Positions 1-46,390 of a DNA stretch of 46,390 nt are shown here, piece after piece. The stretch comes from a virus: positions 1-46,390 of IMG/VR virus record IMGVR_UViG_3300001848_000720, one strand, 5' to 3'. The number at the start of each line of letters is the position of its first letter. Positions within the stretch are counted from its first letter, which is position 1. The position numbers and the translations under genes are program-made. Below the pieces are notes generated by a model. It worked only from the letters and a program-made list of their open reading frames with translations. It was not told the DNA's origin and did no database searches.

Positions 1-2
1 AC

Positions 3-1238
3 TTGATTGGCCCCATGGACACCAAGCTGGACGCCCGAGTTCGCGAGAAGCTGGTGGTGGCGCGTGTGGGACTGCTGCTCAAGGCCAGTTTCTTTGGTAA
101 CTTGGCCACCCGGCTCAAGTTGGTGAATGCAGACGAGTGGTGCGCTACCGCTGCCACAGATGGACGTCACTTCTACTACAATACCCGCTTTATCGAAATG
201 CTCAAGCCGGGCGAGATCATGTTCCTGTTTGGGCACGAGGTGCTGCACTGCGTTTATGATCACTTTGGTCGTCGCGGTGAACGCGATCCCCAGATCTGGA
301 ACATTGCCAACGATTTCTGCGTGAACGCGGATCTCAAGAAACATCGCGTGGGTGAGTTCATCACTTCGGTTCCCTGCCTGTATGATCCCAAATACGAAGG
401 CCAGAGCTCAGAAGAAGTCTACAACGATCTCATGCAGAATGTGCAACGGATCAACATGGACCAACTGATCGACATGCTCTTGGACGATCACCTGGATGGT
501 GATGAGGAGGGCAGCGGCGGCGATGGCGATGGCAAGGGCGACAAGGAAGGCAAAGGCAAAGGTCGTCCCCGGCTCACCGAAGAAGAAAAGCAACAGATCC
601 GTGACGAGATCAAGGAGGCTGTGCTCAGCGCGGCCCAGACATGCAGTGCCGGCGACTTGCCTGCAGGTGTCAAACGCATGATCCAGGACCTTACCGAGCA
701 CAAGATGAACTGGCGCGAACTGATTCGCCAGCAGATCCAGAGCACGGTCAAGAGTGACTTTACCTGGATGCGCGCCAGTCGCAAAGGTTGGCACATGGAT
801 GCTGTGATGCCAGGCATGAAGACCACTGATGCTATCGACATCGTTTGCTTCATGGACATGTCGGGTTCGATTGGTGAGGACCAGGCACGTGACTTCCTGA
901 CCGAGATCCGGGGCATCATGGAGACGTTTGAAAACTATCGGATCCATATTGCGTGTTTTGATACCGAAGTCTACAACCCGCAGCAATACAACAGCGACGA
1001 CATCAACGACATCGTGGACTACGAGCTGGCAGGCGGTGGCGGCACCATGTTTGAGTGCATGTTTGACTATCTCAAGAAGGCCGAGATCGAGCCCAAGAAG
1101 ATGATCGTGTTTACTGACGGTTATCCTTGCGGTTCATGGGGTGATCCCAACTACTGCGACACTGTGTGGATCATACATGGTGATCGTAACCCCAATCCGC
1201 CCTTTGGTGTGTTTGCTTTATACGAAGAACATCGCTAG
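3..1238 (+). CDS. DUF2201-type putative metallopeptidase with C-terminal VWA-like domain (5' end at window edge)
   Basis: The protein has two parts. Near residues 78-82 is a HEVLH zinc-peptidase-type motif, with a further histidine a few residues later, in a region resembling the DUF2201 N-terminal putative metallopeptidase domain. A low-complexity acidic/Gly/Lys linker covers about 163-190. The C-terminus (about 277-411) is VWA-like with a MIDAS-type D285-x-S287-x-S289, a GGGGT stretch near 344-348 and TDG at 371-373. Such proteins often sit beside a MoxR-type AAA+ ATPase, which could lie just upstream outside the window. The frame is open to the window edge. TTG at 3 is only the first possible start; ATG at 15 is the better internal candidate and would give a near full-length protein. 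The gene ends 17 bp before a strong terminator. The role in the phage is unknown; metal-dependent peptidase or chaperone activity is inference. Confidence 0.85.
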   Translation: MIGPMDTKLDARVREKLVVARVGLLLKASFFGNLATRLKLVNADEWCATAATDGRHFYYNTRFIEMLKPGEIMFLFGHEVLHCVYDHFGRRGERDPQIWNIANDFCVNADLKKHRVGEFITSVPCLYDPKYEGQSSEEVYNDLMQNVQRINMDQLIDMLLDDHLDGDEEGSGGDGDGKGDKEGKGKGRPRLTEEEKQQIRDEIKEAVLSAAQTCSAGDLPAGVKRMIQDLTEHKMNWRELIRQQIQSTVKSDFTWMRASRKGWHMDAVMPGMKTTDAIDIVCFMDMSGSIGEDQARDFLTEIRGIMETFENYRIHIACFDTEVYNPQQYNSDDINDIVDYELAGGGGTMFECMFDYLKKAEIEPKKMIVFTDGYPCGSWGDPNYCDTVWIIHGDRNPNPPFGVFALYEEHR

Positions 1239-1255
1239 TCAACTTTGCCAAAATG

Positions 1256-1286
1256 GCCCCGAGATTTGTTCTCGGGGCTTTTTTTT
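1256..1286 (+). terminator. Rho-independent terminator after the VWA gene
   Basis: A perfect 9-bp stem (1256-1264 with 1270-1278, arm GCCCCGAGA) closes a 5-base loop and is followed directly by eight T residues (1279-1286). It lies 17 bp after the stop codon of the metallopeptidase/VWA gene and ends 15 bp before the next start codon. It separates that gene from the small-gene group downstream. Confidence 0.93.
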
Positions 1287-1301
1287 GACTTAAATATCTG
1301 C

Positions 1302-1496
1302 ATGGATACCCAACTCACAGTGGCTGACATAGCCAACATCAAGACCTTGCTAGAAGCTGCCTGTGCTCGTGGTGCGTTTCGCGCCAACGAAATGAGTAAT
1401 ATAGGTGCCACCTACGACAAGATTACTGTGTTCTTGCAACAGGCCCAAACACAGACAGAACTCAACGAACCATCAAAAGGAGAAACACCATGTTAA
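1302..1496 (+). CDS. Small conserved phage protein, unknown function (64 aa)
   Basis: I chose ATG 1302 because the longer frame from 1245 would run through the terminator hairpin and its T-tract. The 64-residue product is mostly predicted helical, with a central segment containing RANEMSNIG and a Gln-rich tail. There is no signal peptide, membrane segment or catalytic motif. No convincing Shine-Dalgarno is visible; the upstream sequence is an AT-rich TTAAATAT. The gene overlaps the next one by 7 bp, which suggests co-translation. It resembles the small hypothetical proteins of T4-like aquatic phages, but no function can be assigned. Confidence 0.7.
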   Translation: MDTQLTVADIANIKTLLEAACARGAFRANEMSNIGATYDKITVFLQQAQTQTELNEPSKGETPC

Positions 1497-2236
1497 AACA
1501 TATTGGACGCCACGGCGATCGCAAAGTGGCCATAGTATTCCGAGAAATCCCAGGCGAAGATCACATGTGCCTTGTGGTATATCCCGAAACACTTCCTAGC
1601 TCATTTGAATCGTCAATCATGAAAGTGATTGAAAGCCCTGTGGGCCAAGCCGAAGCAGTATTGGCCAATGCTCTGCATCGCAATCTCTTGCCCGATGGAC
1701 GCGTGATCCTAGAAGCCCTGCATCGCGAAGGTATGCTGAAGAAAATAGCTACCAACCAGGTCATTGTGACCCCCACACCCACCAGTTCACTCAAACTAGA
1801 TGAGTTGAACCGCTTGGTCAAGGAGATGGAATCTGGTGCCGAAGCTGCCAAACGCATGTCCGACTTGGACAAGAATTCAGGTTTGGTGGATCCCAATGTC
1901 AAAAGAACTGCCGAAGCTAATTTCAAACGAGACCGGTTGGAAGAAGAACAACGGCGACGCGCTGCCCATACACAACCAGTACAAGCCCCCTCAAATAGTG
2001 CCCTAGATGATCGAGCCATTGCTGGTAATATGTTAGCCCAAGCCAAACGCATGGAAAGCGAAGCAAAAGGGCTCATAGCCGAGGCTGCTCGTATGAAAAA
2101 AGAGGCTGAGCAAATGTATCCCAGCGTGAATGCCGGTGATGTAACAGTCGCAACACCAACAGCCGAGGCACCAACTACACCACGCCGTCGAGGTCGCCCT
2201 AGCAAGCCCAAGGCCAGCGCAGATGCCGCAGCATAG
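1490..2236 (+). CDS. Hypothetical phage protein with coiled coil and AT-hook-like C-terminus (248 aa)
   Basis: The start at 1490 is supported by a strong AAAGGAG Shine-Dalgarno at 1475-1481. The N-terminal ~105 residues form a compact mixed domain. From about residue 105 to 205 the sequence is charged and helical (runs such as EEEQRRR and AKRMESEAK), probably a coiled coil. The last ~30 residues are Thr/Pro/Ala-rich and carry RRRGRPSKPK, which looks like an AT-hook DNA-binding motif. DNA or nucleoid binding is therefore possible but unproven. It overlaps its neighbours by 7 and 14 bp, so it sits in a small operon of unknown genes. No named family is recognised. Confidence 0.82.
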   Translation: MLKHIGRHGDRKVAIVFREIPGEDHMCLVVYPETLPSSFESSIMKVIESPVGQAEAVLANALHRNLLPDGRVILEALHREGMLKKIATNQVIVTPTPTSSLKLDELNRLVKEMESGAEAAKRMSDLDKNSGLVDPNVKRTAEANFKRDRLEEEQRRRAAHTQPVQAPSNSALDDRAIAGNMLAQAKRMESEAKGLIAEAARMKKEAEQMYPSVNAGDVTVATPTAEAPTTPRRRGRPSKPKASADAAA

Positions 2237-2528
2237 TGATGAATCTCTAGCCAAATGGGAGTGCATCATCAATGATGTGGAAAAGACCGACTTCCCATTA
2301 GAGTGTATCAAAAAAATCATCATACGGCTGACCAACAAACGTCGTCGTACATTGAATTTTGAATTAATGAAGCAACAGGGTATGGATATAGAACAAATCC
2401 ATACCCTGCTTCACACTACACTCACTGCCTACGGTGAAGAAATACAGGACATAGACTGGATCATAGATGTGCGGGCTGTGGCGGAATTGGTACAACCCGA
2501 GACTGATAAACTTCTCCGGGGCATTTGA
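2223..2528 (+). CDS. Hypothetical phage protein (101 aa)
   Basis: A 101-residue soluble protein with predicted helices throughout and no cysteine pairs, membrane segment or signal peptide beyond ordinary sequence. The start at 2223 overlaps the end of the preceding gene by 14 bp, consistent with translational coupling. The segment KKIIIRLTNKRRRTLNFELM is basic, while the C-terminal half is acidic. I do not recognise the family. It is the last of three small unknown genes before ThyX. Confidence 0.72.
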   Translation: MPQHSDESLAKWECIINDVEKTDFPLECIKKIIIRLTNKRRRTLNFELMKQQGMDIEQIHTLLHTTLTAYGEEIQDIDWIIDVRAVAELVQPETDKLLRGI

Positions 2529-2599
2529 CATCGGTCATATATTGATTGTATTTTTATTGTTACAAGTCTACAATTAATTTTTATCAGGAGAAAAATCTT

Positions 2600-3286
2600 A
2601 TGCAGGTACGTCTTGTATCATATAGTCAACCCACCACAGAATTTCAAACAGCCGGAATCTCTGACGCTCAAGAACTGATTGCCTACTGTGCTCGAGTATC
2701 AAACCCCGCAAATCAATACAACACAGATACCAGCGAAAAGCTCATTGGATATCTTGTCAAACATCAGCACTGGAGCCCATTGGAAATGGTTTCGGCTTGT
2801 TTGGAAATAACCACCACACGAGATATCGCACGGCAGATCCTACGACACCGCAGTTTCAGCTTCCAGGAGTTTAGTCAACGTTATGCAGATCCCACCCGAG
2901 ATCTTGAGTTTGAGATTCGGGAAGCTCGTCTACAGGATACCCAGAATCGACAAAATAGTATAAAGCTGGATCCAATAAACAATATTGAACATCGCGAGAT
3001 CTACCAAGAGTGGGAGGATCGACAGCGACAATTAATACGCCTGGTACGAGAAACATATAGCTGGGCCATTGACATGGGCATAGCCAAGGAGCAGGCCCGG
3101 GCTGTGCTGCCCGAAGGACTCACACAGAGTCGTATGTACATGAATGGCACCTTGCGTAGCTGGGTACATTTTATCCAATTGAGATCTGCCAATGGTACAC
3201 AGCTGGAACATCAACAGGTAGCCTTGTCCTGTGCCCAAGCCATCGCTGCCATATTTCCTATGAGCACCAAATTGATCGCTAGTTAA
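2600..3286 (+). CDS. thyX: Flavin-dependent thymidylate synthase ThyX
   Basis: ThyX makes dTMP from dUMP with methylene-tetrahydrofolate and FAD, supporting phage DNA synthesis. The signature RHR-x7-S is intact (R82-H83-R84 to S92, within RHRSFSFQEFSQRY). The C-terminal segment from about 170 (LPEGLTQSRMYMNG, then RSWVHFIQLR) matches the usual ThyX substrate-binding end, and the 228-residue length is normal for the family. I use ATG 2600 because CAGGAG lies at 2585-2590 with good spacing; the longer frame from 2546 adds an implausible Tyr/Cys-rich leader. A terminator follows at 3295-3319. ThyX is common in T4-like aquatic phages. Confidence 0.96.
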   Translation: MQVRLVSYSQPTTEFQTAGISDAQELIAYCARVSNPANQYNTDTSEKLIGYLVKHQHWSPLEMVSACLEITTTRDIARQILRHRSFSFQEFSQRYADPTRDLEFEIREARLQDTQNRQNSIKLDPINNIEHREIYQEWEDRQRQLIRLVRETYSWAIDMGIAKEQARAVLPEGLTQSRMYMNGTLRSWVHFIQLRSANGTQLEHQQVALSCAQAIAAIFPMSTKLIAS

Positions 3287-3294
3287 TAACAATT

Positions 3295-3319
3295 CGCATA
3301 CAATACAGTATGCGTTTTT
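3295..3319 (+). terminator. Rho-independent terminator after thyX
   Basis: A perfect 7-bp inverted repeat (CGCATAC 3295-3301 with GTATGCG 3308-3314) has a 6-base loop and is followed by TTTTT (3315-3319). It lies 8 bp after the thyX stop and 16 bp before the epimerase start, so it may limit read-through into the sugar genes. The stem is weaker than the one at 1256. Confidence 0.75.
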
Positions 3320-3335
3320 ATCTAGATAGAGCAAA

Positions 3336-4310
3336 ATGTCTACAATCCTGATCACAGGTGGGCTGGGATTTATTGGACACAGGGTAAGTGCTTGCTTGGA
3401 AGCTCAGGGGCATGATGTGGTCATAGTGGATACCCAAACTGATTATGGTGTGATCCCTCAGTCCGAGCTTAGTTGGATCATGGACGAGCGTAGAAGTCTG
3501 ATCGCCACCACAAACATCTACTCAATTGATGTGGCAGATAGTGGTGGCATTAACTACGTGATGCGTCGTCATCGTCCCCAGACCGTGATACATCTAGCCA
3601 GCTTCCCCCGACAAAAGGTGGTAAATGCCAACCCCCAATTGGGTGCTAGGACCATGAGCGAGGGTCTGCTGAATCTCTTGGAATCCAGCACCTCACATGA
3701 AGTGGATCGATTCGTTTATGTGAGCTCCAGCATGGTGTATGGTGATTTCTCAGATCAGGTAGGTGAATGGTCCCACTGTGTGCCACAAGGACAGTATGGT
3801 ATCTTGAAACTGGCTGGCGAGTGGTTGGTATATGACTATCATAGGCGTGGATGTTTTGATCATTGCATCATACGTCCCAGTGCTGTGTATGGCCCCCGAG
3901 ACGTGGAAGATCGTGTGGTTTCTCGATTCTTACTAGCCGCCATGCGTGGTGAAACCCTGCGAGTACGTGGTGCCGACGAAGCACTGGATTTTTCCTATGT
4001 GGACGATGTGGCTGCTGGTATAGCTGCGGCAGCCGTACACGATCAATCGCGCAATCGCACATTCAACATCACGCGTGGTCAAAGTCGCACCCTGCTAGAA
4101 GCGGCAGAACTAGCAGTGCGCATAGCTGGGCAGGGCTGTATTGAAGTTCTAGATCGTGATCTGGCCTTTCCCAGTCGTGGATCGTTAAATATATCAGCAG
4201 CTCAACATTGCTGGGGGTATGCGCCCCGGGTTGACATCGAACAAGGTTTCCAAAAATATCATGACTGGCTTGCGAATTCCCTTTATCGGTCTCCAAAAAC
4301 AGTATCATAA
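3336..4310 (+). CDS. NAD-dependent epimerase/dehydratase (extended SDR family)
   Basis: An extended short-chain dehydrogenase of 324 residues, the usual length for nucleotide-sugar epimerases. The N-terminal Rossmann motif GGLGFIG gives G8-x2-G11-x2-G14, followed by an acidic residue near 32 that favours NAD. The catalytic set is visible: SSS at 130-132 and Y154-x3-K158. It probably changes the configuration, or reduces or oxidises, a nucleotide-bound sugar. There is no TDE-type motif of 4,6-dehydratases, so epimerase or reductase is more likely. The last 50 bp overlap the aminotransferase gene, suggesting a two-gene sugar unit. Substrate unknown. Confidence 0.9.
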   Translation: MSTILITGGLGFIGHRVSACLEAQGHDVVIVDTQTDYGVIPQSELSWIMDERRSLIATTNIYSIDVADSGGINYVMRRHRPQTVIHLASFPRQKVVNANPQLGARTMSEGLLNLLESSTSHEVDRFVYVSSSMVYGDFSDQVGEWSHCVPQGQYGILKLAGEWLVYDYHRRGCFDHCIIRPSAVYGPRDVEDRVVSRFLLAAMRGETLRVRGADEALDFSYVDDVAAGIAAAAVHDQSRNRTFNITRGQSRTLLEAAELAVRIAGQGCIEVLDRDLAFPSRGSLNISAAQHCWGYAPRVDIEQGFQKYHDWLANSLYRSPKTVS

Positions 4311-5382
4311 CATACGCCAGGAGATACTGGACGTAACTGATCAGGTGCTGCGCACCGGTCAAGTCATGAATGGTAACTGGACTGTGGAATTTGAGCACTG
4401 GTTAGCCAATCGCAACGGTGTGCAATATGCAGTCACTTGCCATTCGGGTACACAAGCCTTGGAAATAATGGCCACCTTCTATAAGCAATCGCATGCGCCT
4501 GATTCTTGTCCCCGAGTGATGCTACCAGCCTTGACCTATCCCGCCACTGCCAATGCCTGGGCTCGTGCTGGTTGGACCATACATTTCGTGGATGTGGATC
4601 GTTATGGTATCATGGACATCAACACCTTACCCGAGCTGACTGAATTTGATGCTGTATGCCCAGTGGGACTTTATGGGGCGGCATTGGATCACAATCGCAC
4701 CTATCGTACTTGGAGCATCTTTAATCTTGATTTTGCATTGTTAGTGGAAGATGCAGCTCAACACTGGCTCAGCTCAGATTGTACAAGAGTAGGGCGAGCT
4801 GCTGCTATCAGTTTTGACCCTACTAAAAATCTCGGCAATTATGGCAATGGTGGTGCGGTGTTGACCAACCAATTGGGTCTGGCAGAGTTTGCTCGAGAGT
4901 GGCGGGACAACGGGCGCCTTTCGGGATTCTCACATGACCACCCGGTCACCAACAGTCGCATGAGCGAGGTGGATTGTGCTCAGCTCTGGGTCAAGACACA
5001 GCACCTAGATCAATGGCAGCAGCGTAGAGAGAAGATAGCACATTACTGGATAGAACGTCTGGCTGCCAGCGAGATACGATGCTTGATCGATGATACCAAT
5101 GTTCAAACACATTGCTTTCACAAATTTGTAATTGATACTAATCAGCGAGATCGCATTGCACGTCAGATGCAGATACGTGGCGTGGAAACACGGGTTCATT
5201 ACGAACTACCCCTGACCGAAATGGACGCCTATCAAAATTATCCGGGTCCAGACCTGTTGAGCAAGGCCTCCATGTTGAGTCGGCGTGTGCTGAGCCTACC
5301 CTGCTACCCAGAACTTACGGATCTTGAAGTAGAATACATCATTGATCAGCTGTTAGATTCCTACGCAGAAGTGCATAGCTAG
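4261..5382 (+). CDS. DegT/DnrJ/EryC1/StrS-type PLP-dependent sugar aminotransferase
   Basis: The 373-residue product matches the DegT family, which usually transfers an amino group from glutamate to a nucleotide keto-sugar. The PLP-binding lysine is K189 in SFDPTKNLG, with GNGGAV after it. The PLP-phosphate segment CHSGTQALE lies at about 60-68, and VEDAAQ at about 163-168 carries the aspartate that contacts the pyridine nitrogen. I start at ATG 4261, so that the family-typical RIPFIGLQKQY opens the protein; the frame extends to 4219 inside the epimerase gene. The 3' end overlaps the convergent minus-strand gene by 44 bp. Together with the epimerase it suggests amino-sugar synthesis. A 4,6-dehydratase is not seen here and would have to come from elsewhere. 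Confidence 0.92.
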   Translation: MTGLRIPFIGLQKQYHNIRQEILDVTDQVLRTGQVMNGNWTVEFEHWLANRNGVQYAVTCHSGTQALEIMATFYKQSHAPDSCPRVMLPALTYPATANAWARAGWTIHFVDVDRYGIMDINTLPELTEFDAVCPVGLYGAALDHNRTYRTWSIFNLDFALLVEDAAQHWLSSDCTRVGRAAAISFDPTKNLGNYGNGGAVLTNQLGLAEFAREWRDNGRLSGFSHDHPVTNSRMSEVDCAQLWVKTQHLDQWQQRREKIAHYWIERLAASEIRCLIDDTNVQTHCFHKFVIDTNQRDRIARQMQIRGVETRVHYELPLTEMDAYQNYPGPDLLSKASMLSRRVLSLPCYPELTDLEVEYIIDQLLDSYAEVHS

Positions 5383-6955
5383 CCAGCCAGGTCCACTCGT
5401 AACTTTTGCGTAGCTGGTCAAAGTCACCCCGAACCGCATCGTAGTATTCCATGGCATCTTGCGCACCCCATGCGCTCCATATATCATAAGAATGAGGATG
5501 AATGTGTTTGGGGTGTTTGAGCCATTGTCGCAGGCGATATTCATTTTCAGTATCGGGCAGGCTATGTCGTAGTTTGAGGGCTTCGCGAAAAGCGGTACGC
5601 CAGGCCATCCAAGGCGTAGTTGTATAGAATGCTGTGCCCGACAATATAGGTACTACCTCATGAGGTTGGTCCAGAGTGAAATCTAGACCCTGTCCCCGAT
5701 TGCTCAGGACCAGTTCGCGATTGTATGCGATCATGGCCTGGTGTCCATACAGCAAACCATTTACTGGATTTCGCGCATGGAAGATGTAGTGCTTGGCCTG
5801 TTGCATACGGTCCGGTTGCCAGGACCAGTCAAAGTTCTGGTCCACTTCTAGTTTGGCAAACACAGCAAAGAACCAGTCAGTACGGCTGGCCTGCGCCGCA
5901 GCATGATATGCAGCCACACGACCGTTTACACCTGCCACATGAGTAATCCTGTTGCTGTCTGCGCGTTCAACTGCCCAGCGAAGATGTTGATAGTTGTTGT
6001 CGGCCTGGGGTTCCCCGTTGCTGATAAACACCACATCCAAAGTTGTATCAGTTCCTACATATTGGTGTGATCGATCTATGTGTGGATAATCATATATTTG
6101 GTTGCGCAAATGATTCTTGACATCACGTGGTACCAGAATTGAACTAGCACCCGGTGTTAATGGTATCACTGTACGAGTTTGTTCTCGCCAGAGATTCACA
6201 GCAGGAACCGGATCCACTGTCTGTTGATTGGTAAATTGCACCACGGGATGATCAAAGGTATGTTGCTGCACCGCCGGTACCTGGCTGCTATAATTGTGTT
6301 GAACTACCGGGGGTGGCATTCTTGGTACCGATAGTTTTTCTACAAAATTTAGAGTTGGATACCATTCCAGCAATGCGATATCACGGCTGCGTTCCAAGAA
6401 ACTGGGTACATGCACATAAAACGTATCACCAAATCTCTGTTCACTACTAGCAAACACATGCAACATATCCTGCTGCCACTCGCTGGGGTGCCAGGTCCAA
6501 TCAAATACAGTGTAATCGCATAGGTCAGATGTGACCCAACAGTGATCCCAATTGACCTTGGCCAATGCCCTGCGCAATGTGCCCAGATAGTCCGAAATAA
6601 AACGTGTGTTCACATCTCCTGCATCGGGAGAATCAACACAGTGTTTGATGTGTAGTCTAGGCGCGCCGGAGACTCTGGTCACGATTTGGTGATCGCGATT
6701 TACATCTCGAAAACCCTCGCGTGGGATCAGCCAAGTATCACCATTTTCCTGGTGTTGACTGGGCCATACGTGAGCTTGATGAGCTTGCCAAGGTGTGGGT
6801 TCCCACAACCAATCAAATTTGGTATAGTCATTTGCCCCATGTGCTATCCACAGGTAACGTGTGCGACTCTGCAAACGAGCATGATCTATAGTGTCTGCCA
6901 ATCGCTCGTGCGGAAACAAACCGGTGGCTTGATTGATATAGAAAACATCAAACAT
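5339..6955 (-). CDS. Repeat protein of T4-like phages with C-terminal glycosyltransferase-like region (538 aa)
   Basis: Three copies of a unit can be aligned by eye. Each has an aromatic beta-strand, then FDWxWxPxxxQ, then a HV(W/F)-type strand: about residues 44-75 (FDWLWEPTPWQ), 150-185 (FDWTWHPSEWQ) and 370-410 (FDWSWQPDRMQ). The region before the third copy (about 308-365, DVVFISNGEPQADNN and AAYHAAAQASRTDWFF) resembles the N-terminus of the DGD-containing protein encoded at 14463-15392, but has FAKLEV where that protein has IDGDN. A catalytic metal-binding DxD is thus not evident. Start ATG 6955 lies 2 bp after the previous stop. It is the last gene of the minus-strand island. A role in glycan handling is inference. 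Confidence 0.8.
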   Translation of the reverse strand: MFDVFYINQATGLFPHERLADTIDHARLQSRTRYLWIAHGANDYTKFDWLWEPTPWQAHQAHVWPSQHQENGDTWLIPREGFRDVNRDHQIVTRVSGAPRLHIKHCVDSPDAGDVNTRFISDYLGTLRRALAKVNWDHCWVTSDLCDYTVFDWTWHPSEWQQDMLHVFASSEQRFGDTFYVHVPSFLERSRDIALLEWYPTLNFVEKLSVPRMPPPVVQHNYSSQVPAVQQHTFDHPVVQFTNQQTVDPVPAVNLWREQTRTVIPLTPGASSILVPRDVKNHLRNQIYDYPHIDRSHQYVGTDTTLDVVFISNGEPQADNNYQHLRWAVERADSNRITHVAGVNGRVAAYHAAAQASRTDWFFAVFAKLEVDQNFDWSWQPDRMQQAKHYIFHARNPVNGLLYGHQAMIAYNRELVLSNRGQGLDFTLDQPHEVVPILSGTAFYTTTPWMAWRTAFREALKLRHSLPDTENEYRLRQWLKHPKHIHPHSYDIWSAWGAQDAMEYYDAVRGDFDQLRKSYEWTWLASYALLRRNLTADQ

Positions 6956-6957
6956 GA

Positions 6958-8022
6958 TTAACGGGATCTACGATTTGATTTTTCTAAACAGTCAACTTGC
7001 CGCTGCTGGAAATCAGCATCATCCCAGCGATATGGATATTCTGTGTAGGCATCGCTAGTACGTAGACTCCAGACATCAAGATGATTGGCCAAACTGCGCC
7101 ATATCTCGGCATAGTTCAATGTACCAAATGCCTCGCGTAATTTTACTTGTCCTACCTGTGGATGTCCTATTGTGAGAGCAGGATCTTCGGGATCAAAACC
7201 GTTGGCCAATAACCACTGCCGGAATTCCCCGAGCATTTTTTTCTGGAATTCATACTCACCGGGATCATTGGCCCATTCTATATCAAAGTCGCCTGCGGCC
7301 TCGGTTTGACTTCGTAATGCGCTAGTCACTAGTTCGCCTACTCTACTGTCTCGTCCTTCGTCGCAGAACACTTCCCAGTGATGTTTGCCCACTGCTTTGT
7401 TGACACCAACAAATACACCACCCTGGGGTCGATTAATGGTATCTATACCAAACAGCTCGTAATCTTGCGCATCCAATACAAACCTTGGTGCATTGATCCA
7501 ACACATGAGCTGACTAGGGCGTTGCCAAGCAGGGGCTTGTATACGTTTACGATAACTGGTTGCCCAGCATTCAAATTCATGGCACAAGAGATTTAGCTGT
7601 CGGATATGCCATCTGGTGGTAGTGTCGGCTTGGTTCCAATATTGGCTCATGCGACCGCTGGTGCCTTGCAGGTCTTCAAAATAACGATGTAATCGGTTAA
7701 ATCGTTCTCGTTTGATTTTTCTGCCCGGAAGACCATTGCCCACTGGCCCAGACTCGATACAATCTTCCATGGAGAAACGATCATCAATATGGTAACCAAG
7801 ATTGGCAGAATTTATGGCTGCAACACTGGCATTGACTTGATCTAATATAAAGGCACCGTTCCTGGGATGATCTACAAAACCCACAAAGCAGTAGTTTTTT
7901 TCTAAGTGATATGCATCACGTATCAAGATGTTGAGTGCCGATAACCACTTGCGTGATAGCGAAGAATCAAATACATCAATGTTTATTTTGACTTTGTGAT
8001 CTCGATCCCCACGCAATACCAT
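6958..8022 (-). CDS. Hypothetical phage protein in the radical SAM/glycosyltransferase island (354 aa)
   Basis: A soluble protein without membrane segments or a recognised motif. The N-terminus (KVKINIDVFDSSLSRKWLSALN) looks like a domain start. A basic stretch GRKIKRERFNRL lies near residue 100, and Trp/His-rich segments follow. ATG 8022 is preferred because it lies one base after the stop of the upstream radical SAM gene (TGAAATG). The frame stays open upstream to 8106, with another ATG at 8055, but that extension overlaps the radical SAM coding sequence. Its place directly after a radical SAM gene suggests a partner or substrate-handling role, but this is only context. No function is assigned. 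Confidence 0.72.
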   Translation of the reverse strand: MVLRGDRDHKVKINIDVFDSSLSRKWLSALNILIRDAYHLEKNYCFVGFVDHPRNGAFILDQVNASVAAINSANLGYHIDDRFSMEDCIESGPVGNGLPGRKIKRERFNRLHRYFEDLQGTSGRMSQYWNQADTTTRWHIRQLNLLCHEFECWATSYRKRIQAPAWQRPSQLMCWINAPRFVLDAQDYELFGIDTINRPQGGVFVGVNKAVGKHHWEVFCDEGRDSRVGELVTSALRSQTEAAGDFDIEWANDPGEYEFQKKMLGEFRQWLLANGFDPEDPALTIGHPQVGQVKLREAFGTLNYAEIWRSLANHLDVWSLRTSDAYTEYPYRWDDADFQQRQVDCLEKSNRRSR

Positions 8023-8023
8023 T

Positions 8024-9322
8024 TCAATCCGATCTAATACTGTTCCACCAGTCATATAAGTCCCGATCCTGTGATAAAATGTCTGCCATACCGTATGTAT
8101 CACCACGTATGCGTTCTAGCTTCAAAATCCTACGTTTGCCACGTTGTAACCCCTGTTCCCAATCCCGAGGCCAAGCTTCTTGGAACGTGGGTCTAGCCGC
8201 GAGCTGCAACAGCACATCTCTCAAGGCGCCATTGGTCACTGTACACAAACGAGTGACCCACTGTTCCAATAGCGGGCGAGGCAAGGCCAAGGGACTCATC
8301 ACGATATCAGGACTGAAGCTGAATATGACCTTGGCCAATATCTGCACACCCAATTGATTGGCTAGACGTTGTATGGATTCAACTTCTAACAGTCCCGGCA
8401 GTGTCAGAGTAAAGTCTATACGCATCTGTCGCGGGGTTCTTTGTATAGTCATACCCTGTTGGAAATTCTCCAACCATTGCTGATATACCAAACCGGTTCT
8501 TATATACTCGCCAATCTTGCCGGTACCATCAAGACTGGCACAGATCTGCCAATCCCGCACATGACTCAAGATATCCCGATAAAGATTGAAACCACGATAG
8601 TCCACACGACTGAGATTGGTATTATATCTAGCATAGAGTTTTGGTGCATCACCTAGTTCTACTATACGTTGCATATATCGCCAATGTTGCTCATACATCA
8701 AGGGTTCGCCACCTACCCAATAAACTTCTTCCACGCGATGCTGTTCAACTGCTTGAGAAAATTCCTGCTCAACTTGAGTGTCTTGGAACTGATTGATTTG
8801 CTGTCGTACTTCGGGCCGTAGCCAGGCGTTTTGCGGATTATCCCAATTGATCATGTTGTGTTGTCGTTGCTCGGTTTCCCAAGCACTACTCAGCATGTCG
8901 CCGCAGGTACGACATTTGAAATTGCACAGGTTGCTGAACCGATAGTCCCAACTCACAGGACGCATTTGAGTTGAGCCATCCGCATCAGTAAGACGTATGG
9001 CTTCTTCGCGACGATGTCCAAACAGTTGATTGAAGTAATCACGGTACACATTGGTGTTTAGCAATTTGTGATTGCATACTTCACATTCGGGTAATTCTTC
9101 CCCGGCCATCATGCGTCGACGTACGCTACGCATATGATCCGAATTCCAATGTTCGTCCAGCGTGATGGGAATGTATTGACCGGTTCCCGCGGCTGTGTCA
9201 ATGTATTGTTGGAAATTTTGTGCAGGTTCCCGGCTGGCGCAACACATCCTGCGTTCAGTCTGGGGACTGAGGTACGTATGTACCCAAGGTGCCAGACAAA
9301 ATAACTTCAACTGTTCAGTCAT
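8024..9322 (-). CDS. Radical SAM protein with N-terminal twitch-like cysteine region (432 aa)
   Basis: The core radical SAM motif CX3CX2C is at C133, C137 and C140 (NLCNFKCRTCG) and binds the 4Fe-4S cluster that cleaves S-adenosylmethionine. The SAM-contacting GGEP is at 204-207. Before the core are C9 (FCLAPWVH), C27-C28 and C80-x2-C83, a pattern expected of twitch-type auxiliary cluster domains placed N-terminally (the N_Twi_rSAM group). Near 263-285 is DGTGKIGEYIRTGL, shared with the other three radical SAM proteins here. The start overlaps the upstream gene as ATGA. Substrate unknown; peptide or carbohydrate modification is inferred from the neighbours. Confidence 0.9.
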   Translation of the reverse strand: MTEQLKLFCLAPWVHTYLSPQTERRMCCASREPAQNFQQYIDTAAGTGQYIPITLDEHWNSDHMRSVRRRMMAGEELPECEVCNHKLLNTNVYRDYFNQLFGHRREEAIRLTDADGSTQMRPVSWDYRFSNLCNFKCRTCGDMLSSAWETEQRQHNMINWDNPQNAWLRPEVRQQINQFQDTQVEQEFSQAVEQHRVEEVYWVGGEPLMYEQHWRYMQRIVELGDAPKLYARYNTNLSRVDYRGFNLYRDILSHVRDWQICASLDGTGKIGEYIRTGLVYQQWLENFQQGMTIQRTPRQMRIDFTLTLPGLLEVESIQRLANQLGVQILAKVIFSFSPDIVMSPLALPRPLLEQWVTRLCTVTNGALRDVLLQLAARPTFQEAWPRDWEQGLQRGKRRILKLERIRGDTYGMADILSQDRDLYDWWNSIRSD

Positions 9323-10584
9323 ACCCCAAGTTTCTCAGACAACCAAGGGAAAACCAATCGCCAATTGAGATTCCTACGACGATCAATTTCATCAAGGTAA
9401 CATTTCAAGTTATGTTGTTCAGTCAAGTCAATTGTGTTTGCGTTGATAGATTTTATCAAGCCCTTCATATAATTTAGTCTTGTAAAGTCGGGATCAGAAT
9501 AGTTGGTCATCAGAGTCAAAATGTGTTCAAAGTCTTGATCAAAAAATCCCGGACCAAAGATTCTTGGATGTAGGTGTGGTCTCCCATCGACTAATCCAAA
9601 TGCGTGATGTATATTTCGAGTCTGCCGTATTTGATTGATGTAGGTCAACAGGTCCGGTAGTGTTTTAATTGTGAGACTAGTGATGGTATTGTTGATGTTT
9701 ATATCGATCCACCGGTGACTGCACAAGAATTCAAAATTTTGTTTCCATTGTTCTAGATTTAATCCGTAACGTACATATTCTTGTTCGACACCAAAACAGT
9801 CAATGCTGGCTGTGATACACACACGAGCCACCTTTCCTGTTTGGAATGCATGATGCATCTGATCCACAAACTGTTCAAGGATTTTTCTCGAAACCATTAG
9901 ATTGGATACCACAGTAAAATATAGTTTTTGATTTTGATTTGTTGTCACAAAGTCAATTAATCTAAAAAATTCTTTCTGATAAAACGGTTCTCCTCCTAGG
10001 ATGTTTAATTTTTCCAGGTGATGATAATTTTTGTCAAGCCATAGAAAAAACTGGTCGACTAACTCATCTATGCGATCAGATGTGTTGACCAGTGGTATTA
10101 TTTTTCTACCACTAGATCCCGGCACAGAGTATCCATAGCGACGGTTTTCATCATGAATTTGTGTGCTATTGCTTTCGTCGCAGTAGATGCAGGACATGTT
10201 ACATATATTATTGATGAAAACTTCCAACACTGTCGGTGTTACATTTACCGCTTTTGGATCTGTCTCTAATTCTGGTGGTGACATGCCTACTTGATCCATA
10301 TGATATAACCTATCACTGATACCACCTTGAGCCTCAATATGAGCGCAATATTGGCATCCTTTTTTTGTACCTTGCCCGGGAAATTCTCCGGCCAGTTGCA
10401 TTTTTCGATGTTCAATCCATATGGGATGATTGTGAAAATTTTGAAAGTTTTCAACTGTCAAAGGGTCAGTTGATATTACCCTATGGCAACAGGCTGTGGA
10501 TGCCTCTGGTAATCTCAGTGTGTTCCATGACCACTTTAATGGGCATGCTACCCCGGTTCTAATAGGAAAGGTTCTTGATGTCAT
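9319..10584 (-). CDS. Radical SAM protein with N-terminal twitch-like cysteine region (421 aa)
   Basis: Core cluster cysteines are C128, C132 and C135 (NICNMSCIYCD) and GGEP lies at 197-200. The N-terminal cysteine set is C14, C32-C33 (ACCHRV) and C77-x2-C80 (GCQYCAHIEAQG), again suggesting an auxiliary Fe-S cluster ahead of the catalytic barrel. The motif GVEQEYVRYGL near 257 matches the paralogues. The sequence is richer in Lys, Asn and Ile than its paralogues and the gene looks more AT-rich than its neighbours, which may mean a separate origin. Its start overlaps the upstream gene by 4 bp (ATGA), and its stop overlaps the next start the same way, so translation is likely coupled. Confidence 0.9.
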   Translation of the reverse strand: MTSRTFPIRTGVACPLKWSWNTLRLPEASTACCHRVISTDPLTVENFQNFHNHPIWIEHRKMQLAGEFPGQGTKKGCQYCAHIEAQGGISDRLYHMDQVGMSPPELETDPKAVNVTPTVLEVFINNICNMSCIYCDESNSTQIHDENRRYGYSVPGSSGRKIIPLVNTSDRIDELVDQFFLWLDKNYHHLEKLNILGGEPFYQKEFFRLIDFVTTNQNQKLYFTVVSNLMVSRKILEQFVDQMHHAFQTGKVARVCITASIDCFGVEQEYVRYGLNLEQWKQNFEFLCSHRWIDININNTITSLTIKTLPDLLTYINQIRQTRNIHHAFGLVDGRPHLHPRIFGPGFFDQDFEHILTLMTNYSDPDFTRLNYMKGLIKSINANTIDLTEQHNLKCYLDEIDRRRNLNWRLVFPWLSEKLGV

Positions 10585-11918
10585 AGATGTCCTTCATACC
10601 AAGATCTCAAACTTGGAAATGTATTTGTAAAATGTTTACCCCGACGTTGATCATATTGATGATAAAAATTGACAAAGTCTTGCTGTAATTTAGGCATGTC
10701 AAAGGATTCACTATGCGGTGTTTTGACCACATCTAGGTAGTCTATTAACCTTTGTACGTGATTAATTTCGTGCTCGTGCAACAAAGGATTGTCACGATTG
10801 AAATCTAACCAAGCCTCTAGACGTTTGCGATGTCGATCACGCTGCGAATGAGGTAAAACCAACGGTGATTGAAAACTGGGAAATCGTAAAATATTGAGAG
10901 TGAAACTTACACGATTGCGACCGTATGTCTGCTTGATCGCCATGAGCCAAGTGAGGTACTCGGGCAAGCTATCCAGGCACAGAGCGTTTATGGTGCACAT
11001 GCTATGCAATGCCTGTATACGAGATTGATCCAATATCAAATGTATGTTGTCCACCCACTGATTGAACTTCAATCCATCACGAATATATTCAGCTTGAACA
11101 CCCATGGACTCATTGCTGGTATAAATCTCAAGGTGTTCAATATCCTCAACTTGATGCAGGAAATGTTGTATACGATTTTGATCCATGCCCAAGTTACTGT
11201 TGATTGCCAGGTGTGTCTTGCTACGCCCTTGATTGTGTTTGAACCAATCAATCAGTTTCCAAGTATAACCCGACATAAGAGGTTCACCACCGGTGATCCT
11301 GAGCTCCTGTAGGGTGCGATGCAGATCACTCTCCCACCACTCAAAGAATGCCTCGGCGTAGGGATTGATTTCGCCGTACTGATACAGCTGGGCGTTATCG
11401 TGTGCGTGAGTAAAGTGATTTCGTCCATCACTGACCAAGCCCTGGTAGGCGCCGTTTTTATGTATATCGCGTACCCAGGTGCTAGAAAAAGCAGGATTGC
11501 AATAGCTACAGGCAAACTGGCAGGTGCGATCAAAACTGATTTCCAAGGTGCGGAGATTCACATCCTGGTCCGAGGGAGTGTTCCGAGCTTGTTCAAGCGC
11601 CTGGATAGGATATATACGACTTTTGTACACACGATCACTGATGGCATCACGATCCATGTCCTCGATCTTCCAGCAGTATTCGCAGCCTCGCGGTCGTTGT
11701 CCGGTCTGCATAAGAGCACGATCCTGTTTTTTCTCGGGGGTATTGTGCAACAGCCCAGGGTTGGTGCTGACCTTATCTTTGTCTACCAAATGGGCCGGTG
11801 GGTGGTGGCAGCTGGTGGTCATACCGCTGCCAAGCCAAATAGTAGCATTATACCATTTGGCTGCACAAAAACTAGGACTCAGTGTGTCTAATACGCGGCG
11901 GAATTCTTGATCATTCAT
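10581..11918 (-). CDS. Radical SAM protein with N-terminal C-x-HPP and CxxCW motifs (445 aa)
   Basis: Core cluster cysteines C133, C137 and C140 (TCQFACSYCNP); GGEP at 210-213. N-terminal cysteines: C18 (FCAAKW), C37 in SCHHPP, and C79-x2-C82 in CEYCWKIED. It is the closest relative here of the protein at 13025-14455: both have SYC-x-P-x-FSS after the core motif and NPY-x-EAF-x2-WW before GGEP. The start is set at ATG 11918, one base after the upstream stop; the TTG at 11930 that extends the frame lies inside the neighbour. A chemical role cannot be read from sequence. Confidence 0.9.
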   Translation of the reverse strand: MNDQEFRRVLDTLSPSFCAAKWYNATIWLGSGMTTSCHHPPAHLVDKDKVSTNPGLLHNTPEKKQDRALMQTGQRPRGCEYCWKIEDMDRDAISDRVYKSRIYPIQALEQARNTPSDQDVNLRTLEISFDRTCQFACSYCNPAFSSTWVRDIHKNGAYQGLVSDGRNHFTHAHDNAQLYQYGEINPYAEAFFEWWESDLHRTLQELRITGGEPLMSGYTWKLIDWFKHNQGRSKTHLAINSNLGMDQNRIQHFLHQVEDIEHLEIYTSNESMGVQAEYIRDGLKFNQWVDNIHLILDQSRIQALHSMCTINALCLDSLPEYLTWLMAIKQTYGRNRVSFTLNILRFPSFQSPLVLPHSQRDRHRKRLEAWLDFNRDNPLLHEHEINHVQRLIDYLDVVKTPHSESFDMPKLQQDFVNFYHQYDQRRGKHFTNTFPSLRSWYEGHL

Positions 11919-11919
11919 G

Positions 11920-13041
11920 CTAATTTCCAATTTGTCTTTTGTCTAAATATTGTTCCAAATCTGTTATCAGTCGACTTTTTTCCTGTTGATTATATTCTAA
12001 CAATCGTTGATAGTTATACTCGCATGTGGCTCTGGCAGCATTCAAGAATTTTTCAGCACCATTGTAACATATATCAGCCACAACATCAATTATAGATTGA
12101 GCCCGATCAACCGGATCATGAATCTGATCAAATCCTTCATCAATTAAGTCCCCAAATGTACGGAATCCGATATTGTGCAAATCTCGATAAAATCCCGGAT
12201 TGGCTGCCACCACAAACGGATGACACATGATCATGGGTTTCCAGAGTTTTTCTGTGCGGAAACTGCAATCGTATTCAAACACCGATTCGGTCACTAGACT
12301 GAAATAGGTGTCAATGTAGGCTCTGGGATTGATTATTCGATCTCCCCACGAGACGTCTTCAAACAGTTTGCTCTTGGCCCAGTCCATCTGACTATCAATG
12401 CAATTAAATTTGCTCGCAGCCTCAGTAAACTCGTACTTGGATGGCAGTAATCTAATGGGTTCCTTCCAGTCTGGTGTTGGAAGAGTACCAAATATTTCTA
12501 TATCTCTGTCTAAATTGGTCCACAGTGCAGATTCTAGGAGCCCGCGTTTTCGAAGATGATCTATTAGATACTTGCGATGCGAACGTAATCTCCCATTTAG
12601 CATAAGAAATGAGTAGGGCTTATTGATATCTTCGTAAACCTGTTGCCATGATTGACGGGCTACAAGATTTTCTGGTGCTGTTACGATATCAACACACGGA
12701 AAATCATTAATAGTGGTAAGAAATTTAAATTTGGTATTATAATTGCCACCGTGCATCAAGCCCAATGTACCATTGCTGAGAGCTGGCATAATGTTTAACA
12801 ATTCAATCTGTCTTATCAACATCGCCGATCCCTCGGCAGTATAGCTCAATATGACATTTCGTTGTGACTTTGATAATATATCCTCACGAGATCTAGACAG
12901 CGTATTTCTACCCACGATGTAAAACGTGCTATTGCAGAATTTCACCTCTTCCCAACAAGAAAAAACTTCGTCGGCGTAAGGTTCAAGCAAACAAAAGGTA
13001 TCAGCACCACGATCAACTGCTAATCTATATTTTCCGAGCAT
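11920..13041 (-). CDS. Putative glycosyltransferase, exostosin/fucosyltransferase-like C-terminal half (373 aa)
   Basis: The C-terminal half carries SLVTES (248-253), RTEKLWKP (262-269) and HPFVVAANPGFYRDL (274-288). This resembles the nucleotide-sugar-binding end of GT-B enzymes such as exostosin-like or GT10 proteins, where a T-E-K element precedes a strand and a Gly/Pro loop. The middle has LNGRLRSHRKYL (about 148-159), as in related phage proteins. No DxD is needed in GT-B folds. I start at ATG 13041, with AGGAA 10 bp upstream; a GTG at 13050 is also in frame. The gene lies between two closely related radical SAM genes. Donor and acceptor are unknown. Confidence 0.7.
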   Translation of the reverse strand: MLGKYRLAVDRGADTFCLLEPYADEVFSCWEEVKFCNSTFYIVGRNTLSRSREDILSKSQRNVILSYTAEGSAMLIRQIELLNIMPALSNGTLGLMHGGNYNTKFKFLTTINDFPCVDIVTAPENLVARQSWQQVYEDINKPYSFLMLNGRLRSHRKYLIDHLRKRGLLESALWTNLDRDIEIFGTLPTPDWKEPIRLLPSKYEFTEAASKFNCIDSQMDWAKSKLFEDVSWGDRIINPRAYIDTYFSLVTESVFEYDCSFRTEKLWKPMIMCHPFVVAANPGFYRDLHNIGFRTFGDLIDEGFDQIHDPVDRAQSIIDVVADICYNGAEKFLNAARATCEYNYQRLLEYNQQEKSRLITDLEQYLDKRQIGN

Positions 13042-14455
13042 AATATTCACATTCCTGCCACCAGGTGCGCATCTCGGGAAATGTAGCTAAAAAATCTGTA
13101 CCACGCCGTCGGTCGTGCTCGCTAAAGAAACGATAAAAATCGGCCATATGACGATGGCGTTGCTGTTCGGGCATACGTTGTCCATCACGCATCCAAGCTA
13201 TGTCGCGATCCAGGCGGGCGATTTCATAATCTTTGAATCCTTGAAATCGAGTTTCTGGTGTTTCGGTCTGGCGTAACATCCAGGCCCAAAGCAGTTCTAG
13301 CTGATCCACATAGCTTTCGGGCAGTATCTGCAGGCTCTGCCAAGCCGGTTGTCTCAATACCGGGGTGTCAAACCATATTCGTTGATAGGTGTCACTGTAG
13401 GCTTTCCTCAAGCCCAGAATGCCTGCAAACAATTTCTCCAGGCCCGATACTGATAGATTGTTCATTGTGACTATGAACGTGATGCTGTTTCGAGATGGAA
13501 TGTCGGTGAGGAACTGGTTCACCCGATCCCAGAGCAGATCAAAGTTGAGCCCATGACGTATGTATTGGGCCTGATCTCCCCAGCTATCCAAGCTCACAAA
13601 CTGCATGAAATGTTCCAGCTGACCCTCCTGGCACAGCGTCTGGAGGTAACCTTTGTAGCGTTGCCAGCTGTGTTCATCTACAGAAAAGTTACTGGTCACA
13701 CAGAGATGCAGGTCCGAGCGCGGATGCTCTAACACATAGTCAAACACACGATAGGTATTGCGATCCAGCAAAGGTTCACCACCGGTCATGCGGAAATGTG
13801 TCAGCCGGGGATAGAGTTCAGGCCACCACTGCCAGAAAGCCTCTACATAGGGATTGTGTTCACGGGCAGGAATAGGGCGGCGATCCCCAACAAAATGCTC
13901 AGGAGCATTATGAGGTACCAGGGTAGGGTAAGCACCCAATCTAGTGACTTCGTCTGCCCATGAGCTACTAAACTGAGGACTGCAATAGCTACACCTAAGA
14001 TTGCAAACGTGATTGAAGTTGACTTCAACATAGCTAGGAACAACATCTTCATCTCCGGTTGAATTGCGTACGCGATCAAAATCTCGAGCTGCCCATGGCT
14101 CACCACTACGGTAATGTCGATCACTCAGTTTGCCTTGATCCTCCATGTTCCAACAATACTGGCATTCTGGGGGTCGCTCGCCGGCCAGCATGAGTTTTCT
14201 TTGCTGTTTTTTATAGTCGGTGTTGTGCAAGGCCGCGGGATTGCGCCCGATAGACTCCACAGGTATGCGATGCAGGGGTGGATGATAACAACTGTTGTTG
14301 AGCCCCGTGGGCAGGTGTAGGCTTACCTGTTGCCATTTGGCCAAGCACAGAGCCGGACCCAGCTGCTCATGCATCTGTTCGGCCGCGGTGAGAAACTGGC
14401 TGCGGAAATGCGTATCAACTTGATCACCTGGGTTGTCTTTGTTGCTATCTGACAT
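13025..14455 (-). CDS. Radical SAM protein with N-terminal C-x-HPP and CxxCW motifs (476 aa)
   Basis: First radical SAM gene in transcription order. Core cysteines C151, C155 and C158 (VCNLRCSYCSP), GGEP at 225-228, N-terminal cysteines C37 (LCLAKW), C56 in SCYHPP, and C98-x2-C101 in CQYCWNMED. DSWGDQAQYIRHGL near 274-287 is the shared downstream motif. This layout fits an N-terminal twitch-type auxiliary cluster plus a standard partial TIM barrel. Its ATG lies 7 bp after the stop of the DGD-type glycosyltransferase-like gene, and its end overlaps the next gene by 17 bp. No substrate peptide gene is obvious beside it. Confidence 0.91.
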   Translation of the reverse strand: MSDSNKDNPGDQVDTHFRSQFLTAAEQMHEQLGPALCLAKWQQVSLHLPTGLNNSCYHPPLHRIPVESIGRNPAALHNTDYKKQQRKLMLAGERPPECQYCWNMEDQGKLSDRHYRSGEPWAARDFDRVRNSTGDEDVVPSYVEVNFNHVCNLRCSYCSPQFSSSWADEVTRLGAYPTLVPHNAPEHFVGDRRPIPAREHNPYVEAFWQWWPELYPRLTHFRMTGGEPLLDRNTYRVFDYVLEHPRSDLHLCVTSNFSVDEHSWQRYKGYLQTLCQEGQLEHFMQFVSLDSWGDQAQYIRHGLNFDLLWDRVNQFLTDIPSRNSITFIVTMNNLSVSGLEKLFAGILGLRKAYSDTYQRIWFDTPVLRQPAWQSLQILPESYVDQLELLWAWMLRQTETPETRFQGFKDYEIARLDRDIAWMRDGQRMPEQQRHRHMADFYRFFSEHDRRRGTDFLATFPEMRTWWQECEYYARKI

Positions 14456-14462
14456 GTATCTA

Positions 14463-15392
14463 TTACCAGCCTTCTTGACGACGTATCACATCAATTTCGC
14501 GAACCATGATGCCGCGGTTGCACCAATCACCGAGATAGTGACGTTTGAAAAATGCACTCTGTTCTGCTTCAAACATGCTGACCGGTAGACCCAATTGCTC
14601 ATGCAATTCAAGACCAAGTTGACCTGCCAATACTCTAGGATCTGACGTTTGTACAGTATCCCATAGCTGGATCAATTGATCAAAATCTTGCACCGCATGA
14701 TAATCCCAATTTGTGAGCATGGTCATATAGGTACCCTGCCGCGCACCAGCCATGGCCCAACGACCATGCTCCACATCAGATCCTATGTTATGCCATATGG
14801 TAAGATGATCGAGATTGCGGCGATGTACACGTTCACGAAATTCAGACACAGTGGGACGATGCCCCTGATTGAGGCACATTTTGACACCTTCGCGGAAACC
14901 GGCACGCCAGGCCTGGAATGCCGAACCATTGGGATAGGTAGTGCTATAGCAATCATACATGCTCCAATACAGCGGATCCCAACAGAATTCAACTTGAGTT
15001 TCCGTGGCACCATCTGATGCTTCATGGGTTCGCATGCTATTCACGTAACTTCTTGTCCAACAGCTGATACCACCATTGCCATATTTCAAACCATTGATGT
15101 GATTGTGTGCTCGCCAACGATATACCGCCTTCTCCCATTGTTCATCAACAAATTCCAGCGTGAGATTGAAGAACGCTGCATCTGGTAAATTATCTCCATC
15201 GATCAAGACAAATCGTTCGGTATCACTGGCTTCGGCAGCGGCCTTGTGTGCAGCATCACTACCCTTGATGCCATGTACGCGGCGTGCCCACGGCACTAGA
15301 TTAGAGATTTTGGCCCAAAATTCTTCACATTGGGGTTCATCATAGCTGAGATAGATACAATCAATATCTGCGATATCTAGATATTGAGTCAT
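14463..15392 (-). CDS. Glycosyltransferase-like protein with DGD motif (309 aa)
   Basis: The N-terminus looks like a GT-A nucleotide-sugar-binding domain: IYLSYDEPQ at about 13-21, then FVLIDGDN with D65-G-D67 as a DxD-type metal and donor site. A large aromatic-rich region follows (Trp/Tyr segments near 85-175). The family recurs in T4-like phages, and the region from 11 to 70 aligns by eye with the C-terminal part of the 538-residue protein at 5339-6955. Start ATG 15392 overlaps the upstream stop as ATGA; the frame stays open to 15440 but would overlap further. Glycan transfer is likely, with an unknown target. Confidence 0.75.
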   Translation of the reverse strand: MTQYLDIADIDCIYLSYDEPQCEEFWAKISNLVPWARRVHGIKGSDAAHKAAAEASDTERFVLIDGDNLPDAAFFNLTLEFVDEQWEKAVYRWRAHNHINGLKYGNGGISCWTRSYVNSMRTHEASDGATETQVEFCWDPLYWSMYDCYSTTYPNGSAFQAWRAGFREGVKMCLNQGHRPTVSEFRERVHRRNLDHLTIWHNIGSDVEHGRWAMAGARQGTYMTMLTNWDYHAVQDFDQLIQLWDTVQTSDPRVLAGQLGLELHEQLGLPVSMFEAEQSAFFKRHYLGDWCNRGIMVREIDVIRRQEGW

Positions 15393-15709
15393 GATTGGCT
15401 CCAACACACGTGATTCTGGTCCGTGGTAACCACCACACATATATCCCTGGGATCGCAGGGTGTACCGACGTCACTGGGTTTGAGTTTATGTCCGGTGGGT
15501 AATATTACCAGCCGACCTTGCTGCACTCTCACATTCAGTGGTTGCCGTTGATAGCATTCAGCATCAATTTCTATATATTCCCCCGGGAGATCCTCCATGG
15601 TATAACAAACAGGTTTTCCTTTTGAGTCGTAATATAAACGGTAACTCGCTAGTTTGGGTTCAGGCATAGCGTGTAATGTGCCCCAAAATTCTTCTGGTGT
15701 TATCGACAT
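15389..15709 (-). CDS. Small conserved hypothetical protein in the glycosyltransferase operon (106 aa)
   Basis: A 106-residue, probably mainly beta protein. It has SYRLYYDSKGKPVCYTMED near 29-47 and a DLPGEYIEI strand, and no catalytic signature, signal or membrane segment. The start at ATG 15709 overlaps the upstream glycosyltransferase gene by 10 bp, and the stop overlaps the next start by 4 bp. The longer frame to 15745 would overlap further and is less likely. Its fixed place between two glycosyltransferase-like genes suggests an accessory or partner role, which is inference only. Confidence 0.72.
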   Translation of the reverse strand: MSITPEEFWGTLHAMPEPKLASYRLYYDSKGKPVCYTMEDLPGEYIEIDAECYQRQPLNVRVQQGRLVILPTGHKLKPSDVGTPCDPRDICVVVTTDQNHVCWSQS

Positions 15710-16425
15710 AACCAATCCTTGTGATGATAGTGTACCAGGCCCCATTGAGCCACGGTATTGATACGTAAGCCGGGATCTGTAAATTCCCAGATCAAGTCTT
15801 GAGTCCAGTCGGGATGTTGTGTTCCCGCGATGTGTGATTTCATATGTACTATGGTTGGACCCAGGCCAGGTGGCAGTGTAACTTGATCCACACCCAGTAT
15901 CACAGCCACCATGGCATACACCACGTCGGTGCTGGGTTGATCTTCGCTGAACCGTAATAGGCGACGATAATCATGCCAATTGGAAAAAATTTCTCTCACA
16001 AGGCCAAAGAATTTCTGCGCCCCAGGAGAAAGACGCCAATAGGTGATGGCATTATAAACATCCGGTAAATCGTTGGCATCGAATACCTGTCGATAATGTC
16101 GCACAGCAGTGACACGATCGTAGTAGTCCCGAGCACCACAACTGATTACTACATCACGATTTTCAAACAGTGTCCACCAATGATCTATGGGACTAGCACA
16201 CCACATGTCGGCTTCCAGTTTAATAGTTTGTCGATAGGGACTAGCACCAAACACTTGCCAATCATTGGCATATCCACCTTGATCACCGTACGGCAGATCT
16301 GTCATGATGGTGATGTTGGCATCGGGGTGCCACTCTAGGATAGAATCTCGTAGACGCTCCGCGCAGGTGAGATAGGTTGCGCCCCAGGCCGGTATAAGAT
16401 ATCCACGTTCAGCTGTGATTGCCAA
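15700..16425 (-). CDS. Putative GT-A glycosyltransferase (241 aa, TTG start)
   Basis: The protein begins with a short strand (GYLIPAWG), then a helix of the type seen in GT8-like enzymes. KLEADMWC around 69-76 gives E71-A-D73 at the position of the donor- and metal-binding DxD. Downstream are PDVYNAITYWR near 120-130, a likely acceptor-side segment, and a Trp/His-rich end (VHYHHKDW). The only reasonable start is TTG 16425: a stop codon precedes it directly in frame and the first in-frame ATG is about 40 codons inside the domain. It overlaps the upstream gene by 17 bp. Probably the same broad fold as the protein at 16409-17170. Confidence 0.78.
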   Translation of the reverse strand: MAITAERGYLIPAWGATYLTCAERLRDSILEWHPDANITIMTDLPYGDQGGYANDWQVFGASPYRQTIKLEADMWCASPIDHWWTLFENRDVVISCGARDYYDRVTAVRHYRQVFDANDLPDVYNAITYWRLSPGAQKFFGLVREIFSNWHDYRRLLRFSEDQPSTDVVYAMVAVILGVDQVTLPPGLGPTIVHMKSHIAGTQHPDWTQDLIWEFTDPGLRINTVAQWGLVHYHHKDWLCR

Positions 16426-17170
16426 CTATGACTCCCAATTGTTGTTTTCCCATGGCATGAAAATCCTGTCCACGGAGTTGCAACCAATATCTACGATCTT
16501 GGTTAACGAAATCTACCCGATAACTGTCTTGATCCTGACAAGTGAGCTGATGTTGCGGCATCAAGGTAGCCAGAGACCAGGGTATGGCTGCATGATCCAA
16601 CACATGTCCGTTGACGATACCCAGTGCCATGCTCAAGGCATGATCGTTGCGATAGGTGTTTTTGTGGTTGTGGTAGATTTGCCGATAGTGATTCCAGTGC
16701 TCGCGTATCATGATCATGGAATCAAATATCAATTCTGCGGCTCGGCTGCGCCTGAACATCATGACGGTAGCCCACCACTGTGGCATACGTACCGCACCAA
16801 AATAGTTGTGGTCCTCAAACGAGCTGATTCCCGTGACATCATGTGCCCAACGATGCGCTACAAAATCCAGGTCCAGGTCCAACAATACCGACAACTGATC
16901 GCTGGCCACCACATAATCTGCATCCAGCACCAGAGTACGTTCCCACGGCGAAACACGATAGGCATCCACGCGGGACTCATTGTACCAAAACATGTGACGA
17001 CCGTAATCGGGAAACCAGCGACTCTGTGCAGGTCGAGCTAGATCTCGTTCTGTCACAATGTGAGTGGGGATACCCAGATGCCGTTCAATATTGCAGGCCG
17101 ACCACTGAGCCAGGGCCTCATAATTGATCTCGTTGTTGTTGATAGCAAAGATTAACGCGCCGGTGGTCAT
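16409..17170 (-). CDS. Putative GT-A glycosyltransferase with DAD motif (253 aa)
   Basis: The N-terminal beta strand ALIFAINNN and the later TLVLDADYVV (D83-A-D85) form a typical GT-A donor-site arrangement. NDHALSMALG near 174-183 resembles the conserved second-half segment of such enzymes. Its length is in the usual range for a single catalytic domain, with no membrane anchor, so it would act in the cytoplasm of the infected cell. The start ATG overlaps the stop of the 101-residue gene as ATGA. Donor and acceptor are unknown; fibre or cell-surface glycan are the likely options by context. Confidence 0.8.
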   Translation of the reverse strand: MTTGALIFAINNNEINYEALAQWSACNIERHLGIPTHIVTERDLARPAQSRWFPDYGRHMFWYNESRVDAYRVSPWERTLVLDADYVVASDQLSVLLDLDLDFVAHRWAHDVTGISSFEDHNYFGAVRMPQWWATVMMFRRSRAAELIFDSMIMIREHWNHYRQIYHNHKNTYRNDHALSMALGIVNGHVLDHAAIPWSLATLMPQHQLTCQDQDSYRVDFVNQDRRYWLQLRGQDFHAMGKQQLGVIVGNHS

Positions 17171-17472
17171 CGTGTTTGATTACAGTTCTGATATTCCACC
17201 AACCAGGCATTCATTTGTTCTTGAAATCGATCCCGCATGAGAGCGCACAATTCTTGCGCGTTGACTGTGATGGGATTTTCATACAGATCCGGGATTACTA
17301 TGGTTTGATCACCGTACAGATTCAAAAACGTGATCATTTCAGGTGAGGCTCGGAACATGCCGCCATGATAACCAAAATTCAATTTGGCTTGATATTTTTC
17401 TTTGATTGTCCGACGTTGTTGAGCGTGGTCAAATCGAGTTCGAGCATGTGCAATCGTGGTGTTGGTATCCAT
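17167..17472 (-). CDS. Small conserved phage protein beside the fibre gene (101 aa)
   Basis: A soluble 101-residue protein with two likely parts: a basic N-terminal helix (RTRFDHAQQRRTIKEKYQ) and a domain with LNFGYHGGMFRASPEM and LYENPITVNAQELC. It lies 37 bp downstream of the large fibre gene and is coupled by ATGA to the glycosyltransferase genes. Small genes placed after phage fibre genes often encode fibre-assembly helpers or regulators, but no motif here proves that. I do not recognise a named family. Confidence 0.72.
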   Translation of the reverse strand: MDTNTTIAHARTRFDHAQQRRTIKEKYQAKLNFGYHGGMFRASPEMITFLNLYGDQTIVIPDLYENPITVNAQELCALMRDRFQEQMNAWLVEYQNCNQTR

Positions 17473-17509
17473 GCTTTATTTTAGCAGGGTTGCACCAACA
17501 CCACAACAA

Positions 17510-20500
17510 TTATCGAGCCAGACTGTAGTTAAATGGATTTTCAGCAAATGCAGCAAAAATGTAATTTGGATTAACGCTACTAGCATTGTAAATAGACGTA
17601 GAATTTCTAATTTTAAATCCGTTGGCAAGAAAGTCAACATAATAAACTGACGGGCCAGATTCATAAATTGCCGCATTGGGGAATAAAGTTAGATCAGCAG
17701 CATTATAAAAATTCCTTGCAGTATCTTCTATTATCCAGTCGCCTGTGCCGTCTGTACGTTTGATCAAAATAAATCTAGGCCTAAATCCCAAATACACAAA
17801 CGGCCCGTCAGCAGCACCATTACCAGTATAAGAACCAAATGCACTGAATCCTGCAACAGGAGCGAAGCAGTAGGTTACATAAGTTCCGCCAGATAAATTT
17901 GTTGCCGTGCTAGTTCCAACAGAAAACACCGAAGATGTTGGAGAAGTACTGTTCCATATTGTGGCATCAGGGCCATACTGCGCGGCGTTACTATTCAAAG
18001 CTATCAAATATTGATTGCTAGTCAAAGAAGTGTGCCAACATTGTTTGTTGTATATTGTACTTCCTGTTCTTGGCATACTCATAAAAAAAGATGGGGCAAC
18101 ACCAAGACCATGTCCCACCGTGGCATTGGCACCTGTGCCAGTCCATGTTGCAATACTAAATCCCGCCGTGGTGTTTACACACACCGTTGAAGTGATAGAA
18201 CCGTTGGTATTGGTTGAGGTAGTTCCTGCCCCGGCCAACCACTGCCATGCCACGTAAGTGTTGGTATTGATGTTGACCCCAACCGAACCGGCATCGCTAC
18301 CCACAGTAAATCCACTACTACCAAACGCGGTCAAGGTATTGGCATCGGTGTATTCTCCAGTCTGACTATTGGAAATCAGGTACTTGGTAGTTCCGCGAAC
18401 TGAATCAAACAGGTTGTTGTTTGTAGCAGCTGATCTGCTCTTGATCCAAACTAGGTCAGGCTTAAATGACACAGAACCCACAGTATCAGACACACTCTGT
18501 GTGGCGCCAGTTCCGGTATAGAGCGAAGCTGCCATATAACCAGCACCGTTCGCGATGGCAGGTGCGGCAAGGTTGGGGGCGCAGAGTGCGGAGTAGCCAG
18601 AGGGCGGAGCATAGCTGAACGGTTGCTGCCCAAAGTTAATACTCCATGATCCACTAGATGACTGCATACTAACCATGGGCTTCCATGGGCTTGATGTGTT
18701 TGTTACTGTTCTGGTTGTTCCCTGAATTACATTATTTTTGTACCAAGTTACAGTGTTATTAGTCGAATCAAATGCTACCCCGATAATATCACCGGCTGTG
18801 TACGTGGATCCAGAAGTGCTGGGGGTGCAACCGTAAATAGTGCCATCTGCTTGATAACCAGCAGCACTATTATTTGGTGAAATATATGTGGCCGATGTGG
18901 CACCTATGCTGTCTACACGACCCTCAAAATAGTATTTCCCCGGTGTAGCAACCATTGTTGCGTATGCATATATTTGCAACAACCCAGATGCAGTGGCTTT
19001 CATGTTTGCATTGGAAAGCGTTGGATTGAGATAGGAAACCGAAGATTGATTTTCTACCGGACTAAAGGTGGGATAATTTCCACTGGGTGTGGTAGCACTG
19101 GCCTGACCAGTACAGTAGGGAGCATCACGCATCTGATCATAGGTGGCATCGGGTGCAATACTGATGTTGTTCGGTGTCCAATTGTTGCTGTTACCACTAA
19201 AATCACTGCATAGAGTAGAAGCCGAAGTGGAATCAGTGAATGGCAAGTAGAAACCATTGGTACCATAGGTACCGGTATACCGGATGGGTACCCAAGTTCC
19301 AGTGGTGGCGTCGGTTTGTCCAAAGCTGGAAGGGGTCAACTGCTGACCATCGATGAAATTGGCTTCGGCAATGTAGCCATCATAAAAGCTGCTAAACCCC
19401 GATGTACCATAGGCACCAAAATTATGCAGCACTGTGCTATTATTAATCCACGAATTGAAATTTTGTGGTGGATAAGTAGCAGTCGAAAAAGAGGTCAGTT
19501 GCACTCCATTAACATAGAGTTTTACACGATTTGATGCTGTTGCTTGTGTTGTGTCTATGGCAGCAACAACATGATACCAAGCCGAAGGGTCACGAAAAAC
19601 CGGGGTGCTAATTATCTGATAAAGCCAATCGTTAGTCACTCCATTTGCAGTGTAATATTCGGCCCACTCTAGACTATCACCACCAAAACACAATATAGAA
19701 ACTTTTTGTGGTGTACCATAACCACTACCTATGTCTGCCCCAAAAATACCATAGGTATTGGCGCTTGATAAAGTTGCTCGCTTGACCCATCCACTCCAGG
19801 TAAAAGTTTGCGTGTTGGTAGTGGTTGCTGGAGTTCTACTCAAATAAGCAGATGCACTAGAACGAAGTCTCAAGGAACGATAGATCTGATAATTCAATGC
19901 AGGATAGGTCACTGCCACTGTGGGAGTACCCCATGTGTTACTTAAACCATTGGCTGTGCTGGGCGGTACGTATCGAACCAAGACCGCAGGTGCCGACCCA
20001 AATGTGGTGAATGGCGAAGCTGTGTCTGTGCCGCCCGAAATATTGCGTGATAGTCCGGGTCCAAATGCACCACCATCCTGCCAGGTAGTGGTAAGAGTCA
20101 ACACGGTACCAGAAGCATCCACTGCGGCCGCAATGCTTATGGTGTCATTGGTATAACCCGACGCTGTATTGGTCAGAGTCATCATGGTGGTTGCTGCTGC
20201 ACCCGGTGTTAGATTGTACCAACCCGTGGTTGTTAGGTTGGGCGAGGGTGTGCCTGTACCGCCAGATCGTGTGAAGCCGGTATAAACACTGGCAGCAATG
20301 GTTTGCGATGCACTGTTTACTCTACCGCTAAGATAAAATGTGCCCACGCTACTAACAAATGTGTTCCAGTCAGCATCGCTGTCAGTGCCAGTAGAAGTCT
20401 TGCTCATGTCTATACGCACTAGACCTCCTGCATTCCAGAAGTATCGTGCTTGGTTGGCGCTGGGGAAAGTCACGGTGTGCTGCCATGTTATCGTCCAGGG

Positions 20501-20899
20501 ATCATTACCATTGCCGGTAGCAGTGGTCACTGCTGTGTTACCGGTCCAGGTTGAGCTAATGGTTCCGCTGGCTGCGGCGTTACCGCGATTGGTAGTGCAG
20601 CTGGTGATATCAGTGGCCACATTGGCCAGCACCGATATGGTATTGCCTGCAACGGGAGCAGTACGCGCAGTAAGCGTGGTACCGGTTTGGCTGCCCATGG
20701 TGCTAAGTGTGTTGACTAGACCCGACCACTGTGTTGCCGTAATTGTGTTTCCAACACTGACTGTGTTTAATGCAGTCTGACCCCATCCCTTGTCACCAGA
20801 TCCGGTACCCCACACATCATTGATATTACTACCCGAGGTGGTGCTAACAAATCCGTTATAGTCAGTTGCTACTATTAAATTTCCCGTTGAATAGGTCAT
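17510..20899 (-). CDS. Large tail-fibre-like protein with LamG- and SPRY-like domains (1129 aa)
   Basis: The N-terminal ~100 residues resemble the fibre N-termini of aquatic phages (DVWGTGSGDKGWGQ). Residues ~335-600 look like a LamG/concanavalin A-like domain: FTWSGWVKR, AWYHVVAAIDT and RVKLYVNGVQL are its usual strand motifs. Residues ~630-765 look SPRY-like (GKYYFEGRVDS, GDIIGVAFDS, TVTWYKNN). The C-terminal third has repeated aromatic beta segments such as DLVWIKSR, VAWQWLAG and PRFILIKRTDG. Such lectin-like folds suit receptor binding on host glycans. An ATGGAAACACA leader lies just before ATG 20899, 10 bp after the preceding fibre gene. Exact position in the tail is unknown. Confidence 0.85.
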   Translation of the reverse strand: MTYSTGNLIVATDYNGFVSTTSGSNINDVWGTGSGDKGWGQTALNTVSVGNTITATQWSGLVNTLSTMGSQTGTTLTARTAPVAGNTISVLANVATDITSCTTNRGNAAASGTISSTWTGNTAVTTATGNGNDPWTITWQHTVTFPSANQARYFWNAGGLVRIDMSKTSTGTDSDADWNTFVSSVGTFYLSGRVNSASQTIAASVYTGFTRSGGTGTPSPNLTTTGWYNLTPGAAATTMMTLTNTASGYTNDTISIAAAVDASGTVLTLTTTWQDGGAFGPGLSRNISGGTDTASPFTTFGSAPAVLVRYVPPSTANGLSNTWGTPTVAVTYPALNYQIYRSLRLRSSASAYLSRTPATTTNTQTFTWSGWVKRATLSSANTYGIFGADIGSGYGTPQKVSILCFGGDSLEWAEYYTANGVTNDWLYQIISTPVFRDPSAWYHVVAAIDTTQATASNRVKLYVNGVQLTSFSTATYPPQNFNSWINNSTVLHNFGAYGTSGFSSFYDGYIAEANFIDGQQLTPSSFGQTDATTGTWVPIRYTGTYGTNGFYLPFTDSTSASTLCSDFSGNSNNWTPNNISIAPDATYDQMRDAPYCTGQASATTPSGNYPTFSPVENQSSVSYLNPTLSNANMKATASGLLQIYAYATMVATPGKYYFEGRVDSIGATSATYISPNNSAAGYQADGTIYGCTPSTSGSTYTAGDIIGVAFDSTNNTVTWYKNNVIQGTTRTVTNTSSPWKPMVSMQSSSGSWSINFGQQPFSYAPPSGYSALCAPNLAAPAIANGAGYMAASLYTGTGATQSVSDTVGSVSFKPDLVWIKSRSAATNNNLFDSVRGTTKYLISNSQTGEYTDANTLTAFGSSGFTVGSDAGSVGVNINTNTYVAWQWLAGAGTTSTNTNGSITSTVCVNTTAGFSIATWTGTGANATVGHGLGVAPSFFMSMPRTGSTIYNKQCWHTSLTSNQYLIALNSNAAQYGPDATIWNSTSPTSSVFSVGTSTATNLSGGTYVTYCFAPVAGFSAFGSYTGNGAADGPFVYLGFRPRFILIKRTDGTGDWIIEDTARNFYNAADLTLFPNAAIYESGPSVYYVDFLANGFKIRNSTSIYNASSVNPNYIFAAFAENPFNYSLAR

Positions 20900-20909
20900 T
20901 GTGTTTCCA

Positions 20910-23354
20910 TTATTTGATCGTAACTATTGCTTCAATTTCGCCCGGCTCGGTGGTGTACTTGTCTTGCAATGCACGACCCAACACGTTAAATGCCGTGATC
21001 TCATCGCTGGTAGCTGCTCTAGCAAAACCATTACCTGCAGAAACCAAACGATCTCCCTTGCGTATCGTGCCCAGAACCTTGACTGGAACACGACCGGTCA
21101 TGGCCACGGGCGGGTGTGTGCTGTCATCACCGGCACCACCGTTCATGAGATAAGCAGGTCTGGTGCTAATTACACCAAAAATCCTGTCGCTGAGTTCGGC
21201 GCGACTACGGGTTATTTCCTTGACACCACCCAACTCTACCACAGTACCGGGTTCAAGGTATTCGTCGGACTCAAATCGTTCGGCCATGTCAGCATATTGT
21301 GCCGACGTCGCTCGTGCGTGTACCACGTTGAAGTAATTGGTGGCATTACCGATATTGGCAGTGGCATTGGCTGCGGTACTAACAATATTGCCCGACACCA
21401 ACAAACGTGCAGAAACCACATCACCCAGAACCGATACTATGCCCGAGGTATTGACATTACCGCCGGTAACATTGCCAGTGGCCGATACCAAGCCCTGGAT
21501 CAACACGCCACTGGTAGTAAACACTGCTACATTACTAGAACCGCCAATGGTAATGTTGGCATTGCCGTTTAACGTGCCAATATTGGCTTCACTGGTACCA
21601 TTAAAGATCTTGGATGCCGATGTGGAAATACCGGTCAGCTGGCTACCGTTACCAAGAATATAGCTACCAGTAACATTGCCACTGGCACTGATAGCACCGG
21701 TAGCAAGAATGTTGCCCGATACGCTAACTGATGCTGCACTGATCGCGCCACCAGTTAATACGTTACCACCTGTGATATTGCCAGTAGCACTGACTGTGGC
21801 TGAATTTACCAAACCACCGGTTATGACATTGCCGCCAATGACATTACCAGCTGCGCTGACATTACCACCTGCGCTGACTGCACCACCAGCAATGACATTG
21901 CCGCCAGTGACATTACCAGAAGCAGCAACCACTACACCGTTGTAAGTGGCTGCAAACATCTGATTGAAGTAATTGGTAGATGAACCAACATTGCCCACAA
22001 CGTTGCTGCCAGACTTGAATACGTTGCCAGTTGTGACATTAGCAACAGTAAGTCCTGCGGTAGTGAACACCGCCACGTTGGAGGTTCCAGCGATACTGAC
22101 AGTGGCATTACCGTCGGAACCAGAAATACTAACGTTAGAATTTCCCCACTCAATCTTCTTTACGCTCACTGCCGCAGAAACGTTGCTGAGATAACCGCCG
22201 TCGCCTAGGAATATAGCAGCAGAAATATTGGCTGCAGAAACAATATTTCCGCTGGCGCTGACGATTCCGCCTGTGGTGATATTACCACCTGTGATGTTGC
22301 CGGCAGCACTGATTGTACCAGCGGAACTGACTGCCCCACCGGTTATGATATTACCACCTGTGATGTTGGCAGTGGCCGAAACTTGACCACCAGTGCGAAG
22401 ATTTCCGCCCGTGATATTACCACCTGCGCTGACTGTGGTGCCCACAGTGGCTGCGTTAGATATAGCAAATGTACCATTGCCACCCAGAACCTGAGCCGAC
22501 ACAACCGGAGTACCGCCTACGTTGGCTGACAATACAAGGTTTCCGCCCGATACCGCAGCATACAGATTGGCATCATTGCTGTTCTGGCTGATGTTGAGCA
22601 CATTGCTAGTGCCCACATAGAGACCATTGTTGTTATTGACTTGCAGTCGTCCGGTGGTGCTGGTATTGGCATCAGACCGCATGAATTGCGAGCTGGTAAG
22701 ACTGTTAAGATAATTGGCGTTGTTTGCTGTACCGGCAAAAATTGAACTATTGGCCGAAGTAAGTGTAATGCCCGGATAAATCGTGGGGTACGTGGCCTGC
22801 AGAGATACCTGTGGTACAAAAGATGATCCATTGTAAACGATACCCACACGAGCATTGTTCACATAGAGACTGGTGATATATTTGGTAGCACCACCACTAT
22901 CTGTAATAGTTTCTGGGATGGCACCTGATGTGCCCTGTGCTGCGCTGTAGGCCGGGCCTACTACCAAGAAAGTTGATCCGGTCCAGACCTTGAGCTGCTG
23001 ATTTACAGTATCAAACCAAAGATCACCGGTCACATTACTTGTGGGTGCCGATGCTGCCGCTGTGGCTGCGCTAATGGTTTTCCATACAGTACCATTGTAG
23101 ACTTTCAGTAGCGAATTGGTTTTATCCCACCATATTTGACCCCGCAATGGTGCTGCTAGTTTGCTAGAAGTGGGGCTTCCTCCACTGCTGTCGCTGCTGA
23201 AATTTTCAAGACTTTGAATAAAATTCTCATCTTGGAAGGCGCCGTACCCCGCGTAATTTTTACCAATCAAAGTTACGCTACTGCTTTGATTCACTGAACC
23301 ATCAGCGATAGTAGCAAAAACTGTGCCGTCTGTGAGTGTTATGGTATATGCCAT
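20910..23354 (-). CDS. Repeat-rich tail-fibre-like protein with C-terminal chaperone-like domain (814 aa)
   Basis: Residues ~1-140 contain two short units of the type GQIWWDKTNSLLKVYNG and GDLWFDTVNQQLKVWTG, common at fibre N-termini. From about 305 to 640 the sequence is built of SA-x2-GN(I/V)TGGN-x2-TGG repeats, at least seven near-complete copies, as expected for a long trimeric beta shaft. The last ~115 residues (from YADMAERFESDEYLEPGTVV) look like a globular end domain and recall the intramolecular chaperone/peptidase G2 type, though self-cleavage is not shown. A perfect TATAAATA late promoter motif lies 22 bp upstream of its ATG. It probably forms part of a long or side tail fibre. Confidence 0.86.
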   Translation of the reverse strand: MAYTITLTDGTVFATIADGSVNQSSSVTLIGKNYAGYGAFQDENFIQSLENFSSDSSGGSPTSSKLAAPLRGQIWWDKTNSLLKVYNGTVWKTISAATAAASAPTSNVTGDLWFDTVNQQLKVWTGSTFLVVGPAYSAAQGTSGAIPETITDSGGATKYITSLYVNNARVGIVYNGSSFVPQVSLQATYPTIYPGITLTSANSSIFAGTANNANYLNSLTSSQFMRSDANTSTTGRLQVNNNNGLYVGTSNVLNISQNSNDANLYAAVSGGNLVLSANVGGTPVVSAQVLGGNGTFAISNAATVGTTVSAGGNITGGNLRTGGQVSATANITGGNIITGGAVSSAGTISAAGNITGGNITTGGIVSASGNIVSAANISAAIFLGDGGYLSNVSAAVSVKKIEWGNSNVSISGSDGNATVSIAGTSNVAVFTTAGLTVANVTTGNVFKSGSNVVGNVGSSTNYFNQMFAATYNGVVVAASGNVTGGNVIAGGAVSAGGNVSAAGNVIGGNVITGGLVNSATVSATGNITGGNVLTGGAISAASVSVSGNILATGAISASGNVTGSYILGNGSQLTGISTSASKIFNGTSEANIGTLNGNANITIGGSSNVAVFTTSGVLIQGLVSATGNVTGGNVNTSGIVSVLGDVVSARLLVSGNIVSTAANATANIGNATNYFNVVHARATSAQYADMAERFESDEYLEPGTVVELGGVKEITRSRAELSDRIFGVISTRPAYLMNGGAGDDSTHPPVAMTGRVPVKVLGTIRKGDRLVSAGNGFARAATSDEITAFNVLGRALQDKYTTEPGEIEAIVTIK
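21440..22440 (-). repeat. Degenerate tandem repeats coding the GNITGGN fibre shaft
   Basis: The minus strand repeats a roughly 40-60 base unit that translates to (S/T)A-x2-GN(I/V)TGGN(I/V)-x-TGG. Seven near-complete copies and several partial ones occur. DNA identity between units is high enough to see by eye, with ACCGGCGGTAA and its variants recurring. Such repeats could allow unequal recombination that changes shaft length. Confidence 0.8.
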
Positions 23355-23376
23355 GTTTAGAACCTAATCTTTGTGA

Positions 23377-23384
23377 TATTTATA
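23377..23384 (-). promoter_or_regulatory. T4-type late promoter motif TATAAATA before the repeat fibre gene
   Basis: A perfect match to the T4 late promoter -10-type element TATAAATA on the minus strand, 22 bp upstream of the ATG at 23354. The stop codon TAA of the upstream 201-residue gene (23380-23382) is embedded in it. The 12-base string TATAAATATCAC recurs exactly at the gp25-like gene. Confidence 0.75.
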
Positions 23385-23985
23385 CGGCGTTGATATTGCT
23401 CAACGTCTGGATACGCAAGGTATAGTCAATCTGTATTTGTCTGTTAAGACTTTTCTGTACCGGGTGAAAAATCACATGTGTGATCAATCGTAAATTTTCT
23501 GCACTACCATTCCAGGCCTTGAGTCCCAACTCATCAAATACATATTCACCATTGAAATCGGTACTGTTGTCAAAGGCCTGCTGCTGTGGTGGTTCACCGT
23601 AATCCAACAAACAGGTGACCAAGATATCAGTATATACATTGCCCGCGGTGTGCAGAACTGTCATTTTGTTATTGATGGGATCCGGATCTGCTGCGCTGTT
23701 TTCATCAACCACTTTGCTATAGGTTTCGTTGTAGAGATTGGCATTTTGCCCCGTGGTATTGGGTGGCAGATACGTGATCACGCCAGTGGGATCTACCGAA
23801 CTACCACCGTTACCAAATGCCATGCTGTAGATATAGCCAAGATTGCGATCACTCAGTGATTGCGCCATGGCGATACTCATATTCTCATAGTGTATGGCAT
23901 TGCATTTATCAACTAGAACTTCACCACTATTGGGGTCGTAGATTTTTACGAAACCCTGTATCTTACATAGTCCCGGCTCTATCAT
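23380..23985 (-). CDS. Phage structural protein of unknown role (201 aa)
   Basis: The N-terminus CKIQGFVKIYDPNSGEVL is followed by a mostly beta protein with a Gly/Ser-rich middle (AFGNGGSSVDPTG) and a C-terminal strand-rich end (QIQIDYTLRIQTL). It resembles conserved virion proteins in T4-like aquatic phages but no named function is recognised. The start overlaps the stop of the 49-codon gene as ATGA, and its N-terminal motif repeats that gene's C-terminal motif. The position between baseplate and fibre genes suggests a tail or fibre-attachment part. Confidence 0.8.
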   Translation of the reverse strand: MIEPGLCKIQGFVKIYDPNSGEVLVDKCNAIHYENMSIAMAQSLSDRNLGYIYSMAFGNGGSSVDPTGVITYLPPNTTGQNANLYNETYSKVVDENSAADPDPINNKMTVLHTAGNVYTDILVTCLLDYGEPPQQQAFDNSTDFNGEYVFDELGLKAWNGSAENLRLITHVIFHPVQKSLNRQIQIDYTLRIQTLSNINAV

Positions 23986-24131
23986 GCTCGCCCCTCCCGC
24001 AAAGTTTGATTGGTCTTGGGGTCAAAAATACGCATATAGGCTTCGACCCTAATGGTGCTATTTTCGTTGGGTTTTTTAGTGGGCTGCGCCACGGTTTGAG
24101 CACTGCTCTGGGGAATGGTATTTGCATTCAT
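23982..24131 (-). CDS. Small paralogous structural protein (49 aa)
   Basis: A 49-codon frame easily missed by length cut-offs. It starts at ATG 24131, ends in a TGA that overlaps the ATG of the next gene, and is preceded by GATAAATA at 24139-24146. The C-terminal half, RVEAYMRIFDPKTNQTL, parallels the N-terminus of the 201-residue neighbour (IQGFVKIYDPNSGEVL), so the two probably share a small strand-turn-strand unit. The N-terminal half is Gln/Pro/Thr-rich and probably unstructured. Similar short proteins occur beside fibre genes in T4-like phages. Confidence 0.78.
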   Translation of the reverse strand: MNANTIPQSSAQTVAQPTKKPNENSTIRVEAYMRIFDPKTNQTLREGRA

Positions 24132-24138
24132 GATTTGT

Positions 24139-24146
24139 TATTTATC
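24139..24146 (-). promoter_or_regulatory. Late promoter-like motif GATAAATA
   Basis: One mismatch from TATAAATA, in the 19-bp gap between the giant gene and the 49-codon gene. Only 7 bp separate it from the ATG at 24131, so the transcript leader would be very short or absent. Confidence 0.5.
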
Positions 24147-24150
24147 CACC

Positions 24151-27100
24151 CTATCTATCGGTCAAGAACCTTGCGGCCACTCCGGGATTTTCCTGTAGCG
24201 ATTCCGCTCGTTCAGCCGGTGTTGCAATAGAATACCACCAGGTTCCTCGACGCTGTAATATCACTACTTCCACACCGGGCGGGGGTGCTATTTGTGGATC
24301 TAGCTCACCCGGCAACGCCACAAATTCTATAGCAACTGGATCAAAATCTGTAGCTATCCAGTGATATGTGCTGTTACCAGCTTCGCCTGCTCTATATTGG
24401 CGCACACCACCCACATAAACTTCAATGCTGTCTACCCAAATTGTGCTGCTATCACCAAAATCTTGGGTGGTAATACTGGGGGCGTAAAATACCGAAGTGC
24501 TGCCATCGCCTACACCGGTATCGCTCACATAGTAGTCCTGGTACTGTTGTTCCAAGAGATTACCGCGTCCCATGCTGTACACACTGTCACCCACATTGTG
24601 GCTGTCAGCAGCAGTACCGGCAGTACCACGACGCAGGCCCGATATAGAATTAGTGGTTAGATTGCGTTCACGATAAGTGATTCGTTCGCCACCTATGGTC
24701 ACTACACCAAACACACCCAGGGCCAAGGCCGGCGCTGTAAGTGCCGCAGCATTTTCCACGTAGATCACATCATCAGTAATGGCTATCGGTGCCGTGACTC
24801 GTGTGGTAGTGGCCTGTGTGATACGGTAGGTGGCCTGTACACCACGCATGTCCTGGAACACACGAAACTCAGCAGTTTCGGGTACCACGCTGTTGGTGAA
24901 TATGGTCACCGCTAGAATCTGATTGGTCTTGATAGTACCTAGATTCAACACTAATACAGATCCCTGCATCACAAAATCTTCACCTTCAAACAATCTCTGA
25001 CCATCCAGTGTGGCCCAGACTCGATTTGCTGGTACTGCGCGACCTAGATCAAACTCGTTACTGTAGATCAATGCGCTGGTGCTATAATCAAAACTGCCCG
25101 ATGTATTGTTAAACGCATCGGTGGTGCTGCTGCGACTGTACACAGTACCCGATGCTGTACCAGTACCAGATCCCACATTTGTGCCAGGGGTACCTGCGGC
25201 CACAAATGTTACTCCTACAGTATTGCTGGCAGCACCTATGGCCATGAAGTCCGTGGTTCCCACTGTGACAATGGTATAGGTTTCACCTACCAAAAATGCA
25301 CCAGCATTGACTATCCCAGTTGCGCCGGCAGTCACAAAGTCAGGATCATAATTGGTGCTATCATATCCTTGAATAACTGGCGTGTTTTGCGGAACTGGCC
25401 CATAGAAGCACTGTGTAAGCGCGTTTTGTTGTGAGGTATCATTCCAGGTTGTTATAGCAAATACATCACCAAGGTTCACACCGGTACGTATTTCTAATTG
25501 GTTGTCAACCACGACATAGTCAGATCTGGTGCTAACCGAGATCAAAACCTGTGCGCCGTCGGCTGGGGGATTTACAAATACCACCTGGCGTCCCGGAGTA
25601 TTGGATCCGCTCCAGTTGGTAACACTGTAGTCACCCACGATGCTGCCAGATCCCTGTATCTGCAATATGCTATCAACCCACACTTGTACATCTGTGGCTG
25701 CATCAATGTTGCTTTGGTTCCAACCGTAATCATATCCTAGGCGTTGTGGTAAACCAAAGCTGTGTGATGTACCATCACCAATCCACTCAATGCCAGCCGC
25801 TGGTGTCAATCGTAGACCGTTCCTGGTGACCACTAGATTTGCAGGGTTAGTGCCTTCGAGACTGTTTGTGAGCATGATAGTGGCCGAAGATACTATGTTG
25901 CTGTCAGCAATCTGATATTGTACCTGGGGCGTGCTCCAGCCGTAGACCGTGGTGGCCTGTCCTGTGCCGGTGCCCACACCCGTGGCCACAAATGTCACTC
26001 CCACAGTGTTGCTGGCAGCACCGATACTGATCCAATTGGTAGTGCCCACACTGGTTATGGTATAACTACGACCAACCACAAAATCCCCAGCTGTGGTCTG
26101 GTCTAGACCCAATGCCACGAGACTGATACCAGTAGAAGCAGTTATCGTGTCATCTATGGTCACGATACTTTGTTGTTGTGGCACAAATGGTTGCCAATAT
26201 AACAAATTATCCAGCGTGATCCCTGCAGGTACGGGCTGTATAGATCTAAAATAGATAGTACCAAAACTGTTGAGGTCGTTGACTAGAATATTTTGATCAT
26301 AGCTGTTGTTGATATTCCACGATTCGCTGGGCACCCATGCTTCCCATTGATAGAGATCACTGGCTTGACCATCTAGCAATAGCATGATGCTGTTGATTTC
26401 GGCAGCATTAACAGGTATGATGATTTGATTGTCTACCAGATCTGCACCGGTAAGATCCACGCGGTACAACTGATTGCCGCCGCCGGCGCCATACACAGTG
26501 ATGTCGATGTTGTCACCATAATTGACATTGCTGCTGGGCAGTATTGAAACAGTGCGATTGACCCAATCAATAGCGTAATCAATACCCAATGCTAGATCAC
26601 GATTGGTAGTGGTATTGCTGACCAAGACTTGGGCCACAAATGACAATATACCATCCCAAGATGCCGAATCGGTATTGGTATCATATTGGAAAATACGAGA
26701 TCCAATAGAGAAGCCATGACCACTGCGAGTCCAATCTGCACCAGGTCTGGTATACACTCTGAGATCTAGTGTGTCAAATTCGCTACCATTTACCAGTTCT
26801 TGGGGTGCATGACCTTCTGTTAGACCCAGATATTTTCCACCATCAACATTGATGTCGGTGGGGCGTGTGCCCAAATATATATCAGCAAAGCTGCTGGAAT
26901 AGATTGTGTTCAAGGGATCTGTGGCCTGGAAATCTTCTCCCCAGACCTGTTCAGCAGGATAATCAATCCCATCAATCAAGAGCGGTAGATCCAGACCCGG
27001 GGCATTGACACCGGCCACGTAAAAGCCCTGGGTGCGATCTACTCCACCTAGACTTGAGGCCGGAACAGGTACCCAGTTTTCAAGATCAAACGTGGGTCCA

Positions 27101-30100
27101 ACCACTTGTGTAGAATCCTGGCTTTGTGCACGCCACACTCGATCATCGTATCTCACCAACGTACCATCAGCATAGGTTCCGTCGGGGCTCCAGATCTCCA
27201 CTTGACTCTGATATTGGTATCGGTCAAATTTTATATTGACTCGTACACTGCGCGCCAGATTATATTGTTGATAGACATCCGGTATTGTTGACGAGTTATA
27301 GACTTTGCCTAACCCCAAGCCAGTCATACGTGCATAGGCTCTGGCAGTGATAGTACCACCAGCTGAAAAAACCACTACCGGTTGAGTGCGGTATCCGCTG
27401 CCGGCGCGAGTTATGTTTACCGCAATAACCGAGCCTAAATCATCAATGATCGCCTCGGCCAAGGTGGGTAGTAATGCATCACCCTCAATAGTCACAGTAG
27501 GTGGTGAAACATAACCCAAACCACCATCAAATACGTCTATACTCTCAATGCTCAACAAGAAATTGTTGTACCATTGACTCCAAGGCCATTGAGTCCATAT
27601 TGGATTGTTAGCTTCGGCGTTGCTATTATTGGTATCAGGACTGCCAGTAGCTTGACTTTGAGCATAGGGCATGAGTACCGGGCTGGTATATTGTGCCGGT
27701 ACCAAGTCCGTATTCCAGTATGCTGGTACATCAAAGTCAGTATCGTCGCCAGAGTATTGATCAAGACCCGAATATCGCAAATTGAATTCTCTCACCTGTA
27801 CATGATAGGGTTTGACTTCTTGGATATAGTCTGATACAAATTCCTGATTGTCGCGTTGATAGTTAGGGAATGGCAACAATCCACGTACCCTATGATCCAC
27901 ATCTATCAAGCTGGTCTTGACTAGCCACTGTGGTGCTGCGAATTCCTGCAACACAAGATCAAACGTCAACATCAAGAGATTGTTGCGTTCAATCAAAAGC
28001 TCATCAATGAAAATCTCCTCATTGAGCGCTTGTAGAATCTTGCGTGTTTCAGTTGTGGGTGCTTGGTCAAACAATCTAGCATCATATACTTCAGTATCAT
28101 AACCAAAACCACCTGCCACATAATCATAGATACTGTTATTGATCGCTATGGTACCGTTTTGTAAAGCCACCCGTTCCCAACCGGTGTCGGTTAGTAAATA
28201 AATCTCAAATTGTCCCTGAGAATTGGCGCTGACGCGAACACTGGATCCCACCGGCACTGTTATGGTGCTGAGTGTTGCATAGTTTGGTACTGTCAACACG
28301 CATCTAGTGCTGGGATTGTACCCAGGACGATACCAATCAATATAACTCCAATAATCAGATGTGCGATAATTTTGCACTCGCACCAATTGCAATTGCCGTG
28401 CGCTACCAATAGAGCCTACCTCATAGATACTCCAGAGACCAAATTCAGAACTATCGCTGAGTACCAAGTATCGATATCCCAGGGGCACTGTATAGATATT
28501 TTGATAACTCAATACTTCTAGATTGGCCACTTCAAAATTGTATGCGCCTGAATTGGTTGCAGGTATTGGTTCCTGACTGTTTAGTAGAGCAAAACTACGC
28601 ATTTCAGAGATGGGATATTGGGCCATCACTGTGTTAGCACGTATGATATAGTTACGTAAAGCCGCAAATCTATCATTGAACATGCTTTGTCTGGGTCGGA
28701 ATTGCACGCCATATTGTTCGGCTGGACTTAATGTAGGATCTGGAACTAAATTACCGGCAGTATCCACACCGCAGAAACTGTCTAACAATTTACGATAAAG
28801 ATTGTCACTGATCCACCCATCGGCTCGGCCCTGTGGTATCAATTCGTATTCCACGTGTATGTTGTCATCATTGAGTTCTCGGTCAAACTCAATATGCAAC
28901 ACAGTGTCTTGTGCCTCTAGTAATCCAGCACAGTTGTAAATGGCCACTGTATTAGCATCCAGCGCAGCCAGATATGCAATACCACTGAGTCTGGGGTTTT
29001 CAATATATTGCGCCACCGCCGACACCGGTAACGTCTTGCCTTTATTGGTGGCCGTGGTTGTTAGTCCGCGTACCCAGAAGAAGTATTGAGTTTGTATATT
29101 TCCCTGCGGAGTCAATACCGAGTTGATGCTATAGCTCAAATTGTTGTGCACCGTACCAGGACCTGTGTAAGCAGCCGGTGGAGTATCGCTGACTATCCAT
29201 TGATACACATCCACTGAGCTACCTGGGAAAACTTGACCCCATTGACGAGCGGCGTAAACGATATTGTCCTGTGCTGGATCAACAAAGCGAACTGTACTAA
29301 TATCCCACCATACTTGACCCACATGGTCTTGTGCCCAGGTTGTGCCACGCAGATTGACCGGACCTGCATTGTAGCTGGCCGGATCAATGGCCGAGATAAA
29401 ATCAATGTTCTGCTGTGCAGCACCCAAGATTTTACCCTGCAAGGGATCAAAGAAGTCAAGGAAATCTGTAGTGCTCAAGGTGTTGAGATTGTAGAGATAT
29501 ACACCGTTCAAAAGACGTACATCCACAACCGGGGCCTGTACATGCAGTGGTTTCCATGCGCTTTCGCGTGTGGGATTTTGCCAGATATAGACACGACCAT
29601 AATCAGAACTGCTGCTATCACCAAGATCACTACCAGGTGCGCCCATCATCAACACACCATTGCGATAACTCAATGCTGTGCCTAGAGCATCTAGCGATTC
29701 CAAGTTGGGAATACCAATCTGTTGTCCCAGGATAAATGCACCAGGGCTGGTGGCACTGGCTGCGGCTGGTGGTAGGTAATCAAACACATAGACTGCACCA
29801 CTGTCAGGTGTGGCACTGAAAAATATAGTAGCACCAGCATCAAATTCTGTGAGGCCGGTATCAAATATCTGTACCAAGTACGTGGTACCGCGAGTGGCTG
29901 ATACCAATAGCTCAGTGGCTGTATCACTGATGGTCAAAGTTCCACCAAATTTAGCGTAGCTGACCGGATAGGGACTTTGTATTGTCTGAGCGAAAACAAA
30001 AGTGTCAAATCCAAGATCATCAAACGTGGTTCCCACGGTACCGGGCGCCACTTGCAATTTGTTGGCGTAGGGTGCCGAAGCAAAGTTCTTGACAGTTATT

Positions 30101-33100
30101 TGTACTAGACCATCTATCAACACAGCCGATACGTTGGGCACTTCGGCATTGATATTTGCTATCAGGCCTTGTAGGCTGGACACTGATCCAGCGGCTGCGG
30201 GAACCACAACATCTTGATTGTTCACACGTAGCGTATCCCCGGGTGTTACTGTGGGATTCTTGATCGTGCTGATCGTGCTACCAAATAATCTGCTTTGGTT
30301 GATTTCGCGTTCTACTACACCGCCCTTGAAAATCTGCAAACTACTTTGTGGTGCTCCCACATAGAGACTGCAATTGTTACGGCAAATATCCACACTTTCG
30401 CCAAAATTGCTGAATTCTGCCGGTATTTGCTGATCAATAACCTGTACCAAGGAGAATTGATTGGTTTCAATATCTACGAAATCACCTATTGCAAGATCGG
30501 TGTTGACTGTGATGTTGTTGCCACTGATCGAAAAGCTATTGGCTGTATTAACCAATGCGCTAGTCTCGGGTGTCAAGAATTTGTTGTTGACCAAGACCGA
30601 AACAGCCAGCGGATCTGGTGCCGAGCCCAATACGGTGAAAGTCACTGTACTGGTTTCACCGTAGTGGAAACGCTGTACATCACGATCATAAACGTACACA
30701 GCACCGGCTTCGACCTGGCCATTTACATCTTGATTCAAAGCGCCAATCAAGACTTGACGACCATCGGTGGTGCAAGCCAAACTATAACCAAATCTAGCTA
30801 ATGTGCCAGAGGGTGTGGGAGGTACTATGGTATCAACGTAACGCCAATAAAACTCTGCTCGTACAACCAGACTGTCAGTCGGCACCAACCCAGGTACAGT
30901 AAGTGCCTTGGTACCGGTATTGAACGTGTAGTCAATGTTGGCGCGCAATAGTTCACCATTCAGCAATACCTGGAAACTATAGATGTCACTGTCAACTAGA
31001 TCTACCTGGAAGAAGTACTGTTTGATATTGTAAACAGGACCACTTGTGGGATTCAACGATACTAGATTGCGTCTCTGAATCAGTATGTCTGTATCTGCAA
31101 ATGGTGCTACGGCAAAGGTAACTTGAGTTAGTCCAGCATCCACGGTGTAATCTACACCTAGGGTCTGTAATGCTCCATCTACTGTGACAAAAATTTGAGT
31201 ATTCAGACTGATCTGTATGTGATCGCTGAAAGCAAAAGTTTTAGTGATGCCATCGCCCTTGTCTGTGACCGATTGGTTTTGCCATTGCACACGAGTGTAG
31301 GCATGCACTTCGCCATGTACCTGATCAGGTGCCGACACATATAGCCAACGTTCATCATCGCTCATGGCCACTGCCCAACCAAACTGCGCTTGATCTGCGG
31401 CCACATCGCCCGGTGTTGTCAGCAATTGATAATTGCTGTAGGGATTCACGCCCGGACCTGCCGCGCTGGGGTCTCGATAAATTATACCAGCATACCCAGC
31501 GTTGGCAAGGCTGGTGCTGCTCAAGCTGGCGGGTGCACCAGACACTGCCCAATCAAGATTACCAAAATCTACCGAAGTTCCATAGTGTCTTACTCCTGTG
31601 GCCCCAAGAATTAGCAGAGCGTCTGATCCATTTGTGGGACTCACCGGTTGATAAGTGCCAGAGTAATTTTTCACATAGGTGTAGACAGCACCGCGCTCGG
31701 TCCCAGTACCAAATCCATATCGTGGACTACCTACCAGAGCGGCCTGTTGATCTGCACCCATGGATACGCTGCTACCATATTGTTCAGTAGCATCCAACAG
31801 TTGCGGTGTCAGGGTCGTGGTAGGCTGATAGATATCTTGTTTCTCGTATACGGCCCAGCGACCCGAACCATTGTCATCTATCCAGGCGCGAGCACCAGGC
31901 ACCAGCTGATTGGCATAGGGCAGATTCACCAAGTCGCTAAATTGTGCCACTCGCATGGTGTTTAATGTGAATCCTAGACCTGTGCCATCAATCACGCTGC
32001 GACCGCCGGGCGGGAATGAGTAGGCAATGGTCACAGTTTCCAAGCTGGGCACTGTGAGCACTGTATAAACACCATCAACTGCGGAATCAAAGAATCTTAC
32101 AATCAGTTTATTGCCAGGTTGTAGGTTGTGCTGTTTGGTAAAGATTACCAAGCTGGTACCATCAAGATTGTCGCAAAGATGATTTATGGTACCCGGAACT
32201 GAATCTGCTCGATAAATGTTCCAGTCGTATTCATTGACCTTTGCTGCCCAGATCGTGGAGCCTTCATGAATTTTACTGAGATTGGCCGAGAGGCTGGTAA
32301 CATCATTGATGTCAAACACTGTGACATCAACTTCGTCCAGATTGACATACCCTGCTGTGGGCAATCCAGTGTCAGTGGGCAATTGTGTAGTAGTAGGCAA
32401 TACATCAGGCGAAGTTATCTTGAAACTCTCACGCCAGATAGTACCAACTGGCACACTTTGATCTGCAGGACTGAACTGACCTGCATTTATGATCTGTATA
32501 GTGCTGGGATTGGCAGTAAGTAATGCGCTGTTGAGTCTGAGTTCAAAGAAACAGCGATTGGCATTGGCTCCATAAACTGCACGTTGGATTGCCCAGTTTT
32601 CATAAACATCATAATCGGCTTGTTCTTTACTGAGTTGCGCCGATCGTAAATTTTCCACACTGAGCAATGTACCCTTGCTGCCCAAAAATTGTCGATAGAC
32701 GTTGAGCTGACTGATTTCGTCGAGGTTTAATGCTGCCAGATATTGGCGTGGTTGGAACCCGATCAAGCCAAAGCTGAACAGATCTTCTTCGGGATCAAGA
32801 TTGCCTTGATTGATATCATAGGTAATCTGTAATTGAGTACTCTTGTTGGCCAAGTTGGGCAGTAGACCCTGCTGTATACGAGTGTAGTCACTCTGCAACC
32901 AATCATTATAGTTAAAGGTGGTGCTGGGTTGTACAATTGTGGCTGCACTCCAATAACTACCCTTGTGTTTGACTAGTTCACCTTTGCTGTAAGTACGGAG
33001 GCCAGTCCACTCTTGTATGTTGTCTTGGTTGAGAATAAAGCCTTGCGCATCTACACTACCATTCCACTGAGTAGTGGTGTTGGCGCGTAAACTCAATCTA

Positions 33101-36100
33101 AATTGCCGTGCACCAGTAATGGGGTCATATATGAGATCACCAAATTCACTACGATTATTGAGAACTATCATGTGTTCGTAGCTGGTATAACGTAGATCTA
33201 TGAAACTGAGACTTTGATCGGTCAAGGGTTCCACAGTAAATGTATTGCCCAAACGAACAATGTTGAGATTACGTGTGGGCAATTCCCGACGATTTTGATC
33301 TAGTAGAATGTTGTCGGCAGTTTGAGCTACGATGCTATCCACTATGGACTGTTCACGAGTGATCTGGAGACGTTGAGCCAGGGGATTGAGATTGATTAAA
33401 CTATTGTTCCCCCAACCTTGCCCTGACCAATACAGGAATTCCACAACCATTTGTGTCCAGTCCAACACATAACCATTGGCAATAGTGTCAAACACAAAAC
33501 CTTGACTTTCCAGCCAACGACCATACCCCAACAAAAACTCTGCCACAGCCGACTCGTCGGCAAATATATTGCTGTAAGGTATCTGTTGTGTTTGGTTGCT
33601 GAATACCGTGCTGATCCTCACAGTAACACCACCGGCACTAAACGTCTGTGGTGTCGAAGTGGCCATGGCAGTATATGCTGTAAAATAGGGAGTCAGGGTA
33701 CTATAACCAAATATCTGATATCCGTTGTCAACTCGTTGCACCATGATCGAGCTATAGGTAGTCTCGGCAAACACCTGATTTTTGTATAGCAGCAGATCAT
33801 AACTGTTGGGCGGTATTACAAACCCAGTATTGGTGCTACCCGGTGTGCTGCGCTCTGTAGTCAGTTGGATATATTGTGGATCACTGAAACTGGCCATACG
33901 ATAGCACAAACGTACATCTAGATTGGCCAAGTCATCATGCAATCGTGTGGTACTGTCTAGGCCGGTCTGTCGATTGTAATCCACAATCCAGTCAATGAAA
34001 CTGGCCTTGCTGACCCCATTTCCGTAAATTTCTAGGTTGCTGGCATCTAGTCTGTAACGTCCATTGTAGAGATACTGGTTAAATTCTGTGTCATACTTGT
34101 ACAGATCACGATCCGCAAATAAAGAAAAGAATTTGGCCGGACGTGTCAATGCCAATACTCGCATCACAGCAAATGGATACAGGCTGCTGTTCCACCATGA
34201 AGCTTCTACTGGACCACCATCGCCCAAACTCCAATTCTTTTCAAATTGTTGAGCATCGTAAGTCCCCACCACTGATTGTAGGGGCGGTAATAGTTCTCCC
34301 TCGCTGCCAGAGGGTATCACTTGTGTAAGACCGGGACGCACATATAAAGGGTTTACATAGGCACCCAGGGGATCGCGCACAATACCGGCTTCAAGGTCAT
34401 CCCACAACACAAAATTGCCATTGGTATAGGGTTCGGGACCATAGGTAAGATCCCACCAGTCGGGCTTGCGAGAAAATCCCAGCATTTCCCAAGCAGTGTC
34501 TTGTGGCTGTTGAGTATCGTAAAAGAATCGATTGATGCCGCGCCAGGCGCCGGGCAAGTAACCATTGTCAAGTAAACTTTGGCTAGAGTTGTAATTGTAG
34601 GTGAATTCATTACTGGAGATATATTCTTGCCGAGTATAATCCAGCTTGTTCCAGGCCACATAGCTGAGAAAATCTTGATTCAAGATTGTCTGTATTTCGC
34701 TATTGGTGAATCCAGTACGTCGGAATTCTCCCGGCAATACATCAGCCATGGTCAGAGGTACCGGATTGTCGTCCAGTTTGAGATTGTTGTAGATACGGCG
34801 TTCAAATTCCAGCAACACTTGATCGCGTATATCACCAAATACAGGTGTGGCGCTACCATCATGACCAATGATCATGCCTTGCTCACCCAGTGTAGTGGTT
34901 TGAATAACTATTTCTGGTTCCCAGGCCGGATATAATCCCAATTTGGTGGGGGTGTTAGGACAGAAACTGCCCGCGGTGCTGGCGTACTCTCGTATGGTCA
35001 GAGTTTGACCCACTTGTAGAGTAATCAGCACACGTATGTGAGCAGCATTTGGTTCAACTACATAATCACGCCCACGAATCAATATGGTATCATCAAGATA
35101 CACATCCATGCCTAGATAATTTGCGCTGGTATAATCGTAAGTTTGCAAAGTATTGAAAACAGTGGTTGTGATGAAATTGATCTGATAAACCGTTTCTTGA
35201 TATTCGGCGCCCGAAGGCAACATGTCAGACCAGTAAAAAGGTTGATTTTGTACACGACCTGTCACAATAGAATCAATCGCTGTGTCTAGTATTTCAGCTG
35301 GAGTTTGGAAATTCAAGGTCTGCTGCGTGACATTTTGTAAAATCAGATTTTTATATTTGGTATATTCGCGACCGTTATATACCAGACTGTTAAAGATATT
35401 AAACTGGTTACTACGCAGGAAATAACCAGCCATTGTGAGTGGTGCGCTCTGCTGCAAAATCACCAGGCCATAAGGAACAATGTCTCCAAGGTCACGGGTG
35501 TTGTTGGCACCATTGATCAAGCCCGACAGATCTGTTAGGTTTTCGCAAATGCTCTGATAGTGTTGGCGCACTGTGCCCAAAGTGAATTCTGCACTATTGG
35601 AGTTGAATGGGTTGTTTTGCAAGTTGATGGGTACTTGGTAAAATCCCAACTTGCTGGTCTGATCGCTCAGAGCCAACACTTCAATCACGCTATCGGCCAC
35701 AGGTGCTGAATTCAGTGTTATCGTAGTAGTGTCGCCATTGATAATATAGCTGTACTCTGTGGGATAAAGAAATACACCATTCACATAGATTTTCAACACC
35801 GGTACATCTTGGCGAGTGCTAACAGCCACATCCAGCTGTAGGTTTATGCTGGTAAACACAAAGCGGAATTGTTGATATATCAAAGACGTAGTTGCAGCAT
35901 TTTGCCAGCCCAACAAACGTTGATAGGTGGTGCGATCGCTGTATTCACGCGGAGTACCGCTGCTGATCATCACAGTGCTGCTGGTGTTGTTTTGTGTGTA
36001 AACGAAACTATCGTTATAGAGATTGTTGTCAAAAACAATGTCACCCACATTGGCTATGGTCTGGTACTTGAGTGGCAATCGCAGTACTGGATCCAGTATA

Positions 36101-38841
36101 GTGGTATCGTCAAGAGCATAGCTAAACAGTTTTGAACCAGTGAAATTATTACTAGGGTATTTGACAGTGTCAGAAAAACTCACGCCCTGCATGTCATACA
36201 CATCAAACAGTGGTGCTTGTTGTACGCTGGTTTTAAGTTGTGCTAGTATCCAATTGGAACCATCATACCAATAAGTGTATCCCGCACGTCCCTTGACAAT
36301 AGTGGCGCCATTGATTACCACTGTTTCTCCCGCAGGAAGTGGTGTATCAATTGTGCCGCTATTGAGAATCACCACTGATTGGTCTGCCAATACTGCCTCT
36401 ACTTCACGAAGATGTATGACTGGTTGCGTAGCAATGGGTGGCACTGTATCGGGGTAGATAAATTCCACTTCATATACACGATTACGTGCCAAGGGATCGC
36501 TATCATTGGCAAATATTACCCTGGTGCCATTAATAAACTGATATCCATAAACTGTATAACTGGTTGCGCCTTCAACATTGCTGAGAGCATCAGTTTGATC
36601 AAAATCAATCACATCCACCGGATCAATCCCTTGGCTGCCCATATTGAATAGCTTGAGACCAGATCTAAATTGTATGATGGGGCGACGTGCTTTACTGAGA
36701 TTGTCAACATCCACTAGAGTATCATTATAGGTAGCTGTGGCCTGGATAACATCAATGTGGAACCAACGGTTGCTACGGCTCCAGGCATTGCGATCAGGGC
36801 TGGCACGATCTATGGTGATATAATCAAAATCTGCAGGCTGTGTTCCCACTGTGGTAGAGTCGGCGTCATTGGCATAGAGTTCGGGCACCACAAAATCTGT
36901 AACCGGCAATAATTGTATGCTGGTACCAACACCGCTCACGTAATATTCACGCAGGTTTATGGCCTGGCTGGGCATGTTACCAGCACCATCCAACAATTGC
37001 ACTATGGCGCCACCGGGTGTGGCCGAAACAGAAAATTCCAGCTGGTTATAAACCTGATGTACGTAATAGGGCACACCGGCTTCTAGACCGCCTAGAGTAG
37101 TTGCTGAGAAAATTACTTTTTGTCCACGATATAGAAAACTGGTATCATAGGTAGCTATGAGATTTTGTCCAGATGTGGTCTGTGTACATTCAAATGATAT
37201 GGTATCACTGGCATAGCTTTCGGGTATGATATTACCTTGGAAGTAAACTTTGAGACCGTTGGTAAACACCACTCCGTTAGGACTGGTATAGTTTTTCTTG
37301 CCAAGAATATCATCAATGAAAATCGTGGTACTATTTGCGGGTTCTAACAGTTTGATTTGGCCTGTGAATCCCGAGTTAATACCGTCTTGATAGTAGAGTG
37401 TATCCAGAGCTGATGTTAGTGCAGGTATTTGCGCGAAGCTGCCATCGGGAGTTTTATACCATTGAGTGTTGGCCCATTTGGCGCCATAGCGTATTGACCA
37501 CTTGCTCTGTGTAGGGATATCACTAATCTTGGTCACATTCATGTAGGCCAGATTATCAATATAGTTGTAAGTGATTTGATACAATTGTCGCGTATTGGGT
37601 GGTTCAATACCAGGGTCATCACCTGTAAAAATAACAGTGCGATTATTGAGGCTGGTTATGCCATCAATGCCATTATAAGTGGCAATGAATGAATCCACGC
37701 TTTGATTTTGCAGATCGCTAAGTTGCAGATCCGTGATCAAATCAACCGGCAAACTAAACAGAGGCAAATCATAAAAATACTGTTGATTGGTGCGGCCGGG
37801 CACGTTGAATGTTATAGTGCCAAGGTCTTCGCCGTTATTGACCACACCCACAATTTCGCGTGTGGAAAGATTTGGGCTAGTTGTTTGTCGTCCCGAAATT
37901 CCCGGCTCGGTCTGAATCCAAAATCCGGGGCCGGTTCCCTCGGTTCCATCAACAATGTTGATCATACCTTGTAGATTGGTTTGATTTTCGCTTACATAGT
38001 ACAGAGTATCGGGTGCATCCTGGGGTACCACAAATGTGACCAGGCCCGTGATGGAACCATTACGAGTCACGCCATCATTATAGGCATATCCAGTACCCAA
38101 CTGATTTTGTGTCTTGATCCAAAACGGATAGGGTCCACGCAATACCAAGTTAAAGTAATAGGTATTACCGCGCACCAGAGTCAGCGTGGGGTTTACTGCG
38201 TTATCGATTGTGTAACCAACCAATCCGTTGTTGCTAACTTTAAACGTGACAGTTTCTTTTTGATTCTGTGCCACACGGAACTGATAATTTCCACCTCGCA
38301 CCAATTCTATAGTGGGATTGGTTCCGGCCACACCGCTGAAACTATATCCAGTGGGGCCGCGAGTAACATCAAATGTTTCGACAATGGGAACCCCAGCTGA
38401 ATTAACCGACACAGCGTCCGGTCCGTTGGGTAACCAATAATACTGCGCAAAATTTACAAATGCGTCAAAGTCACAGAATGGATCCCATGTATAATAATCG
38501 CTCTGCATGAGCTGATCTGGTTTTGATCCCATACCGCCAAGAGTAGATATGGCATCCAGTATACCAGGATATGTGATGGCATCGGTGATACTACGAGTAT
38601 CTGCCGGATTTAGACTGACCACACCGGGTTCCAATTGATACACTGCTCGGGTCTTGTCGGGCTCAATTACATAATGATCATCGGGATTGACACCAGGCCC
38701 CACAGTTCTTCCAATGTAGCCTTGGGTGGTTTTAAACTGTGGTTCCTGCACCAGATTATCCAATGTAGCTGCCAAAAATTGGCGATTGGTATCGGTTTGA
38801 AAAATCTCTGGAAGAAAATCTACTGTTCTAGTTCGAGCCAT
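24151..38841 (-). CDS. Giant virion structural protein, probable baseplate/tail component (4896 aa)
   Basis: An uninterrupted 14.7-kb frame, roughly 530 kDa. It follows the gp6-like gene directly, where other T4-like phages place gp7-like or large wedge proteins. Residues ~1-60 begin RTRTVDFLPEIF, as in related large structural proteins. About 175-295 are beta-rich with cupredoxin-like strands (GNTYYFNL, YPFWI). Residues ~2350-3072 contain seven FG-GAP-like repeats (YGSSVSMG, YGTSVDFG, FGWAVAMS, FGYSLACT, FGESVDIC, FGGTLTIS, LGTALSYR), which suggests a seven-bladed propeller with inserts. Several beta-sandwich units of the type VxVDGxxLxxxxDYxV follow or intervene. Around 3650-3700 is SDYIQEVKPYHVQV. 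Start ATG shares one base with the gp6-like stop (TAATG). Host-surface contact or baseplate bracing is inferred. Confidence 0.85.
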   Translation of the reverse strand: MARTRTVDFLPEIFQTDTNRQFLAATLDNLVQEPQFKTTQGYIGRTVGPGVNPDDHYVIEPDKTRAVYQLEPGVVSLNPADTRSITDAITYPGILDAISTLGGMGSKPDQLMQSDYYTWDPFCDFDAFVNFAQYYWLPNGPDAVSVNSAGVPIVETFDVTRGPTGYSFSGVAGTNPTIELVRGGNYQFRVAQNQKETVTFKVSNNGLVGYTIDNAVNPTLTLVRGNTYYFNLVLRGPYPFWIKTQNQLGTGYAYNDGVTRNGSITGLVTFVVPQDAPDTLYYVSENQTNLQGMINIVDGTEGTGPGFWIQTEPGISGRQTTSPNLSTREIVGVVNNGEDLGTITFNVPGRTNQQYFYDLPLFSLPVDLITDLQLSDLQNQSVDSFIATYNGIDGITSLNNRTVIFTGDDPGIEPPNTRQLYQITYNYIDNLAYMNVTKISDIPTQSKWSIRYGAKWANTQWYKTPDGSFAQIPALTSALDTLYYQDGINSGFTGQIKLLEPANSTTIFIDDILGKKNYTSPNGVVFTNGLKVYFQGNIIPESYASDTISFECTQTTSGQNLIATYDTSFLYRGQKVIFSATTLGGLEAGVPYYVHQVYNQLEFSVSATPGGAIVQLLDGAGNMPSQAINLREYYVSGVGTSIQLLPVTDFVVPELYANDADSTTVGTQPADFDYITIDRASPDRNAWSRSNRWFHIDVIQATATYNDTLVDVDNLSKARRPIIQFRSGLKLFNMGSQGIDPVDVIDFDQTDALSNVEGATSYTVYGYQFINGTRVIFANDSDPLARNRVYEVEFIYPDTVPPIATQPVIHLREVEAVLADQSVVILNSGTIDTPLPAGETVVINGATIVKGRAGYTYWYDGSNWILAQLKTSVQQAPLFDVYDMQGVSFSDTVKYPSNNFTGSKLFSYALDDTTILDPVLRLPLKYQTIANVGDIVFDNNLYNDSFVYTQNNTSSTVMISSGTPREYSDRTTYQRLLGWQNAATTSLIYQQFRFVFTSINLQLDVAVSTRQDVPVLKIYVNGVFLYPTEYSYIINGDTTTITLNSAPVADSVIEVLALSDQTSKLGFYQVPINLQNNPFNSNSAEFTLGTVRQHYQSICENLTDLSGLINGANNTRDLGDIVPYGLVILQQSAPLTMAGYFLRSNQFNIFNSLVYNGREYTKYKNLILQNVTQQTLNFQTPAEILDTAIDSIVTGRVQNQPFYWSDMLPSGAEYQETVYQINFITTTVFNTLQTYDYTSANYLGMDVYLDDTILIRGRDYVVEPNAAHIRVLITLQVGQTLTIREYASTAGSFCPNTPTKLGLYPAWEPEIVIQTTTLGEQGMIIGHDGSATPVFGDIRDQVLLEFERRIYNNLKLDDNPVPLTMADVLPGEFRRTGFTNSEIQTILNQDFLSYVAWNKLDYTRQEYISSNEFTYNYNSSQSLLDNGYLPGAWRGINRFFYDTQQPQDTAWEMLGFSRKPDWWDLTYGPEPYTNGNFVLWDDLEAGIVRDPLGAYVNPLYVRPGLTQVIPSGSEGELLPPLQSVVGTYDAQQFEKNWSLGDGGPVEASWWNSSLYPFAVMRVLALTRPAKFFSLFADRDLYKYDTEFNQYLYNGRYRLDASNLEIYGNGVSKASFIDWIVDYNRQTGLDSTTRLHDDLANLDVRLCYRMASFSDPQYIQLTTERSTPGSTNTGFVIPPNSYDLLLYKNQVFAETTYSSIMVQRVDNGYQIFGYSTLTPYFTAYTAMATSTPQTFSAGGVTVRISTVFSNQTQQIPYSNIFADESAVAEFLLGYGRWLESQGFVFDTIANGYVLDWTQMVVEFLYWSGQGWGNNSLINLNPLAQRLQITREQSIVDSIVAQTADNILLDQNRRELPTRNLNIVRLGNTFTVEPLTDQSLSFIDLRYTSYEHMIVLNNRSEFGDLIYDPITGARQFRLSLRANTTTQWNGSVDAQGFILNQDNIQEWTGLRTYSKGELVKHKGSYWSAATIVQPSTTFNYNDWLQSDYTRIQQGLLPNLANKSTQLQITYDINQGNLDPEEDLFSFGLIGFQPRQYLAALNLDEISQLNVYRQFLGSKGTLLSVENLRSAQLSKEQADYDVYENWAIQRAVYGANANRCFFELRLNSALLTANPSTIQIINAGQFSPADQSVPVGTIWRESFKITSPDVLPTTTQLPTDTGLPTAGYVNLDEVDVTVFDINDVTSLSANLSKIHEGSTIWAAKVNEYDWNIYRADSVPGTINHLCDNLDGTSLVIFTKQHNLQPGNKLIVRFFDSAVDGVYTVLTVPSLETVTIAYSFPPGGRSVIDGTGLGFTLNTMRVAQFSDLVNLPYANQLVPGARAWIDDNGSGRWAVYEKQDIYQPTTTLTPQLLDATEQYGSSVSMGADQQAALVGSPRYGFGTGTERGAVYTYVKNYSGTYQPVSPTNGSDALLILGATGVRHYGTSVDFGNLDWAVSGAPASLSSTSLANAGYAGIIYRDPSAAGPGVNPYSNYQLLTTPGDVAADQAQFGWAVAMSDDERWLYVSAPDQVHGEVHAYTRVQWQNQSVTDKGDGITKTFAFSDHIQISLNTQIFVTVDGALQTLGVDYTVDAGLTQVTFAVAPFADTDILIQRRNLVSLNPTSGPVYNIKQYFFQVDLVDSDIYSFQVLLNGELLRANIDYTFNTGTKALTVPGLVPTDSLVVRAEFYWRYVDTIVPPTPSGTLARFGYSLACTTDGRQVLIGALNQDVNGQVEAGAVYVYDRDVQRFHYGETSTVTFTVLGSAPDPLAVSVLVNNKFLTPETSALVNTANSFSISGNNITVNTDLAIGDFVDIETNQFSLVQVIDQQIPAEFSNFGESVDICRNNCSLYVGAPQSSLQIFKGGVVEREINQSRLFGSTISTIKNPTVTPGDTLRVNNQDVVVPAAAGSVSSLQGLIANINAEVPNVSAVLIDGLVQITVKNFASAPYANKLQVAPGTVGTTFDDLGFDTFVFAQTIQSPYPVSYAKFGGTLTISDTATELLVSATRGTTYLVQIFDTGLTEFDAGATIFFSATPDSGAVYVFDYLPPAAASATSPGAFILGQQIGIPNLESLDALGTALSYRNGVLMMGAPGSDLGDSSSSDYGRVYIWQNPTRESAWKPLHVQAPVVDVRLLNGVYLYNLNTLSTTDFLDFFDPLQGKILGAAQQNIDFISAIDPASYNAGPVNLRGTTWAQDHVGQVWWDISTVRFVDPAQDNIVYAARQWGQVFPGSSVDVYQWIVSDTPPAAYTGPGTVHNNLSYSINSVLTPQGNIQTQYFFWVRGLTTTATNKGKTLPVSAVAQYIENPRLSGIAYLAALDANTVAIYNCAGLLEAQDTVLHIEFDRELNDDNIHVEYELIPQGRADGWISDNLYRKLLDSFCGVDTAGNLVPDPTLSPAEQYGVQFRPRQSMFNDRFAALRNYIIRANTVMAQYPISEMRSFALLNSQEPIPATNSGAYNFEVANLEVLSYQNIYTVPLGYRYLVLSDSSEFGLWSIYEVGSIGSARQLQLVRVQNYRTSDYWSYIDWYRPGYNPSTRCVLTVPNYATLSTITVPVGSSVRVSANSQGQFEIYLLTDTGWERVALQNGTIAINNSIYDYVAGGFGYDTEVYDARLFDQAPTTETRKILQALNEEIFIDELLIERNNLLMLTFDLVLQEFAAPQWLVKTSLIDVDHRVRGLLPFPNYQRDNQEFVSDYIQEVKPYHVQVREFNLRYSGLDQYSGDDTDFDVPAYWNTDLVPAQYTSPVLMPYAQSQATGSPDTNNSNAEANNPIWTQWPWSQWYNNFLLSIESIDVFDGGLGYVSPPTVTIEGDALLPTLAEAIIDDLGSVIAVNITRAGSGYRTQPVVVFSAGGTITARAYARMTGLGLGKVYNSSTIPDVYQQYNLARSVRVNIKFDRYQYQSQVEIWSPDGTYADGTLVRYDDRVWRAQSQDSTQVVGPTFDLENWVPVPASSLGGVDRTQGFYVAGVNAPGLDLPLLIDGIDYPAEQVWGEDFQATDPLNTIYSSSFADIYLGTRPTDINVDGGKYLGLTEGHAPQELVNGSEFDTLDLRVYTRPGADWTRSGHGFSIGSRIFQYDTNTDSASWDGILSFVAQVLVSNTTTNRDLALGIDYAIDWVNRTVSILPSSNVNYGDNIDITVYGAGGGNQLYRVDLTGADLVDNQIIIPVNAAEINSIMLLLDGQASDLYQWEAWVPSESWNINNSYDQNILVNDLNSFGTIYFRSIQPVPAGITLDNLLYWQPFVPQQQSIVTIDDTITASTGISLVALGLDQTTAGDFVVGRSYTITSVGTTNWISIGAASNTVGVTFVATGVGTGTGQATTVYGWSTPQVQYQIADSNIVSSATIMLTNSLEGTNPANLVVTRNGLRLTPAAGIEWIGDGTSHSFGLPQRLGYDYGWNQSNIDAATDVQVWVDSILQIQGSGSIVGDYSVTNWSGSNTPGRQVVFVNPPADGAQVLISVSTRSDYVVVDNQLEIRTGVNLGDVFAITTWNDTSQQNALTQCFYGPVPQNTPVIQGYDSTNYDPDFVTAGATGIVNAGAFLVGETYTIVTVGTTDFMAIGAASNTVGVTFVAAGTPGTNVGSGTGTASGTVYSRSSTTDAFNNTSGSFDYSTSALIYSNEFDLGRAVPANRVWATLDGQRLFEGEDFVMQGSVLVLNLGTIKTNQILAVTIFTNSVVPETAEFRVFQDMRGVQATYRITQATTTRVTAPIAITDDVIYVENAAALTAPALALGVFGVVTIGGERITYRERNLTTNSISGLRRGTAGTAADSHNVGDSVYSMGRGNLLEQQYQDYYVSDTGVGDGSTSVFYAPSITTQDFGDSSTIWVDSIEVYVGGVRQYRAGEAGNSTYHWIATDFDPVAIEFVALPGELDPQIAPPPGVEVVILQRRGTWWYSIATPAERAESLQENPGVAARFLTDR
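25152..25301 (-). repeat. Copy 2 of a duplicated 45-50 residue module in the giant protein
   Basis: Codes for FLVGETYTIVTVGTTDF, then IGAASNTVGVTFVAAG and a Gly/Thr-rich end. It matches the module at 25951-26094 almost residue for residue. The same kind of unit is seen in fibre and structural proteins of aquatic phages. Confidence 0.8.
25951..26094 (-). repeat. Copy 1 of a duplicated 45-50 residue module in the giant protein
   Basis: Codes for FVVGRSYTITSVGTTNW, then IGAASNTVGVTFVATG and a Gly/Thr-rich end. The DNA of the two copies is also similar (both contain GTGTGGG- or GTAGGAG-type variants around ACATTTGTGGCC), which points to a fairly recent duplication or exchange. Confidence 0.8.
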
Positions 38842-41800
38842 TAAACTACTCCACTGCCGGGTGCGGTACGAAGGTTGGTGCTGGTAAGAGCCTGTATAAC
38901 ATCGATGTTGTCGATAGTAGCACCATTAACAAATATTTCATTGGGTTGACTGCGTATCTCATAGAGATCACCAAAACTCTTTTGTGGATCTAGCGGTACC
39001 AACACCACAGAAGAGATAATGGTGCCTAATGTACGATGCAGATAAGCTGCTAACTCTGAAAAATAAAAAGTATCACCAAAATTCCAAATGTCAATACTGA
39101 AATACGCATTCATCTGAGCCAGCACCGCGGTCTTGATCTCAGAATCGCTGGCAGTGCTATTTTGTTCACGTATTACCTTGATAGTAGCTCTTAGTGTGGG
39201 CTGTGCTTTGGCACCAAACAAGGGTTTAAATGTCACAGAATTCATCACGATGTTGTCGCTGAGCATCTTGTAATCGTCTAGCCCTTGATATGCAGCAGTG
39301 AGTTCACCGATAGTGGGTTGATCGGGCTCAATCACAGTACCGGTTGTGTCACGCAACCAATTCTGATAGGCATTGTAGTATTGCTGTGTCACCAGATATA
39401 GATCAATAATGTTGGTAGTACCAGGATCAATACGGGCAGTGAGTGGTGCATTGTGCCGATACTGGAAATACAGACTTTGTCGACCGGTACGTGCTATCCA
39501 ACCGGTCACGGCGTTTACTACCAATACTCCACTGGTGTTAACCGACAGCTGATAGAACAATTGATCACCGTAGGCATAAAAAACCTGTCCCGGTGTCCAT
39601 TGTGTTTTGACCAGTTCAATATCATCTAGTGTGGCATAATCACTATTGACCACACCGGGTTCAACCAAGAGGTATCGTTGTAAATTATCAAAGTCCACAG
39701 TCTGTTGAAGGAAAATCAATTTTTGAGTGGGTGTGACATCGGGTGCCACAATCTCATTGAAGAAATCGGGATTGTCAGGTACACCATCATTATCGCGATC
39801 CTGATAACTTACCAGCACCTGAAAATCATCTACATAACCATCAGACTCCACAGGTTGACCTATAATGGTCATGGGTATATCACCGGGCAGGTGTTGTGTA
39901 GTGTCCGGTTGAGTGTTTACTGCCAGCACATTTACAAAATCTCGGATCACAGTACCAGTACGGCTGTCGTAAATTTTTTCTCCGCCGTAAAAGAAGAATC
40001 GTGTTTGGAGAACACTACCAAAGTTGTAGGCTAGTCCGCGGAAAGAAATAGTGTAGTTTTGATTGTCAACAACGAATTGAACCAACCATGACGAGTCAAG
40101 ATTGGCACCCGTTGTATTGCCGGCATATTCTTGACTCCACGTCGCATCAACATTGATGTTGTTGGCTGTGATGATGTACCATGAATAGGGTGTTCCTGTC
40201 ACGCTACCATTATTGTCATATCCTAGCCCAAACGTCTTGAACAGCAATATCTGTTCAGTCATGGCCAACTGCACCGATGTGGGAAGATTGGTCACAAACA
40301 ACGGTATAATCGTATCAACGATGGCACCAGTGGGTACAAAATTGTTAAGCACTACCGGGCCTAGACCCGAAGTGAGATTTCCTCGACCACCATTGTACCC
40401 ATCGCCGGTAACAGCAATGGGGCTGGCCCAGATTTCCAAATGTTCATCAGCCTTGCTGGGAGAACCGATCTGTAGATGGTTGTTGCTATCAAAATAATAG
40501 CCAGACGGTGCTGTAAATCGTATAAGACTTCCCACAATAGCAAATTGGAATCGTGTGGTGGATGTGCTACCTACTGCAACAGGATCTCCAGATGCATTCT
40601 GAAAATAGCCTGTTGTTTCGTTGGCCAATGTGGTACTTTGATGCCACGTGCTGCCATAGGTATTAAGATTCACAACCGCCGGCATCACAGCACTGGTGGT
40701 AGTCAATATTATGGTTGAACCTTGTGGTGCTGTGCTGACCTTGATTGTGGAATTAAGTGCATCAATGGCTATGATATAGTAAGTCAAGCCTGCGATAAGT
40801 CCGCCAGCTACAGTTTCAGTAAACGTCAATGGTGCACCCAAGTAAGCGTAACGAGAGAAAAAATCCTGCGAGTTTGAACCACCCACAGTGATGGTATTAA
40901 CGCTGGCTGTGGTGGCTGTACATACTATGTCCAAGGTGTTCATGGCCTCACGCGGGAAATTCTCATAATAGAATTGTCGCATGGTGTTGGCTGTGATTTC
41001 GGGCTCAACATGATTGGTGATCACATCAGCAATTTCATTTCGATTGGTCCACGAGAACAGTACCGTGGGCAGTACGTTTTCACGCCACAAGGCACCATCG
41101 CTACCAAAGGTATTGGTGCTACTGTATTTTCCAGTATTATCCACTAGGTCCAGGTATCGGCTGGTACCAATACTGGCACGATTTACAGCTTTGCTTTTGA
41201 TGATGCTGTTGTAGGCCGTAAACGGAAATAGATTGTAGTCTTCACCATTGACCATGCGATTCTGCGTGTAGTAACGTGCTGGAGCACGTTGTTTAATGGC
41301 GTCAATGCTTTCCCGTGACTGCGCGTTGCTTACTGGCTTGGTGATACCACAAGTGAAAGTAATTGTTTCAAGATTTCCACTCCGACTGATATAGTTGATT
41401 GGTATCACTACGTTTTGCATTTCTTCGGGATTGATTATGTACTGTAAACCATTGCTGGCACGTACATAGGCCCGGAATGTGCCCACAGGTATTTCACTAA
41501 ACACGCCGTCGCCAAACACCATGGTAATCTGATCATTGGTTCGACTGGTAGTGGTATAGATAGGGCGTAATTGTTGCTGCTGTTGTCCGGCAGCGGAATA
41601 GATGTTTTCTACATAGTTCCATTCACGAGCAATTGTGCCTACGTTGTCTAATTGGAATAACCAGCGATCGGTATTGTTGACACCCTCGATATTGATATTC
41701 ACTGTACGGTTAGCCACACGTTCGGCCAAGTTAAAATCTTGATTTTGTAGCACACCCTGTTTGAACAGGAAGAAATACCCAGTATCAGGACTGGCGTAAC

Positions 41801-42536
41801 CCATCTGATCATTACGATACAGCATGTTGAAACTGGTGCCAGGACGTGGGCTAGGCTCATAAATGTAATCTTCACCCACAGTTGTTGAGCTCATGGCTTC
41901 AAACGGCATGTTGATGCCATCAACTGTGGCTGTATAACTCACTATGGGCAAGAAGCCGGGCACGAGATTTACAGCATATTCATCAGTCAATACACCCAAG
42001 ATGCTTTGGCGACTACCGGGACGGCCTACTTTTTGGGTATCGATCAAGGCCGCATTAATGATCGTGGTAAACTGTTCCTGCCAATCGGGGTTGGTGGGAT
42101 CATTCCAGTTCACAGTGATATTACCGAGATTTACGCCATTGTAATCTACCACATTTTCAGTAGTGGTCACGTTGAATACTTTAAGCAGACCCTGGGCTGC
42201 GGTATTGCGTTTAGCTGTATAGCTGATCAAGTTTGCCAAACGAACCACACTATCCCGGCGTTCGGCTGTGTCTATGTAATTTTCTCGAGTATTGAGATCA
42301 TTGCGGAATGCCAGGCTTTGACCCATAAAAGCAATAATATCCAATAGAGCGATGAATTCCGAGCTTTCAACATAATCGTTAAAGGTTTCTGGATAATAGA
42401 GACGCAGATAATCTATAAAACTCTTGCGTAGAGTTTCAAAATCATAGCTTTGGAAATCGGCTTCGCGGTAAGTTTGATAGATCTGCTTCCAGTCTTCAAC
42501 ACCAAATATCGCGGTCTGTCGGGTAGTTTGTGCCAT
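38841..42536 (-). CDS. 6: gp6-like baseplate wedge protein, enlarged (1231 aa)
   Basis: The N-terminal half is a clear gp6-type wedge protein. It has SFIDYLRLYYPETFNDYVES near 39-58, then IAFMGQSLAFRNDLNTRENY near 73-92, a long helical region and later strand segments typical of cyanophage-like gp6. T4 gp6 forms the intertwined ring that controls baseplate change of shape. T4 gp6 is about 660 residues, and this protein is nearly twice as long. Extra material lies in the second half: a module around 40660-40850 also found in the giant protein, and DRDNDGVPDNPD near residue 915, which resembles a calcium-binding thrombospondin type-3 loop. CATAAATA lies 27 bp upstream of the ATG. The stop overlaps the next ATG as TAATG. 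Confidence 0.92.
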   Translation of the reverse strand: MAQTTRQTAIFGVEDWKQIYQTYREADFQSYDFETLRKSFIDYLRLYYPETFNDYVESSEFIALLDIIAFMGQSLAFRNDLNTRENYIDTAERRDSVVRLANLISYTAKRNTAAQGLLKVFNVTTTENVVDYNGVNLGNITVNWNDPTNPDWQEQFTTIINAALIDTQKVGRPGSRQSILGVLTDEYAVNLVPGFLPIVSYTATVDGINMPFEAMSSTTVGEDYIYEPSPRPGTSFNMLYRNDQMGYASPDTGYFFLFKQGVLQNQDFNLAERVANRTVNINIEGVNNTDRWLFQLDNVGTIAREWNYVENIYSAAGQQQQQLRPIYTTTSRTNDQITMVFGDGVFSEIPVGTFRAYVRASNGLQYIINPEEMQNVVIPINYISRSGNLETITFTCGITKPVSNAQSRESIDAIKQRAPARYYTQNRMVNGEDYNLFPFTAYNSIIKSKAVNRASIGTSRYLDLVDNTGKYSSTNTFGSDGALWRENVLPTVLFSWTNRNEIADVITNHVEPEITANTMRQFYYENFPREAMNTLDIVCTATTASVNTITVGGSNSQDFFSRYAYLGAPLTFTETVAGGLIAGLTYYIIAIDALNSTIKVSTAPQGSTIILTTTSAVMPAVVNLNTYGSTWHQSTTLANETTGYFQNASGDPVAVGSTSTTRFQFAIVGSLIRFTAPSGYYFDSNNHLQIGSPSKADEHLEIWASPIAVTGDGYNGGRGNLTSGLGPVVLNNFVPTGAIVDTIIPLFVTNLPTSVQLAMTEQILLFKTFGLGYDNNGSVTGTPYSWYIITANNINVDATWSQEYAGNTTGANLDSSWLVQFVVDNQNYTISFRGLAYNFGSVLQTRFFFYGGEKIYDSRTGTVIRDFVNVLAVNTQPDTTQHLPGDIPMTIIGQPVESDGYVDDFQVLVSYQDRDNDGVPDNPDFFNEIVAPDVTPTQKLIFLQQTVDFDNLQRYLLVEPGVVNSDYATLDDIELVKTQWTPGQVFYAYGDQLFYQLSVNTSGVLVVNAVTGWIARTGRQSLYFQYRHNAPLTARIDPGTTNIIDLYLVTQQYYNAYQNWLRDTTGTVIEPDQPTIGELTAAYQGLDDYKMLSDNIVMNSVTFKPLFGAKAQPTLRATIKVIREQNSTASDSEIKTAVLAQMNAYFSIDIWNFGDTFYFSELAAYLHRTLGTIISSVVLVPLDPQKSFGDLYEIRSQPNEIFVNGATIDNIDVIQALTSTNLRTAPGSGVV

Positions 42537-42563
42537 TGGTATACGCCTTTTTTGCTTCTCTGT

Positions 42564-42571
42564 TATTTATG
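42564..42571 (-). promoter_or_regulatory. Late promoter-like motif CATAAATA before the gp6-like gene
   Basis: One mismatch from TATAAATA, in the 54-bp gap between the gp25-like and gp6-like genes, 27 bp before the ATG at 42536. The spacing suits a normal late leader. Confidence 0.65.
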
Positions 42572-42590
42572 GGAAACAAAAACCACTCAG

Positions 42591-42965
42591 TTATACATAA
42601 CTGGCGCGGCGCTGTTGCTGGTCAAAGAATACGCTGAGTATTTCTGCCGTGGTGCTACCCACAGTTTGTACCTGTAATTGGATCAAAATACCGTTCTGTT
42701 GCGGGAAAACCTGTACACTGGCCACCTGTATGCGCGGGTCTTGGGCCACCATGCGTTGGATCTCTTGGTTGATGTTGTTTTGTAATTCTTCAATTTGGTT
42801 TTCAAACAAGAAATTCCAAATCGCAGTTCCGGTACCACAGCGACCCGGCAATGTACCCTGGCGAATATTAAAAGCATTGATGAGATCCTGTTTGATGAGA
42901 TCAAAGTCGGTGAGGGTAAATTTTTTGCTACGGTTAACCGTACTGAATCCAACAAAGGTAGTCAT
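42591..42965 (-). CDS. 25: gp25-like baseplate wedge protein (124 aa)
   Basis: The length and layout match the GPW/gp25 family: an N-terminal region with LTDFDLIKQDLINAFNIRQG, the turn LPGRCGTG, helix WNFLFENQ, and the core VAQDPRIQV. T4 gp25 and the type VI secretion TssE protein use an E-P-R core that anchors the sheath to the baseplate; here it is D-P-R. The C-terminal beta strands (NGILIQLQVQTVG) fit the family. The gene lies between the unknown structural gene and gp6, the usual neighbourhood. It starts 5 bp after a perfect TATAAATA. Confidence 0.93.
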   Translation of the reverse strand: MTTFVGFSTVNRSKKFTLTDFDLIKQDLINAFNIRQGTLPGRCGTGTAIWNFLFENQIEELQNNINQEIQRMVAQDPRIQVASVQVFPQQNGILIQLQVQTVGSTTAEILSVFFDQQQRRASYV

Positions 42966-42970
42966 AGTGA

Positions 42971-42978
42971 TATTTATA
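42971..42978 (-). promoter_or_regulatory. T4-type late promoter motif TATAAATA before the gp25-like gene
   Basis: A perfect TATAAATA on the minus strand in the 15-bp gap before the gp25-like ATG (42965), followed by TCACT. The same TATAAATATCAC string precedes the repeat fibre gene. Only 5 bp separate it from the ATG, so the message would be leaderless or nearly so if initiation is at the usual distance. Confidence 0.65.
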
Positions 42979-42980
42979 TG

Positions 42981-44435
42981 TTAGCCAGACTGGCTAGCCA
43001 GTTGTTTTTTGAGCTTTTCTAGGCTAGATTCAAGATTGGCCAAGGCCGAAGAAACTCTTCCCTGGAGAGTTTCCACTGTGGTGTACCCTGTGGGCTTGTT
43101 GCCCCACTCCTTGGTAAGATACGTAACTTGTCGTTGTAACCCTTGCAAGTCTCCCTGTAACGCTTCATAATCAGATATGGTATTATTAGTCTTGTCTATC
43201 GCAGCGGATAATTTTATGGGATCATTACTGGTCTTGGCTTCTGTGATTGCCTTTGATAAATCAGAGATGCTGGCGTTCAGCTTCTTGTATGTTTCTAAAT
43301 CCTGATTACTGTTGTCAGAAAAACTTTGCACCAGTTTGATAATACTGTCTTTAGCGGTCCCTGATTGATAGTTGACTTCTGGCACTTTGTCACTACCGGT
43401 AACCCGTGTTGTGGCTGCATCAATTGTGGCTCGATCCGCAGTATCTGATGCCGGTTGTGCCGGATCCTGCTGTAACACTGCATCGTTGGCATTTTGATTG
43501 GCAAAATTTGTGGCAAATGCGCCGTCTCGTGCCGCGGTATCTAGTGCGGATTTTACTTCTGCTGGTAAGGGTAGATTCTGTGCCCATTTTGCAGCATCAC
43601 CCAGGCTCTTGGCTGCATTTAATGCCGTGCCCGATAATGCATCAACAGATAATTGATCAGTTGGTATACCTAGATCTTTCAACGAACTCAGCCCCTGACT
43701 CATAAGTTGTTGTTGTATCTTTTCTTGACTGGGCACGGATTCCAACAATTTTGATACATCTGTTATGCCGCCGGCGCCAGTCCAGACCGAGGGACTGTTC
43801 AATACTTGCGATAGATTGGCCGCGCCGTCTGATAGATATGTACTGACTGTCCCGGGCTTGAGCATACCAGCACGTTCTAGCTGAGTAGCATCTAATCCAA
43901 ACTTGCCCAGGCCTTTATCATCACTAAGCACGGTGGCTGCTTGATCCACTGCTGTGGACACCGAGCTCATGGCTGCACGTACATCCACTTGACTCAGTCC
44001 CTGTATTGGTACCAGGCCGGTGGCCTGTTTGGACAGATCTGCGATGTTTATGGGATTAGCCGGCACCAGATTATTGATTGTACTGTTGATAGCACCCAAT
44101 GATTTGCCGGCCGCGCTCTGTAATGTGCCAGTGATTGATCCTAGATTTATAGACGATGCGGATTGAGTGGCTGCATCAAATGCTCCAGTTAATGCACCTT
44201 GGGTCGATCCCCCTACCCCGGCCAAACTTTGACTCAACTGGCTGGCCGCAGATTTCAATCCCCCGGCCAACTGTGTGGCGCTGTTAATAAGGTCTCCAGA
44301 TTTAAGTCCCACCAAACTACCAGCATCTAGTTGTTGCTGAAAAATCTGCCGAGCCTGCGCTTCAGTCAAGGCATCAGGCCCTTCGATCTGGAATTGTTGT
44401 CCATTAATGGGATTGGTAAAGGTATAGACGTTCAT
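42981..44435 (-). CDS. Conserved phage structural protein with C-terminal coiled coil (484 aa)
   Basis: The first ~45 residues form a small conserved unit (YTFTNPINGQQFQIEGP, then ALTEAQARQIFQQQ). Residues ~50-290 are Ala/Ser/Leu/Gly-rich and helical, without membrane-like length. From ~365 to the end there are heptad-like helices (LETYKKLNASISDLSKAI, LGNLESSLEKL-type segments) suggesting a coiled coil. It starts with ATGA overlap from the gp5-like gene and lies just before gp25, so it is probably a baseplate or tail-hub component. No named family is recognised. Confidence 0.78.
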   Translation of the reverse strand: MNVYTFTNPINGQQFQIEGPDALTEAQARQIFQQQLDAGSLVGLKSGDLINSATQLAGGLKSAASQLSQSLAGVGGSTQGALTGAFDAATQSASSINLGSITGTLQSAAGKSLGAINSTINNLVPANPINIADLSKQATGLVPIQGLSQVDVRAAMSSVSTAVDQAATVLSDDKGLGKFGLDATQLERAGMLKPGTVSTYLSDGAANLSQVLNSPSVWTGAGGITDVSKLLESVPSQEKIQQQLMSQGLSSLKDLGIPTDQLSVDALSGTALNAAKSLGDAAKWAQNLPLPAEVKSALDTAARDGAFATNFANQNANDAVLQQDPAQPASDTADRATIDAATTRVTGSDKVPEVNYQSGTAKDSIIKLVQSFSDNSNQDLETYKKLNASISDLSKAITEAKTSNDPIKLSAAIDKTNNTISDYEALQGDLQGLQRQVTYLTKEWGNKPTGYTTVETLQGRVSSALANLESSLEKLKKQLASQSG

Positions 44436-45931
44436 TTGGCCCTCAATGTTACCCCCGCGGGCATGGGTGGTGCTGCAGGGGGTGGTGTGGGTTGTCCCTG
44501 CTCATATTGTATATCTACATTCACACCAAGATTATGATAGGGCCATGGCTCGTGAGTGGGAGCTCGATTACAAATAGATTCAAGATTACCGGAATCCAAT
44601 AACCACCCCTCACTGGTACTGAATTTTACTGTATCCAATTTTATTTTGGGTATAGGTTGTGGTGCAGCAACCGAAGGGGCCACCGGACCATTGAAATCAA
44701 TGCCGCCCGCAGTTAAGGTAAATTGGCTACCTGAATTCCAAGTGGTGCTGGCACTTTGTATACCAATAGCGCCGTCGGCCTTGACATACAGTGTGTTTTT
44801 GCTGTAGATTTTCAAGTCATTTTGTGCCGTGAGTGCAAAGTTACGATCAGCTTCCTGTATCAAATCGCGCCGGGCATGCATTTTGATATCTTGTCCGGCC
44901 CACATGTTGATATCGCGATCAGCATGGAAATTTATATCACCTTGAGTACGCAGATTGATACTGTTGCTGCTATAAACATCCACAGTACCTTCTACACCTA
45001 GCTCAATCCAGCTCTGACCATTGGCATGCAAGATGTAAATGAAATTGTTGGTATCATTCATCATGATCTGATGACCCTTGGCTGTGCGAAAACGGAACAA
45101 CTGGTTGTTACCGTCAATATCACCATCATCCATGGTCAAGGTGTGACCGCCCATGCGAGCAATTACTTCCAGTTCATTGGGTTTGACTGTGCCGCTATTG
45201 AGCTTTTTGCGGATATCGCTGGGTTTGAGACCACCTTGATAGACTGCTGTGCCAGGAGTACTGATACCAAAACAGGCGCTGGGGCTTTCGCGCTGTGCGG
45301 AACTGCGTATGGGACCACGCTCGGGATCCTTGGCCACACCCTGCTGGAACATGCTGGCGGCCACTACACTTTGCACTGGTTTGGCTTGATCAAAAAATCT
45401 ACCAGCATTATCTAATCGACTGTTGTTGGTATTGATTTCTGTAACCGGCATGCGTTCAGCATTGGCAAAATAGGCATCTTGGTTGGCATTGGCCGGGATA
45501 TAATTGCTCTCGGCACCTATGGCCGGAATCATGTGATTTACACCGTTGACTGGTTCAATACCAATGTAGTATCCTTTGCTGCGATCACCATCTACAAAAA
45601 TACAAATCGCATAAAGACCCAGGTCCGGGGGCGTAAACCACATACCGTAACTGTTTTGATTACCGGGATATGTGCCATCACCGGTATTGGGAGTTTTGCC
45701 TGTGGGTGTGGCTCCATAAAATGGTGGCATATATCCCACAGTAATCCATTTGCTGCTGTCATCTTCGGTGCCATCACCAAATGCTTCAATATAGACTTGT
45801 AAACGACCACTACGTATAGGGTCTATGTTGTTCATGATCTTGCCACGGAATGGCCCGTACTCCGCCGGAGTACCGCCACGATCCTGTTTGTAACTGGCTG
45901 GTCTGCCGCGATTGCGTTCAACGTTTTGCAT
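44432..45931 (-). CDS. 5: gp5-like baseplate hub protein with octad beta-helix, no lysozyme domain seen (499 aa)
   Basis: The N-terminal region (about 20-140) resembles the gp5/VgrG OB-fold base (GPFRGKIMNNIDPIRSGRLQVYIE and GLYAICIFVDGD), which closes the hub and holds the needle. About 309-390 consist of near-perfect eight-residue repeats such as GDINFHAD, RDINMWAG, QDIKMHAR, RDLIQEAD, NDLKIYSK and NTLYVKAD. This is the octad pattern of the T4 gp5 needle beta-helix. The T4 protein carries a lysozyme domain between the two, and I see no such domain here. The stop overlaps the next ATG by 4 bp. Confidence 0.88.
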   Translation of the reverse strand: MQNVERNRGRPASYKQDRGGTPAEYGPFRGKIMNNIDPIRSGRLQVYIEAFGDGTEDDSSKWITVGYMPPFYGATPTGKTPNTGDGTYPGNQNSYGMWFTPPDLGLYAICIFVDGDRSKGYYIGIEPVNGVNHMIPAIGAESNYIPANANQDAYFANAERMPVTEINTNNSRLDNAGRFFDQAKPVQSVVAASMFQQGVAKDPERGPIRSSAQRESPSACFGISTPGTAVYQGGLKPSDIRKKLNSGTVKPNELEVIARMGGHTLTMDDGDIDGNNQLFRFRTAKGHQIMMNDTNNFIYILHANGQSWIELGVEGTVDVYSSNSINLRTQGDINFHADRDINMWAGQDIKMHARRDLIQEADRNFALTAQNDLKIYSKNTLYVKADGAIGIQSASTTWNSGSQFTLTAGGIDFNGPVAPSVAAPQPIPKIKLDTVKFSTSEGWLLDSGNLESICNRAPTHEPWPYHNLGVNVDIQYEQGQPTPPPAAPPMPAGVTLRAK

Positions 45932-45932
45932 A

Positions 45933-46390
45933 TTAGGCGTCTCTTGCTATTTCTTGTGGATCTTTGACTTGTGCGGTTGTGGGTATCACAATACCAGTGG
46001 CTACTATCACACCATTGCTAACTGCCGGCGCCGGTGGTAGGACTGGTTGTATAAAGTCATTGACCACAGGATTAAATGTGTTAGATATGCTGGATCCGGT
46101 ACCCACCACTGTACGATCAAAAATACTGGCCAATCGTAAACCGGATGCACCACCACTGGCATTTTGCATGACCGACGAATTCAAAAAGTTGCCCATGGTA
46201 ACTGTTGAGGTATTTGTACTAGGTAATACCCCGGTATTAGAAACACCGCCACCAACAATGGTTGGAGTATCAGCATTGGAACGTTGGGTATCACCAGTGG
46301 AATCATTGTTTCTGGCATTGGGATCATAGTTATCGGAATTGTTAGTTGTGCCAGAATTGTCTTGAGTTGCGGTACTTGGCAAATTGGCAT
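45933..46390 (-). CDS. Unknown phage structural protein, 5' end beyond window (>=150 aa)
   Basis: The frame is open to the window edge, so the true start lies outside; a TTG at 46382 is only the first possible start. The visible part is Asn/Ser/Thr/Asp-rich at the N-terminal side (TNNSDNYDPNARNN) and becomes Pro/Val/Ile-rich (QPVLPPAPAVSNGVIVATG) at the C-terminus, ending PQEIARDA. Low-complexity linkers of this kind are common in tail proteins. It precedes the gp5-like gene by one base, so it is part of the baseplate operon. No function assigned. Confidence 0.7.
   Translation of the reverse strand, partial: ANLPSTATQDNSGTTNNSDNYDPNARNNDSTGDTQRSNADTPTIVGGGVSNTGVLPSTNTSTVTMGNFLNSSVMQNASGGASGLRLASIFDRTVVGTGSSISNTFNPVVNDFIQPVLPPAPAVSNGVIVATGIVIPTTAQVKDPQEIARDA

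Follow-up and report, generated by a model that had tools for sequence, protein, structure and literature searches.

In bacterial flagellin glycosylation islands, the genes for filament proteins adjoin an exchangeable group of genes for soluble sugar-nucleotide enzymes and transferases. Among phages, radical SAM (rSAM) and glycosyltransferase (GT) cassettes near tail fibres are already known from pelagimyophages. The host recognition cluster of these T4-like marine phages contains GTs beside the tail fibres, two of the compared genomes had added rSAM cassettes, and the authors inferred modification of the host O-chain (PMC7029224). Mycobacteriophage GTs glycosylate virion proteins, with capsid targets reported (Freeman et al. 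2023, cited in PMC11256854).

Here we describe a conserved module, a fixed set of about five rSAMs with sugar-handling enzymes beside the tail-fibre genes of large water-borne phages, starting from a 46,390-nucleotide stretch of viral DNA (hereafter the window; IMG/VR record IMGVR_UViG_3300001848_000720). The locus resembles the flagellin islands and differs in being phage-borne with an rSAM battery. With the pelagimyophage cluster it shares a large fibre-adjacent island containing GTs, putative in the present locus, and rSAM cassettes, but that cluster is non-syntenic and variable with few rSAMs reported (PMC7029224), whereas here the five-rSAM order is fixed, the GT-like core is constant, and the lineage is one of jumbo phages. 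Putative phage-encoded GTs would be the likeness to mycobacteriophage virion glycosylation, for which the excerpted text of PMC11256854 mentions no rSAM enzymes. All four window rSAMs are members of the twitch-domain family NF033640, with the difference that several paralogues here share one operon with GT-like genes. We found no description of a fixed rSAM and GT-like module in the literature searched.

Organization and conservation of the island

Twelve open ORFs on the minus strand at 5339–17472 formed one island, in agreement with the twelve minus-strand genes of the initial annotation. That annotation also described overlaps of 1–17 bp. Overlaps were present at 4–83 bp, together with gaps of 2–7 bp; these figures are for the longest ORFs, and the larger sizes arose partly because the first possible start codons were taken. 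Upstream lay two fibre genes (minus strand, like all features below unless noted). FibreB (20910..23354, 814 aa) matched a tail fibre PHROG and was a conserved neighbor in 46/47 long related loci. FibreA (17510..20899, 1129 aa) contained DUF7483 and SPRY in its C-terminal part, and its first ~330 aa were conserved and Ser/Thr-rich. A gap of 37 bp (17473..17509) separated fibreA from the first island gene, s101 (17167..17472), which encodes a 101-aa protein with function unassigned and was present in 45/47 long loci. A second small protein without assigned function, s118 (15389..15745), was present in 39/47.

The order fibreB-fibreA-s101-GT253-GT241-s118-GT325-rA-g376-rB-rC-rD-rE-g382 was kept in 46/47 long related viral loci. 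At least five rSAM copies were found in 46/47 long loci, with five paralogues usual, and N-twitch rSAMs occurred in 52/57 loci when these were selected through f201, a structural gene unrelated to the module. Co-occurrence of the rSAM and GT-like genes with fibre genes, whose absence would have refuted the initial annotation by its own criterion, was thus near-universal in related phages. The arrangement of these genes is far beyond chance, and the linkage is partly descent because the loci come from related phages. When rA, rB, GT325, GT241, g382, s101, and fibreA were compared with isolated-phage records, only weak rA matches were found, to Vibrio phages K566 and K567. In these sequenced phages, of which K566 is cultured and distantly related, GT-like genes accompanied four N-twitch rSAMs, and K566 also had a Ser-rich structural-looking protein with them.

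Radical SAM proteins

Four window ORFs exceeded the curated 170-bit threshold for NF033640 (N_Twi_rSAM), bearing out the four rSAM genes first noticed in the sequence. They were rA (13025..14455, 311.6 bits), rB (10581..11930, 291.0 bits), rE (8024..9322, 285.8 bits), and rF (9319..10584, 198.9 bits), and no further NF033640 copies were found elsewhere in the record. The first three, each with an N-terminal twitch, belonged to types A, B, and E in the tree. The window was missing rC and rD and instead of the usual five-paralogue set had rF, a rarer sixth N-twitch type that grouped with L010, L026, L034, L074, L077, and L079. All four window rSAMs kept their cluster-binding cysteines, CxxxCxxC plus four N-terminal ones assigned to auxiliary clusters, and seven cysteines were invariant across 31 rSAM paralogues.

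The rA model (pLDDT 91.8) had its best fold match in the RiPP maturase SkfB, and its other structural neighbors were BlsE, AprD4, and viperin; all had TM-scores <0.5 and do not decide the substrate. The best PDB sequence match of the N-twitch family was 8vpo, a structure that has been treated elsewhere as containing an RRE. Both the 8vpo and SkfB matches were weak and spanned mainly the rSAM core. Viperin-like and MoaA-like profile matches of the window rSAMs were also weak, and viperin-type antiviral enzymes were rejected by NF038283 scores of 16–25 bits vs a cut-off of 180 bits. A cellular source of the rSAMs was rejected as well: the best genome-collection matches (L086-L091) resembled phage contigs in genome bins, and the remaining cellular matches were distant (25–32%) and without the module.

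Glycosyltransferase-like and other island proteins

The initial annotation listed at least three DxD-type GTs and one GT-B-like GT. The motifs held up, with an invariant DxD in the GT325 (D81, D83) and GT253 (D83, D85) families and an invariant ExD in the GT241 family (E71, D73), while profile confirmation did not follow. GT325 (14463..15440), in which the motif reads DGD, was very conserved, with 63–75% identity to relatives; Glyco_tranf_2_3 matched 9/22 members of its family weakly (best E 1.2e-3). GT253 (16409..17170), without a Pfam GT match, and GT241 (15700..16425), which matched phrog_1903 (unknown function), were homologous at the family level (hhalign 99.1%). The GT-B-like g376 (11920..13050), found in 42/47 long loci, is a motif-level assignment without Pfam or PDB support, and the 241-, 253-, and 376-aa families had no usable profile or PDB match. 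The GT-like island proteins are putative GTs, assigned by motif with weak or no profile support.

At the distal end of the island was a 538-aa protein (5339..6955) whose residues ~305–463 were related to GT325 (44 bits to the GT325 profile). It was preceded by g382 (6958..8106), a phage protein whose true start may be the ATG at 8055. The g382 fold was modeled confidently (pLDDT 84.4) and had no match in the PDB. Ten phage proteins share this fold, among them a 300-aa protein of Atu_ph07, perhaps gp166 by its length.

Sugar genes and membrane proteins

Two plus-strand genes adjoined the island in the window: a DegT/DnrJ/EryC1-type sugar aminotransferase convergent with it (4219..5382; PF01041, E 9.8e-55) and an NAD-dependent sugar epimerase/dehydratase (3336..4310; PF01370, E 2.5e-41). 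Carbohydrate genes in or beside the module comprised GDP-mannose dehydratase, GHMP kinase, epimerases, DegT aminotransferase, carbamoyltransferase, and FkbM methyltransferase, with sugar-nucleotide enzymes among the variable inserts. These genes favor a glycan as the product, the first of the two products initially suggested. No protein with two hydrophobic segments was found in the core families or among 201 accessory ORFs.

Transcription and the fibre genes

A late-promoter motif, TATAAATA, lay upstream of fibreB (23377..23384) and was found ≤60 bp upstream of fibreB in 49/69 relatives. Over 830 kb of fibreA-to-rE sequence, it occurred once. The initial annotation noted no late promoter between the fibre genes and the island, and TATAAATA was indeed absent there in the window. 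In relatives, 57/70 gaps contained a terminator and 41/70 a sigma-70-like promoter. Late read-through from the fibre genes, at first suggested by the sequence, was consequently rejected for the family. Judged by these relatives, in which a separate transcription unit starts at the gap, the island is probably its own transcription unit and probably not a late one, and with a separate sigma-70-type promoter late co-expression with the fibres is not required. In relatives the island was not part of the late fibre operon; the window's own gap was degenerate, TAAAAT.

The fibreA family averaged 30% Ser+Thr, and we propose its first ~330 aa as the acceptor. Ser/Thr richness is common among fibre proteins.

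An alternative rSAM cassette at the same locus

The cultured relatives Atu_ph07 and Phosso and the close relative L170 had a different rSAM cassette at the same locus. It consisted of SPASM-type rSAMs beside structural-type proteins ending in CHxxCHxSCHxSRxRR, with no GT-like module, and the Atu_ph07 and Phosso rSAMs were not of the N-twitch type. Tails of this type lay ≤3 kb from an rSAM candidate in 51/76 loci. The cassette works like the His-Xaa-Ser (Hxs) rSAM/peptide system at most by resemblance, through its tandem H-x-S-C tails; the Hxs system itself is not in the window, and HxsB/HxsC model scores were far below cut-off. The tail was absent from the window and from N-twitch-module loci, and a RiPP-type substrate of this Cys/His-rich kind was rejected for the N-twitch lineage.

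Proposed function and alternatives

The module probably builds an exotic sugar or other modification and attaches it to the phage's own particle. We give an even chance to a specific form of this, in which a self-contained set of soluble jumbo-phage enzymes equips a virion protein with a glycan tailored by the rSAMs. The island would be transcribed from its own host-type promoter, judging by relatives, and an unusual glycan would be made and then attached in the cytoplasm to the product of a neighboring virion gene, for which the Ser/Thr-rich fibreA is the likeliest candidate. This reading is favored by the conserved gene order and rSAM number, the loci selected through f201, the carbohydrate genes, the lack of proteins with two hydrophobic segments, the conserved cluster ligands, the Ser+Thr content of fibreA, the alternative cassette at the same locus, and the K566 genes. 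The separate promoter, the missing profile confirmation of the GTs, the partial descent behind the linkage, and the commonness of Ser/Thr-rich fibre proteins weigh against it. GT325, GT253, and GT241 (plus g376 and the 538-aa protein in the window) would transfer sugars, and the N-twitch paralogues may act one after another, using radical chemistry to tailor the sugars or their linkage to the protein. Variable genes would alter outer residues around a constant GT325-rA-rB core, and the purpose may be to diversify or shield receptor-binding fibres. More tentatively, at somewhat under an even chance, about five sequential rSAMs and soluble GTs build a radically tailored glycan or linkage on fibres, in a slot that alternatively holds a peptide-tail-modifying rSAM cassette. 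Gene co-occurrence and the carbohydrate genes support part of the phage pathway that was originally put forward; fibre read-through is not supported, and the GT assignments and the modification of a virion protein stay putative.

O-antigen loci, too, can contain genes for sugar nucleotides and O-carbamoylation. The main rival is that the island remodels the host LPS O-chain early and blocks adsorption of competing phages, its linkage to fibres being co-inheritance. The sigma-70-like promoter apart from the late fibre unit fits such a role, which was proposed for the pelagimyophage GTs (PMC7029224). We consider it unlikely: lipid-linked O-antigen remodeling would be expected to involve membrane proteins, yet neither core nor accessory genes encoded any, be it a flippase, a polymerase, or an initiating sugar-phosphate transferase, although host enzymes could supply the step. 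In addition, the GT-like module can be absent from this locus, its place taken by rSAMs beside structural-type proteins with tails.

That second cassette, with its rSAMs paired to tailed proteins, and the matches to 8vpo and SkfB would instead fit RiPP-maturase-like rSAMs that act on the peptide itself, at its side chains or its backbone, in fibreA or one of the small island proteins, with the GT-like proteins sugaring the prepared residues or acting separately. We regard this as quite unlikely for the N-twitch module, since its loci lack the tail, the cassette rSAMs of Atu_ph07 and Phosso are of another type, and the matches mainly cover the rSAM core at TM-scores <0.5. A role without any link to the fibres, in which the rSAMs produce a modified nucleotide (as in DNA modification or viperin-like chemistry) or a small metabolite, would account for the weak viperin-like and MoaA-like matches and appears very unlikely, given the low viperin model scores, an island core without nucleotide-processing genes, and the recurrence of N-twitch rSAMs among GT-like genes in K566.

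Implications

If fibre modification by the module is correct, these phages would reserve one locus for modifying their fibres post-translationally by radical chemistry. Such multi-step chemistry on their own receptor-binding machinery would add a layer to phage-host recognition that sequence-based host prediction would miss. New enzymes that modify glycans or peptides could also be drawn from the module, and it would give a function to the large orphan family NF033640.

Gene content of the island

Twelve minus-strand genes fill the island (5339-17472), downstream of the structural gene f201 and two fibre genes. Four of them scored over the curated cut-off of NF033640, the N-twitch radical SAM (rSAM) family (170 bits), in a profile search, with most of the model covered. 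All four should be active, to judge from their sequences, because seven cysteines and a GGEP motif were invariant in 31/31 aligned rSAM paralogues. The predicted structure of the paralogue rA was confident (pLDDT 91.8), and its nearest solved structures were SkfB, BlsE, AprD4, and viperin, all partial matches only. The transferase labels derive from DxD-type motifs that are invariant and from homology among the proteins; a Pfam search gave weak support for GT325 and, for the other transferase-like island families, none. The g382 protein also had a confident predicted structure, with which a PDB fold search returned no match. GT325, rA, rB, and rE were the most conserved island proteins (68-73% median identity to the window), while the transferase-like GT253 and GT241 and the GT-B-like g376 were far less so (40-53%), which suggests that the core chemistry stays constant while the outer sugars change. 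On the plus strand beside the island, an ORF at 2546-3286 resembles (by eye only) a ThyX-type thymidylate synthase, and 3-1238 has a PHROG match to an HNH endonuclease.

The 46,390-bp IMG/VR virus record is probably a fragment, related to jumbo phages of the Rak2/Atu_ph07 type through f201, the baseplate wedge protein, and a 4,896-aa protein. The 4,896-aa protein is a single ORF (24151-38841) homologous to a 4.4-4.6-kaa virion structural protein of Atu_ph07 and Phosso.

Conservation among relatives

Scanning viral contigs with rA found 178 relatives, of which 80 were retained. These share the module order fibreB-fibreA-s101-GT253-GT241-s118-GT325-[variable]-rA-g376-rB-rC-rD-[variable]-rE-g382-[carbamoyltransferase], where s101 and s118 are small proteins. 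Among the 47 long loci (≥9 kb on each side of rA), rB and rC were present in all 47, rD and rE in 46, and at least five rSAM copies in 46; gene order was kept in 46/47 and strand in 47/47. The island reported in the initial annotation is real, and the observation is stronger than first described. The rSAM tree resolved types A-E and a rarer type F; of these, A, B, E, and F occur in the window, and C and D do not. In its nearest relative, L001, rC and rD share one 862-aa frame (L001:6778-9366), possibly a natural fusion.

Loci were also fetched by f201 alone to avoid selecting on rSAMs. Among the 57 with ≥8 kb downstream, 52 had an N-twitch rSAM and 54 a GT-like core. Two of the five without an rSAM (L144 and L163) retain GT-like core genes, and their available sequence runs out; the other three (L129, L170, and L181) lack the module. 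The fibre-GT-rSAM set also occurred in L086, L088, L089, and L091, four phage-like contigs from marine genome bins, with rE preceding rD wherever both occur. Genes of the phage module lie on contigs L086-L091, which are assigned to bacterial or archaeal genome bins (Pelagibacter, Pacearchaeota, Betaproteobacteria, and others). These contigs are probably phage DNA placed in the wrong bins. Shared descent in a single viral clade contributes to the conservation of the module, which is therefore evidence that the set is maintained and not evidence of independent assembly.

Sugar genes and fibres

Variable genes included Pfam matches to GDP-mannose dehydratase, a second sugar epimerase, GHMP kinase, PfkB-family kinase, cupin, and AMP-ligase, and others appeared SGNH-hydrolase-like, DegT-like, or GT-B-like by sequence. 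In many loci, g382 is followed directly downstream by a carbamoyltransferase (x490) and an FkbM methyltransferase, and in the window itself epimerase and DegT aminotransferase genes converge on the island. The predicted gene content of the module and its surroundings is that of a glycan locus. Two hydrophobic segments were found in no member of the core families and in 0/201 accessory ORFs, so these genes encode neither a flippase nor a polymerase nor any other polytopic membrane step.

The fibreA family averages 30% Ser+Thr. The window's fibreA (17510-20899) has ~800 extra C-terminal residues (SPRY, DUF7483) missing from most relatives (about 326 aa). Vibrio phage K566, a sequenced isolate, carries four N-twitch rSAM genes with GT-like genes (record 152952-177662) and, in the same region, a Ser-rich structural-looking protein.

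Transcription

The motif TATAAATA lay ≤60 bp upstream of fibreB (20910-23354, minus strand) in 49/69 relatives (window copy at 23377-23384), whereas 830 kb of sequence from fibreA to rE held a single copy. The initial annotation had the island simply following the fibre genes, which needs correction: the fibreA-s101 gap held a terminator-like hairpin in 57/70 relatives (1% in shuffles) and a sigma-70-type, TTTACT-N16-18-TATAAT-like promoter in 41/70 (0.2% in shuffles). The -10 box sat a few bases 5' of the ATG in 59 relatives; in the window's own gap, a degenerate TAAAAT is all that remains. Hairpin and promoter together indicate that in these relatives the island is a separate predicted unit under a host-type promoter.

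A second rSAM cassette

The cultured phages Atu_ph07 and Phosso have other rSAM genes downstream of homologues of the 4,896-aa protein, f201, and fibreB, and one of these rSAM genes exceeds the cut-off of a SPASM model. The rSAM genes adjoin a structural-type protein (296 and 306 aa) ending in CHSSCHASCHNSRSRR or CHTSCHASCHSSRSRR, a CHxxCHxSCHxSRxRR tail (Atu_ph07 gp170, L101:23119-24009; Phosso, L085:25415-26335). By f201 (73%), L170 belongs to the same clade as the window; it carries the SPASM-type/tail cassette in place of the GT/N-twitch one, with two tail proteins (structural-type; L170:14597-16110). Different rSAM cassettes can thus occupy the site behind the fibres, a pattern that favours modification of the neighbouring structural proteins. 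A pattern scan found the tail in at least 120 viral stretches, with an rSAM candidate ≤3 kb away in 51/76 loci by a crude test that 3/111 large ORFs of a structural control region also pass; wherever a candidate was found, the nearest one was on the tail's strand. Tail and rSAM pairs may represent an Hxs-like modification that is widespread among phage proteins.

Proposed function

Most likely, the phage would make the island enzymes before assembly and use nucleotide sugars in the cytoplasm to build an rSAM-tailored glycan, which it would place on fibreA or a similar virion protein. The main rival is that the island remodels the host surface, as proposed for pelagimyophage glycosyltransferases (PMC7029224); the sigma-70 promoter agrees with this reading, but the absence of membrane enzymes speaks against it. 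The initial interpretation, a phage pathway modifying fibres or other virion proteins, is supported in part. The genes present, their order, the motifs, the promoters, and a lack of membrane proteins are observed, and we infer sugar transfer, rSAM reactions, acceptor, and benefit.

Phage-encoded glycan or virion modification is an already known kind of system. Mycobacteriophages, cited in PMC11256854, are a precedent for virion glycosylation, although the available text of that paper does not mention rSAM enzymes, of which the island has several. In the literature searched, we met no account of such a fixed core with several rSAMs. This reading of the island is testable in phages already isolated.
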